A DNA stretch of 40,475 nucleotides, from positions 1 to 40,475 of IMG/VR virus record IMGVR_UViG_3300032273_000072; one strand, written 5' to 3'. This stretch comes from a virus. The notes beneath the pieces were generated by a model. It saw only the letters and a list, made by a program, of their open reading frames with translations. It was not told where the DNA came from and made no database searches. This document shows positions 1 through 40,475 of the stretch, piece by piece; positions within the stretch are counted from its first letter, which is position 1, and each line of letters opens with the position of its first letter. The position numbers and the translations under genes are program-made.

Positions 1-1236
1 TTACATTAACTTGTTAGTTTTTAGGGGCATATTGGGGGCATTCTCGCCGTATTTTTTGTTCAGCACATCAAGTTGATTTTGGGTATGCTCGCTAACCCAA
101 TCTCCGTACGTTTGATATATTTCTTTAGCACTAGAATGTCCCATTTGTTTTGCTATAAATGTAGGGTTCGCACCCGCAGATAACATCCAACAAGCAAACG
201 TATGTCGGGTCTGATAGGGTTTTCGGTAGGCGATTCTTGCACGTCTTATCGCTGCCGTCCACTTATCATGAATACTAGTATGAAAGTAATAACTTTTCGT
301 TTCTTTTGTAGCAGTAACACGAGGAGAGAAAATAAAGTGCACGGTTTCTATTTCTATTTTTCCATGCTCTCGTTGTTGAACCGTAATATTCTCCGGCAAC
401 ATCATATAAGTTAAAGGCTTTTGTTTTATTAATGCTTTAATCGCGGGATCTAATAAATTAATTACCCTTTCACCCGCTGTGGTTTTAGGTAATTTAAAAA
501 TACCTTTTAACGTTAAATTACGTTTTACATAAATAAGGCCTTTATTGAGATCAATATCTTCCCACGCAAGCGCCATTAATTCGCCGTGTCGTAAGCCGGT
601 ATAAACGGCTAATGCCCATAAGTGTTTATCCTGCTCATTTTTACAGGCCTCGATAAGCCGAAAAAATTCATCACGGCTAAGGGGTGTAGGGGGCGACTTG
701 GATTGTTTTAAATCTTTGATACCGCTGATTACGCGAGGGCTGCAGTATTCATTTGTAATGGCAAAGCTCAGCACCCCTTTTATTGTTCGCATGTAGGTGT
801 TTACCGTTGAGGCCGAACACGTACTTAATAAGGCCAACCGTAGATCTAAGATGTACTCTTGAGTCAGATGGCTGACAAGCAGCTCTGGATCAAGGTAAGC
901 CAGTGTTTGTTTGAGCCGGTTATGGTAGTTAGTCAACGTCGCTTCTGTGACTTCAATTCTTTTGAGCGTTAACCATCGCTCGAATAGCCCCTTTACTGTA
1001 AGCGTGTTGATGTTGACCATATCTTGGTGATTGGTTGAATGAGGAAACCATTCCAGATAGTCAAAAGTACCCAGTCGGATCGCGTGGCAAACCGAGGTTC
1101 TTTTCTCAAAGGCAATTTTGATATTTCTTGGCGTTGGCGGAGAATATAAGCTTTCTCTGCAGCGCTTGCCTCTGAACATGAACCAGATCCTCAGCTTTCC
1201 TGAATGGATCTCAACACCGGTAGGTAGCTTCTTCAT
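1..1236 (-). CDS. int: Phage integrase (tyrosine recombinase)
   Basis: Catalyses site-specific integration and excision of the phage. The protein (411 aa from the ATG at 1236) opens with a short beta-rich arm-binding segment (KLPTGVEIHSGKLRIWFMFRGKRCRE), followed by a core-binding helical domain and a catalytic domain. Visible catalytic elements are the first Arg in YTGLRHGELMALAW, the R-H pair in YQTRHTFACWML, the second His in MGHSS and the nucleophile Tyr in YQTYGDW. A GTG further upstream at 1275 is open but has no ribosome site and would overlap the excisionase gene by 28 nt, so I chose the ATG. It is the last gene of the leftward operon, directly after xis, as in many lambda-like phages. 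No attP core could be identified. Confidence 0.96.
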   Translation of the reverse strand: MKKLPTGVEIHSGKLRIWFMFRGKRCRESLYSPPTPRNIKIAFEKRTSVCHAIRLGTFDYLEWFPHSTNHQDMVNINTLTVKGLFERWLTLKRIEVTEATLTNYHNRLKQTLAYLDPELLVSHLTQEYILDLRLALLSTCSASTVNTYMRTIKGVLSFAITNEYCSPRVISGIKDLKQSKSPPTPLSRDEFFRLIEACKNEQDKHLWALAVYTGLRHGELMALAWEDIDLNKGLIYVKRNLTLKGIFKLPKTTAGERVINLLDPAIKALIKQKPLTYMMLPENITVQQREHGKIEIETVHFIFSPRVTATKETKSYYFHTSIHDKWTAAIRRARIAYRKPYQTRHTFACWMLSAGANPTFIAKQMGHSSAKEIYQTYGDWVSEHTQNQLDVLNKKYGENAPNMPLKTNKLM

Positions 1237-1247
1237 CGATCCTACTC

Positions 1248-1505
1248 TTACATTTGGGGATAAGCGTCTATCCACTCATTAATCGAATGGATGTTGTAGA
1301 GGACTTTTGCTTTGCTGCCTGATGGTACCCCTGTAATGCCAACTTTTCGATAGTGGACACCTTGTTGCCATGCTTTTAAGCGGTAATTAGTGATGGCAGT
1401 GCTAGTGAGTCCATAAACGGCTTGAATGATGTTTTCGCCTACCCATTTGCTTTGTGGGAGGGTAATGATCACACGTGGGTCGCTTTCCTTTATGTCCTTA
1501 TTCAT
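1248..1505 (-). CDS. xis: Excisionase-like small DNA-binding protein
   Basis: An 85-aa protein with the pattern of phage excisionases of the DUF1233 kind: KWVGENIIQAVYGLT (first winged-helix segment), YRLKAWQQGVHYRK, and a C-terminal VLYNIHSINEWIDAYP. Such proteins bend DNA at attP and steer the integrase towards excision. Position immediately upstream of int on the same strand supports the assignment; the stop lies 12 nt before the integrase ATG. Family membership is inferred from residue pattern only. Confidence 0.8.
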   Translation of the reverse strand: MNKDIKESDPRVIITLPQSKWVGENIIQAVYGLTSTAITNYRLKAWQQGVHYRKVGITGVPSGSKAKVLYNIHSINEWIDAYPQM

Positions 1506-1548
1506 ATCTCACCTCATGGAGTCTTTTTATATGTTGGCCAAAGTCGGG

Positions 1549-1896
1549 TTAATTCAGGGTTACCTGCAAATGTATATCCCCGCAATTCCTCGCGAAGTAT
1601 TGATTAACATCATCGACGGTTAACGGGATCCCACCGTTATATTTTTCACCCGTTAATAGAAACCGATAATCCGTTTTTAATATCTGAGCAATAGCGAGTA
1701 GGGTGCCCGCTTTCGGTTCAGTTTTGCCGGTTTCAATATCCAAGTAGGTCTGACGAGCAAGCCCTAAATATTTGGCCATTCTGACTTGAGTTAACTCTCT
1801 GCACTCTCTTGCTACACGAATACGTTGCGCCAGCGCTTTTCTATCAGTGATAAATCGTTGCATGTTCGTCCCTTCAATGTGATTGCTGGTGGTCAT
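1549..1896 (-). CDS. XRE-family HTH regulator
   Basis: A 115-aa protein with a canonical Cro/CI-type helix-turn-helix: LAQRIRVARECRELTQVRMAKYLGLARQTYLDIETGKTEPKAGTLLAIAQIL. It probably controls transcription within the left arm or at a host promoter. The ATG at 1896 is preceded by GAGGTG and lies one base after the stop of the AlpA-like gene, which argues for translation as an operon; a further ATG at 1863 with GAAGG upstream is a reasonable alternative (104 aa). The tail after the HTH (about 45 residues) has no recognised domain. Confidence 0.8.
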   Translation of the reverse strand: MTTSNHIEGTNMQRFITDRKALAQRIRVARECRELTQVRMAKYLGLARQTYLDIETGKTEPKAGTLLAIAQILKTDYRFLLTGEKYNGGIPLTVDDVNQYFARNCGDIHLQVTLN

Positions 1897-1897
1897 A

Positions 1898-2089
1898 TCA
1901 GCACCTCGAATCAGTGCGGCGTTTGTTGTTTTGCTCAAACTGTTCAACGGTTTCTATCTTCCAACGCTTTAACGTTCCGTAGGTATCAGGTTTCGGGAAG
2001 TAACCGCTGCGGCACCAGCGCCATAACGTTGTTCGTTCAATACAGAAGTAACGGCATACCTGAGCATTCGTCATGTATCCTTTTCCCAT
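1898..2089 (-). CDS. AlpA/MerR-like small DNA-binding protein
   Basis: A 63-aa winged-helix protein: MTNAQVCRYFCIERTTLWRWCRSGYFPKPDTYGTLKRWKIETVEQF is the layout of AlpA-type phage regulators (recognition helix TTLWRW, wing with FPKP, then a W-x-x-x-x-V end). AlpA proteins activate integrase or excision genes, and this copy lies upstream of xis and int. GAAGG precedes the ATG at 2089; an internal ATG five codons on (after AAGGA) could be used instead. The gene starts 11 nt after the unknown 261-aa gene and is followed at once by the XRE regulator. Confidence 0.75.
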   Translation of the reverse strand: MGKGYMTNAQVCRYFCIERTTLWRWCRSGYFPKPDTYGTLKRWKIETVEQFEQNNKRRTDSRC

Positions 2090-2099
2090 GCGACACCTT

Positions 2100-2885
2100 C
2101 TATTTTGTGAACATGATGTATGGCACTTGATAGTCTTTGATAAAACTGACGATCATGCGGATGTCATCCATTTCAACGGTGCCACCCATTAGAAAGTGGA
2201 TCTTATTTGCAGCGACATCTGTGGTGTATTGCCCTGGTTGCTTCTTAATATCAGCAAAGTGGCCATAATCAAGATGGTCAGTGTGTTTATGCTTAGCAGG
2301 TTCCGTGAGTGCTGGTTGGTTGCCCTTGGTATTGATGTGGGCGACTTCGCGGAGAAGAACGCGCAAGCAGCGTAGGTTGAGCAGAGTCTGTCGGACGGCT
2401 TCATAATCATCCCATTCGATTTCAAGAAATTCGCGTTTGGTTGCATCGATATTAAAATCAGGCGTGCTTTCGATATGTTCATTGAAAGCACACTCCAGCT
2501 TTTCAGCCATCTCTTGGCGAATCCCAATAGGGCAGGTATCAGCAAAATCATTATCGAGACGATAAAGCGTGTCTTGTACCAACCCTAGGTAAGAGAACAA
2601 GACGGGATCATCCATTTCAGTCAGTGCGGTATAGTTTTTATAACCAGCCTGTTCTCGTTTCGATAGATAGTTTTTATATTGGCTGGTTGTGGCGGTACCT
2701 ATTTTCGATACTTTGTAGTCCTGATGATGTTCACTATCCCAGAATGACAACTCTCTCTCAGCAAGCTCTCGAACCTCTTTTTGATACTTGCACGTAACGA
2801 ACACGGTGATCTGTTGTTCAGTACTCAGCATCATAGGGTCAGGATGACACTCGAGAGTGATAAATTTACATGAGAAGAGTTTCAT
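2100..2885 (-). CDS. Unknown 261-aa phage protein
   Basis: I do not recognise this protein. It is acidic and probably soluble, with no signal peptide or membrane segment. Its centre (residues about 130-200) is rich in predicted helix (MAEKLECAFNEHIE, WDDYEAVRQTLLNLRCLRVLLREVAHI); the N-terminus (FSCKFITLECHPDP) and C-terminus (IHFLMGGTVEMDDIRMIVSFI) look beta-rich. GAGG stands upstream of the ATG at 2885; a Met-Met pair at residues 18-19 offers another start. It is the second gene of the leftward early operon, where lambdoid phages carry recombination, host-takeover and accessory genes; no function can be assigned. Confidence 0.7.
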   Translation of the reverse strand: MKLFSCKFITLECHPDPMMLSTEQQITVFVTCKYQKEVRELAERELSFWDSEHHQDYKVSKIGTATTSQYKNYLSKREQAGYKNYTALTEMDDPVLFSYLGLVQDTLYRLDNDFADTCPIGIRQEMAEKLECAFNEHIESTPDFNIDATKREFLEIEWDDYEAVRQTLLNLRCLRVLLREVAHINTKGNQPALTEPAKHKHTDHLDYGHFADIKKQPGQYTTDVAANKIHFLMGGTVEMDDIRMIVSFIKDYQVPYIMFTK

Positions 2886-2968
2886 TGTTCACGCCTCACT
2901 AATTTCGAAGAAAGTATGGCTAGTTACGCTTGCCGTTCACGCACTAGCCATGTCCCACTAAGGACAAA

Positions 2969-3121
2969 TTAAAAATGGGTATCATGAATTAGGGCAACCA
3001 GCAGTGCGTCTAAATCAGCAAGCGTAAGGAACGCAGTGAGCAAGAAGAGCGCGATACCAGCGAGAATGGCATCTCGACGTTCACGGCGTTTTTGGATGGT
3101 TGAGTTCAATTCTGCTTGCAT
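2969..3121 (-). CDS. 50-aa single-span membrane protein
   Basis: A small ORF running from an ATG at 3121 (GAGGG nine bases upstream) to TAA at 2969. The first 16 residues are polar and basic (QKRRERRD), followed by a long hydrophobic stretch (AILAGIALFLLTAFLTL) and a second leucine-rich part ending HDTHF. This suggests an inner-membrane anchor with a cytoplasmic N-terminus. It is the first gene behind the left operator-promoter and would therefore be made early. Small early membrane proteins in phages are often exclusion or lysis-timing factors, but nothing here shows which. Confidence 0.6.
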   Translation of the reverse strand: MQAELNSTIQKRRERRDAILAGIALFLLTAFLTLADLDALLVALIHDTHF

Positions 3122-3142
3122 GATTTATCCCTCTAAGTGCTT

Positions 3143-3155
3143 ACCCATTTTGGGT
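3143..3155. promoter_or_regulatory. Left operator-like palindrome 1 (ACCC-N5-GGGT)
   Basis: Perfect 4+4 dyad ACCCATTTTGGGT, about 20 nt upstream of the start codon of the 50-aa membrane protein. It belongs to a set of five sites with the same half-site around the repressor gene. Confidence 0.7.
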
Positions 3156-3171
3156 GTGCATTGTTAGGTTT

Positions 3172-3194
3172 ACCCTTTTTGGGTGGGCTGTCAA
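3172..3194 (-). promoter_or_regulatory. Left early promoter with embedded operator
   Basis: Read on the minus strand: a perfect -35 box TTGACA (3194-3189), four bases, then the dyad ACCCAAAAAGGGT (3184-3172) occupying the spacer. The -10 box is weak (TAAACC at 3172-3167 with a 16-nt spacer is the best candidate). A repressor bound to the dyad would block polymerase. It would drive the leftward genes from 3121 down to int. Confidence 0.65.
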
Positions 3195-3196
3195 GC

Positions 3197-3224
3197 AAAA
3201 AAAAAGTGCAAAATGCACTTTTTT
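3197..3224. terminator. Bidirectional terminator behind the repressor gene
   Basis: Stem AAAAGTGCA / TGCACTTTT around a 3-base loop, flanked by an A run on the left and a T run on the right, so it can work on either strand. It sits between the stop of the repressor gene (3246) and the left early promoter, separating repressor transcription from the left operon. Confidence 0.75.
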
Positions 3225-3245
3225 AAAAAGGTAGGAGTTTGAGAG

Positions 3246-3575
3246 TTAATTTTTTAGAAGTTCGACTAACTTTACTAATTTTTCAGGGTTTACTCCTAAC
3301 TCTTTCAATTTGCGAGCAATTTCTAATGTTTCATTATCTGGTGCTTCTTGCTCAAGGCTGAAGTGACTCTGATCTAAAGCATTTTGTGGTAAGTCGAATT
3401 TTTCTTCAATCCTTCTTGCTAATGCAGTACCTATTTTTTTTCCCGTCTCGCCCTTCAGAAGTTGCCCGATCACTTGTTCTTTAACTTCAATTACTTCAGA
3501 TAATTCTCTGTTTGTATTACACTTTTTTCTTAACTCTCTCAGGTGCATTGCTCTGTTGTCATAAATTGACTGCAT
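3246..3575 (-). CDS. Phage repressor, short Cro/CI-type HTH protein
   Basis: A 109-aa protein with an HTH in the first half (LRELRKKCNTNRELSEVIEVKEQVIGQLLKGETGKKIGTALARRIEEKFDLP) and a short helical C-terminal tail (LEIARKLKELGVNPEKLVKLVELLKN) that may dimerise. It has no LexA/CI peptidase domain, so induction cannot work by RecA-stimulated self-cleavage of this protein. The ATG at 3575 has GGAG six bases upstream; a GTG at 3587 is less likely. It is divergent from the Cro-like gene and surrounded by the ACCC-N5-GGGT sites, which are its likely binding sites (inference). Confidence 0.8.
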   Translation of the reverse strand: MQSIYDNRAMHLRELRKKCNTNRELSEVIEVKEQVIGQLLKGETGKKIGTALARRIEEKFDLPQNALDQSHFSLEQEAPDNETLEIARKLKELGVNPEKLVKLVELLKN

Positions 3576-3596
3576 TTTATCTCCCACTTCCTAATA

Positions 3597-3609
3597 ACCC
3601 CTTTTGGGT
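3597..3609. promoter_or_regulatory. Operator-like palindrome 3 (ACCC-N5-GGGT)
   Basis: Dyad ACCCCTTTTGGGT, about 21 nt upstream of the repressor start codon; well placed for autoregulation of the repressor. Confidence 0.65.
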
Positions 3610-3640
3610 TTAACTCTATTTTAAGAGGGAATCTGCAGGA

Positions 3641-3670
3641 TTGACACTTAACCCTGTATGGGTGTATTTT
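3641..3670 (+). promoter_or_regulatory. Right early promoter with embedded operator
   Basis: Perfect -35 TTGACA (3641-3646), four bases, dyad ACCCTGTATGGGT (3651-3663) and a -10-like TATTTT (3665-3670, 18-nt spacer). The TTGACA-N4-dyad arrangement is the same as in the left promoter. It would drive the Cro-like gene and the replication genes. Confidence 0.75.
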
Positions 3671-3676
3671 TTATTT

Positions 3677-3689
3677 ATCCATATTGGGT
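3677..3689. promoter_or_regulatory. Operator-like palindrome 5 (one mismatch)
   Basis: ATCCATATTGGGT, one base off the ACCC-N5-GGGT consensus, just downstream of the -10 of the right promoter and upstream of the Cro-like gene. A weaker or secondary repressor or Cro site. Confidence 0.5.
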
Positions 3690-3711
3690 AAGTTTTTATG
3701 AGGGTTAATCT

Positions 3712-3924
3712 ATGTGGGCTAAGTGGGAACTTTATTGGAGGTCATTAACTCTAGAGCAAAGAAATATTATTGCTGATTTAAGTGGTTGTTCTATATGGCA
3801 CCTTAGAAATATTGGCTTTGATGGAAAGCGTGCTAGTCCTACTTTGGCTATTAAAATTGAGCTCGCATGTGGTTACCCAAAAGAGATGTTACGTCCCGAT
3901 ATCTTTGGTGAGTATAAATCTTGA
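3712..3924 (+). CDS. Cro-like DNA-binding protein
   Basis: A 70-aa protein, first gene of the rightward early operon. Residues LTLEQRNIIADLSGCSIWHLRNIGFDGKRASPTLAIKIELACGYPKEMLRPDIF form a compact HTH like YdaS/Cro proteins that toggle with the repressor; the recognition helix is SIWHLRNIGF. GAGGG upstream of the ATG at 3712 supports the start. Position, size and divergent orientation relative to the repressor are the classical Cro arrangement; direct sequence similarity to lambda Cro is not visible. Confidence 0.75.
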   Translation: MWAKWELYWRSLTLEQRNIIADLSGCSIWHLRNIGFDGKRASPTLAIKIELACGYPKEMLRPDIFGEYKS

Positions 3925-3934
3925 GGAACTGATT

Positions 3935-4111
3935 ATGTCGACTCTTGATAAACAGCAGGTCTCTGACTTAGCGAATGTACTTGATTGCAAAGACTCAATG
4001 ATTATTGATGTCGCTATTTTCTTAGGCCTACAGCAGATTAAAGAGCTGGCTTCTCGTGATCCAAAGCTGGCTTACGAGCTCATTTATATGACAGCCATAA
4101 AGGCTAAGTAG
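3935..4111 (+). CDS. 58-aa early phage protein
   Basis: A small ORF from the ATG at 3935 (preceded by TTGAGGAAC) to TAG at 4111. The sequence is helical (LDKQQVSDLANVLDCKDSMIIDVAIFLGLQQIKELASRDPKLAYELIYMTAIKAK), with no obvious HTH or membrane segment. A longer frame extends upstream to 3782 but overlaps the Cro-like gene almost entirely, so the short form is chosen. It lies between cro and the replication initiator, the place occupied by cII in lambda, but no CII-like sequence is visible. Function unknown. Confidence 0.6.
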   Translation: MSTLDKQQVSDLANVLDCKDSMIIDVAIFLGLQQIKELASRDPKLAYELIYMTAIKAK

Positions 4112-4117
4112 GTAAGC

Positions 4118-4996
4118 ATGGCTGATGCTGGTTTTATTAAATATATGCGAACTGAAGAAGCAGAGTTTCTGCTGGGTCATCCGCATGCCAATCACTTACT
4201 GATGGTCATGGCATATAGGGCAAGAAGAACAGATCATCCTATGAATGGCTTGAAAGCGGGTCAGTGTTTTTTGGGGGATTTTAGAAGCCTTGGATTAACA
4301 GAAAGGGCGTATCGAACGGCTAAAAAACAGCTACAAGATTGGGGGTTGGCTGATTTCAAAGGGACGAACAAAGGGACAGTCGGAACTATTTCTAATTCAA
4401 AGGTTTACGATATAAATCATGGAGAGGGTGACGGACAAGGGGACAGACAAGAGACAGGCACTTGTGACAGATCAGTGTCACACGGCGTCAGTCCAGAGTC
4501 GAACAAGGTGACGGACAAAGAGACAGGCGAAAGTGACGAAAATACAGTTGGTTACAGTGGTGATTCTGATGAAGGTGACGGACAAACTGACAGGCAAGTG
4601 ACAGACCAAAGACAGGTAAGCGACGAGCGGGTGACGACTAACAAAGAATGTAAGAAAGAAAGAAAAGATCAAAAGATCCCTTTGTCGATTATCAAAATCG
4701 ACGAGGAAGAAATTCTTGCAGTCTGGAATGAAATGGATCTCAAACAGCATCGGAAGATCACCGACAAGTGCATGAAGCACATCAAGGTCGGATATACGAA
4801 ATATGGCAACGAGTGCAAAAAACGTGGCAAGGTACCCAAGGGAATTACCATGTGGGTGTGTGTTTACCTGGTTCAGGGGTTTAGTAATTACATCACCGAT
4901 CATCATCGTGGTCTGAACGACCGTGGCTGGATAGCAAATTTAGAATACGCACTACGACCTTCAACCTACGACGAAGTGACATCAATTAAGGATTAG
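4118..4996 (+). CDS. O-like replication initiator protein
   Basis: A 292-aa protein in three parts. Residues 1-100 form a winged-helix type region (FIKYMRTEEAEFLLGHPHANHLLMVMAYRA ... SLGLTERAYRTAKKQLQDWGLADFKG). Residues about 100-195 are a polar, low-complexity linker (GDGQGDRQETG ... VTDKETGES ... EGDGQTDRQVTDQRQ). The C-terminal hundred residues are a folded domain (LAVWNEMDLKQHRKITDKCMKHI ... GWIANLEYALRPSTYDEV), like phage O-type proteins that recruit the helicase. It is followed two bases later by the DnaB-type helicase, matching the O-P arrangement. The linker DNA contains iterons, so the replication origin probably lies inside the gene. Confidence 0.8.
   Translation: MADAGFIKYMRTEEAEFLLGHPHANHLLMVMAYRARRTDHPMNGLKAGQCFLGDFRSLGLTERAYRTAKKQLQDWGLADFKGTNKGTVGTISNSKVYDINHGEGDGQGDRQETGTCDRSVSHGVSPESNKVTDKETGESDENTVGYSGDSDEGDGQTDRQVTDQRQVSDERVTTNKECKKERKDQKIPLSIIKIDEEEILAVWNEMDLKQHRKITDKCMKHIKVGYTKYGNECKKRGKVPKGITMWVCVYLVQGFSNYITDHHRGLNDRGWIANLEYALRPSTYDEVTSIKD
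4427..4616. repeat. Candidate replication origin: iterons inside the initiator gene
   Basis: Three 22-bp direct repeats of the form GGTGACGGACAA-N3-GACAGRC at 4427-4448, 4507-4528 and 4574-4595, plus partial copies GAGACAGGC (4451-4459) and GTGACAGACCAAAGACAGG (4598-4616), and a hairpin GTGACA-GATCAG-TGTCAC at 4464-4481. The middle copy is read in a different codon phase (VTDKETG versus GDGQ-DRQ), so conservation is at DNA level and not in the protein. This matches lambda, whose origin consists of iterons within gene O. Confidence 0.7.
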
Positions 4997-4998
4997 AC

Positions 4999-6417
4999 AT
5001 GGATATCAATTATCAATCCCAAGCTAATGCTGCTGAGCAATCTGTGTTGGGAGCATTGTTTTTAATTGGCGACCCGAAAGCACCTGCAGTCAGTAAAATA
5101 TTCTACTCGCTAAAAATGGGTAGTTTTGGTGAGGTCATGCATCGTGATATCTACCGAGCAATTAACAACGTTGCTCAAACAGGCTCTCGCATTGACTTGA
5201 TAACTGTTGAAGCTGAATTACGTAATCTGCTAGGCATTGGTAGTAACCAGATTGATTTCCATCTGTCGTATCTTGTTGAGCTCGTCAATAACACACCATC
5301 ATCCCGTAACGTAATGGCTTATGTGGCCATTGTGAAAAATGCAGCTGTCGAGCGTGAGACGTTAAGTTTGCTTGAGTCAGGTTTGGTGTTGATGTCTGAC
5401 CCATCGGAAGGGACACCAACCGAACGTCTTGGTCTTGTGATCTCGTCCCTTGAGCGTGCTAGAAATTCTGCCGTTGGAGTGAGTGCTGGTGGTCTATCCC
5501 GTATGTCTGATATCGGCAAAGAATGGCTTGAAGGTGTAGAGGCGAGGTTTAACGGAGAGGCGCCACTCGGGTTAAAAACAGGATTGGTTAACCTCGATAA
5601 AATCTTAGCCCCGAAAAACATCTTACCTGGTTCGCTGGTGGCCATTGGTGCACGACCTAAAATGGGAAAAACCGCATTCACATTAAAGATTGCTGAATAT
5701 GTTGCGATCGAAGAAGGGAAGGGGATTGCAACGTTTTCACTGGAAATGCCAAAAGAGCAAATTTATGAGCGTATGGTTTCTTCTCGAGCTCGTATCGATT
5801 CTTGCTTGTTCTATCAGAGCCCAGAGGATGTGTATAACTTCGATACTGAGTTTGGCAAAGCCAGCCTGGCCATAAGCGAATACAACAATACCAAGTGTTA
5901 TATCGATGACTCACCCAGCGTCACTATTACTTATATCGAGGCTGAATCGCGCAGGTTGCACCGTGAGGTTCCATTGGCTGCAATCATGGTTGATTACTTA
6001 ACACTGATGACTACCGAGAAGGCTGAGCGTAATGACTTAGCTTACGGTGATATCACTAAGCGACTTAAGCAGCTGGCCAAGGAGTTAAATTGCGTTGTGT
6101 TCTTGGTTACTCAGCTCAACCGAAAACTGGAAGAACGCGCAGATAAAAGACCATTACCCTATGACTCACGAGATACCGGTCAAATTGAGCAAGATTGTGA
6201 TATCTGGATTGGTCTTTATCGCGACTCGGTTTATCACACTGACTCACCCAACCCACCTGAATTGATGGAAGCGATTGTTCGGTACAATCGCCATGGTGGT
6301 ACAGGGACTGCTTACCTTGAACTTATCAACGGGCATGTTGGCGACTTCCTCAGTAACGTCGTTTTTGATAATCCATCTACAAGAAAAACAATGTCCGCTA
6401 AGTACGCGAGGAAATGA
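4999..6417 (+). CDS. Replicative DNA helicase, DnaB family
   Basis: A 472-aa protein of normal DnaB length. The N-terminal helical domain (residues 1-130; AEQSVLGALFL, MHRDIYRAI) is followed by a linker and the RecA-like motor domain. Walker A is GARPKMGKTAFTLKIA (about residues 217-232); Walker B is IMVDYLTLM; the H3/H4 region contains VVFLVTQLNRKLEERADKRPLPYDSRDTGQIEQDCD, typical of DnaB. It unwinds DNA at the phage fork, loaded by the upstream initiator, so the phage brings its own helicase and does not need a lambda P-type loader. It is translationally close to the initiator (two bases apart). Confidence 0.95.
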   Translation: MDINYQSQANAAEQSVLGALFLIGDPKAPAVSKIFYSLKMGSFGEVMHRDIYRAINNVAQTGSRIDLITVEAELRNLLGIGSNQIDFHLSYLVELVNNTPSSRNVMAYVAIVKNAAVERETLSLLESGLVLMSDPSEGTPTERLGLVISSLERARNSAVGVSAGGLSRMSDIGKEWLEGVEARFNGEAPLGLKTGLVNLDKILAPKNILPGSLVAIGARPKMGKTAFTLKIAEYVAIEEGKGIATFSLEMPKEQIYERMVSSRARIDSCLFYQSPEDVYNFDTEFGKASLAISEYNNTKCYIDDSPSVTITYIEAESRRLHREVPLAAIMVDYLTLMTTEKAERNDLAYGDITKRLKQLAKELNCVVFLVTQLNRKLEERADKRPLPYDSRDTGQIEQDCDIWIGLYRDSVYHTDSPNPPELMEAIVRYNRHGGTGTAYLELINGHVGDFLSNVVFDNPSTRKTMSAKYARK

Positions 6418-6613
6418 TGAGTAAGTAAGCGAAAGCTGGGTAGGGTGGAGGATAGCCAAAGAAAACCTAATTTCACCTAACGGATTAAGTATATCTTCAA
6501 ACAAAGTGTTAACAGGTACAGCAATATTAGAGATAGGCACAGAGCATGATAGTCGTAACGTATCTCTAATCATGAAAACAGCAAGGACATTAAGAAAGGT
6601 ACTAAAGAACTAA
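6414..6613 (+). pseudogene. Frameshifted small phage gene (DUF3653-like remnant)
   Basis: Directly behind the helicase stop, ATG ATG AGT AAG TAA would encode only four residues. One frame away, the sequence continues open from 6425 to TAA at 6611 as VSESWVGWRIAKENLISPNGLSISSNKVLTGTAIL, ending in ARTLRKVLKN. The W-x-GWRI ... LISPNG pattern recalls small phage proteins of the DUF3653 type (from memory, not searched). Loss of one base near 6423 would explain both the early stop and the missing start. It marks the end of the intact phage backbone before the first cassette block. Confidence 0.45.
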
Positions 6614-6619
6614 TAATGA

Positions 6620-6686
6620 GTACACTAAAACACCATACCAAAACTGCCGAGTGTAAGTAATAATTCACCTTGTTGCCTTGTTATAA
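6620..6686 (-). repeat. Partial integron attC site (minus orientation)
   Basis: On the minus strand the stop of the 201-aa gene overlaps TTATAAC (6686-6680), which opens a typical attC left arm (CAAGGCAACAAGGTGA) followed by the core ACTCGGCAGTTTTGG. The same string with few changes occurs in the attC at 19168. The matching right arm is not present: sequence similarity ends near the stop of the relic phage gene at 6613, so the site appears truncated at the cassette/backbone junction. Confidence 0.6.
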
Positions 6687-7286
6687 ATACGATTTCACCA
6701 AATCCGGAAAAAGACGCTCAACCTCCTGCCGTAAAGGCGCGAAGAAAAATTTTTTGCCTAATAAGACTAAACATTCAGCATCTGGGTCCAAGAGCTTAAA
6801 GATTTTTCCAATAGGATCGTCAGCCAATTCATGTGAACCAATAATTGGACTAGGAAAAAAATAACCAGCCATGTGAGTCAACAAATAAGTGTCTAATTTT
6901 TCGTCAAAATGTTCCCACGCATTTCGTAATTCTCTATTTGCAAGAATTGAGTCATCCGTGATTTTATATAGTTTCTTTAAATACTCACCTCGATCCATGC
7001 GTAAACACTTTTGATGCTTGTTCTTTTTGTTACCAGCAGGTGATGGCCAGAAGTATCTAGATAGTGCACCAACATGAACGATTGCTTCTTGAACTTCGCT
7101 AATTAGCACCGCGGCATCATCGGTCTGGGTAAGTAAATAGTCATATTGCTCGAACGCAGCTAGAGCTCGTTCAGCAGAATACTGAACAGAATAGGTATAA
7201 AATGGGTTATGCATTGGCTGAATACCACTATATTCCAAAGTTAATTCAGCCCTACGTTCTAATTCATCGTTATCAATTTCTACCAC
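6681..7286 (-). CDS. HEPN-like cassette protein (201 aa)
   Basis: An alpha-helical protein with the motif RNAWEH at residues 121-126 in ANRELRNAWEHFDEKLDTY, the R-x4-6-H signature of HEPN domains; many HEPN proteins are RNases in toxin-antitoxin and phage-defence systems. The N-terminal half (YSAERALAAFEQYDYLL) is helical and a lysine-rich loop (GNKKNKHQKCLRMDRG) precedes the motif. GGAGAG lies upstream of the start at 7286. An attC ends 16 bases upstream and its stop codon overlaps the next attC, so the gene fills one cassette. The HEPN call rests on one short motif plus helical character. Confidence 0.7.
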   Translation of the reverse strand: MVEIDNDELERRAELTLEYSGIQPMHNPFYTYSVQYSAERALAAFEQYDYLLTQTDDAAVLISEVQEAIVHVGALSRYFWPSPAGNKKNKHQKCLRMDRGEYLKKLYKITDDSILANRELRNAWEHFDEKLDTYLLTHMAGYFFPSPIIGSHELADDPIGKIFKLLDPDAECLVLLGKKFFFAPLRQEVERLFPDLVKSYL

Positions 7287-7301
7287 TGAACTCTCCTGTA
7301 T

Positions 7302-7398
7302 TTATAACGCTGAGCACATGCGCCCCTTACTGTACAGTACCGAAACTCAATTCATACCAAAAATACCGAATATAAGGGGGCGACATGGTGCGTTTTAC
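7302..7398 (-). repeat. Integron attC site (minus orientation)
   Basis: A 97-bp imperfect palindrome. On the minus strand it starts GTAAAAC (7398-7392), has arms GCACCATG-TCGCCCCCTTA and TAAGGGGCGCATGTGC, a central TTCGGTATTTTTGG related to the cores at 6640 and 19200, and ends with the crossover box GTTATAA (7308-7302) preceded by GC. Box order, extended arms and position (between two same-strand cassette genes, just before the RBS of the downstream one) fit attC of chromosomal Vibrio-type integrons. Confidence 0.8.
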
Positions 7399-7591
7399 GA
7401 CTTTTTAAAGTTAAATAAGGCAATAACCCAACCATCAAGATCATATAAATTCCGATAAAAATGTAAACAACGAAATCGCGAAAATCTAAGTTCGTATATT
7501 TCATAACTGAAACAAACCAAAAACGATAGCTGGATGTTAGCTGTTAGGACGGAGTAGTATTATCGATACCAAAACTACCAAACCTGAGGTA
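7399..7591. other. Non-coding part of cassette behind the FRG gene
   Basis: No credible ORF. Immediately behind the stop of the FRG gene lies the minus-strand string TTTGGTAGTTTTGGTATC inside a short dyad (GATACC / GGTATC), resembling the attC core seen at 6640 and 7355; possibly a remnant of another attC. The rest is AT-rich and featureless to me. Confidence 0.4.
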
Positions 7592-8293
7592 TCACATTGA
7601 TTGCTTGTATGCGTTTTCTTGTCTCCAGTTTAAGAATTTACATAGACCTTCAAGGTCTGGAAATAAAGTTCGGCTACTTACCCCATGCCTATCCAGTGAT
7701 CTAAGTAATGTTTTTCTCTCATTTTCTGGAATATGAATTTCTATAACAGCTTTTTTTATTTCACGATTTTCTTCTAGAGGTACAAATCTCTTGGCCTTAC
7801 GTGAATATTTATGAGCTGTAAACCAACCATGCTGTGCAACTATTCTTGGGTTATTAAGGGTTGGCCTAATAACCATTGTTTTACCTGTATCAAATGGTCC
7901 TTTTACAGATTCACTTAAGAACTCATCAGCTGAAAGAACATATACATAAGCATCCCCTTCACGCCAATCACTACAAGCGAACCAAAGAGCTGCTAAAGGA
8001 TTACTTGTCCAGTCAAGCAATCTTGTTTTCATTCCAAAATGCTGAGCAACAACTAACAAATCCCAATCATTCATAGCTTGGTCGTAAAGAAGAGAATTCC
8101 CCATTCTTCGCAATTCTTGTAATAACGCTTTTTCCTCGTTTGTTGTATTCCTAGATGAATTCCCTCTAACTATGCTTGGAAGGAGGTTCCCTTGAACAGC
8201 TTGGCCGCGATAAAGAGTTAATTCAGAAGATCCGTTTAAAGACTCAACTTTCTCAATAAAATCTGAGAAATTTACTATCGTTTTAGATTGCAT
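7592..8293 (-). CDS. FRG-domain protein
   Basis: A 233-aa protein with the hallmark FRG pattern: [21 protein letters not shown] (residues 26-45) and [24 protein letters not shown] (84-107), ending in helices that contain [18 protein letters not shown] proteins are found in phage-defence and toxin contexts; the biochemical activity is not settled. AGAGGAG stands seven bases before the ATG at 8293, and the preceding gene ends 30 bases upstream on the same strand, so the two are probably co-transcribed and may form one cassette with the attC at 7302-7398. Confidence 0.85.
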
Positions 8294-8323
8294 AATACTC
8301 CTCTAATGCATCACCTTGATTGT

Positions 8324-8884
8324 TTACATGGCTTGAAACTCTGTATTAAATTCTTCAAAAACCTGATTTCCACAGATTTTATATTGTTCTTTCAAGTAAT
8401 CTTTCAACTTAGCTAACATCAAGATAAATGTGTCTAACTTTTCACTTCCAAGAGCTGCTGCAAATGTAATGTTTGGTTTCAAGAATGTCGGCAACCCATC
8501 TGAATGATTAACATATACCTCACAAATCATTGATAATTTATCTGTATCATCAATATGAGCAAAAATTTGATTTCTCAAGTTATATATTTCATGATGCTGA
8601 ACACATTCTTTCTCATTAAAAATATTTTTTACTCTTGGTTTTAGTGAAAATCCTTTATTAGATGAGAAGAATTTGGCATAAGTTGTGATAGCTGAGATAT
8701 TGAATGCTCTAACCAAATCAAAATTAAAATCAGATTGACCCTCTTTACTTAATTCAGCTTTAGCCAAATTAACCCATTTAACAATATTATCAACTTCGAT
8801 CTCCATCAGAGCTAATTCATTAAGCCTTTTTGATTTCTTTGAAGTAAATTCATAACAGGTTGGATGCATTGTTGCCATTTTCAT
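8324..8884 (-). CDS. HEPN-like protein paired with the FRG gene
   Basis: A 186-aa, mostly helical protein. NLRNQIFAHIDDTDKL (residues 102-117) contains R104-x5-H110, the spacing of HEPN ribonuclease motifs and the form R-N-x-x-F-A-H often seen in HEPN/AbiV-like proteins. No membrane segment. GGAAA precedes the start at 8884; inner ATGs at codons 3 and 6 are alternatives. It is upstream of the FRG gene with a 30-base gap, so a HEPN+FRG unit is suggested. Function in defence is inference from motif and neighbourhood. Confidence 0.7.
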   Translation of the reverse strand: MKMATMHPTCYEFTSKKSKRLNELALMEIEVDNIVKWVNLAKAELSKEGQSDFNFDLVRAFNISAITTYAKFFSSNKGFSLKPRVKNIFNEKECVQHHEIYNLRNQIFAHIDDTDKLSMICEVYVNHSDGLPTFLKPNITFAAALGSEKLDTFILMLAKLKDYLKEQYKICGNQVFEEFNTEFQAM

Positions 8885-8919
8885 TAAATTTCCAAGTTTT
8901 TACTAAATCTAAATAGAAG

Positions 8920-9012
8920 ACATAGCCATGTACGTCTAAAATAAGGTGTGCGTACACTGAACTTACCAAGCCGCATCGAACTTCAAGCCAAAAACAGAGC
9001 AATTTGTTAGCT
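8920..9012 (-). repeat. Degenerate attC-like stretch (minus orientation)
   Basis: On the minus strand the stop codon of the 221-aa gene merges into AGCTAACAAATTGC (9012-8999), the usual way Vibrio cassettes join attC, followed by a GATGCGGCTTGG-type core and CACACCTTATT, a string also found in the attC at 19168. A proper crossover box (GTTRRRY) is not seen at the far end, so the site looks decayed. Low confidence. Confidence 0.3.
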
Positions 9013-9672
9013 GCGATGCTCAAATTTACCTTTATGGACTCCATCACATAGTACTTTTAACCATATGAAGAATTCATCCATACTTGGGTCGAGTTCCAAA
9101 CTTTCATCTTCTCCTGCATTCATACATACAAGGATCAATTGGCCTGTATTAGGCTTCAAATTAACGTAATCAATGTCAAATTTTACAGAGTTGTCAGCAA
9201 TACCAGGCAACCATTCCAGCTCTATCGGGAACTGGTTTATAAACCTGTCTGTCGCAGCAAGAAATAGTTCTGTTACATCAATAAAATCTTTGGTTTCTGA
9301 TTCTGTGGGGATATAGTATTCGTGCTCAACAGCATTACGAACTGAATTTAGTTTCTTCAATATTCGCGGTGTCACTATGCCACATTTCTGACAATATTCT
9401 AAATAAGTGTGAAAATTCGAGTGGCCTTTCTTTTTATGAGTATAACCGAAAGCTTTAGCAATCGTTTCTACTTGTAAGTGCATTGCTCTTTTTGCATTTG
9501 AAAGTGCGTTAACTCGAATTCTACTATTTGTAGGGTCAAGGCAGCTTTCTAGATCTTCGATAGAAAAATCCAAGTAAAGATGTGGTGTTGTCTCTACTGG
9601 ATACGAAATTTTATCCCAACTAGTTGAGAACGCTGGATCGAAATTATCATAATGAGATGGTAATGGTATCAA
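9007..9672 (-). CDS. HEPN-like cassette protein (221 aa)
   Basis: Residues 57-120 are helical and end in KKLNSVRNAVEHEYYIPT, with R112-N-A-V-E-H117, again the R-x4-H HEPN motif; the preceding AMHLQVETIAKAFG resembles the first helix of small HEPN domains. The C-terminal 90 residues (SVKFDIDYVNLKPNTGQLILVCM ... EFFIWLKVLCDGVH) look like a mixed alpha/beta domain of unknown type. The start at 9672 lacks a strong ribosome site. It is the most upstream gene of the minus-strand accessory cluster. Its role as an RNase or regulator of another toxin is inference. Confidence 0.65.
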   Translation of the reverse strand: MIPLPSHYDNFDPAFSTSWDKISYPVETTPHLYLDFSIEDLESCLDPTNSRIRVNALSNAKRAMHLQVETIAKAFGYTHKKKGHSNFHTYLEYCQKCGIVTPRILKKLNSVRNAVEHEYYIPTESETKDFIDVTELFLAATDRFINQFPIELEWLPGIADNSVKFDIDYVNLKPNTGQLILVCMNAGEDESLELDPSMDEFFIWLKVLCDGVHKGKFEHRS

Positions 9673-10317
9673 TTAAATGCCTCCATTTCGAAAAGTAGCT
9701 AATATTTTATTTAACAATCTAAAGTCGTATATCTCATAGTTGCATCAAGCGTTTAATCGTAACAACAAACACAACATTCTTTTGGTTCGTAAAATACCTA
9801 TTACGTTAAATCGCCGATTTAGTAGAGTAAAACACCAGGCTAAGTTCCTTAACGCTTACTGTCTGCTATTTTAGCTCGTTATGTATGCAAAATAATACAA
9901 AATGTGTCTAAAAGTTTATTGCCAGTATCAATGGATATGATGTTGATCATGTTATCAATTCAGATTCGGTATAACTTGATGGTTAACAAATCAAAATTAT
10001 AGCTTTGTCATCTAATTAAGGGCACAAGTGACTTGGCTGTCTGAAGGGCTGTTAATGCGGATTTTTGAGTCAGTAGCGGTTTCGACCTGCAAGTTATGTC
10101 GAAAAATTGAGATAGAGAAGTGGTCTTCTGTTGCCAAGCCTTGAAAAATATTTGCTGTCTACTTTAGTCATTAATCCAGCAGACCTCCTTCGTTGATTGC
10201 AGATTGAGACGTTAACTTGTTCATTGCTTAATTAATGTGTACGGACGTTTCTTAGGCTAATACCATAAGTCGTTTATGCCCTAAAACTTGTTAGTTATGA
10301 GAAGGGAATGAGTCGCG
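9673..10317. other. Non-coding stretch between the two accessory blocks
   Basis: About 645 bases without a convincing gene. At 9743-9884 there are AAGCGTTTAA and TTAACGCTT in inverted order and a terminal GTTATGT (9878-9884), reminiscent of attC parts, but arms and boxes do not form a consistent site. The upstream signals for the minus-strand cluster and the plus-strand operon must lie here; I could not place convincing promoter boxes. Confidence 0.4.
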
Positions 10318-10488
10318 ATGAAGAGTTTGCCATTATTGATAAACAAAAATGATCCTATTGGTTTTGTGAGTTGCTCGGAGTTATGTTTGTTTACAACAAA
10401 CATGATCGGTTTAGTGAGAAAGGAAGGTTATGAGAAGTTTTCTAATGCTCTGTTTAATCAGGTTAAAGTGGAATTCAATGCTGTATGA
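10318..10488 (+). CDS. Possible 56-aa protein ahead of the nuclease-ATPase operon
   Basis: ORF from ATG 10318 to TGA 10488, beginning MKSLPLLINKNDPIGFVSCSE and ending KFSNALFNQVKVEFNAV. A GAAGGGA motif lies about eleven bases upstream. A second, overlapping short frame (ATG at 10308, MSRDEEFAIIDKQK) covers the same bases, which makes the true reading uncertain. No family is recognised. It ends 67 bases before the nuclease gene and reads the same way, so it could be a small regulator or simply chance coding. Confidence 0.4.
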   Translation: MKSLPLLINKNDPIGFVSCSELCLFTTNMIGLVRKEGYEKFSNALFNQVKVEFNAV

Positions 10489-10555
10489 ATAACCAATAGA
10501 TATATAGGGCTATATATTGCATAGTCTGCATATGAAGTGGTTATAAGGTAAACCA

Positions 10556-11671
10556 ATGGATATGCCAGATATTGATGATAACTCAGGTGTTGAAGCATTA
10601 CTTGGGTTTGAGTTTCAGCGAAATTGTGCACTATTGTTATTATTGGATAACTATAAGTCATATAAAGATAGAAATTATTTTATCTCGATAGAGCACTATG
10701 ATGATTTTTTGTTTGGATTTAGAGATTTTAGTAACAGTAAAATTGAGCACATAAAAAGTTATCAGGCCAAAAAGCTGACGGATCCAAAATGGACGATCGC
10801 AGGCCTTGCTTTACCTACAAGTAAGATGCTGAATGTGGGTAAAGCTATAAATCATGATATTGCAGACAAAACACCAGACTTTCGTGCCGATTTGATATTT
10901 GTATCAGATAGTGTTATTGAACTTAAATCAGATAATTTAAATAAAGGCAATAATCAGAAAGCGAAATACGACATAGAAAGAATTAGAATAGATAATCCCT
11001 ATATGTCATATAACGAATTACCTACTAATTTGCAGATACTTGTGGCTAACAGTGTAAAAGCAGTCACAAAAAATACATATTGTGCTTCCGAGTTCAACTC
11101 TCTTGGCTATGAATGGGTAGATTTGCCAAAAACACCTCGTAATCAGCTTGCTATATTAGAAACAAGAGTCGGAGAGAGTTTTTTAGGGGTTCCTGATGCT
11201 AAAGCTGCACTATTAGTTCTCTTGAGTTTGTTTAAAAGTATTGAAGCGGTTCATAATAAACGTAAGCAAATATCATTGTTGGATAGCCGAAAAATTTTGG
11301 AAGGTCATGACATAGGAATAGCTGTCACAGTTATTGATTTGGAAAGTCGAGCTTTAGATTTCTGGCGACAATCGGCTGAACAATTTTGCCCTAAACTTAA
11401 GCTTCCAATGGGAAAGTCTAATAAAGCATCTGAGTATATTGGGATGGCATTTGAATTATTTAAAGATAAAAATAACCAAGAGCATAAAAAGATATTTAGC
11501 TTTGTTAGGGATCATGCCTTTGAAGACTTTTGCTATAGTTCAGCCGATACAATTGAAATGTTTGTTGATAAATATTATAAATCAAATATAGCATCAAATG
11601 TTATTGAACGTGAAGATGTGATTTTTGCAATTGTTTGTGCATATGTTCAAACTAGAGATATTAAAGTATGA
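10556..11671 (+). CDS. DUF4297/Cap4-like nuclease, effector of a two-gene system
   Basis: A 371-aa protein starting with SGVEALLGFEFQRNCALLLLLDNY (residues 10-33), then FISIEHYDDFLF (42-53) and IKSYQAKK (66-73). This order of G-x-x-x-Q helix, E-x-x-D-D and Q-x-K is that of the DUF4297/Cap4 PD-(D/E)xK-type dsDNA endonuclease domain; E46, D49/D50, Q70 and K72 would be the active-site set. The rest is helical and unassigned. The ATG of the ATPase gene overlaps its stop codon (ATGA), so the two are coupled. In Lamassu, such a nuclease (LmuA) is held by an SMC-like ATPase (LmuB) and released on phage attack; the role here is by analogy. The gene is very AT-rich relative to the phage backbone. Confidence 0.75.
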   Translation: MDMPDIDDNSGVEALLGFEFQRNCALLLLLDNYKSYKDRNYFISIEHYDDFLFGFRDFSNSKIEHIKSYQAKKLTDPKWTIAGLALPTSKMLNVGKAINHDIADKTPDFRADLIFVSDSVIELKSDNLNKGNNQKAKYDIERIRIDNPYMSYNELPTNLQILVANSVKAVTKNTYCASEFNSLGYEWVDLPKTPRNQLAILETRVGESFLGVPDAKAALLVLLSLFKSIEAVHNKRKQISLLDSRKILEGHDIGIAVTVIDLESRALDFWRQSAEQFCPKLKLPMGKSNKASEYIGMAFELFKDKNNQEHKKIFSFVRDHAFEDFCYSSADTIEMFVDKYYKSNIASNVIEREDVIFAIVCAYVQTRDIKV

Positions 11672-13422
11672 AAATTATTAATTATAAAGAGTTTTTCGTC
11701 TTCAATAGAATTACAAAAAAAGGGTTCTGGGAAGAGTTCGATAGCGGTATAAATATTATAAGTGGTAGGAATACTTCAGGGAAAAGCACATTAATTCAAA
11801 GTTTGCTGTATGTTTTTGGTATTAATGATGAAAAAGAAAATCTTGATGATATCATTAGTGTATTCACAATATTTTATTTGAGGTTTGAAATCAGAACCGA
11901 TGGCGTTTGTAGTGAATACTCCATAGTTAGAGAATGTGACAATATATATGTAAAATCACCTAATGGTAGAATTGACAACTTTTCAGGTATAACTGGTAAC
12001 AATTCAATTGAACATAAAAAGTTAAAGCAATTTTTATCAGAGCTATTCGGTTTTTCATTACATTTAGAATCTCAAGGTGAGATGAGGCCTGCTTCGTTAG
12101 AAGTTATGTTTTTACCTTACTATGTATCTCAGTCAGTTGGTTGGGTGTACCTTAGAAGCTCATTTTCGAATTTGAGTTTTTATAAAAACTTTAAAGAAGA
12201 CTATCTTAACTACTATCTAGGCATAGATTCTAGTTATAACCGTGAGAAAAAAATCGAACTTACCGAACAGAAAAAAGAGTTAGATAGTGAAGTTAAACAG
12301 TTAGAAAAGAACTTGAAAAAAGACAAGTTTAAAGTAGCTAAATTACTTGATGAAAAGTTCGGTTCTGACGCAGATAAGTATATTAGTGGTTATAATGAAT
12401 CCTTTAAGCTCTTAACTACTGCAAGAAATGATGTAATAAGGTACACGAACCAACATTCATTAATGAAAATTCGTCTTAATATTATAAATCAGACGGATAG
12501 AAATTTAAAAAAACAAGAGCCTGGTTCAGCCAAGTGTCCTGCATGTGAACAGGTAATTGAAAGTAACATTCATACTATTTATGAATACCACCAAAATATA
12601 AATGACACGTTAAAAGTTAAAGTTGAACAGAAAAATAAAATTGAATTGATTCAAAAAAAGATAAATACAAGTATAAATAAAGTGGGAAAATATACAAAGG
12701 AAATAAAAGAAAACTATTCTGTTTTGGAAGGTTTTTCTTTTGATGGCGTAAGCTTTGTTGAATGGGTTAATCATAAAGTAGATCTTAAATTGTATGAAAC
12801 TAGTCAGGAAGAAATAGTTGTAAATACAGGAAAAATCGAAGTATTAAGTAGGCAGTTAAAAAATTTTAAAACTGATGATGAAGTTAAGAAAGAGCAATTT
12901 AAAAAAGAGAGAGAGTTTTACAAGATATTCAAAAAATATCTTTCCGAATTAGATGTTAAAGAGTTCTCAAAATCAAGTTATCAGGATTTATACAAAATTT
13001 CCTCTTTTCCTGTTCAAGGTGTGGAGCTACATAAAACGATTATGGCATATCACTTTGCATTTAATAAAGTAATGTTAGATACTCCTGAAATACATCGTCT
13101 ACCACTTTTGCTGGATGCAATCTTAAAAGAAGATATTGATCCAACTAGCTTAGATTTGATTTTTAAGTTTATTAATAAAAACAAGCCAAAAGATACTCAA
13201 ACATTTATTACAATGTCTGAGTCAAAAGTAGATGAAAAGAGGGATAGGGAAAGCGCGGTCGAGGGGCTTAAAATGAATGAGATTAATAGAGATTATTTTT
13301 CAGATGAAGCTAAAGTCATTTACGTTGGGAAATGTGTTGACAAACGTTCATTTTTAACACCAATTTTAAGCGATCATGATGAATTACTACGTGATATAGA
13401 CGAAATGGTTTATTCAGTCTAG
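11668..13422 (+). CDS. SMC/Rad50-like ATPase, partner of the nuclease
   Basis: A 584-aa protein. Walker A is GRNTSGKST (residues 33-41). Coiled-coil segments (about 190-285 and 310-420) flank C290-P-A-C293, a zinc-hook-like CxxC as in Rad50. After the second coil, a degenerate signature region (VELHKTIMAYHFAFNKV) precedes a Walker B-like LPLLLDAILKEDI (D483). The protein is shorter than full SMC proteins, fitting LmuB-type defence ATPases. It probably senses DNA ends or replication intermediates and controls the upstream nuclease (inference). It overlaps that gene by four bases and is followed by a strong terminator. No third Lamassu gene (LmuC-like) is present next to it. Confidence 0.85.
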   Translation: MKIINYKEFFVFNRITKKGFWEEFDSGINIISGRNTSGKSTLIQSLLYVFGINDEKENLDDIISVFTIFYLRFEIRTDGVCSEYSIVRECDNIYVKSPNGRIDNFSGITGNNSIEHKKLKQFLSELFGFSLHLESQGEMRPASLEVMFLPYYVSQSVGWVYLRSSFSNLSFYKNFKEDYLNYYLGIDSSYNREKKIELTEQKKELDSEVKQLEKNLKKDKFKVAKLLDEKFGSDADKYISGYNESFKLLTTARNDVIRYTNQHSLMKIRLNIINQTDRNLKKQEPGSAKCPACEQVIESNIHTIYEYHQNINDTLKVKVEQKNKIELIQKKINTSINKVGKYTKEIKENYSVLEGFSFDGVSFVEWVNHKVDLKLYETSQEEIVVNTGKIEVLSRQLKNFKTDDEVKKEQFKKEREFYKIFKKYLSELDVKEFSKSSYQDLYKISSFPVQGVELHKTIMAYHFAFNKVMLDTPEIHRLPLLLDAILKEDIDPTSLDLIFKFINKNKPKDTQTFITMSESKVDEKRDRESAVEGLKMNEINRDYFSDEAKVIYVGKCVDKRSFLTPILSDHDELLRDIDEMVYSV

Positions 13423-13482
13423 ATTTTCTAGCGATAATGATCGCTACCTCTTAAAGCTATCTTTATGCTCTACCCACTACAC

Positions 13483-13516
13483 CACCGCAGTAAAAATACA
13501 GTGCTGCGGTGTTTTT
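13483..13516 (+). terminator. Rho-independent terminator after the ATPase gene
   Basis: Stem CACCGCAG / CTGCGGTG with a 13-base loop, followed by TTTTT. Closes the nuclease-ATPase operon. Confidence 0.85.
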
Positions 13517-13582
13517 CAACAGCTCACCTTAGGCAAAGTCTCGCCATTGGTGGTGTATTGTGGCGTTAACATTTCACCTCGC

Positions 13583-13663
13583 ATTCCCTATTTTTGTTCA
13601 ATATAGCCCTTTTTTTTTTAGTAGGGAATCAAAATTAGACATGGTAAGGCCTTTGTTCCCTAC
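13583..13663. repeat. Three-fold TTCCCTA inverted repeats
   Basis: ATTCCCTA (13583-13590) and TAGGGAAT (13622-13629) form one 8-bp dyad; GTAGGGAA (13621-13628) and TTCCCTAC (13656-13663) form a second sharing the middle arm. A run of ten T and a following A lie between the first two. They could be alternating RNA structures or protein sites upstream of the small ORF at 13707; no family is recognised. Confidence 0.5.
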
Positions 13664-13706
13664 ACACTTAGTAGTTATATAATTAAACAAACGATGAGGT
13701 GTTAAT

Positions 13707-13781
13707 ATGAGCGAAAAAGTAAGCCTTATTCGACCTCACCGGTTTCGATACTTCACTGCATTCAATCGACCAAATTTATAA
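13707..13781 (+). CDS. Possible 24-aa peptide or gene remnant
   Basis: ATG at 13707 with GATGAGGTG upstream (a good ribosome site), encoding a basic peptide that contains SEKVSLIRPHRFRYF, with TAA at 13779. The good start signal and short body suggest the 5' end of a gene cut off by a stop or deletion, or a leader peptide. No function assigned. Confidence 0.35.
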   Translation: MSEKVSLIRPHRFRYFTAFNRPNL

Positions 13782-13927
13782 TTAGGCTGACATTTAGGCA
13801 GCTCAGTAAACAGATGCCAGAGAAATAAGTAATGGGGTAAGTTTTGCATTTTTCCTTACAGATCTTCCCATAGTTAAATTAATCCGTTAAATGCTAATTT
13901 AGCAAATTCACTGACTAACAATTGTCC

Positions 13928-13971
13928 CATATATAGTTTAGAGCAATTGTGATCGCTTTAAACCATATATG
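13928..13971. promoter_or_regulatory. Long imperfect palindrome before the lysis genes
   Basis: Arms CATATATAGTTTAGAGC and GCTTTAAACCATATATG surround about ten bases (AATTGTGATC). CAATTGT also occurs just upstream at 13919. Located about 115 bases before the first plus-strand gene of the lysis block; it may be an operator for late transcription or an RNA hairpin. No terminator T-run follows. Confidence 0.5.
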
Positions 13972-14084
13972 CCCTAAAGCGCACGCCACAATCATTAAAT
14001 ATGACGAAACTATCAATGCTGGTGGCTCTAATTGTTTAGTTAAGCATAATCAAACAACGTTTAATATTATGGAGAGGCTGCATC

Positions 14085-14279
14085 ATGCCGGAACATAACA
14101 TAAGAAATGTTGATGAGATGCTTAGTTCATCAGTAGCAATGCTAGAAGTGTTGGAGGTATTGGTACTTGAGGGATTGCTTATAGATTACGTCGATGTTGA
14201 AACGATTGGAACGTACATCAACCATATAAAAAATAATCAACTTATCGTTGCTCAGATTATTGAGCAATGCATTAAATAG
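14085..14279 (+). CDS. Unknown 64-aa helical protein
   Basis: Start ATG 14085 with GGAGAGG upstream. The sequence is acidic and strongly helical (VDEMLSSSVAMLEVLEVLVLEGLLIDYVDVETIGTYINHIKNNQLIVAQIIEQCIK), with hydrophobic residues spaced as in a helical bundle, not as a membrane span. It precedes the lysis cassette and could be a late regulator or accessory protein; I do not recognise a family. Confidence 0.55.
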   Translation: MPEHNIRNVDEMLSSSVAMLEVLEVLVLEGLLIDYVDVETIGTYINHIKNNQLIVAQIIEQCIK

Positions 14280-14437
14280 TCAAATCAATTCTGCTAATTA
14301 TAGGTGAGCTTTTTCCTTTGATTAATGCCCGCCTAATTTTTTAGATGATTTAGAACTTTCCACAAAACCACATCCACCTTCTTGTAGTGATTTATCTTTG
14401 CTGTTATTTTTACTGTGTATACATACAGGGGTAGATC

Positions 14438-14689
14438 ATGACTATTCATGCAGGAGTAACCGTTTTAGTCGGGGCCATCAGCGCTGGTGTAGCACTTCTT
14501 GGTAGCGTGTCATATTCATCATTTCACGATGGAGAGAACAGCCGTCAGATTAAAGTTAACGCTGAGCACATCCACCAGCTCGAGTTAAACACTAAAGACA
14601 TCGCAACAACACTGCATAAAATTGAAATTGATACCGCTGTATCCAGGGAGAAGGCCGAATGGCTCTATGACAATGCCACAAAACCATAA
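14438..14689 (+). CDS. Small membrane protein of the lysis cassette
   Basis: An 83-aa protein with one N-terminal hydrophobic segment (GVTVLVGAISAGVALLGSVSYSSF, residues 5-29) and a polar helical tail (QIKVNAEHIHQLELNTKDIATTLHKIEIDTAVSREKAEWLYDN) that could form a coiled coil. One span plus a soluble helix fits a holin-like, antiholin or inner-membrane spanin component. It directly precedes the amidase gene, 41 bases away. Which lysis role it has cannot be read from the sequence. Confidence 0.6.
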   Translation: MTIHAGVTVLVGAISAGVALLGSVSYSSFHDGENSRQIKVNAEHIHQLELNTKDIATTLHKIEIDTAVSREKAEWLYDNATKP

Positions 14690-14730
14690 ATGTGGGTCAT
14701 GGATTAATCTCATGAACTTTGGAGCATGTA

Positions 14731-15291
14731 ATGAAGACTATTGCTTTAATTATTGGCCACTCTGCGAAAAGCGGCGGAGCAGCAAACAGAACTCACTGTA
14801 TCAATGAATTTCAATTTAATGGGCCGCTTGCTCATTGTGTTGCTAAAAAGCTGATGCTGTATGAATTCGATCCGATTATTATTTATCGTGATTGTTCTTA
14901 TTCAAAACTGCCCAAGAAGGTGAATCAAACGGGTGCAGACATCGCGGTATCTTTCCACTGTAATGCCTTCAATGATAAATCTAATGGCTCTGAGACGCTT
15001 TACTATAAACATAGTGTAAAAGGTATTCTTCTTGCCTCTGCAATACAGAAAGAAGTGGTTCACTGCCTTGGATTAAAAGATCGTGGCCTTAAACCTTGCG
15101 TGGCATCTTACAAAGGTAAAGCTGGCGATCGTGGTGGCTTACTCCTTCAGAAAACCTCAATGCCATGTGTGATTGTTGAGCCGTTCTTCATTGATAGTGA
15201 TAGTTCGCTTGAACTTGCGCAAGAAAGGTTTGATGACTTGGCTAAAGCATACGCCTTAGGAATAAAAAACTTTTTGGGAAGTGAGATATGA
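14731..15291 (+). CDS. Endolysin: N-acetylmuramoyl-L-alanine amidase
   Basis: A 186-aa Amidase_3-type zinc enzyme that cleaves the bond between MurNAc and the peptide stem. Zinc ligands are seen as the His in LIIGHSAKSGG, the Glu in NEFQFN and the His in AVSFHCNAF; the catalytic Glu is in CVIVEPFFIDS near the C-terminus. No signal peptide, so release by a holin is needed. GGAG lies seven bases before the ATG at 14731, favouring it over the ATG at 14719. The stop overlaps the start of the 3TM holin gene (ATGA). Confidence 0.9.
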   Translation: MKTIALIIGHSAKSGGAANRTHCINEFQFNGPLAHCVAKKLMLYEFDPIIIYRDCSYSKLPKKVNQTGADIAVSFHCNAFNDKSNGSETLYYKHSVKGILLASAIQKEVVHCLGLKDRGLKPCVASYKGKAGDRGGLLLQKTSMPCVIVEPFFIDSDSSLELAQERFDDLAKAYALGIKNFLGSEI

Positions 15292-15764
15292 GCCTATTAA
15301 CAAAAATCACGGATGTTGTTGGTGGTTCATTATTTGGTTCGGTCAAAGAGTTGATAACGGATTACTTTCCACCGGATATGTCCCCTGAAAAGAAAGCAGA
15401 GCTGCAGCGAAAAATCGATGAAATGGAATTTAAGAAGCAGATAGCCATTCTTGAAGCTGCTGCTGATGCAGAAAAAACACTAAATCAGCGTATTGCTGAG
15501 CAAGAGGGGACAGCAAGTGATTTAAAGCAATTGCCAATCGTGGGAAGGATAGTGCTCTTTCTTCGTGGTTTGCAGCGTCCTATGTGGGGGTTCTTTGTTA
15601 TGTACCTTGATTTTGAGTGGTTCACGAAAGCTCCAACATACACTGAGCAACAACAATCGGCGTTAATCGTGATTAATCTGTTGGTTCTTGGATTCTTATT
15701 TGGAGAGAGGACGATAACGAACTTAAAGCCGCTGATTGTAGAAGTATTCGGTAGGGGAAGATAA
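15288..15764 (+). CDS. Holin, 3TM (GTA-holin) family
   Basis: A 158-aa protein with a polar, helical N-terminal half (PPDMSPEKKAELQRKIDEMEFKKQIAILEAAADAEKTLNQRIAEQE) and hydrophobic segments around LPIVGRIVLFLRGLQRPMWGFFVMYLDF and SALIVINLLVLGFLFGERTI. The LRGLQRPMWGF motif between segments is typical of the Holin_3TMs family. It would permeabilise the inner membrane and let the amidase out. Translationally coupled to the amidase gene. Confidence 0.85.
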   Translation: MSLLTKITDVVGGSLFGSVKELITDYFPPDMSPEKKAELQRKIDEMEFKKQIAILEAAADAEKTLNQRIAEQEGTASDLKQLPIVGRIVLFLRGLQRPMWGFFVMYLDFEWFTKAPTYTEQQQSALIVINLLVLGFLFGERTITNLKPLIVEVFGRGR

Positions 15765-15780
15765 GTAGAATAATTGAAAG

Positions 15781-15818
15781 CTGGTGGGCTAAGGAGTGAC
15801 TATCCTCCAGTTTTTTTA
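15781..15818 (+). terminator. Probable terminator after the lysis genes
   Basis: Interrupted stem CTGG...AGGA / TCCTCCAG followed by seven T. The stem is imperfect, so confidence is moderate. Confidence 0.55.
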
Positions 15819-16073
15819 CTTCATCCATTTAACTTTCCATTATGTATATTACCTCCTTCAAAATACCCTCAGACTAAATTCCAATTTTCCACAAGGATAT
15901 GCTTAAACCGGCACGAAGAGCTTGCGCATTATTCATCTGTGTTTTTAAACAGTATATGAAGTATTTTATGCTTCCTTTGTCAAACTGACCTCCAAAAAAT
16001 CGCTTCAATCATTGATATATGAACGAAAAAAGTTCAAATTAGACAAACTGTTAGTTAATAAGTATTGGTTAGC
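15819..16073. other. Non-coding spacer before the cassette array
   Basis: No convincing ORF; AT-rich. It ends at the box GTTATGT, the presumed left boundary of the cassette block. No integron integrase gene or clear attI is visible here. Confidence 0.4.
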
Positions 16074-16080
16074 GTTATGT
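16074..16080 (+). repeat. Integron crossover box at left edge of array
   Basis: GTTATGT preceded by GC, identical to the terminal box of the attC sites at 16986 and 20842. No left arm (R'') can be paired with it, so it may be a secondary insertion site or the remnant of a site. It would be the joining point of the first plus-orientation cassette. Confidence 0.45.
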
Positions 16081-16160
16081 GTTTGATTTATTGAAGAGTT
16101 TAGATGTGCTACATTGAACTGAAGTTTAATAACTGTATGAAAATAGAGTGAAAATCAATC

Positions 16161-16523
16161 ATGGAACTCCTTTTTGAATCTACAAAAAGCTTTGAAAAAG
16201 AGCTATCAAAATTTTCTGGTAGCACTAAGAATAAAATAGTAGAAAAATTGAATTGTTATTGCTCTCTACTGGAATCTGAGGATAAATCACTATTCTATAA
16301 AAATGCATATCAGCCAATTAGGTTTAAAGGCCGTTCTGACTCTAGCCTTTATGCGTTAAAAATTGATCGAGATATTAGAATTATATTAACAGTTGATGAA
16401 GATCCAATTTTTGAACAGATAATTATTACGTTATTGCATGTTGTTCGCCATTCTTCTTTGGATAAAGTTTTTAAAGGTATCGCGGAGTCTTTATACCAGC
16501 AACGATTAAATGGTGACGACTAA
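16161..16523 (+). CDS. RelE/ParE-like toxin candidate
   Basis: A 120-aa protein with the RelE/ParE layout: STKSFEKELSKFSGSTKNKIVEKL (opening strand and helices), RFKGRSDSSLYALKIDRDIRIILTVDEDPIFEQIIITLLHVVRHSSLDKVF (central strands with basic residues). Such proteins cut ribosome-bound mRNA or poison gyrase. It is the first gene of a cassette and overlaps the next gene by one base (TAATG). No HTH antitoxin is next to it, which is unusual for this family. Confidence 0.7.
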   Translation: MELLFESTKSFEKELSKFSGSTKNKIVEKLNCYCSLLESEDKSLFYKNAYQPIRFKGRSDSSLYALKIDRDIRIILTVDEDPIFEQIIITLLHVVRHSSLDKVFKGIAESLYQQRLNGDD

Positions 16524-16864
16524 TGGCTGAAATTAAAATGTTGCTTGACGAATTTGGTATTATTCATGAGGCAAACAAAATCCTTACCGATAACGATTTG
16601 AAGCTGAAGTTCTTATCATCTCTTGCTGAATTAGAGGACAATTCCTGTCATTGCAATCGTCATTATCCTTTAACACGGCTTCATCGTGTAACTGGGCAAA
16701 AAAAAGCCATCTACCGAGCAGATATAGACAAAATATCAGGCTGGAGGCTTCATCTTCAGTTTGATAGCAAAACTAAAGCTTTAGTTCTTAAAGATATTAT
16801 CGAAGGTCAAAAACATGATGCTGTCGAAAAAGTAATAAAATCCAAGAAAGGTCGGTATGTCTAA
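16523..16864 (+). CDS. RelE-superfamily-like second cassette gene
   Basis: A 113-aa protein whose middle and end (LTRLHRVTGQKKAIYRADIDKISGWRLHLQFDSKTKALVLKDIIEGQKHDAVEKVIKSKKGRYV) also follow the RelE-type strand pattern with basic residues and a terminal KSKKGRY. No DNA-binding fold is seen, so it does not look like a standard antitoxin. The stop lies two bases before the attC left box, completing the cassette. It could be a partner that neutralises the first protein by pairing, or a second toxin. Confidence 0.6.
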   Translation: MAEIKMLLDEFGIIHEANKILTDNDLKLKFLSSLAELEDNSCHCNRHYPLTRLHRVTGQKKAIYRADIDKISGWRLHLQFDSKTKALVLKDIIEGQKHDAVEKVIKSKKGRYV

Positions 16865-16866
16865 AC

Positions 16867-16992
16867 ACATAACAAAGCGTTTAAGACTGATTCCCAACGC
16901 TTGGCATTTTAATTTCAAGTCGAATTTTGTGTTACGGTGTAATGGTTTAGGTTAGGTGTTGGCGTTGTTCACTACTTAACGCGGCGTTATGT
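16867..16992 (+). repeat. Integron attC site
   Basis: A 126-bp site. Left box ACATAAC (16867-16873) and right box GTTATGT (16986-16992) are exact complements; arms AAGCGTTTAAG and CTTAACGCGGC pair with few mismatches; inner strings CAACGCTTGGCATT and TTGGCGTTG are those of Vibrio-type chromosomal integron repeats. A second site of the same length and high similarity lies at 20723. Crossover would be between G16986 and T16987. Confidence 0.92.
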
Positions 16993-17027
16993 GCTACTTG
17001 TCTTGATTACTTATATTTAACGGAAAA

Positions 17028-17252
17028 ATGATGGATAACATTAAGAGGTCAAATTTGCTTCTAGCTTTGGCTGAAGTGGTTCAAGATATTGAAGTAATAG
17101 AAAAAATCGAGGGCTGTTCTGGTCGCTTATCGAGTGAAGAGTTAGAAAATTTAGAACGCTTAATCCTCAATAAAGTGATGTCGTATCGTGCTCATGATAA
17201 GTGGCCACCCCAAATTAGTTCGATAACAGAAGTAATGAATTTCGATAGTTAA
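17028..17252 (+). CDS. Unknown 74-aa cassette protein
   Basis: A small acidic helical protein (RSNLLLALAEVVQDIEVIEKIEGC ... SSEELENLERLILNKVMSYRAHDKWPPQISSI). The Met-Met start at 17028/17031 lies 36 bases after the crossover box of the preceding attC, and the gene ends 33 bases before the next, the normal dimensions of a one-gene cassette. No recognised family or motif. Confidence 0.65.
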   Translation: MMDNIKRSNLLLALAEVVQDIEVIEKIEGCSGRLSSEELENLERLILNKVMSYRAHDKWPPQISSITEVMNFDS

Positions 17253-17284
17253 AAATTCATTCGCTCTGAGAGTTTGAACTACGC

Positions 17285-17400
17285 ACATAACAAATACATC
17301 AACACAATTTGCTACATTCGGCATTGTAGTTTTGTCTTTAGTTTCAGTGATTACGGCAGTAAAATTCAGCTTAATCTGTATTGTAGCAAACGTGTTATGC
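17285..17400 (+). repeat. Integron attC site, diverged type
   Basis: A 116-bp site with ACATAAC (17285-17291) and GTTATGC (17394-17400) as outer boxes and inner arms TTTGCTACATT / TTGTAGCAAAC. Centre sequence differs from the two 126-bp sites, so this cassette has a different origin. It ends the 74-aa gene cassette. Confidence 0.82.
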
Positions 17401-17403
17401 AGC

Positions 17404-17430
17404 CAAAAAAGGGGCTTATAGCCCCTCTTT
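17404..17430 (-). terminator. Terminator of the antisense cassette genes
   Basis: On the minus strand GGGGCT-ATA-AGCCCC followed by six T, five bases downstream of the stop of the 309-aa gene. It also lies just behind the attC at 17285-17400. Confidence 0.85.
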
Positions 17431-17434
17431 AATA

Positions 17435-18364
17435 TTAGCTGTTATCTTTTTCGATTATCTTATTTATTAAGCTTGTACTAATGAATGATGCAAGAGATAA
17501 ACTTGATAGTGAAAGAGAAGACTCTCTAACTTTTGACTCCCATAGATCCAAGTTTATATCATCTTGGTCTTTATAAGTAACTGATAGGTAGTTTGAAAGT
17601 CTATTTTTCACATTGTAACTATCTGTTTTTGGGCTGTTTTTAATATCAATAGCACCACTTAAACATCTTTTGAATACATAGAAATCAGCATCATGCTTAT
17701 TTATTGACTCAGGAAATATTTCTGATTCAAGATTATTAGACATTAATTCAGATATGTATGTAAAATTTGATATGTTATTGTGCTTTTCATAGGCGTAATT
17801 GACGATATCCTTGACCAAGCTATCAAAGCTATCACTTTTATGGCTGATAAAAAGTTTCTGAATAGTTAAATGTTGTCTGTTTATATCAACAGGGCAATTA
17901 TTTGATTGTTGCTTAACTTTAACTTCATTATCTGTTAAATAATGTTGCATTACATTTGATAGAGTCTGGCGTAGTAAATAGTCTTTATCATTCAAGTCAT
18001 CAAGGTACTCAGGTTCTGATAAAGAACAAAATTTGTGTGCTGCTTTATAAAAATACGGAATGTGTACATATTCGTTGACGCTTTGTTTTAAAAAACGGCT
18101 CATGTATGATCTATCACCAAAAATGTGACTTCTTCGATCAAACTTAGCACAATAAACAGCATTGCTTCCTACACTATAAAACTCTTCAACGCCACCTTCA
18201 TAGCTATCCAAGTGTTCTAAGTAAACAGGTTCAAAACCTTTAATAGTATCGTTATCAATTATTTGTACGTATAAATTGCCATCATTCTCAAATACAGGGG
18301 TACTAAAACCAAACTTCGAAGATGATGGCGCAATGAAACCATAAACTCTATATGCATTTGACAT
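17435..18364 (-). CDS. Unknown 309-aa protein, second gene of antisense cassette
   Basis: I do not recognise this protein. The N-terminal 100 residues look beta-rich (YRVYGFIAPSSSKFGFSTPVFENDGNLYVQIID), the middle is helical with polar stretches (LRQTLSNVMQHYLTDNEVKVKQQ) and the end is serine/leucine-rich (RESSLSLSSLSLASFISTSLINKII). No membrane span, signal peptide or catalytic motif is obvious. Its ATG overlaps the stop of the upstream gene by one base, so both proteins are made together and probably act together. Two-gene antisense cassettes with their own transcription are typical of toxin-antitoxin or defence cargo. Confidence 0.7.
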   Translation of the reverse strand: MSNAYRVYGFIAPSSSKFGFSTPVFENDGNLYVQIIDNDTIKGFEPVYLEHLDSYEGGVEEFYSVGSNAVYCAKFDRRSHIFGDRSYMSRFLKQSVNEYVHIPYFYKAAHKFCSLSEPEYLDDLNDKDYLLRQTLSNVMQHYLTDNEVKVKQQSNNCPVDINRQHLTIQKLFISHKSDSFDSLVKDIVNYAYEKHNNISNFTYISELMSNNLESEIFPESINKHDADFYVFKRCLSGAIDIKNSPKTDSYNVKNRLSNYLSVTYKDQDDINLDLWESKVRESSLSLSSLSLASFISTSLINKIIEKDNS

Positions 18365-19161
18365 TAGATAACCCCCGTGTCTGATAGATACTCTGAAGCT
18401 TTATTTAAAATAACACTTGTCGTTGAACTCGGCGAAGACCGGTAAACTTCATAAGTGATTGGGTCGATATTGTAATCAATTAACAGCTGTGTTACTGACT
18501 CATCTCCTAACATCTCAGATGGCATAATAATCGCTTTTACAGAACCATTTGTAATATCCAGTGGACCATCACTTTGTACTTCGATTGTAGTGCACCTATC
18601 ATCAACTTGAGCTAGTCCTTTGTTGTTTATTATGTGTACAATTGACTGAAGTTCAGCTGCAAGGGGAGGGAGGTCGTCTGAGCTTAGAGTAGCTTTGCCT
18701 TTATAGTAATTACTGTTGTTAGTGTATATGTATTCAACAAACTTCTTGATAAAATCAAAGTTAGGTTTAAATTCAAACTGACTCATTTCTAGCTTGGATA
18801 CTACATGTTGCTGGTATAAAGCTGCATCGAAAGCCCCTGTATCAAAAGGGTATGCCCGTTTAAAACTAGATATTCCGGCTGGTTCAATAATGAAGCATAC
18901 AGGGAATAGCTGGATCATCCCTGTACAGTCTTCTCTTTTTAGTCTGTATGCTGGTCGACCGTAGAAATAGTACGCTAGATTTTCATTAAAGACACTGCAG
19001 TGTGTTGTCGCTATTTGCTTAGAATCAATGATTCCACGAAAGCCAATACCATCACACGTATGCATTAGCGGAATCAAGTTAAGAGTACTTTGCTGTCCGT
19101 CTATGTGTTCTCTATATCTCATTGAATTATCTATAATAGTATTTTTTTGCCAGTGTATCAT
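18364..19161 (-). CDS. Unknown 265-aa protein, first gene of antisense cassette
   Basis: The conserved-looking start LIPLMHTCDGIGFRGIIDSKQIATTHCSVFNENLAYYFYGRPAYRL, then LFPVCFIIEPAGISSFKRAYPFDTGAF, vaguely recalls the opening of ADP-ribosyltransferase-fold enzymes (LxHxT ... I ... G/S-x-I/L), but I cannot name a family. The remainder is mixed. The frame is open up to 19185, inside the attC; the ATG at 19161 keeps the gene outside the left box of that site, and a third ATG at 19122 is possible. None has a good ribosome site. It is coupled to the next gene through a one-base overlap. Confidence 0.65.
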   Translation of the reverse strand: MIHWQKNTIIDNSMRYREHIDGQQSTLNLIPLMHTCDGIGFRGIIDSKQIATTHCSVFNENLAYYFYGRPAYRLKREDCTGMIQLFPVCFIIEPAGISSFKRAYPFDTGAFDAALYQQHVVSKLEMSQFEFKPNFDFIKKFVEYIYTNNSNYYKGKATLSSDDLPPLAAELQSIVHIINNKGLAQVDDRCTTIEVQSDGPLDITNGSVKAIIMPSEMLGDESVTQLLIDYNIDPITYEVYRSSPSSTTSVILNKASEYLSDTGVI

Positions 19162-19167
19162 TTGGCA

Positions 19168-19270
19168 ACATAACAAAGCAATCAAGGTGATACGTTACAC
19201 TCGGCGGTTTTGGTTCGGGGTTCGGTGCGCTTTACTAGTTTAGTGGGTGTACACCTTATTGCAGGTGCTG
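19168..19270 (+). repeat. attC site with decayed right box
   Basis: ACATAAC (19168-19174) opens the site; arms GCAATCAAGGTGATAC and TGTACACCTTATTGC pair; the core ACTCGGCGGTTTTGG matches that at 6640. After the right arm the expected GTTRRRY is replaced by GGTGCTG, so this end may no longer recombine or was lost when the next element joined. Confidence 0.65.
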
Positions 19271-19273
19271 GGT

Positions 19274-19504
19274 AATCCCCACAAAATCATGAATGATTCC
19301 CACCAATTGGTTTATTATATGTGTTGATTTACTTTGCTCATGGTATTGATTGTCCGAAGGTTAGTGTAATGTTTGAACATAAAGTAACGTGCTTTTGAAT
19401 TTTTGTATTTGGAGCGAATCCATTAGATTTGTAGACAAGCTTTGTGTCTACTTATTGAACTACAAAGGTATTTTGTGGGGATTCGCAAGTTGCAGGCGTT
19501 AGGT
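19274..19504 (+). repeat. Long inverted repeat ending in an integron crossover box
   Basis: AATCCCCACAAAAT (19274-19287) and its exact complement ATTTTGTGGGGATT (19470-19483) enclose 182 bases with no ORF, including a second hairpin GTAGACA / TGTCTAC. Behind the right arm comes GCAGGCGTTAGGT; GTTAGGT (19498-19504) has the form of an attC right box and stands 17 bases before the abiH remnant. Either an attC with an enlarged loop or a small non-coding cassette. Confidence 0.5.
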
Positions 19505-19521
19505 GTAGCTAGGAGGTAATT

Positions 19522-20388
19522 ATCAGCACCCTTTATATAATTGGAAATGGGTTTGATCTTTGGCACTGACTATCAACAAGTTATCGTGATTTCTATGTGT
19601 TTGCTAAATCTACTCTTGATGACATAGAGAGTCACTATTCATTCGACTTGCGGAATCATGAGCCTTGGCATGATTTTGAAAATGCGCTTGGTGATTTTGA
19701 TCCTGATTCATTTTTAGATTTTCATAATGAAGTTGATGTTACCTCTGATCACTTTAAACCAAAGGATATTTATGGTCTAGAGGATGAGATTACTCAGCAA
19801 GCTGATTTACATGTTTCAGGCATTCAAGAGGCTTTTGGTGATTGGGTAAATCAAATTGAAGTTAACCATGCACTACCGAAAATGTCTTTTCTCTTAAATT
19901 CACAATTTATCACATTCAATTACACGTCAACTATTCAATCAGTTTATAACATTGAAAAATCAAGGGTTCTACATATCCACGGTAGTGTTGATTCATATGA
20001 TGAATTAGTTTTTGGTCATGGTAAAGAAATAGTAAAACAGCCCGAATTCGATGAGAATGGTGAAAGCACAGGTTCAATATTTTCAGAGGCTGAGGGCAAT
20101 GCAATGTATCCCCTCGTTGCGTTGCAAAAACCAGTACAAGATGTTTTGAATCGACATGAAGACTACTTTTGTCAGCTCAGTGATATAAATGAAATTATCA
20201 TAATCGGACACTCTTTAAATAGTATTGACTGGCCTTATTTCACTAAGATTGCAGGTATTGCTGTTGGTGCTGAATGGAAAGTCGTGTATTACGCGGAAGA
20301 AGAAGAAAATGAATATTTTGAAAGCCTAGTTGAGTGTGGTGTACCAGAAGAAAATATAGTGACTTTGGAATATAGTGACCTTGTCTAA
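19522..20388 (+). pseudogene. abiH-like abortive infection gene, disrupted
   Basis: Behind GGAGGT the frame begins ATC-AGC-ACC and reads STLYIIGNGFDLWH, then TGA (19567-19569), then LSTSYRDFYVFAKSTLDDIESHYSFDLRNHEPWHDFENALGDFD. The GNGFDL-x-H-GLPTSY type opening, the W-x-DFE-x-ALG part and the later FNYTSTIQSVYN ... HIHGSVDSYDELVFGHG ... IIIGHSLNSIDWPYF belong to AbiH proteins. Two point changes (a lost ATG and a glycine codon turned to TGA) suffice to explain the break. The rest, 264 codons, is open and well conserved, so inactivation is recent; a shortened protein from GTG 19597 would lack the conserved nucleotide-binding-like start. Confidence 0.8.
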
Positions 20389-20395
20389 ACCGTAT

Positions 20396-20437
20396 ACTTA
20401 ACAAGCAATTTTAGTCCGTTTAATGTAGGCGTTATAA
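20396..20437 (+). repeat. Truncated attC-like site
   Basis: ACTTAAC (20396-20402) and GTTATAA (20431-20437) with GGC before the latter, only 42 bases apart. Too short for a normal attC (usually about 57 or more), so probably shortened by an internal deletion. It lies eight bases behind the abiH stop and about 20 before the next cassette gene, as expected for cassette structure. Confidence 0.5.
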
Positions 20438-20456
20438 CTAATAGGGAGTTTTCAGT

Positions 20457-20699
20457 ATGGGAAGCTTTGCTCGACATCATGATGAATTAAAAAATGCCTT
20501 TGTAGATTTGAAGGGTTGTACGCTAACAACGAAGTCGATAAAGGAAGTTATAGGGCTAAAAATTCCTGAGTTTGATGAAAATTGGATTTATCCATCTGAT
20601 CACTGTATCAATCACATATGCAAAGGTGCTTGTGATTGTGCTGAAACTTCGAATGCTATATTTGAGCGTCTAGATAGAGGCTTGTATAAGGTCGTATAG
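20457..20699 (+). CDS. 80-aa cassette protein with Cys-rich C-terminus
   Basis: Start ATG 20457 with AGGGAG upstream. The protein begins with a helical part (FARHHDELKNAFVDLKGCTLTTKSIKEVIGLKIPEF) that could be a winged helix, and ends in WIYPSDHCINHICKGACDCAETSNAIFERLDRGLYKVV. The PSDHC-x-N pattern followed by a '-RG-Y-V' end resembles small proteins common in Vibrio integron cassettes and nuclease-associated wHTH tails; I cannot name a function. The cluster of four Cys (HC, IC, AC, DC) might bind metal. An attC follows 23 bases after the stop. Confidence 0.6.
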   Translation: MGSFARHHDELKNAFVDLKGCTLTTKSIKEVIGLKIPEFDENWIYPSDHCINHICKGACDCAETSNAIFERLDRGLYKVV

Positions 20700-20722
20700 A
20701 GACGGATGTTTTGGAAATTTAG

Positions 20723-20848
20723 TTATAACAAGGCGTTTAAGACAGATCCCCAACGCTTGGCATTCTCAGTTCAAGGTTAATTTGTGTTTACGGTGCAATG
20801 ATTTAGGTTAAGTGGAGGCGTTGCTTATTACTTAACGCGGGGTTATGT
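20723..20848 (+). repeat. Integron attC site, right edge of array
   Basis: A 126-bp site nearly collinear with that at 16867: TTATAAC (20723-20729), GGCGTTTAAGACAGATCC, CAACGCTTGGCATT, TTTACGGTG, GATTTAGGTTAAGTGG, CTTAACGCGGGGTTATGT. Right box GTTATGT is 20842-20848. No further attC is seen to the right, so this appears to be the end of the array. Confidence 0.9.
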
Positions 20849-20892
20849 ATTAGTGGATTGCTCTCCCTATCTAACGTAAAAAAATGGATTCA

Positions 20893-21783
20893 TTATAGGT
20901 GTATTTTTAACCTAATATTTTGGAGTATTTTAATCACTTGTCTACTGTCGGGCATCGGGAACTGACTTACTCTAACAACGGCAGATTTTGCAGCACGACA
21001 GAGGTAATTGTCTCCTCTTTCTTCTGAGGTACTAAGTACCAAGCCATTGGCTAATAAGTGGAATGTTAAAATACACTCTTTACCAACGAAGTTTTGGTCA
21101 GCAGGCAAGTTTTGTTGGATCATTTGGGCATAAATTGCACTATAACGAGACACCTCATCATCGACAAATGCCCCTCTAGGGTCAGTTCTGGTTTCTACTT
21201 CGTTAAATCGAGGCGGTGGGGTAGTATTCTTAATTTTTAAATTTAGCTTTTCGATCTCTTTATCTACTCGATCTTGTGGTGTGGTATATCTCTGTTCGTT
21301 AATAATTCCTTTTATATTTCCACACGAACTTACTGCGCTTGCAAAAGATTTATTGAAGCCTATACCAGAAAAGTGCCAATCCGTTACCGTCGAGCCTGCA
21401 GATCTAACTCTGATAATGAAGCTATTCGATTTTTGAATTCTACTTATCAGGTATGGTACATCTTCACTGTTTAAAAAAAGGCTGTCGTTAGTGCCCTCAT
21501 CAAAAAATACTTTTAAGGCTGTATCATTGTCAGCTCTAAATTTACCTAGTTTAGTACCACCAACATAGCCAATATCATTAATATATAACTGATAGTTCCC
21601 ACCAGAACATAGCGCGAAAATTTTAGCTTTGTATGGCCAGCTTTCGTTTTTCGCAATAGAAAAAGCTCCAACAGTATTGGAATCATCCATCACATCTGTT
21701 GACTGGTATGCATTCCAATCATCACTTGCAAGTGAGTAGGAAGAGGCAGTTAGCAACCAGAGCGTCAATAAATATTTAAACAT
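20893..21783 (-). CDS. Secreted protein with TolA-like C-terminal domain
   Basis: A 296-aa protein with a Sec signal peptide (MFKYLLTLWLLTASSYSLAS, cleavage after SLA-S). Residues 22-160 resemble small secreted beta domains such as VasI-like ones (WPYKAKIFALCSGGNYQLYINDIGYVGG ... FSGIGFNKSFASAVSSCG, with two Cys likely disulfide-bonded). A charged linker (about 170-210) is followed by YAQMIQQNLPADQNFVGKECILTFHLLANGLVLSTSEERGDNYLCRAAKSAVVRVSQFPMP, which follows the pattern of TolA domain III, including both Cys. TolA III is the receptor of filamentous phages and colicins, so a periplasmic mimic could affect envelope function or exclude other phages (inference). Last gene of a three-gene minus-strand operon. 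Confidence 0.75.
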   Translation of the reverse strand: MFKYLLTLWLLTASSYSLASDDWNAYQSTDVMDDSNTVGAFSIAKNESWPYKAKIFALCSGGNYQLYINDIGYVGGTKLGKFRADNDTALKVFFDEGTNDSLFLNSEDVPYLISRIQKSNSFIIRVRSAGSTVTDWHFSGIGFNKSFASAVSSCGNIKGIINEQRYTTPQDRVDKEIEKLNLKIKNTTPPPRFNEVETRTDPRGAFVDDEVSRYSAIYAQMIQQNLPADQNFVGKECILTFHLLANGLVLSTSEERGDNYLCRAAKSAVVRVSQFPMPDSRQVIKILQNIRLKIHL

Positions 21784-22063
21784 TTCCCGATTCCTTATCT
21801 GATCTCGTTATTTTTTTAATGGAAAGTCGGAAGCTTGTAGGGGGAGGTATTGCGGTATTCATCATTTCAGTGAACGTGGCATAAGCATCTGTTACAAAAA
21901 CCTCAGAGTCTACAAAGACAATAAAGGTTTGATCCTTGTAGTTCATTGGGCATCGAGTGTAGACGGCTCGGTAACCATGCTTAAGGCGTGAGAGCTCCTT
22001 TAATGCTGAATCACCAGTAAGTACACGAAAGCTAAGGTCCCTATCTATAAAGAAGTGCTTCAT
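21776..22063 (-). CDS. Unknown 95-aa protein
   Basis: From the ATG at 22063 (GGGAG seven bases upstream) to 21776, overlapping the start of the TolA-like gene by eight bases. Predicted soluble alpha/beta (MKHFFIDRDLSFRVLTGDSALKELSRLKHGYRAVYTRC ... QTFIVFVDSEVFVTDAYATFTEMMNTAI), with no signal peptide. Lies between two exported proteins in the same operon. The frame is open further upstream but a longer protein would overlap the lipoprotein gene. No family recognised. Confidence 0.65.
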   Translation of the reverse strand: MKHFFIDRDLSFRVLTGDSALKELSRLKHGYRAVYTRCPMNYKDQTFIVFVDSEVFVTDAYATFTEMMNTAIPPPTSFRLSIKKITRSDKESGNV

Positions 22064-22076
22064 TATTTGCTCCCTG

Positions 22077-22274
22077 TTAAAACGTTTGTTCGACACTGAT
22101 CCCTTGAGCTTCCCCCTCTTGATGTACATCAACGTCTAATCCGCCACCTGATTCGTAGTGACCATGATAGGGTTCATCATCATTGGTCGGTTGTTTGGCA
22201 GGAGAGGAATCACCATGTCCCCCTGCACAACCTGCTAACGCAAAAACGAATCCAATCAGGATTAATTTAGCCAT
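22077..22274 (-). CDS. Small lipoprotein
   Basis: A 65-aa protein with a lipoprotein signal: KLILIGFVFALAGC-AG, where LAGC is the lipobox and C16 the lipidated residue. The mature part is short, polar and His/Gly/Asp-rich (GGHGDSSPAKQPTNDDEPYHGHYESGGGLDVDVHQEGEA). AAGGA precedes the ATG. A Gly after the lipidated Ala-Gly start, not Asp, suggests the outer membrane. Phage-encoded lipoproteins often block re-infection by masking receptors or injection; that role is inferred only. Confidence 0.7.
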   Translation of the reverse strand: MAKLILIGFVFALAGCAGGHGDSSPAKQPTNDDEPYHGHYESGGGLDVDVHQEGEAQGISVEQTF

Positions 22275-22571
22275 TTCATATTCCTTATGTTTAATCAGCC
22301 CTAGCTTGAAATGCTTACTTATATCTCTCGATATGTTTGGTTTATGATGTTTATATGAAACTTGATTGTTACTGGGTTTTTGCTTTTTTGTGTGTAATTA
22401 TCCACGAAAATAACACAGATGTATAAAACGTCGTACAATAGTGACGTGAAAAGTTACATTTCATATATGAGCATTATTCGATATCTATCGTTAATAATTC
22501 CCGCCTTATGTGAGAGCCCGAAAGAAGCTTATCGATGACAGTGTGCAGGCATGCGTACTCTCCGGCCACTT
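22275..22571. other. Divergent intergenic region before the late genes
   Basis: Together with the terminator and 68 following bases this is a 390-base gap between the minus-strand lipoprotein operon and the plus-strand packaging genes. It must hold the lipoprotein promoter and possibly the start of late transcription. I see no ORF and no convincing promoter boxes. Confidence 0.4.
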
Positions 22572-22597
22572 GCCCAGCTAAACGCTGGGCTTTTTTG
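22572..22597 (+). terminator. Rho-independent terminator before HNH gene
   Basis: Perfect stem GCCCAGC / GCTGGGC with loop TAAAC followed by six T. It reads toward the packaging genes; late transcription would need to start after it or be antiterminated through it. Confidence 0.88.
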
Positions 22598-22665
22598 TTT
22601 CTCAATGTTGCATTTTATGCATCTGATGATGTAGTGATTGCGATTAATGCAACTAAGGGGTAATA

Positions 22666-22986
22666 ATGAAAACGCTTAAGCCGAGGATCACGAAGACGCT
22701 AGATCCTTCAGTCACACGAAAGAATGGAAACCGTTCAGCGACAGCCCGTACTTATGGTGGCAAATGGCAACGGATACGCAAGGCGGTATTAACGGATGAA
22801 CCACTGTGCAGGTTATGCCTAGCTGCAGGGATCACACAGCAAGCCGTGGAGATTGACCACATTATCCCGCTTTACTTGGGTGGTACTGATGAGAAGCCAA
22901 ACTTACAGCCGTTATGTTTTCTTTGTCACCAATTCAAAACGGCAACTGAAAACACCTTACGTAATCGTGACCGTAAACGCGACTGA
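22666..22986 (+). CDS. HNH endonuclease (packaging-associated)
   Basis: A 106-aa protein with the HNH fold: C-R-L-C (residues 43-46), VEIDHIIPLYLGGTDEKPNLQPLCFLCHQFKT, containing the D-H pair, the middle Asn and a second CxxC pair that bind zinc. In HK97-like phages such a nuclease lies next to the terminase genes and works with TerL in cutting cos. AAGGGG lies before the ATG. The N-terminus is basic (KPRITKTLDPSVTRKNGN). Confidence 0.92.
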   Translation: MKTLKPRITKTLDPSVTRKNGNRSATARTYGGKWQRIRKAVLTDEPLCRLCLAAGITQQAVEIDHIIPLYLGGTDEKPNLQPLCFLCHQFKTATENTLRNRDRKRD

Positions 22987-23159
22987 GAGGTGCAATAAGT
23001 TAGTGATGCCATGCTCGACTGTATAGCTTCTGTCTCCAGGTAACCCCGCACGATGCGTGTGGATAGGCAAGGGGGGGGCGGTCATAGTGGTACAGGTTGG
23101 GTCGGTAACCTCACCTTGCTCTCACGTAGAGAAAAAAAAGCACAGGTAATGGGGGTCGT
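22987..23159. other. Spacer between HNH and small terminase, candidate cos region
   Basis: 173 bases without a gene. Contains CACG-ATG-CGTG (a small dyad in CGCACGATGCGTGTGG) and a run of eight G followed by CGGTC at 23071. Packaging sites of this phage type are often GC-rich sequences beside HNH and TerS genes, so this is a plausible place for cos, but the overhang cannot be read from sequence alone. Confidence 0.3.
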
Positions 23160-23597
23160 ATGAATAATCACGATAAAAATGGCAAGGCTCACGAAAATAA
23201 TGACGGCGATGAGCCAGAAGTAAAAGTCATTATGATTGGGGAAGTTGCTGTTTCTGAAACAGATTATCTTCGCGCCGAATACCTTTTTGTGGCGGGTTAT
23301 ACCTCGGCAAAGATAGCCAACTGGCTAGGTGTAAAGGTGAAAGATATGACTGCAATTGGGCTCACAAAGGTGAATTGTAAGCTCACTTTTGACGCAAAAA
23401 TAATGCATTTATTCGCCATTGGTAAAGGGGCGCCGGTCATGACCACGTTCCTGAAGACCATGCCTTTTTATGATGAGGTTGATCAACGGCCACCGTCGAA
23501 AAAGACCAAAACCAAGAAAGAATTTGAGAAAGAAGATGCGGCGAGAGCCGGTAAAACGGGCAAGTTCAGAAAGTCTGGATTACGGAGTGTTAAGTGA
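23160..23597 (+). CDS. terS: Terminase small subunit (probable)
   Basis: A 145-aa protein immediately before TerL. Residues 33-60 (ETDYLRAEYLFVAGYTSAKIANWLGVKVKDMTAIG) form a helix-turn-helix like that of small terminases, which bind the packaging site and pass DNA to TerL. The C-terminus is lysine-rich (PPSKKTKTKKEFEKEDAARAGKTGKFRKSGLRSVK). The assignment rests mainly on position and HTH. The stop overlaps the TerL start region (GTGATGATG). Confidence 0.65.
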   Translation: MNNHDKNGKAHENNDGDEPEVKVIMIGEVAVSETDYLRAEYLFVAGYTSAKIANWLGVKVKDMTAIGLTKVNCKLTFDAKIMHLFAIGKGAPVMTTFLKTMPFYDEVDQRPPSKKTKTKKEFEKEDAARAGKTGKFRKSGLRSVK

Positions 23598-25267
23598 TGA
23601 TGCCACTGCAGTCTACAGCCAACCTGGATTGGGAAAAAAGGATCCTTGCAGGTGAAAGCATTATTCCCTTTGAGACGTATAACCAGTCCCTTGCTGATGA
23701 AGCCTGGGAAATTTTGAAGGAATTGAAGGTTGTTGATGCCCTGAGACAGCCAACGATTGGTGAGTCTCACCTGCCATGGTTACGCCAGTTCTGTGATGCC
23801 ATCTTTGGCTCTTACGACATTGAAGCAGAAGAGCAGATCATCAAAGAGATCTTGCTGCTTATTTCCAAGAAGAATTCTAAATCATCGACTGCAGCCGGCA
23901 TCATGCTGACTCTGTTGATTCTTAATACGCGAGCGTCTGCTGAGTTTTTGATTTTGGCGCCGACTATCGAGGTGGCCAACAACTCCTATCAACCTGCTCG
24001 GGACATGATAAAAGCGGACCCTGAACTTGAGCGCATTCTTAAAGTACAAGATCACGTCAGAACGATTACGGATATTGAAACCGGCTCGACTCTCAAGGTG
24101 GTGGCGGCTGAATCAGATTCTGTGTCAGGTAAGAAAGCCTCCGTCGTGCTGGTGGACGAGCTTTGGTTATTTGGTTCAAAGCCTAATGCTGAAAACATGC
24201 TGCGTGAAGCAACCGGTGGTTTGGCATCACGCCCTGAAGGGTTCGTGATTTATCTCACCACACAATCAGATAAACCACCGGCTGGTGTGTTTAGAACCAA
24301 GCTCGAGTACGCGCGGAAAGTGCGTGACGGTAAAACGAATGATCCTTATTTCCTCCCTGTGCTTTACGAATTTCCCCAAAGCATGATTAAGGATAAATCC
24401 TACCTTGAGCAGAAGTATTTCAAGTTAACGAACCCGAATATGGGACTCAGCGTGTCTGAAACCTTTTTAATTCGTGAGTTGGCAAAAGCCCAGGAAGATG
24501 GGGATGAAAGTCTCATCGGCTTCCTGGCTAAACACCTCAATATTGAAATCGACATGAACCTGCGTAATGACCGGTGGGTTGGGGCTGATTTTTGGTCTGA
24601 CTGCGCAACGGACGTGACACTCGCACGCATCCTTGAGGAGTCAGATGCCATTTCAATTGGCATTGATGGTGGCGGTTTGGATGACTTATATGGTTTGGCC
24701 GTGATTGGACGCCATGCCGAAACACAACGATGGATGTTTTGGACGCATGCCTGGGCGCATCCCATTGTCCTGAAACGACGCAAAGCACAAGCGCCACGTT
24801 TCAAGGGATTTGAGAAGGATGGGGATTTAACACTGGTCAAAGAAATTGGCGATGACATGGATGACATCGTTGCAACGGTCAGTGAAGTGGATGATAGCGG
24901 TTTACTTGTTCAAATAGGGATTGACCAACATGGCTTAGCATCGCTGGTGGAAGCCCTTATCGATGCACAAATTGATGAAGATAAAATCATCGGTATCTCC
25001 CAGGGCTGGAAGATGATGAGTGCGATTAAGACTGTTGAGCGACGCCTAGCCGACAAAAGTGCCGAGCATGATGGCTCGATGATGATGAAGTGGTGTGTCG
25101 GGAATGCCCGAACAAGACCTGTTGGTAATGCCGTCATGATCACCAAGCAAGAATCTGGCCCTGCAAAAATTGACCCACTCATGGCGTTGTTTGATGCCGC
25201 ATCGATTATGGCGCAAAACCCTGAAGGTGTAACCACACCACAAGTGTACAACTTGGAGGATGTGTAG
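23597..25267 (+). CDS. terL: Terminase large subunit
   Basis: A 556-aa packaging motor. The ATPase half has a Walker A-like ISKKNSKSSTAAG (the pattern of HK97-type TerL), DEL in ASVVLVDELWLFGSKP as Walker B plus catalytic Glu, and YLTTQSDKPP as motif III. The RNase H-like nuclease half begins ISIGIDGGGLDDLYGLAVIGRH and includes IGIDQHGLASLVEALID. Initiation at ATG 23597 or 23600; a GTG at 23594 is also in frame. The gene ends next to the portal start. Confidence 0.95.
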   Translation: MMPLQSTANLDWEKRILAGESIIPFETYNQSLADEAWEILKELKVVDALRQPTIGESHLPWLRQFCDAIFGSYDIEAEEQIIKEILLLISKKNSKSSTAAGIMLTLLILNTRASAEFLILAPTIEVANNSYQPARDMIKADPELERILKVQDHVRTITDIETGSTLKVVAAESDSVSGKKASVVLVDELWLFGSKPNAENMLREATGGLASRPEGFVIYLTTQSDKPPAGVFRTKLEYARKVRDGKTNDPYFLPVLYEFPQSMIKDKSYLEQKYFKLTNPNMGLSVSETFLIRELAKAQEDGDESLIGFLAKHLNIEIDMNLRNDRWVGADFWSDCATDVTLARILEESDAISIGIDGGGLDDLYGLAVIGRHAETQRWMFWTHAWAHPIVLKRRKAQAPRFKGFEKDGDLTLVKEIGDDMDDIVATVSEVDDSGLLVQIGIDQHGLASLVEALIDAQIDEDKIIGISQGWKMMSAIKTVERRLADKSAEHDGSMMMKWCVGNARTRPVGNAVMITKQESGPAKIDPLMALFDAASIMAQNPEGVTTPQVYNLEDV

Positions 25268-26533
25268 ATGGGGAAGATAGCCCGATTCTTTTTTGGTGCG
25301 CCGGCTAAAGAGGTGGTCGACAAGAGCCCTGAAGCGGAAACGTCACTTGATCCTCAAGCAATGAGCATTAACGAGCTGGTCGATATGTTGGGCGTCGGCG
25401 TGACAGCGTCCGGTGAGCCGGTGACTGAGACGACGGCCTTAAAGGTAACGACGGTTTACCGCTGTATCGAACTCATTGGTAGCAGCATTAAAGTACTGCC
25501 TTTTAATGTGCATGAAAGAAATGGGGATGCGCATCAACCGATCGATCACGACTACAACTGGCTGTTTAACTGTCGCGCCAATATCGACATGACCAGCTCA
25601 GATGCTTGGCAGTTTTTGATCACCTCAAAATTTACCCATGGTGATGGTTTCGCTGAGCTTATTCGAGCCAGTTACCGAAGCTCAAAAGTGATTGGTTGGA
25701 ACCCATTACATCCTGACAAAGTTGATCCGTTCAGAGATCGATTAACGGGTATCAAATATTACCGTGTTACTCGGGAGAATGGTGAGCAAGAAGTGTTGGA
25801 CCAGGCTGATGTCATTCAGTTGACTTCGCTGGGTTATGACGGACTGAGAAGCCCAAGTCCAATCACTTATGCGGCATCTGAAGCAATAGGCACAGCTATT
25901 GCGGGTCAGAAATGGTCAGGGAAATTCTTTGATGAAGGGGCAACGTTTGATTATGCCCTGAGTACTGATGCCAAGATGTCGCGCACCCAATTGAAAGACG
26001 TTAAAGACACAGTGATAGCCAGAGAAAAGAATTCACGGATGCCCTTGGTATTGTCGGGTGGTTTGAAACCCGCTCAACTCACTATTAACCCGCGTGATGC
26101 AGAAATATTGGCCTCGCGACTTTTTACGATAGAGGAGATTTGCCGAATTTTTGGTGTGTTTCCTTTCATGGTTGGGCATACGAACAAGTCGACATCCTGG
26201 CAATCGGGGCTTGAGTCTATGGGCTCTACGTTTGTTCGCTATACCTTGCTCAGTCACCTCACCCAGATTGAGCAGGAATTCAATTACAAGTTATGGCCTG
26301 CCAGAAGTAAACGGTTTCTCGATCACAATACCTCACAACTTGAGCGGGGTGATATGAAGTCCCGCTTTGATGCTTATCGCAGTGCATTGGGTCGAGCAGG
26401 CGAACCTGGTTGGATAAGCGTTAATGAAGTGAGGAAGCGTGAAAACATGGCACCGGCTGCCGATGGGGATGAACTCTTTAAGCCGGAAATTACTGAGGCA
26501 AATAATGGAGAGCAGTCTAATGCCGATGCCTAA
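25268..26533 (+). CDS. Portal protein (HK97 family)
   Basis: A 421-aa protein that forms the dodecameric DNA gate at the capsid vertex. Typical portal features are TTVYRCIELIGSSIKVLPFNVHER, DAWQFLITSKFTHGDGFAELIR, GWNPLHPDKVDPFRD, and IEEICRIFGVFPFMVGHTNKSTSWQSGLESMGSTFVRYTLLSHLTQIEQEFNYKLW. GGAGG before ATG 25268. The N-terminus overlaps nothing; the C-terminus overlaps the protease start by some 14-29 bases. Confidence 0.96.
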   Translation: MGKIARFFFGAPAKEVVDKSPEAETSLDPQAMSINELVDMLGVGVTASGEPVTETTALKVTTVYRCIELIGSSIKVLPFNVHERNGDAHQPIDHDYNWLFNCRANIDMTSSDAWQFLITSKFTHGDGFAELIRASYRSSKVIGWNPLHPDKVDPFRDRLTGIKYYRVTRENGEQEVLDQADVIQLTSLGYDGLRSPSPITYAASEAIGTAIAGQKWSGKFFDEGATFDYALSTDAKMSRTQLKDVKDTVIAREKNSRMPLVLSGGLKPAQLTINPRDAEILASRLFTIEEICRIFGVFPFMVGHTNKSTSWQSGLESMGSTFVRYTLLSHLTQIEQEFNYKLWPARSKRFLDHNTSQLERGDMKSRFDAYRSALGRAGEPGWISVNEVRKRENMAPAADGDELFKPEITEANNGEQSNADA

Positions 26534-27305
26534 AAATACCTATTTTCAGATGCTCTTTGAAAATCGTCATGTGGCCGATCGTAAGTTTGCCATTGAAAGT
26601 GCAGAGGGCAGTGATGACGCTGAAATCTTTCTTTATGACGCCATTGTTTCAGACAAAGACGAGGCTGAGTGGTGGGGTGGCGTTGACCCCGAGACGTTCG
26701 TCAATGCAGTGCGCGGAATCGATGCCAAGAACATTCACCTTCGAATTAACTCACCAGGTGGTTCGGTTTTTGCCGCTCGAACGATGGAGCAGGCATTGCG
26801 TGAGCACAAAGCGACCGTGACGGTACACATTGATGGATTGGCAGCTTCTGCAGCATCGTTCCTTGCGATGGCTGGTGACGAAATCATTATTGGCGAAGGC
26901 GCAATGATGATGATCCACAAGGCATGGACTGTCTCATGGGGAAATGCCGACGATTTATTGGCTGAAGCCGCATTACTAGAAAAACTCGATGGCACATTGG
27001 CTAAGACCTACGCAAAACGAGCGGGTGGGGATGAAAAAACCTTTTCCGATTATATGAGAAATGAAACGTGGTTTACGGCTGATGAAGCGGTAGCGGCAGG
27101 GATTGCCGATACGGTTTATGACGCAGAGCCAGCACCGAAAAAAGAAGGTAACACCAATAACGCAATACGTCCGAATTGGAATTGTAATGCCTTCCTTAAT
27201 GCAGTTAATCGGCCTGAAATTCAGGAATATGTCACAGATGAGCATCGTGACAGACAAATGCAACGATTGAACGTTTTAACCCGCTGCGCACTCGCAGTTA
27301 ATTAA
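26520..27305 (+). CDS. Head maturation protease, ClpP-like
   Basis: A 261-aa prohead protease that removes the capsid delta domain. ClpP fold: NIHLRINSPGGSVFAARTMEQAL, then GLAASAASFLAMAGDEIIIGEGAMMMIHKAW with the catalytic Ser in AASAAS and His in MMIHKA, and the acidic member probably in the LDGTLAKTYAKRAG helix. A Gly-Asp-rich N-terminus precedes. Two starts are plausible: ATG 26520 (GGAG nine bases upstream) and ATG 26505 (GAGG six bases upstream); both overlap the portal gene. Confidence 0.93.
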   Translation: MPMPKNTYFQMLFENRHVADRKFAIESAEGSDDAEIFLYDAIVSDKDEAEWWGGVDPETFVNAVRGIDAKNIHLRINSPGGSVFAARTMEQALREHKATVTVHIDGLAASAASFLAMAGDEIIIGEGAMMMIHKAWTVSWGNADDLLAEAALLEKLDGTLAKTYAKRAGGDEKTFSDYMRNETWFTADEAVAAGIADTVYDAEPAPKKEGNTNNAIRPNWNCNAFLNAVNRPEIQEYVTDEHRDRQMQRLNVLTRCALAVN

Positions 27306-27318
27306 CTAGGAGGGCTTT

Positions 27319-28581
27319 ATGTCCAAGCTTAAAGCATTGCGCGAGTCGCGCGACAAATTAGCGAAAGAAGCTAATGCACTAAACGATAAATACCCTGCAG
27401 ACAAACGCATGAGCGCGGAAGATGGCCAAAAGCTGGATGGCATTTTAGCTGACATCCAAGCGATTGATGGGGATATTCGCCGTGAGCAGCAGGTTGCTGA
27501 TTTAGCGTTGGAAAACGATGTTGACGACGGTGGTGTGAATAACACCTTGCGTGACAAACATACCAAAGAACCCAATAAACAGTCAGATGTGGCAGCCGCG
27601 ATGCGTGCTTACATGCTGGGTGGGGTCAGTGCTCTGACGCCTGAGCAGTATCAGTTAATGACGGCGCGTAGCCCTTCAGATGTTAATAATGCCATGAGCA
27701 CCACGGTACCGACTGAAGGGGGATATACCACCGCACCGGAATGGATCCGTCAGGTTGAACAAGCGATGAAAGCGTATGGCGGTATGTATAACGTATCAAC
27801 GGTGATGCGTACGGCTACGGGTAACACGATCAATTTCCCGACAACCGATGCGACGTCAGAGGAAGGTGAAATTGTTGGTCAAAATGCACCTGCCGGTACC
27901 AAAGATACCACCTTTGGCAATAAATCTATCGGCTCATATATGTACTCATCAAAGTCCATTGCCATTCCTTGGGAACTGCTGCAAGACAGTTTTTTTGATA
28001 TTGACGGTTATATCCAAGATTTACTGGGTATGCGTATCGGCCGTATCACCAATCGTCATTTCACGGTGGGAACCGGTACAAATCAGCCTGCAGGTATTGT
28101 TACTGGGGCTGCACTGGGTAAGAAGGGGAAAACGGGTCAAACCGCACTGGTGACCTATGAAGATCTTGTATCCCTTGAACACAGTGTGGATCCCGCTTAC
28201 CGCAATTCACCGGGTGTCGGTTATATGTTCCATGATACGACCCTTGAAGCTCTGCGTGTTATCAAAGACAAAAATGACCGTCCTATCTTCGTACCTGGCT
28301 ATGAAACGGGGAACCCTGGTGGTGCGCCTGACCGTATTTTGAACCGTCCTATCACCATCAATCAACACATGGCCGAAATGGCAGCAGATGCCAAATCCAT
28401 TCTGTTTGGTGCGCTGAATAAATACCGTATCCGTTTAGTGATGGATCTTCGCTTGTTCCGCATGACTGATAGTAAGTACACCGAAAAAGCACAAACAGGT
28501 TTTATCGGTTATCAACGTGCTGACGGTGCATTAATCGATGTGGGTGGGGCTGTGAAGTACTACCAGAACTCAGCCACTTAA
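27319..28581 (+). CDS. Major capsid protein (HK97 fold)
   Basis: A 420-aa protein. The first 80 or so residues are a charged coiled coil (SKLKALRESRDKLAKEANALNDKY ... AIDGDIRREQQVADLALEND), the delta domain that acts as scaffold and is cleaved by the upstream protease. The shell domain starts around MSTTVPTEGGYTTAPEW and includes GNTINFPTTDATSEEGEIVGQNAPAG, SSKSIAIPWELLQDSFFDIDGYIQDLLGMRIGRITNRHFTVGTG and AKSILFGALNKYRIRLVMDLRLFRM. Strong RBS (AGGAGGG) fits the high output needed. Confidence 0.97.
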   Translation: MSKLKALRESRDKLAKEANALNDKYPADKRMSAEDGQKLDGILADIQAIDGDIRREQQVADLALENDVDDGGVNNTLRDKHTKEPNKQSDVAAAMRAYMLGGVSALTPEQYQLMTARSPSDVNNAMSTTVPTEGGYTTAPEWIRQVEQAMKAYGGMYNVSTVMRTATGNTINFPTTDATSEEGEIVGQNAPAGTKDTTFGNKSIGSYMYSSKSIAIPWELLQDSFFDIDGYIQDLLGMRIGRITNRHFTVGTGTNQPAGIVTGAALGKKGKTGQTALVTYEDLVSLEHSVDPAYRNSPGVGYMFHDTTLEALRVIKDKNDRPIFVPGYETGNPGGAPDRILNRPITINQHMAEMAADAKSILFGALNKYRIRLVMDLRLFRMTDSKYTEKAQTGFIGYQRADGALIDVGGAVKYYQNSAT

Positions 28582-28599
28582 CTGTTATGGAGTATCCCA

Positions 28600-28803
28600 A
28601 TGGCTAACAAAAAAGCACTCGTACTTAAACGCCTGCGTGTATTTGATATCGGCCCAGGCATTGTTATCACCGGCCCTGAGAAAACGATTAATGAGTTAGA
28701 GGAGCTGGGCTTTGTTGATACAGCAAAAGCTGCGATTGACCATGAGCTTAAAGCAACGGGTCAGGAAGATGCCGTTAATTTAGAACAAGACGTGTTGGAG
28801 TAA
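28600..28803 (+). CDS. Small head-region protein, 67 aa
   Basis: Follows the capsid gene by 18 bases, with TATGGAG upstream. The sequence ANKKALVLKRLRVFDIGPGIVITGPEKTINELEELGFVDTAKAAIDHE contains a compact beta part then helix. Small proteins of this kind between capsid and connector genes exist in many HK97-like phages and may be minor head or decoration proteins; I cannot assign a specific family. Confidence 0.7.
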   Translation: MANKKALVLKRLRVFDIGPGIVITGPEKTINELEELGFVDTAKAAIDHELKATGQEDAVNLEQDVLE

Positions 28804-28808
28804 ACACT

Positions 28809-29126
28809 GTGTTGGATTCAGCGACCTCACCCATCAGTTTGAAAGACATGAAATTGCACCTGCGCGTGGATCATGACCATGAAGATTTGTATATCGAGTC
28901 ATTAACGGCTGCTGCCATTGCACTGTGTGAAGGGCGTCTGTTTCGGTCTTTTACTGAGGTGAGGACTGAGTATGGCTATTTACCGGCGCCATTGGTTTCA
29001 TGGGTCAAGCTGGCCACGCTGGAAATGTATGCTCAGCGTCGGCTGGCCACCGAGAAGCCATTAACGATGAGCCCTTTTTCCGAGCACCTGCTTGATAAGT
29101 ACATTGATTATTCCAAGGGGGTGTAA
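28809..29126 (+). CDS. Head-tail connector, gp6-like
   Basis: A 105-aa helical adaptor: ISLKDMKLHLRVDHDHEDLYIESLTAAAIALCEGRLFRSF, then PAPLVSWVKLATLEMYAQRRLATEKPLTMSPFSEHLLDKY, the DUF-type pattern of HK97 gp6 (binds the portal ring). Start is GTG at 28809 with GGAG eight bases before it. The stop overlaps the next ATG (TAATG). Confidence 0.88.
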   Translation: MLDSATSPISLKDMKLHLRVDHDHEDLYIESLTAAAIALCEGRLFRSFTEVRTEYGYLPAPLVSWVKLATLEMYAQRRLATEKPLTMSPFSEHLLDKYIDYSKGV

Positions 29127-29446
29127 TGGACGTTGGGCGAATGAACCATCGAATCACGATTGAAAGTTCAGACCGATCGCATGTTGATGCTGCTGGTCAG
29201 CCAATTACAGAGTATGCAGAGATCTGTTCTGTCTGGGCCAATGTGCGTTTTGAGCGTGGCATAGAGGCCATGAGAAATGGTATCGACACGGCTGTGCGGC
29301 GTGGCAGCGTACGTCTTCGGTATAGAGAGGACATCGATGAGGACATGCGTCTTATTCATAGAGGGATGACCTATGCCATTACCAACGTATTACCTGATGA
29401 AGAAACGATGGAATTTATGGACCTCTTGATTGAGAAACGTTCATGA
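29126..29446 (+). CDS. Head closure protein (SPP1 gp16-like)
   Basis: A 106-aa beta-rich protein: GRMNHRITIESSDRSHVDAAGQPITEYAEICSVWANVRFERGIEAM ... VRLRYREDIDEDMRLIHRGMTYAITNVLPDEETMEFMDLLIEKRS, the recognised head-closure pattern (R-x-x-I-x-R at the start, I-x-x-G-x-x-Y-x-I later). It plugs the portal channel and connects to the tail. The ATG overlaps the previous stop by one base and its own stop overlaps the next ATG. Confidence 0.9.
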   Translation: MDVGRMNHRITIESSDRSHVDAAGQPITEYAEICSVWANVRFERGIEAMRNGIDTAVRRGSVRLRYREDIDEDMRLIHRGMTYAITNVLPDEETMEFMDLLIEKRS

Positions 29447-29940
29447 AAATGCATGTGGATGTGAGTCGCATTGATGCTTATGTCGACAGCCTCAAAGAAG
29501 ACGTTGTTGATGCTGTGTTCTCCGGCACGAAAGAGGCCGCTCAAACGATTAAAGCGTCGCTCGATGCTGAAGGAAAGAAACGGTTTGGTCGCAGTGATTT
29601 CATCATTTCAGGGCGCAGTAGTTTTTCTGTTAATGAGGTGGGTTTCGCTGTGTATAACGTGATGCCCCAGTGGAACAAAACGGTGTCAGAAAATGCCACA
29701 CAGGGAACGTCGAATGCTAACTTTCTTAACTTTATCGAGTATGGCCAGGTTAGACACCACCCTGTGTACCTGGATAGAAAGACGGGCGAGTGGAAAACGA
29801 ATAGCAAGGTGACGGTGGCGGAATACAAAAGAAAATCCGTTCCGTTCTTTTTCCCTGCAGTCCATAAAGGCAAAACGCAGGCTCGACTGAATTTTGAAGA
29901 GCGGTTTTTTAAGGTACTGAATGCAAGGCGGGCAACATGA
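29443..29940 (+). CDS. HK97 gp10-like tail completion protein
   Basis: A 165-aa protein of the gp10 group: starts with a helical region (VDVSRIDAYVDSLKEDVVDAVFSGTKEAAQTIKASLDAEG), then a beta-rich part with NFLNFIEYGQVRHHPVYLDRKTG and an RNN-type end (FFFPAVHKGKTQARLNFEERFFKVL). Completes the tail top during head-tail joining. Translationally coupled (ATGA) to both neighbours. Confidence 0.78.
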   Translation: MKMHVDVSRIDAYVDSLKEDVVDAVFSGTKEAAQTIKASLDAEGKKRFGRSDFIISGRSSFSVNEVGFAVYNVMPQWNKTVSENATQGTSNANFLNFIEYGQVRHHPVYLDRKTGEWKTNSKVTVAEYKRKSVPFFFPAVHKGKTQARLNFEERFFKVLNARRAT

Positions 29941-30296
29941 CGCTTGAAGAAAAGATGTATGCCGTTGTGTCACCGGTGGTGCATCAATGCTTCCCCGTAA
30001 AAGGTCCGTTTGCGATCCACGCACCGGTCGCTATTTGGGAAAGGCTCGGTGGTACTCCTATTTACTTTATGGATAACACTGCAGCTGATAAGTCGCACGC
30101 GATCGTAAGGGTCACATTCTTTGAAACGACGGCAATAAAAGCCGCAACAACAATGAAAGAGATCGAGAAAGCCATGGTGGGTACCGATGTATTTTTATCA
30201 TCACCACGCACCGAACCCGTAACGATAGCAGATGAAAACCCTGATGGGTTTTACATATTAGCTCAAGATTTCAACGTGTGGTTTACCACCAATTGA
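29937..30296 (+). CDS. Tail terminator protein (DUF3168-like)
   Basis: A 119-aa alpha/beta protein: EEKMYAVVSPVVHQCFPVKGPFAIHAPVAIWERLGGTPIYFMDN ... HAIVRVTFFETTAIKAATTMKEIEKAMV ... GFYILAQDFNVWF. Size, position before the tube gene and the pattern V-x-V-x-x-x-E-x-x-x-x-A-x-x-x-x-x-x-V fit tail terminators that cap the tail tube (lambda gpU role). Overlaps the upstream stop by four bases. Confidence 0.75.
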   Translation: MTLEEKMYAVVSPVVHQCFPVKGPFAIHAPVAIWERLGGTPIYFMDNTAADKSHAIVRVTFFETTAIKAATTMKEIEKAMVGTDVFLSSPRTEPVTIADENPDGFYILAQDFNVWFTTN

Positions 30297-30305
30297 GGAG
30301 GCTTC

Positions 30306-30944
30306 ATGGCCGTTTCACTACCAAATGGCGTCGTGTTTGCGATTGCTAAAACGAAGGCTGCACCTGCAGTCATGTCTGCGCTGACTAATGCAACGGATGC
30401 TGTTGCAACCGTCGCCGGAAGCACGATAGCGACCAACGACATTGTTATTGTTCAAAGTGGGTGGAGCAATATCAATGAGCGGGTTGCAAAGGTGGGGGCG
30501 ACATTAAAACTGTTGGGCATTGATACCTCAGATACGACTCAATTCCCTAGCGGTATGAGTGCTGGGAAGTTGATAAAAGTATCTGAGTGGCAGCAGGTTA
30601 CGCAGGTTATCTCATCCGAGACGTCGGGTGGTGATCAGCAGTTCGCCACTTATTCGTTCCTTGAAAATGACTTTGAAACACAGATCCCAACGCGAACATC
30701 ACCTGTTGTTCTGACCTTGAGCATTGCTGATGACGATACCTTGCCTGGTTATATAGCGTTAAAAAAAGCGGCTGATGGAAAAGAGACTCAGGTTGTCCGA
30801 GCGACGTTACCGAATGGCGCCGCACTCTATTACCACGCCTATATCTCGGTGAATGAAACACCCAGCATGACTAAAGATCAGGTAATGGCCATCGGCGTCA
30901 CCATTAGCCTTATTGTTCGTCCAACTCGTTATACAAAAGCTTAG
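30306..30944 (+). CDS. Major tail (tube) protein
   Basis: A 212-aa protein: AVSLPNGVVFAIAKTKAAPAVMSALTNATDAVATVAGSTIATNDIVIVQSGWSNINERVAKVGA, followed by LKLLGIDTSDTTQFPSGMSAGKLIKVSEWQQVTQV and a final TLPNGAALYYHAYISVNETPSMTKDQVMAIGVTISLIVRP. This is the lambda gpV/siphovirus tube layout; the protein assembles in hexameric rings round the tape measure. AGGAGG precedes the ATG. Confidence 0.92.
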   Translation: MAVSLPNGVVFAIAKTKAAPAVMSALTNATDAVATVAGSTIATNDIVIVQSGWSNINERVAKVGATLKLLGIDTSDTTQFPSGMSAGKLIKVSEWQQVTQVISSETSGGDQQFATYSFLENDFETQIPTRTSPVVLTLSIADDDTLPGYIALKKAADGKETQVVRATLPNGAALYYHAYISVNETPSMTKDQVMAIGVTISLIVRPTRYTKA

Positions 30945-30953
30945 GGGAAAGAG

Positions 30954-31328
30954 ATGTCTTTATTAGTACTAGGTAAAACACCCGATTCATTAGAGGGGAA
31001 GGTTGAGCTGATTGATGCTAGCGGTTCAAGCCAAGAACTGCCACTCACGTTCAAATATTTCACTAGCTTGGAGTATGCAAAACTATCAGATGGCTGGGGG
31101 GATAATGACACGAAAACAACCACGTTGGCTGAAACCAATGAAGCTGTTGTTAAGAAAACATTTGATCAATACGCCAAAGTCTTGCAACAAATTTTAGTGG
31201 GATGGGACATCGATGCTGAATTCACTAAAGCGAATATCGTTAAGTTGTGTGATGAGTATCCAGATGCATTCACTGCGATTGTTGATGAGCATCGCAGTAC
31301 GTTGCTTGAGCGCCGACTGGGAAACTAA
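30954..31328 (+). CDS. Tail assembly chaperone (G-like)
   Basis: A 124-aa protein: SLLVLGKTPDSLEGKVELIDASGSSQELPLTFKYFTSLEYAKLSDGW, then helices, ending VDEHRSTLLERRLGN. It coats the tape measure during tail assembly. The last codons contain the slippery heptamer GGGAAAC, and the next frame (-1) stays open into the DUF1799 gene, so a longer G-T fusion is made by frameshifting, as in lambda. Confidence 0.88.
   Translation: MSLLVLGKTPDSLEGKVELIDASGSSQELPLTFKYFTSLEYAKLSDGWGDNDTKTTTLAETNEAVVKKTFDQYAKVLQQILVGWDIDAEFTKANIVKLCDEYPDAFTAIVDEHRSTLLERRLGN
31319..31325 (+). promoter_or_regulatory. -1 programmed ribosomal frameshift site
   Basis: GGGAAAC read as CTG-GGA-AAC-TAA in frame; slipping by -1 gives GGG-AAA-CTA and continues open through 31639. 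The motif fits X-XXY-YYZ and resembles the lambda G/GT site GGGAAAG. It lies directly before the stop of the upstream gene. Confidence 0.85.
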
Positions 31329-31345
31329 CAAAGGCTGCATCGGTA

Positions 31346-31639
31346 TTGGTAGGGAAAAATATTGATGCAGCTTTAAAAATGCTGGGTATGTCATTGGATG
31401 ATTTTGAGCAAGGTGATGATGATAACGAGGTATGGCCTGAAAATTGGCCTGCTGTTCAACTATTCAGCCGAATGTCGACGCAATGGCGATGTGGACAAAA
31501 TGGGGTTATCGGGCTTGATTATAACGTCATTTTTTCATGGATGGATATCGAGGGCTGGGGCGTAGACGCTAAACGGGATGCTTTCTTTAGCCTGCAAGTG
31601 ATTGAAAAGAGCGCATTGGAAAATATTAACGAGGATTAA
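31346..31639 (+). CDS. T part of the G-T tail chaperone (DUF1799)
   Basis: Independent start (TTG 31346) is poor; the sequence is more likely made as the C-terminal part of a 30954-31639 fusion (about 228 aa) by frameshift at 31319. The part DFEQGDDDNEVWPENWPAVQLFSRMSTQWRCGQNGVIGLDYNVIFSWMDIEG is the DUF1799 signature (W-x-x-N-W ... F ... M-x-TQW ... GLDY). It binds tape measure and tube protein. Stop overlaps the next ATG by one base. Confidence 0.85.
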   Translation: MVGKNIDAALKMLGMSLDDFEQGDDDNEVWPENWPAVQLFSRMSTQWRCGQNGVIGLDYNVIFSWMDIEGWGVDAKRDAFFSLQVIEKSALENINED

Positions 31640-34020
31640 TGATGTCTGATTCTTTAAATATCCCCATTACTGGCGATGCATCTAGCCTTGATAAAACGCT
31701 AGAGAATATAAAGTCTGAATTTAAAGAGTTTGGGCAAACTGCTCAGCGTGAAGTGAATTTAACTGGCGAGCAGGTTAAAAAGCTCGAACGTCGCTTAAAA
31801 GGTCTAGGTACCGCTAACCTCAATAAGGCATTAACCCTTGATACGCCAAAACTGTCATCACAGTACCAACGTACCAAAGAGATCCTTAAAGGTATCTCAG
31901 TCTTACCTGAAGATCTCCAAGGTAAATATGACGGCATCACCAATCAGATTTATAGAACAGAGAAAGCCAATCGCAAGCTTGGCAATACTCTGTCACATAC
32001 CAATAACCAAATTAAGAAAAACGCTGTTGGCTTTAACGGCCTATCAGACGCTGAAGTAAAAGCCGGTCGTTCAGCCAAGCAAATGAGATTCGCTATGCAG
32101 GGGCTGCCAGCACAATTTACGGATATTTTTGTGTCACTTCAGGGAGGCCAAAGACCGTTGCAAGTGCTCTTCCAGCAAGGTGGACAGATCAAAGATATGT
32201 TCGGGGGCATTAAACCTGCTATCCGAGGGGTGACAAAAGCCATTGGCGCAATGATTAACCCTATAACGGTTACTGCCGCTATTGCGGGTGGTTTGTTTTA
32301 TGCGTTTTATCAAGGTCAGAGTGAATTACATGAAGCCACAGTACAGATGTACAAAACAGGTGAAGCCCTGGGTTATACAAAGGAAGGAATGATAGACGCA
32401 ACACTTGCAGCGAGTGAGTTTGCAGGTGTAACACGAGGAGCAGCTGCACAAGCCATTACAGTGTTTGAGAGGGCGAATGTAAAGGCATCGGCTGTTACCG
32501 GTGAAGTGATAGCAATGGGGATTAAGGCCCAGAAAGCGGGAATATCGACGCTGGATGAGTACGCCAAGGGCATCTCTTCTCTGTCTGATAAACCATTAAA
32601 AGCGGCTCTGGCATTAAACAAGCAGTTCAATTTTCTTGATAAGACCACCTACAAACAATTGGTCACCTTTACATCTATGGGTGACAACGCTGCTGCTGCG
32701 TCATTGGCTCAAAAAGCGTATACCGAGGAAATCAGTAACGCTTCAAAAAAGGCGGTAGAAGATTTGGGTTTTCTTGAACGTGCGGCCAGTAGTGTAGGGA
32801 CAGTGTTCACCAACCTATGGGATGGTTTAAAGAACCTTGGCCGACCATCTAATGCATTACTCGAGCTTCAGAGTGAGCTTAAAGTGACTGAAGGAAATCT
32901 GAAACTGATTGAAGAGATGAAGCCGTTCGATGGACAGGCTGAATCAATTGCTAACCTAAAAGCCAAGGCCAAAGACCTTAGTGAGCAGATAAGCACCCTC
33001 AATAAAAAATTGAACAATAAGCCGGATAAATTCCGGACCGAAGCTATTGAGAAGGCTTACAAGAAAAGTATTGATAGCATTAAACGAGCCCGAAGTGCTG
33101 CAAAAATAATATATAACAAATCAATTAGTGATTTGAATGATTTCATATCTAATCAAGCGTCCCTTCAATCTAAAGGTACCCGTTCAGAGGCTTATTTTAC
33201 TAATGTTCAAAAAAGAGCATTAGCAGATCGTATTGATATAACAGGCATATATAACAAAAAATTAGAAAAAGAATTAAATGCAGAAATTGATGCCAGAAGA
33301 GCGCATGGAGACAGCACTATTGATCTGGAGTTAAAACTTAACGAGTTGTTAGCGAATGCAAAAAACGAACAAAATAAAACACAAACAGAACTAGCAAACT
33401 TAAAGATAGATCAGACGGATATGTTTACTGGTTATAAAACTGGATTTGCTGATTTTGCACTAAGTGCTGAGAAAGCCAGTTCGAAAGCGCGAACAGCCAT
33501 TCAAAACGCTATGTCTGGTGCCACTGATGCACTCACAGATTTTGTCGTGACGGGGAAAGCGGACTTTAAGAGCCTAGCCTCAAGCATTATTAGTGATCTT
33601 ATTCGGATCGCAATCCAAAAAAATATTACGGGCCCTCTTGCTAGTTCTGCTGTTGGGTTATTTGCTAACGGTGGGGTTTTTGATGGTGGTATTCAGAAGT
33701 TTGCTAATGGCGGTGTCGTTACGAAACCAACATTTTTCCCGATGGCCAAAGGTGCTGGGTTAATGGGTGAAGCGGGTCCAGAAGCGGTTATGCCATTAAC
33801 CCGCGATGCACAGGGAAGACTGGGTGTACGTAATTCATCTAGTGGTGGCGATGGCATGAGCAGTGTTGAGGTTAATGTTATTAATCAGACGAGCAATGCA
33901 GTAACGGCTAGGCAGTCTCAGCCCAAATATGACAACACGCTTAAGCGAATGGTGGTGAATGTCATTTTAGAAGATATTCATCGTGGTGGTCAGTTAAAAG
34001 GCGCATTAGGAGGTAGATAG
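31639..34020 (+). CDS. Tail tape measure protein
   Basis: A 793-aa protein that sets tail length and enters the host envelope. N-terminal half has coiled coils (SSLDKTLENIKSEFKEFGQTAQREVNLTGEQVKKLERRLKGL); a conserved part FAMQGLPAQFTDIFVSLQGGQRPLQVLFQQGGQIKDMFGGIKPAIRGVTKAIGAMINPITVTAAIAGGLFYAFYQGQ carries a hydrophobic segment (about residues 205-227). The C-terminus has the usual GLFANGGVFDGGIQKFANGGVVTKPTFFPMAKGAGLMGEAGPEAVMPLTRDAQGRLG. Relatively short for lambda-type, implying a short tail. RBS GAGG before ATG 31639. Confidence 0.95.
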   Translation: MMSDSLNIPITGDASSLDKTLENIKSEFKEFGQTAQREVNLTGEQVKKLERRLKGLGTANLNKALTLDTPKLSSQYQRTKEILKGISVLPEDLQGKYDGITNQIYRTEKANRKLGNTLSHTNNQIKKNAVGFNGLSDAEVKAGRSAKQMRFAMQGLPAQFTDIFVSLQGGQRPLQVLFQQGGQIKDMFGGIKPAIRGVTKAIGAMINPITVTAAIAGGLFYAFYQGQSELHEATVQMYKTGEALGYTKEGMIDATLAASEFAGVTRGAAAQAITVFERANVKASAVTGEVIAMGIKAQKAGISTLDEYAKGISSLSDKPLKAALALNKQFNFLDKTTYKQLVTFTSMGDNAAAASLAQKAYTEEISNASKKAVEDLGFLERAASSVGTVFTNLWDGLKNLGRPSNALLELQSELKVTEGNLKLIEEMKPFDGQAESIANLKAKAKDLSEQISTLNKKLNNKPDKFRTEAIEKAYKKSIDSIKRARSAAKIIYNKSISDLNDFISNQASLQSKGTRSEAYFTNVQKRALADRIDITGIYNKKLEKELNAEIDARRAHGDSTIDLELKLNELLANAKNEQNKTQTELANLKIDQTDMFTGYKTGFADFALSAEKASSKARTAIQNAMSGATDALTDFVVTGKADFKSLASSIISDLIRIAIQKNITGPLASSAVGLFANGGVFDGGIQKFANGGVVTKPTFFPMAKGAGLMGEAGPEAVMPLTRDAQGRLGVRNSSSGGDGMSSVEVNVINQTSNAVTARQSQPKYDNTLKRMVVNVILEDIHRGGQLKGALGGR

Positions 34021-34379
34021 TGGCACTTCCAATTTTTCCAGATGGGATAAAGCTAGCAATGGATTATGGAGAGGATCTTGACCTTGGTATTGACCGAACA
34101 GAAATGGAAGGTGGAATACCCAAACAACGACCTAAGTTTTCAATGCCAATCATGACCAGACGAGCAAAGGTCGTCGCCACTACGTTTGATGACAAAGTTA
34201 AGTTTGATCATTGGTATATCAACGATATTAAAGGTGCCTGTTGGTTTACCTATAACGACCCTATTCGTAGCTCAGGTACGCTTACGGCAAGATTCCAAGA
34301 GGGTAAGCTTTCATGGCACATGGTTGCTCGAAATATTTGGGAAGCTAATGTAGTGATTGAATCGATCGGACTAACATAA
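34020..34379 (+). CDS. Minor tail protein M-like
   Basis: A 119-aa protein with GTG start at 34020 (AGGAGG upstream), overlapping the tape measure stop. Beta-rich: RPKFSMPIMTRRAKVVATTFDDKVKFDHWYINDIKGACWFTYNDPIRSSGTLTARFQEGKLSWHMVARNIWEANVVIES. Position between tape measure and L-like protein matches lambda gpM of the tail tip; family call is by synteny and general pattern. Confidence 0.72.
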   Translation: MALPIFPDGIKLAMDYGEDLDLGIDRTEMEGGIPKQRPKFSMPIMTRRAKVVATTFDDKVKFDHWYINDIKGACWFTYNDPIRSSGTLTARFQEGKLSWHMVARNIWEANVVIESIGLT

Positions 34380-34855
34380 TGCCTCGCTATTATACGGATA
34401 AAGCCAAGGTTAATATTAATTCAACATCTGCTGATGAGCCGATGTTAATTTTAATTGATATTCATCATCAGAGCTTTAATGAACCCGCACGAATAGTGGC
34501 AGACACGCAAGATATCACTCACGGTGGTAATCAATATACCGCACTTCCTATTGAAATCTCATTACCTGACGAGGGTGAAGGGAAAACGCCACAAGCACAA
34601 CTATCGATAGATAACGTTGGACGAGTCTTAACCGATGAACTTGATAACTCTCGAGGGTTTGAAGGTGGAAGCTGCATGATCATGCAAATTTTACGCTCCA
34701 ACCCAGAGCGTGTTGAGTGGGGGATTGAGCTAGACATCATGGATGTGTCCATTGACCCCAAAAAAATAACCGCAACGCTTGGCTACGTTGATTTGCTAAA
34801 TAAGCCAGCCGTTACCATTAAATTCACACCAGAAAGATCACCTGGATTGTTCTAA
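34379..34855 (+). CDS. Minor tail protein L-like (DUF1833)
   Basis: A 158-aa protein: LILIDIHHQSFNEPARIVADTQDITHGGNQYTALPIEISLPDEGEGKTPQAQLSIDNVGRVLTDELDNSR ... MDVSIDPKKITATLGYVDLLNKPAVTIKFTPERSPGLF, the DUF1833 pattern. It is the hub-distal ring of the tail tip. It has TAATG overlaps with both neighbours. Confidence 0.85.
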   Translation: MPRYYTDKAKVNINSTSADEPMLILIDIHHQSFNEPARIVADTQDITHGGNQYTALPIEISLPDEGEGKTPQAQLSIDNVGRVLTDELDNSRGFEGGSCMIMQILRSNPERVEWGIELDIMDVSIDPKKITATLGYVDLLNKPAVTIKFTPERSPGLF

Positions 34856-35247
34856 TGCATTGGTCAGAAAAATATATAGGTAGGAACTTTGATCCGCTGA
34901 CATATGACTGTTTGGATCTTGCGGTTGATGTCGCTCGAGATGAGTTGAAGTTGAAAGTCATCTCGCCAGAGCACGCTGACAGACCCATAGAGAATCAGGA
35001 GCAAGGGGCTGCAATTAATACAATGAAGCATGATTTTGCTATTCGTGTTGATGAGCCAATAGAAGGGCATCCGGTTATTTTATATGACCGTGGTGTGCCA
35101 TCTCACATTGGTGTGGCGACGTTCGTCAATGGGCAATGGCAATGCTTACATAATTTGACCGGAATGGGTGTTGTGATGGAACGCATGAGCAGAATGCGGA
35201 TAGATGCTCATGGTGGCGTAGAGGGATTCTACAAATGGCTGAGTTAA
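34855..35247 (+). CDS. NlpC/P60-type tail tip peptidase (K-like)
   Basis: A 130-aa protein. FDPLTYDCLDLAVDVARDEL holds the nucleophile Cys (residue about 20); the catalytic His is in RGVPSHIGVATFVNGQWQCLHNLT (about residue 82), followed by a polar residue. NlpC/P60 tail proteins locally open peptidoglycan during injection. Lacks a separate Mov34-like zinc domain of lambda gpK, so it is a single-domain version. Overlaps the J gene by 13 bases. Confidence 0.88.
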   Translation: MHWSEKYIGRNFDPLTYDCLDLAVDVARDELKLKVISPEHADRPIENQEQGAAINTMKHDFAIRVDEPIEGHPVILYDRGVPSHIGVATFVNGQWQCLHNLTGMGVVMERMSRMRIDAHGGVEGFYKWLS

Positions 35248-38200
35248 AAGATGCAATGCTTACGTATCTGCCCAATCCGCTACTGACTGATAATAGAAAG
35301 GAGTACAACCTATCCTTTATTGAAGGTGAGACGCTTTCATCTTATTTATCTCGCGCTGGGATTGAAATTTATGATGGCCACCCTGTCGTTGTATTCATTA
35401 ACGATGAAAAGCTTGTTTCAGGGTGGGAAGATTACGTTATAAAAAATAACGATGTCATCAATGTTAGGGCTGCAGTTCGTGGGAAAGCCGGTCAAATTAT
35501 AGGCATGATTGCATTAGTGGCAATTTCTATTTATTTTCCACCGGCCCTAGCGGCTGCTGGTGGGTTTGCCGTTGGTACCGTTGGCAGTGCTCTTGTTACC
35601 GCTGCTGTATTGGTTGGCGCGAGTCTTGTAATCAATTCATTAGTACCACCACCGTCAGCAAGAGGTGGTGGGAATGCTCAAGAGGTGAATGAGCAGAAAC
35701 GTTATGTTATTTCTGGCCTAAAAAATAGCATCCGTCTTTTTGAGCCAATGATGATTGTCATTGGTAAAATGCGCGTTTTTCCTGATGTCGCCTCAAATTT
35801 TTATACCGAATTTATTAATAGTGAGCAGTACCTATATCAAGCATTTAACTTTGGTATTCAATCCGATCTGACATTAACTGACTTTAGAATTGGTACTGCA
35901 GATGTTAGCAATTATAACAATATCAATATTCAAACCGCTGGTGCAGATGGTGTTTTACCGGAAAAATTTGGCAATATCGATACCATTCAGGGTGTGGAAA
36001 TAAAAAAGAGCGATGGCTGGGTTTCTCGATCAACAAAAGGGCATACGGTTGGTCTCGAGCTAGATTTTCAGGTTATTGCCTTTGATACGCTTGATGAGGG
36101 GGGTGTTGAATCTAAATCAATCGCTGTTTCTATCGAGGTTTACACAATAGCGGCGGATGGAACTCAAACACGATACGACACGTTAACGTTAAGTCTAACG
36201 GGCATGAAAATCAGTTCGGTAAGAACAACGCATCGAATTCATATCAATGATAGTGGTGAGTATTTAGTCAAGGTGAGAAAGACATCCATTGATGTTGAAA
36301 GCACAAAAAAAACAAGACGACTATCGTGGGTAAGCCTAAAAGCGTTCCAAGAAGATAGTGCTGATTACTCGGGTCAAAGGCGTGTTGGCGTATCAATAAA
36401 GGCGAGTGGTCAGCTATCAGGACAGGTCGATCAGTTTAATGCTATTTGTCAGTCAACTATTCCCGTTTGGACAGGTTCAACATGGGTAAAACAATTCACA
36501 TCAAACCCTGCATGGTGGCTATTGTGGTGGTTCAGGGGGAGTAAAGATTCGGCTGGTAGGCGTCAATATGGCGCTGGATTACCAGATTCCCGCATTGACA
36601 TGGATTCGATAAAAGCATTTGCAGCATGGTGTAACAGAAAAAACCTGGAGTGTAATGCTGTCATCAATTCAAGTCAGTCAGTGAAAAATGTGGCTGAAAT
36701 TATATCTCGATGTGGGCGAGGGCAAACGACATGGCAGACCGGTAAATATGGCGTCATATGGGATGCCGACGATTTATCACATATTGCAGTTTTTAGTCCG
36801 TCAAATATCAAGTCGGGAACATTTTCGATTGATTACGTTTCAGGGAAGCTTGCTGATGAATTTATCGTAAATTTTAAGAATGCTGACAGTAATTGGGCAG
36901 CTGAAAGTGTCAGGGCTACCGTTGGCGGTATTAGCGATCCAGATAACCCTGTGGAAATAGATTTCATTGGTTGTACTAATAAAGACCAAGCGGGACGTGA
37001 AGCCTCATTGCTTGCTGCATCACAGGAATTTTTTAAACGTCGAACCCATTGGGAAACCGATATTGAAGGGCTGGTGGCATCTAAAGGTGATGTTGTTCTG
37101 TTAAGCCATGACATGGTCAGTTGGTCAAATTCAGGTCGAATGATTGATGGTGGTGATCACTTTACTATTTATCTTGATGCGGATGTTCCTCAACCAGCAT
37201 CAGCAAACTCAGCAGTCCTTGGCATTCGCTACCCTAATGGACACTATGAAACATACATGGTTTCAGCAGTAGACGGTAATAAGGTATCTCTTAAAGCCCC
37301 CATACCGTCATCAGCAGATAATCCGTTACCCAGTAACGGTACATATCCGGCGTGTGACTACATGTGGTTTTATGACTCAGCGGCGAGCCCTGGTCGAAAG
37401 GTTAAAATTGTAGATGTTGTATCGATGGGAAGTGAAGGGTTCAAATTTACTGCCATTGATTATACAAACGATTATTTTCTTGCTGAATCTAATCCCTATA
37501 TATACCACCGTGGTTTCTCATCAACAACGGTAGATCTTGGTTCGACAGTGACGGAACACGTTGTCGGCCTTAATGTTATTGAAGGGCGTAGGCTTACCAG
37601 AGAGAACGTAAGGTTACCGACTGCGAATGCATCCTGGATGGCCCTTCTTAATGCTGAGATATATCTATTTAAATATAAAAATAATGATGGTGGAACATGG
37701 CGTGAAATAAGAACTGAATATCAAGATGTATCATTTGATGCTCCTAAGGGAATATATGATGCCAATGTTACTGCTGTCCTTAAAGATGGAAGGTTAACTC
37801 AGCCAAGTCCTATTTCATTCACGATTGAAGATGCAGCCTTTAAAGCATCAGACGTCTTTGGTCTAAAGGCCGATATTTCAAATAATGGTGTCATCATTTC
37901 ATGGGATGATTCGCTTGACCCTGACTATGTGAAGACAGAGCTAAGATTTGGTGCAACCTTTGAAACTGCCGAGGTCATTACTGAGGTAAAGGGAAATACA
38001 TTCCTAAGCAAATGGCTACCTGCAGGTAATAACCGGTTCTGGGCTAGACATTGGAATCCATCATTACCCAGTGCAACCGCAGCATCTGTGAATTTGAATG
38101 TTGCGCCCCCATCAGATGTGAAAATATCTCGCTCATCGATGCAAGTTAACGCGTTGTCATTATCGTGGGAAGACGCAAAAACAAGCCAGCCAATAAAAAG

Positions 38201-39113
38201 TTATACGATAAATATCGGTTCAATAACGGGTGATATAACAACAGCCACTTTCTATGGAAAAGCAGGTGCAGATTCTCGTTCAGACGTAATAATATTTACT
38301 TCTGGCGGTGATTTTAGAGTGTTCATGTCGGTGGAAGATGTTGCTGGGAATATCAGTAATATAAGGCACATCGATGTCACTGCTGCATTACCCGCTAACT
38401 TTGCTATTGCGCTTAACTATGACGCATCGAGAGGTGCGGTGTTAAGCAATGCAGAGTATATCGATGGTGAGTTATTGATGCCGTTAAATACAACGGAAAC
38501 ATGGGACCAACATTTTAAATCTCGTCATTGGAGTACGGTACAAGATCAGATTAATGCCCACTTCCCAATTTACTTTGAACCGGGCACTGAAAGCGCCTCT
38601 CTTGTGAGTACCAAAGACTTAGGTAAGATTTTATCTGCCGCAACAATCTCTGTCAGAATTGCTCAATCTCACCACATTGGGAATGTTTCAGCAAAAATCA
38701 AAATTGAATGGAGCAGTAATAATGCAAGTTGGACCTCTGCACCAGAAGGTGCAATAGAAGTTCAGACAAATAATGTGCGTTATATCCGAATCAGTATTTT
38801 TGCTACAGGCCAAGATCGTGATGATCTCATTGTCATAACATCCATTGATGTTGATATCCGTGTTGAAGATAAAACTGAATCAGGTCGCTTCGTTTTGAAA
38901 TCGACGGATACGAATGGAACAATTTTTACGCCTACAAAAAAATGGCTCGATATCGTAAGTGCCATTGTTACCCCTCAGAACAGTCCTGCCATAGCGAGAA
39001 CTAACGTCATCATTGACGATAGCGGAAGTACACCAGTGGTTAAAGTAATGGCTTGGGATACACATAACGTTCGCATAGGTGGAACCGTATCAATATTACT
39101 TGGAGGTTATTAG
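35235..39113 (+). CDS. Tail tip host-specificity protein (J-like)
   Basis: A 1292-aa central fibre. Residues 1-80 look like the lambda gpI-type ubiquitin-like domain (EGETLSSYLSRAGIEIYDGHPVVVFINDEKLVSGWEDYVIKNNDVINVRAAVRGK), here fused to J. Hydrophobic glycine/alanine segments follow (AGQIIGMIALVAISIYFPPALAAAGGFAVGTVGSALVTAAVLVGASLVINSLVPPP, about 82-137). The hub region (about 150-800) contains WWLLWWFRGSKDSAGRRQYGAGLPDSRIDMDSI. Fibronectin-like beta repeats (about 860-1050) and a variable end follow. It recognises the receptor or anchors the tip protein. Confidence 0.92.
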   Translation: MAELKDAMLTYLPNPLLTDNRKEYNLSFIEGETLSSYLSRAGIEIYDGHPVVVFINDEKLVSGWEDYVIKNNDVINVRAAVRGKAGQIIGMIALVAISIYFPPALAAAGGFAVGTVGSALVTAAVLVGASLVINSLVPPPSARGGGNAQEVNEQKRYVISGLKNSIRLFEPMMIVIGKMRVFPDVASNFYTEFINSEQYLYQAFNFGIQSDLTLTDFRIGTADVSNYNNINIQTAGADGVLPEKFGNIDTIQGVEIKKSDGWVSRSTKGHTVGLELDFQVIAFDTLDEGGVESKSIAVSIEVYTIAADGTQTRYDTLTLSLTGMKISSVRTTHRIHINDSGEYLVKVRKTSIDVESTKKTRRLSWVSLKAFQEDSADYSGQRRVGVSIKASGQLSGQVDQFNAICQSTIPVWTGSTWVKQFTSNPAWWLLWWFRGSKDSAGRRQYGAGLPDSRIDMDSIKAFAAWCNRKNLECNAVINSSQSVKNVAEIISRCGRGQTTWQTGKYGVIWDADDLSHIAVFSPSNIKSGTFSIDYVSGKLADEFIVNFKNADSNWAAESVRATVGGISDPDNPVEIDFIGCTNKDQAGREASLLAASQEFFKRRTHWETDIEGLVASKGDVVLLSHDMVSWSNSGRMIDGGDHFTIYLDADVPQPASANSAVLGIRYPNGHYETYMVSAVDGNKVSLKAPIPSSADNPLPSNGTYPACDYMWFYDSAASPGRKVKIVDVVSMGSEGFKFTAIDYTNDYFLAESNPYIYHRGFSSTTVDLGSTVTEHVVGLNVIEGRRLTRENVRLPTANASWMALLNAEIYLFKYKNNDGGTWREIRTEYQDVSFDAPKGIYDANVTAVLKDGRLTQPSPISFTIEDAAFKASDVFGLKADISNNGVIISWDDSLDPDYVKTELRFGATFETAEVITEVKGNTFLSKWLPAGNNRFWARHWNPSLPSATAASVNLNVAPPSDVKISRSSMQVNALSLSWEDAKTSQPIKSYTINIGSITGDITTATFYGKAGADSRSDVIIFTSGGDFRVFMSVEDVAGNISNIRHIDVTAALPANFAIALNYDASRGAVLSNAEYIDGELLMPLNTTETWDQHFKSRHWSTVQDQINAHFPIYFEPGTESASLVSTKDLGKILSAATISVRIAQSHHIGNVSAKIKIEWSSNNASWTSAPEGAIEVQTNNVRYIRISIFATGQDRDDLIVITSIDVDIRVEDKTESGRFVLKSTDTNGTIFTPTKKWLDIVSAIVTPQNSPAIARTNVIIDDSGSTPVVKVMAWDTHNVRIGGTVSILLGGY

Positions 39114-39114
39114 C

Positions 39115-39546
39115 ATGTCTGATCAAAATAATTTATCAAAGCCAGATATAAACAGTAATTATTCAACTGAGGTATTACAAACGATTAGAGCGCATATTTC
39201 TCGTCTATGGACCGCTGATTTTCGAGGTATGGGTGGGCTAGTGACTGGAATGAAAAGGCATGTCTTTAAAACGGTAAAGACAAAAAAGCATCTAGAAATT
39301 TATAACCGATTGGCTGATGGCAGTGAAGAGAAAATATTCGATTCACTATCACTACTTCCCTCTGGTATTGAAGATATCCCTGGCTTGCAAGGAGAGCTTG
39401 ATAAGCGGGGTACGTTTGGTGCGTTTACGATGAGAGAGAGTGGAGGAAAGTTACAAATACTCAATGGTCAAAACATAATATGGCAACTTGATGCTGCGGG
39501 TAATGTCAGTGCAGAGCAGGATGTGTCTGCTAAGAAGACATTATGA
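39115..39546 (+). CDS. Unknown tail-tip associated protein, 143 aa
   Basis: ATG 39115 with GGAGG upstream; the frame is open to 39079 but that would run into J. Mixed composition: YSTEVLQTIRAHISRLWTADFRGMGGLVTGMKRHVFKTVKTKKHLEIYNRLADGSEEKIFDSLSLLPSGIEDIPGLQGELDKRGTFGAFTMRESGGKLQILNGQNIIWQLDAAGNVSAEQDVSAKKTL. The end looks like a phage fibre linker. The stop overlaps the tip gene by four bases, suggesting a fibre component or assembly partner. No family recognised. Confidence 0.7.
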   Translation: MSDQNNLSKPDINSNYSTEVLQTIRAHISRLWTADFRGMGGLVTGMKRHVFKTVKTKKHLEIYNRLADGSEEKIFDSLSLLPSGIEDIPGLQGELDKRGTFGAFTMRESGGKLQILNGQNIIWQLDAAGNVSAEQDVSAKKTL

Positions 39547-40475
39547 CGATTAAGACTGCAGGAACGATTAGCATCCAAGATATTGTTAATGAGTTTGGGG
39601 GTAACGTCCCGCACTCATTAACTGAGTATTATCGTGGTGCAGGACGGGTTCCTGATATTCCGCAAAACAACAAAATACCGACATCTGGGGACATAAGCAT
39701 TACTGACTTTTATGGCTCCGTGAATGAAATGGTCATAACAATGACGACCGGAGGGCTAAAAGACTCATTCGGCTCTTTTTGGACGGCAAATATACCTAAA
39801 AGAGCAGTGATTAATAAAGGTGTCACACGGAGGTTACTTGAAATAGGAACGGGATTAAGAGGCAGCTTGACGGTTGATAACCACGGTGAAATTCAAGGTG
39901 CGAGTGGAGCACCGAGCAAAGCGGGTGGTGATGCTGTTGTGGCCAACGCTAATGTAACCATTAATAATTATGGTGCGATTCGTGGAGGAGGTGGAGGTGG
40001 TGGGTCAACCAGCTATCGCGAACCAACGAGTGGTGAGGAATATACACCGCATTATCATTCAGCATCATCAAGGACTGGAATTTATTCAAGTAAAAGGCAC
40101 CTATCTGGCGAGCCATTTTATTGGAAAATAGAGGTGTACTGGAAAGGGCAGGTTCTTTATTTCGTACCAAATCAATCGTCTTATAATGGACCATTTTCTA
40201 GTAGCAATACATGGTACAAGTCAGGCTGGACGTATCATAAAGGGAAAAGCCACGTTGTTAGCATAGTACCTCATGTATTGGATCATGGAATTTGGAGAAC
40301 CAAGGTTGTTACTGGCGGTAGAGGTCAGGGTTATGGCACATCAAAAGCGACCAATGGTGGTACGTGGGGCCATGCTGGTGGTAATTCTGGTGGGCGAGGT
40401 GGCTACGCTATAAATAAACATGGCCACACAGTATCTGTAAATAACCACGGTACGATTAACGGTAGCGTCGTTTGA
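39543..40475 (+). CDS. Glycine-rich tail tip / receptor-binding protein
   Basis: A 310-aa protein. The N-terminal attachment segment (ISIQDIVNEFGGNVPHSLTEYYRGAGRVPDIPQNNKIPTSGDISITDFYGS) is a widespread phage tail-tip anchor. Residues about 90-150 form beta-solenoid-like N-x-G repeats (LTVDNHGEIQGASGAPSKAGGDAVVANANVTINNYGAIRGGGGGGG), a variable middle (His/Ser/Tyr-rich) follows, and the end again has glycine loops (GGRGQGYGTSKATNGGTWGHAGGNSGGRGGYAINKHGHTVSVNNHGTINGSVV). Such glycine-rich loops resemble polyglycine adhesins that define host range. The gene ends at the last base of the window. Confidence 0.85.
   Translation: MTIKTAGTISIQDIVNEFGGNVPHSLTEYYRGAGRVPDIPQNNKIPTSGDISITDFYGSVNEMVITMTTGGLKDSFGSFWTANIPKRAVINKGVTRRLLEIGTGLRGSLTVDNHGEIQGASGAPSKAGGDAVVANANVTINNYGAIRGGGGGGGSTSYREPTSGEEYTPHYHSASSRTGIYSSKRHLSGEPFYWKIEVYWKGQVLYFVPNQSSYNGPFSSSNTWYKSGWTYHKGKSHVVSIVPHVLDHGIWRTKVVTGGRGQGYGTSKATNGGTWGHAGGNSGGRGGYAINKHGHTVSVNNHGTINGSVV

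What the first reader, a model, noticed from the sequence alone, without database searches (positions are those of the whole stretch)
16074..20848. Integron gene-cassette array embedded in a phage genome, without an integrase
Between the lysis genes and the packaging genes lie three good attC sites (16867-16992, 17285-17400, 20723-20848), one with a decayed right box (19168), one extended inverted repeat with a crossover box (19504) and one truncated site (20396-20437), all in the same orientation. They separate about six small genes or gene pairs with the spacing expected of cassettes. The window holds no integron integrase, so this is a cluster of attC sites lacking integrase, carried by a temperate phage. 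Phages moving integron cassettes would link two major gene-exchange routes.
Basis: partly seen in the sequence, partly recalled or inferred. Interest (0 to 1): 0.93.

Follow-up and report, generated by a model that had tools for sequence, protein, structure and literature searches.

The report
Integron gene cassettes carried by phage
A temperate phage of marine Photobacterium bacteria carries a real row of integron gene cassettes without the enzyme that moves them; related prophages carry different cassettes at the same two spots, and a short phage sequence in front of the row recurs in an unrelated phage, which suggests phages have a standard place where bacterial cassettes are parked.

Summary
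A covariance model built only from bacterial attC sites finds three sites here at E 5e-20 to 4e-23; a second model, of a Photobacterium attC type, finds the 19169-19270 site at 1e-21. Six units (231-1873 bp) end at G|TT crossovers; one of these has decayed to G|CT. The window has no integron integrase. It is not an assembly join: near-identical phages share both flanks, and prophages in bacterial genomes carry such arrays. (2) A ~160-bp noncoding module, followed outside the window by a hairpin ending TTAGYG|TT, forms the leading edge. Homology between phages stops exactly at the crossover, and the module recurs before nine attC sites in a phage with no shared backbone. Most likely host integrases insert cassettes in trans at this edge. 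No empty site was found; recombination is untested.

The parts
15912..16071 (+). Conserved noncoding leading-edge module of the array; in sibling phages it continues ~100 bp to a hairpin GGAAGYAYGTGCTTYCTA..TTAGYG|TTA, which is missing in the window
   Evidence: Homologous in G003, two prophages of G073 and unrelated phage G335; hairpin pattern
16075..16986 (+). Cassette 1: two overlapping ORFs (120 + 113 aa), toxin-antitoxin-like layout (inference only; no family match); attC 16868-16989
   Evidence: pair found at 78% DNA identity in G049 without attC nearby
16868..16989 (+). attC site 1, Vibrio type
   Evidence: R1 E=3.6e-23
16987..17394 (+). Cassette 2: ORF of 74 aa (17028-17252); attC 17286-17402
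17286..17402 (+). attC site 2, second Vibrionaceae type
   Evidence: R1 E=5.4e-20; up to ~93% identical to bacterial sites
17395..19267 (-). Cassette 3: two-gene pair on the opposite strand (253 aa 18364-19125, then 309 aa 17435-18364), unknown function
   Evidence: no relative of the 309-aa protein in 330 Vibrionaceae genomes
19169..19270 (+). attC site 3, Photobacterium ~101-nt type, crossover decayed to G|CT
   Evidence: R2 E=1.3e-21; crossover
19268..19498 (+). Gene-less unit with long inverted repeat ending in a G|TT crossover
   Evidence: 88-92% identical to arrays in three host genomes, two of them Photobacterium (G001, G002, G054); inverted repeat I1
19499..20431 (+). Cassette 5: AbiH-family abortive-infection gene, interrupted by an in-frame stop after GNGFDLWH; truncated attC 20397-20437
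   Evidence: PF14253 5.4e-38, PADLOC AbiH, stop; homologue is a cassette flanked by attC in a chromosomal array of G020
20432..20842 (+). Cassette 6: ORF of 80 aa (20457-20699, weak DUF7225); attC 20724-20845
20724..20845 (+). attC site of cassette 6, Vibrio type, last site of array B
   Evidence: R1 E=2.6e-20
6579..6685 (-). Decayed attC of array A, 3' of ORF 6681-7286
   Evidence: R2 E=2.6e-4
7305..7399 (-). Decayed attC of array A, 3' of FRG-domain gene 7592-8293
   Evidence: R2 E=3.2e-6
8930..9041 (-). Decayed attC of array A, 3' of HEPN-like gene 9007-9672
   Evidence: R2 E=2.7e-4
1..1275 (-). Phage tyrosine integrase (temperate lifestyle); not an integron integrase
   Evidence: PF00589; 30.8 bits against TIGR02249 cut-off of 265
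14719..15764 (+). Phage lysis genes flanking array B on the left (amidase; next ORF)
   Evidence: PF01520; 91-94% DNA identity in siblings
23594..25267 (+). Terminase large subunit, phage flank on the right
   Evidence: PF03354/PF20441; 94-100% aa identity in siblings

Best explanation
The block is a genuine integron cassette array without its integrase (a CALIN) in a cargo locus of a temperate Photobacterium phage. Shown by sequence: real attC sites, cassette-sized units, shared phage flanks, and recurrence of arrays in siblings at the same two loci and in the same orientations with different cassettes. Inferred: while the phage sits as a prophage or infects a cell whose chromosome encodes IntI, that enzyme inserts excised cassettes into a fixed leading edge of the phage locus (G|TT after a conserved module), and can excise or reshuffle them there. 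The phage then carries them to new hosts, where IntI can take them up. Cassettes are kept when useful to the lysogen (abortive infection, toxin-antitoxin, TIR/SIR2-type defence) and otherwise decay, as several sites here have.
For: attC sites. Bacterial origin of sites and of the gene-less unit. The P. indicum genome that carries a sibling prophage also encodes a bona fide IntI (392 bits) followed by an array of the same attC types. Sibling prophages: P. indicum prophage with four attC at locus A; G073 chromosome-2 prophage with arrays at A and B; G073 chromosome-1 prophage with an array at B. Fixed edge: left 130 bp 83-86% identical between three siblings, right 130 bp unrelated, breakpoint at G|TT. 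Same module before nine attC in a phage with no shared backbone protein. Phage attC sites from other phages recombine with IntI1 in vivo (PMC9892861).
Against: No empty site was found, so insertion at the edge was not seen as a before/after pair. Two genomes with sibling prophages (G073, G002) lack an IntI above the cut-off, so capture there would have to be older or to have happened in another host. The window's own edge lacks the hairpin. Several window sites are decayed and AbiH has an in-frame stop, so parts may be passive relics. No cassette of the window is an exact match to a known chromosomal one.
Confidence: 0.72

Rival explanations
1. Wholesale transfer: a piece of chromosomal cassette array entered the phage once by homologous or illegitimate recombination, and variants spread among phages by recombination between conserved flanks; no integrase acted on the phage itself.
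For: Arrays lie in cargo loci that also swap non-cassette cargo; several sites are decayed; Qi et al. suggest off-target or illegitimate recombination for their phages (PMC9892861).
Against: Different cassettes are joined at exactly the same G|TT nucleotide in siblings and in an unrelated phage; the same orientation recurs at each locus.
Confidence: 0.22
2. Assembly chimera or mis-bounded record joining phage and chromosomal integron sequence.
For: The record is an IMG/VR contig without reads on hand; mis-bounding may affect other records (MK672802 contains thrS-infC-rpmI-rplT and a second integrase gene).
Against: Phage genes continue on both sides at the same locus in relatives; prophages inside assembled bacterial contigs of 1-4 Mb carry equivalent arrays.
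Confidence: 0.02
3. attC-like repeats are phage terminators or other phage repeats that only resemble attC.
For: attC sites are said to act as weak terminators (PMC9892861); MFE of the single strands is unremarkable.
Against: E-values to 4e-23 against models from bacterial arrays, nucleotide identity to ~93% with bacterial sites, cassette-like spacing, AbiH homologue flanked by attC in a chromosomal array.
Confidence: 0.01

Closest known systems
CALINs in phages (Qi et al. 2023, PMC9892861: Tetrasphaera phage TJE1, Pseudoalteromonas phage PH101, Shewanella prophage M16-3 and others)
   Same: attC clusters without integrase among phage genes; mostly one orientation; TJE1 array also begins next to a hairpin with GTTRRRY motifs
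   Different: Photobacterium is not named in that paper. Here a family of prophages shows recurrent arrays at two fixed loci and a leading-edge module conserved between unrelated phages
Sedentary chromosomal integrons of Vibrionaceae (e.g. P. indicum G001)
   Same: Same attC types and some cassettes (gene-less unit, AbiH family)
   Different: Integrase present and far more cassettes there; none in the phage
Va_90-11-286_p16 and Va_PF430-3_p42, V. anguillarum temperate phages with an SCI segment (PMC9892861)
   Same: Vibrio-type attC array in a temperate phage record
   Different: That record (p16) includes an intI and host genes thrS-infC-rpmI-rplT; the excision boundaries lie inside the chromosomal integron, not in a phage cargo locus
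attG sites (Loot et al. 2024 Nat Microbiol, cited in PMC11023631)
   Same: Non-classical genomic sites into which IntI inserts cassettes at G|TT
   Different: attG sites are described as widespread; the phage edge is one conserved sequence, and its use by IntI is untested

Membership tests
CALIN | Two or more attC sites clustered (within about 4 kb of each other) | tested here: met
   Four significant sites at 16868-20845, gaps under 2 kb
CALIN | No integron integrase nearby | tested here: met
   Only the phage integrase, 30.8 bits against cut-off 265
Complete integron | intI gene | tested here: not met
Complete integron | attI site beside the array | tested here: inconclusive
   A conserved leading edge exists, but it occurs in only one of 330 Vibrionaceae genomes, in its two prophages; IntI binding not testable here
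Integron gene cassette | Unit bounded by G|TT crossovers and ending in its own attC | tested here: met
   Cassettes 1, 2 and 6 fully; cassette 3 ends in a decayed crossover, cassette 5 in a truncated attC, unit 4 in an atypical inverted repeat
Functional attC | Recombination by IntI | not testable with these tools
   Needs a conjugation assay; done for other phage sites in PMC9892861
Temperate phage | Integrase plus structural, packaging and lysis genes; relatives as prophages | tested here: met

The most novel reading that the evidence does not exclude
Some temperate phages carry a dedicated, integrase-less docking platform for integron cassettes: a ~160-bp module plus hairpin ending in TTAGYG|TT that acts like an attI site in trans. 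It is conserved between phages with unrelated backbones, found in no other Vibrionaceae genome of the 330 searched, and each time followed by an ORF joined at the G|TT; three of the four hairpin copies lead into confirmed attC arrays.
Probability: 0.33. Interest if true: 0.82.

Novelty: new variant of a known kind. Interest (0 to 1): 0.6.

Why it matters
If phages hold a standard cassette-docking edge, then integrons, the main bacterial stockpile of small adaptive genes (defence systems included), are directly coupled to phage transduction. That would help explain how sedentary chromosomal cassettes move between species, and it can be tested with one recombination assay and a survey of Photobacterium prophages.

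Tried and rejected
Rfam search of the window: no match. Global folding of attC strands as a test: no better than shuffles, also for some bacterial sites, so replaced by an outer-arm test. Empty-site search with the left flank and module in 330 Vibrionaceae genomes, viral contigs, phages and plasmids: no empty site. A search for attC of the Photobacterium 101-nt type in viral contigs with one strict pattern found nothing; not evidence of absence. Homologues of the 309-aa cassette-3 protein: none found. Promoter scan of the leading edge: no sigma-70-like site. Considered that MK672802 is an independent phage with cassettes; set aside because it contains host thrS-infC-rpmI-rplT and a second integrase gene, although Qi et al. 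treat it as a functional phage. Considered that the leading edge is a chromosomal attI remnant: nothing similar beside bacterial arrays in 330 genomes.

Full report
What was checked. The window is an IMG/VR virus record of 40,475 bases. It encodes a phage integrase, a DnaB-type helicase, lysis genes, HNH, terminase, portal, tape measure and tail genes. Its close relatives are Photobacterium prophages: terminase 100% identical in P. indicum ATCC 19614 and P. profundum ATCC BAA-1252, 99% in metagenomic record G003.

The attC sites are real. I collected 41 attC sites from six Vibrionaceae genomes (none from the window) and built covariance model R1. Scored over the whole window with filters off, it finds 16868-16989 (E=3.6e-23), 20724-20845 (2.6e-20), 17286-17408 (5.4e-20) and 19169-19270 (1.4e-5); the next hit anywhere is at 0.27. 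A second model (R2) from 19 sites of a ~101-nt type, most of them from Photobacterium, raises 19169-19270 to E=1.3e-21. The sites match attC copies in 280 of 330 Vibrionaceae genomes. The stem arms are complementary beyond shuffles (z about -4 to -5), within the range of bacterial sites; the global fold energy is not informative.

Anatomy. Crossovers at 16074, 16986, 17394, 19267, 19498, 20431 and 20842 cut the block into six units of 912, 408, 1873, 231, 933 and 411 bp; all read G|TT except 19267, which has decayed to G|CT. Unit 1 holds two overlapping small ORFs; unit 3 two genes on the opposite strand; unit 4 has no gene and is 88-92% identical to arrays in three genomes; unit 5 is an AbiH-family gene with an in-frame stop near its start and a truncated attC; its homologue in G020 sits between attC sites. 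Array G+C is 0.35 against 0.45 for the structural genes. There is no integron integrase.

A second array. R2 finds three decayed attC sites on the other strand at 6579-6685, 7305-7399 and 8930-9041 (E 2.6e-4, 3.2e-6, 2.7e-4). Each lies just 3' of a minus-strand gene, as in cassettes. So the phage has two cargo loci: A (6419-9699) and B (15766-21804).

Siblings. The flanks of both loci are shared by relatives, mostly at 84-98% DNA identity, while the content between them differs. The P. indicum prophage has four attC sites at locus A, same orientation as the window's array A, with DUF2971, SIR2 and TIR genes as cassettes. That on the smaller contig carries arrays at A and B, that on the larger at B. 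Their cassettes are GrpB-like, GNAT, PIN-like and DUF1643 genes, none shared with the window. At locus B, the P. indicum, P. profundum BAA-1252 and G003 phages carry no attC but other genes, including defence-like ones. This recurrence, in bacterial chromosome contigs too, rules out an assembly join.

The leading edge. In the two G073 prophages and in G003, a noncoding stretch homologous to window 15912-16071 continues to a hairpin GGAAGYAYGTGCTTYCTA and ends TTAGYG|TTA. The left 130 bp are 83-86% identical between the three; the right 130 bp are unrelated; the switch falls on the crossover base. In G003 the record ends inside the first unit, so an attC there is not shown. The window shares the module and the final TTAGCG|TTATG but lacks the ~100 bp with the hairpin. 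A pattern search of all viral contigs found the hairpin in one further record, G335, a lambda-like phage (P-like helicase loader, NinB, NinG, endolysin) whose terminase, portal, capsid, tape measure, tail tip, integrase and helicase are unrelated to the window's (about 48 of its 51 kb were compared). There the module sits between the phage integrase gene and nine attC sites. The exact pattern is absent from all other of 330 Vibrionaceae genomes, and the module has no match in phage and plasmid collections.

Reading. Shown: a CALIN in a temperate phage, recurrent in its family, with a conserved leading edge. Inferred: capture by host IntI in trans. P. indicum encodes such an enzyme (392 bits) beside an array of the same attC types. 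Not shown: recombination, an empty site, or a single-cassette difference between near-identical phages.

Known context. Qi et al. 2023 (PMC9892861) reported integron parts in 21 phages, 17 CALINs, and showed five of six tested phage attC sites recombine with IntI1 into attI1. They also noted a hairpin with inverted GTTRRRY motifs before one array. IntI-mediated insertion into non-classical genomic sites (attG) is described by Loot et al. 2024, seen here only as a citation. That integron cassettes include phage-defence systems has been reported in 2025 (from memory; not in the library searched). The finding is therefore a new variant of a known kind; the unresolved and more interesting question is whether the leading edge is a phage-borne acceptor site.

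Noticed in passing
window 10556-13422: Lamassu-type defence pair (LmuA 2.5e-113, LmuB 4e-207 in PADLOC) between the two cassette loci.
   Followed up: partly
window 7592-8293: FRG-domain protein, strong match to candidate defence family PDC-S15, in decayed array A.
   Followed up: partly
window 8303-8331: Partial attC-like right half (GCATCACCTTGATTGTTTAC) next to the 186-aa ORF, probably a further truncated site of array A.
   Followed up: no
L004 13867-13989: Single attC (E=1e-13) in the P2-like Vibrio phage 10N.286.55.C3_PE002 (PQ189370), beside a small ORF.
   Followed up: partly
L003 23843-28053: Phage record MK672802 includes thrS-infC-rpmI-rplT and a second integrase gene beside 16 attC sites, so its boundaries run into the host chromosome.
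   Followed up: partly
L141-L157: 17 stretches in IMG/VR contigs hold Vibrio-type attC sites, several with many; whether these are phage cargo or mis-bounded prophages was not checked.
   Followed up: no
L139/L140 (G073 chromosome-1 prophage array): A cassette array interrupted by insertion sequences, one pairing an IS91-like transposase with a 303-aa tyrosine recombinase; IntI-like recombinase fragments recur several times in the genome.
   Followed up: partly
window 19268-19498: Gene-less 231-bp unit with 38-nt inverted arms (71% complementary), unlike ordinary attC; also in three other genomes at 88-92%.
   Followed up: partly
G003rc 43304-46485 (metagenome record): Beyond the tail genes the record repeats fragments of helicase, lysis gene and leading edge, as in a neighbouring second prophage.
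   Followed up: no
window 20893-21783: TolA C-terminal-domain secreted protein next to the array's trailing end, function in the phage unclear.
   Followed up: no

What the first reader, a model, noticed from the sequence alone, without database searches (positions are those of the whole stretch)
20893..22274. Phage-encoded envelope operon with a TolA domain III mimic
A lipoprotein, a 95-aa protein and a secreted protein joining a VasI-like domain to a TolA-type C-terminal domain form one minus-strand operon next to the packaging genes. TolA III is the docking site for filamentous phages and group A colicins, so a free periplasmic copy could act as decoy or disturb the Tol system in the lysogen.
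Basis: partly seen in the sequence, partly recalled or inferred. Interest (0 to 1): 0.65.

Follow-up and report, generated by a model that had tools for sequence, protein, structure and literature searches.

The report
Prophage-borne decoy of host TolA domain
A virus living in the DNA of a Photobacterium carries an exported copy of the end of its host's TolA protein, the docking site that rival filamentous phages and bacterial toxins use to get in; similar copies sit on many plasmids, prophages and integrons, so this may be an overlooked, widespread way of blocking such invaders.

Summary
Three minus-strand genes lie at exactly 20893-22274: a lipoprotein, a 95-aa protein (no signal peptide, so not an obvious envelope protein) and a secreted 296-aa protein whose residues 195-294 are a true TolA domain III (PF06519, E 3.5e-22; model matches V. 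cholerae TolA-III bound to CTXphi pIII, Z 16.9). The domain is 65-68% identical to chromosomal TolA-III of the P. profundum clade, which also carries sister prophages and filamentous prophages. It has stayed intact since capture (dN/dS about 0.2). 'VasI-like' for the N-domain is only weakly supported. The gene lies in a variable defence hotspot: sister prophages hold Lamassu, NsnABC or RES-Xre there; this one holds AbiH plus integron cassettes. Beyond the window, free TolA-III proteins, mostly lipoproteins, occur in lambdoid prophages (882/5,426 E. coli genomes), about 750 plasmids including bacteriocin plasmids (there once paired with a secreted TonB-C protein), and Vibrio integron cassettes. 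Best reading: a translocon decoy blocking filamentous phages and Tol-dependent bacteriocins. No function was tested, and the two-domain fusion was seen once only. The main rival is deliberate disturbance of Tol-Pal.

The parts
22077..22274 (-). 65-aa lipoprotein (lipobox LAGC, Ala at +2), first gene of the operon
   Evidence: conserved (92-98% aa) in sister prophages; pairwise w 0.09 against L203
21776..22063 (-). 95-aa protein, no signal peptide seen; conserved partner of the lipoprotein
   Evidence: 84-97% identical homologues in prophages of G001, G020, G033; last codons differ from relatives at the junction with the TolA-III gene
20893..21783 (-). 296-aa secreted two-domain protein carrying a TolA domain III; overlaps the 95-aa gene by 8 nt
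21727..21783 (-). signal peptide (residues 1-19, probable cleavage SLA|SD)
   Evidence: read from the sequence; no signal-peptide predictor available
21304..21726 (-). N-terminal domain (residues 20-160), weakly phrog_1848/VasI-like
   Evidence: phrog_1848 E 1.1e-4; direct VasI comparison not significant; AF2 pLDDT 44
21202..21303 (-). charged and proline-containing linker (residues 161-194)
   Evidence: sequence; one predicted helix at low confidence
20893..21201 (-). TolA domain III copy (residues 195-296)
   Evidence: PF06519 3.5e-22; 65-68% identical to P. profundum-clade TolA; AF2 pLDDT about 70-85, 4g7x_B Z 16.9
15766..21803 (.). exchangeable defence/moron region; homology to sister prophages stops at both edges
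   Evidence: other prophages hold Lamassu, NsnABC plus methyltransferase, or RES-Xre here
19597..20388 (+). AbiH-family anti-phage gene in the same region
   Evidence: PF14253 5.4e-38; PADLOC AbiH 5.7e-24
20725..20848 (+). integron attC site immediately beyond the end of the TolA-III gene
   Evidence: 82% identical to 16869-16992; aligns with Vibrio integron attC sites
16869..16992 (+). integron attC site

Best explanation
The prophage carries a lysogeny cargo gene whose product is exported to the periplasm and presents a copy of the host's TolA domain III that is not coupled to the TolQ-TolR motor. Invaders that must engage TolA-III to cross the envelope (filamentous phages through pIII, and Tol-dependent bacteriocins through their translocation domains) bind the copy instead and are stalled, so the lysogen resists such superinfection and tolerates such toxins. 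Shown: the domain's identity and fold, its host origin, export signals, lack of TolA domains I and II, location in a defence hotspot, filamentous prophages in the same host clade, and the same stand-alone domain on plasmids, prophages and integrons. Inferred: expression in the lysogen, binding to pIII or bacteriocins, and the protective effect.
For: The domain is close to the nearest hosts' TolA (65-68%, next group 55-60%), and sister prophages with the 95-aa gene occur only in that clade among the genomes searched. It keeps dN/dS about 0.2 against host tolA and both conserved cysteines. The model fits TolA-III taken from complexes with CTXphi pIII, phage IF1 g3p and colicin A. The locus is a defence hotspot: AbiH here; Lamassu, NsnABC or RES-Xre in sister prophages. 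P. profundum G001 has four Zot-family loci and G020 two, and G001 has filamentous prophages with coat, pIII-like, pVI-like, pI and secretin genes. Parallel cases: mEp460 TolA-III lipoprotein, 60.5% identical to E. coli TolA, in 882/5,426 E. coli genomes; TolA-III lipoproteins on bacteriocin plasmids, once overlapping a secreted TonB_C protein; lipoprotein cassettes in Vibrio integrons. Literature: pIII, colicin N and TolB share one TolA-III strand (PMC4339652); sequestering TolA with periplasmic pIII-N1 lowers phage uptake about 4 logs (PMC10424213).
Against: No binding, expression or phenotype was tested. The fusion was seen in one phage only. No credible promoter was found: promoter-like hits equal chance. 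Secreted TolAIII at high level makes the outer membrane leaky (PMC6195910), so a decoy would cost the host unless expressed weakly. The role of the N-domain is unknown. The free domain should also bind TolB. The plasmid and integron cases may serve other purposes.
Confidence: 0.5

Rival explanations
1. Dominant-negative modulator of Tol-Pal: the free TolA-III binds TolB, weakens the TolA-TolB link, loosens the outer membrane and increases vesicle release, which would help lysis or shed receptors. Reduced entry of Tol-dependent agents would be a by-product.
For: TolB binds the same TolA-III strand as pIII and colicin N (PMC4339652). Secreted TolAIII is used to make E. coli leak periplasmic protein (PMC6195910). 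The mEp460 TolA-III gene lies between the Q antiterminator and the lysis genes.
Against: In the window the operon is on the strand opposite to the late genes and sits in a defence hotspot. Carriage by bacteriocin plasmids and integron cassettes does not suggest a lysis role.
Confidence: 0.22
2. Targeting module: TolA-III only brings the N-terminal domain to TolB-Pal at the outer membrane or division site, and the N-domain is the active part, for example blocking an incoming phage or a T6SS attack.
For: Two-domain architecture with a linker. The N-domain has a weak link to the phrog_1848/VasI group.
Against: Most TolA-III proteins on other mobile elements have no second domain, only a signal peptide or lipid anchor. 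The N-domain link to VasI fails a direct test.
Confidence: 0.13
3. Selectively neutral or unrelated cargo: a passenger gene captured near the integron cassettes, or a gene with some other envelope role.
For: It sits directly beside integron attC sites and was seen in only one phage.
Against: The frame is intact with dN/dS about 0.2 over a dS of about 1. It is joined to a conserved phage gene. Parallel capture of the same domain by other mobile elements is unlikely for neutral cargo.
Confidence: 0.13

Closest known systems
TolA (tolQRAB-pal), domain III, PF06519
   Same: Same domain by sequence and predicted fold, 65-68% identical to the host clade's TolA-III; conserved cysteines kept
   Different: No inner-membrane helix (domain I) and no long helical domain II; signal peptide and different N-domain; not in the tol operon; prophage-borne
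'TolA protein' of Escherichia phage mEp460 (LR597641) and its prophage relatives, cf. phrog_5772
   Same: Phage-borne, exported, stand-alone TolA-III close to its own host's TolA (60.5%)
   Different: Lipoprotein without second domain; separate origin (groups with E. coli TolA); lies between gene Q and the lysis genes
TolA-III lipoproteins of bacteriocin and other plasmids (for example NZ_CP070146, NZ_CP053194, NZ_CP101544), annotated tolA
   Same: Mobile, exported, motor-free TolA-III; beside an Exc2-family lipoprotein or a TonB-C protein
   Different: Plasmid-borne, enterobacterial, about 30-45% identical to each other and about 30% to ours
Superinfection-exclusion envelope proteins of tailed phages (such as Cor and T5 Llp; from memory)
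   Same: Lysogen- or infection-expressed envelope proteins blocking entry of competitors
   Different: Those block an outer-membrane receptor; this would copy the periplasmic import protein
VasI (PF11319)
   Same: N-domain shares a weak hit to phrog_1848, some members of which are VasI
   Different: No Pfam VasI hit; direct profile comparison not significant; no T6SS genes nearby

Membership tests
TolA domain III (PF06519) | Sequence match above the curated cut-off | tested here: met
   78.9 bits against cut-off 25
TolA domain III (PF06519) | TolA-III fold | tested here: met
   AF2 model against 4g7x_B Z 16.9, 98 residues, 1.8 A; other TolA-III entries Z 11-15; TonB domains mostly 5-8
Full-length TolA protein | N-terminal inner-membrane helix and long helical domain II before domain III | tested here: not met
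   Signal peptide, about 140-aa N-domain and a short linker instead; genuine TolA in L001 shows the normal layout
Full-length TolA protein | Gene within tolQ-tolR-tolA-tolB-pal | tested here: not met
   Flanked by a 95-aa gene and attC/AbiH
VasI (PF11319) | Profile match of the N-domain | tested here: inconclusive
   No Pfam hit; phrog_1848 1.1e-4; hhalign probability 0.6%, within shuffled controls
VasI (PF11319) | T6SS gene neighbourhood | tested here: not met
   No T6SS gene beside it; genuine VasI genes lie between a vasH-like regulator and a TssA-like gene
Superinfection-exclusion or translocon-decoy factor | Gene lies in exchangeable prophage defence cargo | tested here: met
Superinfection-exclusion or translocon-decoy factor | Blocks entry of phages or bacteriocins; binds pIII or a translocation domain | not testable with these tools
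   needs experiment
Integron attC site (20725-20848, 16869-16992) | attC-type sequence shared with a cassette array | tested here: met
   Alignment with attC sites following Vibrio TolA-III cassettes; hairpin energy itself not significant

The most novel reading that the evidence does not exclude
Exported, motor-free copies of the TolA domain III, and at least once a TonB C-terminal copy beside it, form a general class of translocon decoys on mobile elements. Phages, bacteriocin plasmids and integrons captured the domain more than once, from their own host group where this could be told, and use it to shut out filamentous phages and Tol- or Ton-dependent bacteriocins. They are hidden in databases under the name 'cell envelope integrity protein TolA'.
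Probability: 0.4. Interest if true: 0.8.

Novelty: new variant of a known kind. Interest (0 to 1): 0.62.

Why it matters
Exclusion proteins known to me block outer-membrane receptors or DNA entry. A mimic of the periplasmic import protein itself would be a different tactic, and could block every invader that uses the Tol route, phage and toxin alike. The domain is easy to assay with long-established tools (M13/fd, colicins A, N and E, TolB binding). If it works, hundreds of plasmid and prophage genes now annotated as housekeeping tolA are defence genes. It would also bear on why bacteriocin plasmids carry envelope exclusion genes.

Tried and rejected
(1) Another copy of the two-domain fusion: none in IMG/VR, GenBank phages, PLSDB or about 330 Vibrionaceae genomes. 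(2) N-domain as a true VasI: direct comparison failed; an earlier high-probability comparison is void because one sequence was in both profiles. (3) N-domain structure: single-sequence AF2 model unusable, pLDDT 44; no alignable viral relatives found. (4) Rfam hits in the region: none. (5) Promoters: scan not above chance. (6) attC by hairpin energy: not significant, but accepted on sequence alignment. (7) The idea that the TolA-III gene is itself an integron cassette: the attC next to its stop faces the other strand and no attC lies beyond its start, so not supported. (8) Prior report of a TolA-III decoy on mobile elements: none found in the open-access library, which lacks most subscription papers.

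Full report
WHAT IS THERE. Three minus-strand ORFs occupy 20893-22274 as described. Gene 1 (22077-22274) encodes a 65-aa lipoprotein with lipobox LAGC. Gene 2 (21776-22063) encodes a 95-aa protein with no visible signal peptide. Gene 3 (20893-21783) encodes a 296-aa protein with a signal peptide, an N-domain of about 140 aa, a linker and a C-terminal TolA domain III. Genes 1 and 2 are 13 nt apart; genes 2 and 3 overlap by 8 nt. The window is a temperate tailed-phage record (integrase at 1-1275; HNH, terminase, portal and major head protein from 22666 on).

THE C-TERMINAL DOMAIN. PF06519 matches residues 205-293 at E 3.5e-22, 79 bits against a cut-off of 25. NCBIfam tolA_full matches at 7.9e-21. 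The AlphaFold model of residues 200-296 has block means of pLDDT about 69-85. It superposes on V. cholerae TolA-III from its complex with the CTXphi pIII domain (4g7x_B, Z 16.9, 98 residues, 1.8 A), and on E. coli TolA-III from complexes with colicin A (3qdr, Z 15.4) and phage IF1 g3p (2x9a, Z 13.3). TonB domains mostly score 5-8.

WHERE IT CAME FROM. The best genome matches are genuine TolA proteins in tolQRAB-pal operons of Photobacterium (L001: tolQ, tolR, tolA, tolB, pal in order). Identity is 65-68% for the P. profundum clade and mostly 50-60% for the rest of the genus. The tree puts the phage domain with Photobacterium/Salinivibrio TolA (support 100/99) but does not resolve its place inside. 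Nucleotide comparison with P. profundum tolA gives dS about 1.0, dN 0.23, ratio 0.22, so the copy has been kept as a folded domain; part of this constraint is TolA's own. The 95-aa protein occurs in G001 (P. profundum), G020 and G033 only, among 326 Vibrionaceae genomes searched. The host group is therefore the same as the source of the domain.

THE N-DOMAIN. The only direct hit is phrog_1848 at 1.1e-4. Members of that profile family in Vibrionaceae include genuine T6SS VasI proteins. A clean test of the N-domain against a VasI profile failed: hhalign probability 0.6%, within shuffled controls. An earlier comparison shared a sequence between both profiles and must be ignored. The single-sequence model has pLDDT 44. 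'VasI-like' is therefore a lead, not a result.

THE SITE. Nucleotide comparison with sister prophages L136, L202, L203 and L204 shows about 91-97% identity outside the region (89% on the right side in L204). Homology ends sharply at window 15755-15766 on the left and 21804-21805 on the right, inside the last codons of the 95-aa gene. L138 and L207 lack the lipoprotein and 95-aa gene at this place and rejoin at about 22566. Between these borders the sister prophages carry different cargo: Lamassu LmuA/LmuB plus an outer-membrane beta-barrel protein (L136, L203); NsnABC plus a DNA methyltransferase (L138); RES-Xre toxin-antitoxin (L202, and by sequence likeness L204). The window carries AbiH (PADLOC 5.7e-24) and the TolA-III gene. 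This is a defence hotspot, and the TolA-III gene has been joined to the end of a conserved two-gene unit.

INTEGRON CASSETTES. Two 124-nt direct repeats (16869-16992, 20725-20848; 82% identical) align with the attC sites that follow Vibrio integron cassettes. The core CAACGCNTGGCR occurs twice on the plus strand against 0.01 expected. The cassettes read on the plus strand; the TolA-III gene is on the other strand just beyond the last attC, so it is beside the array rather than a normal cassette.

THE SAME DOMAIN ON OTHER MOBILE ELEMENTS. Phage mEp460 encodes a 142-aa lipoprotein with TolA-III, 60.5% identical to E. coli TolA. Its gene is in 882 of 5,426 complete E. coli genomes and 40 IMG/VR loci. 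Small bacteriocin plasmids carry TolA-III lipoproteins beside an Exc2-family lipoprotein. A search with one of these finds 750 of 72,556 plasmids, 672 from Klebsiella; 300 of the 750 cover at least 80% of the query. On 10-kb Klebsiella bacteriocin plasmids the TolA-III lipoprotein gene overlaps a gene for a secreted TonB C-terminal domain protein (PF03544, 8.9e-11). One Vibrionaceae genome has three TolA-III lipoprotein genes within 46 kb, each followed by attC, and another has one. Enterobacterial mobile copies group with E. coli TolA (100/99) and the window copy with Photobacterium TolA (100/99), so the domain was captured at least twice (long branches make the finer order unsafe). Stand-alone secreted TolA-III proteins also occur in Photobacterium chromosomes outside obvious prophages.

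THE THREAT. Filamentous phages appear common in this genus: the Zot-family assembly ATPase is found in 20 of 52 genomes, with four loci in P. profundum G001, the highest count, and two in G020. Two G001 loci hold coat protein (PF19199 5.5e-23), a large pIII-like protein, a pVI-like protein, pI and a secretin. That these phages use TolA is assumed from the Ff and CTXphi models.

HOW IT PROBABLY WORKS. In E. coli, pIII, colicin N and TolB bind the same edge strand of TolA-III, and colicin A binds the opposite side (PMC4339652, PMC7391070). Sequestering TolA with pIII-N1 lowers phage uptake about 4 logs (PMC10424213). A free TolA-III not tied to TolQ-TolR could capture the invader before it meets real TolA. 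The cost is competition for TolB: secreted TolAIII is used to make E. coli leak (PMC6195910). Hence the main rival, deliberate Tol-Pal disturbance. The defence hotspot, the bacteriocin-plasmid setting and the TolA-III/TonB-C pair favour the decoy; they do not prove it.

LIMITS. No experiment was possible. The fusion is known from one phage. No promoter was identified. Absence of prior reports is limited to an open-access library.

Noticed in passing
window 15766-20848: Prophage has taken up integron gene cassettes: two attC sites and plus-strand cassette genes including AbiH, a DUF7225-like protein and a pair of small ORFs (16161-16864).
   Followed up: partly
L221 2541-3274 (NZ_CP101544): Klebsiella bacteriocin plasmid encodes a TolA-III lipoprotein overlapping a secreted TonB C-terminal domain protein: possible paired Tol and Ton decoys.
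   Followed up: partly
L261, L262, L263 (G158), L260 (G273): TolA-III lipoproteins as Vibrionaceae integron cassettes, three near-identical copies within 46 kb in one genome.
   Followed up: partly
L136 2454-7540; L138 2317-7419; L202 8118-9646: Sister prophages carry Lamassu plus an outer-membrane beta-barrel gene, NsnABC plus a DNA methyltransferase, and RES-Xre at the same site: a prophage defence hotspot of the P. profundum clade.
   Followed up: partly
L209 1492-3486: pIII-like protein of a P. profundum filamentous prophage has a collagen-like triple-helix region (PF01391, 5e-8) where Ff pIII has glycine-rich linkers.
   Followed up: no
L048 2338-2706; L050 4272-4640: Conserved 122-aa secreted TolA-III protein in Photobacterium chromosomes between a DUF1275-like membrane protein and a MerR-like/methyltransferase gene, outside any obvious prophage.
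   Followed up: no
window 17435-19185: Minus-strand pair of 309-aa and 273-aa proteins (overlapping start and stop) in the defence region with no confident family hit; candidate new two-gene defence system.
   Followed up: no
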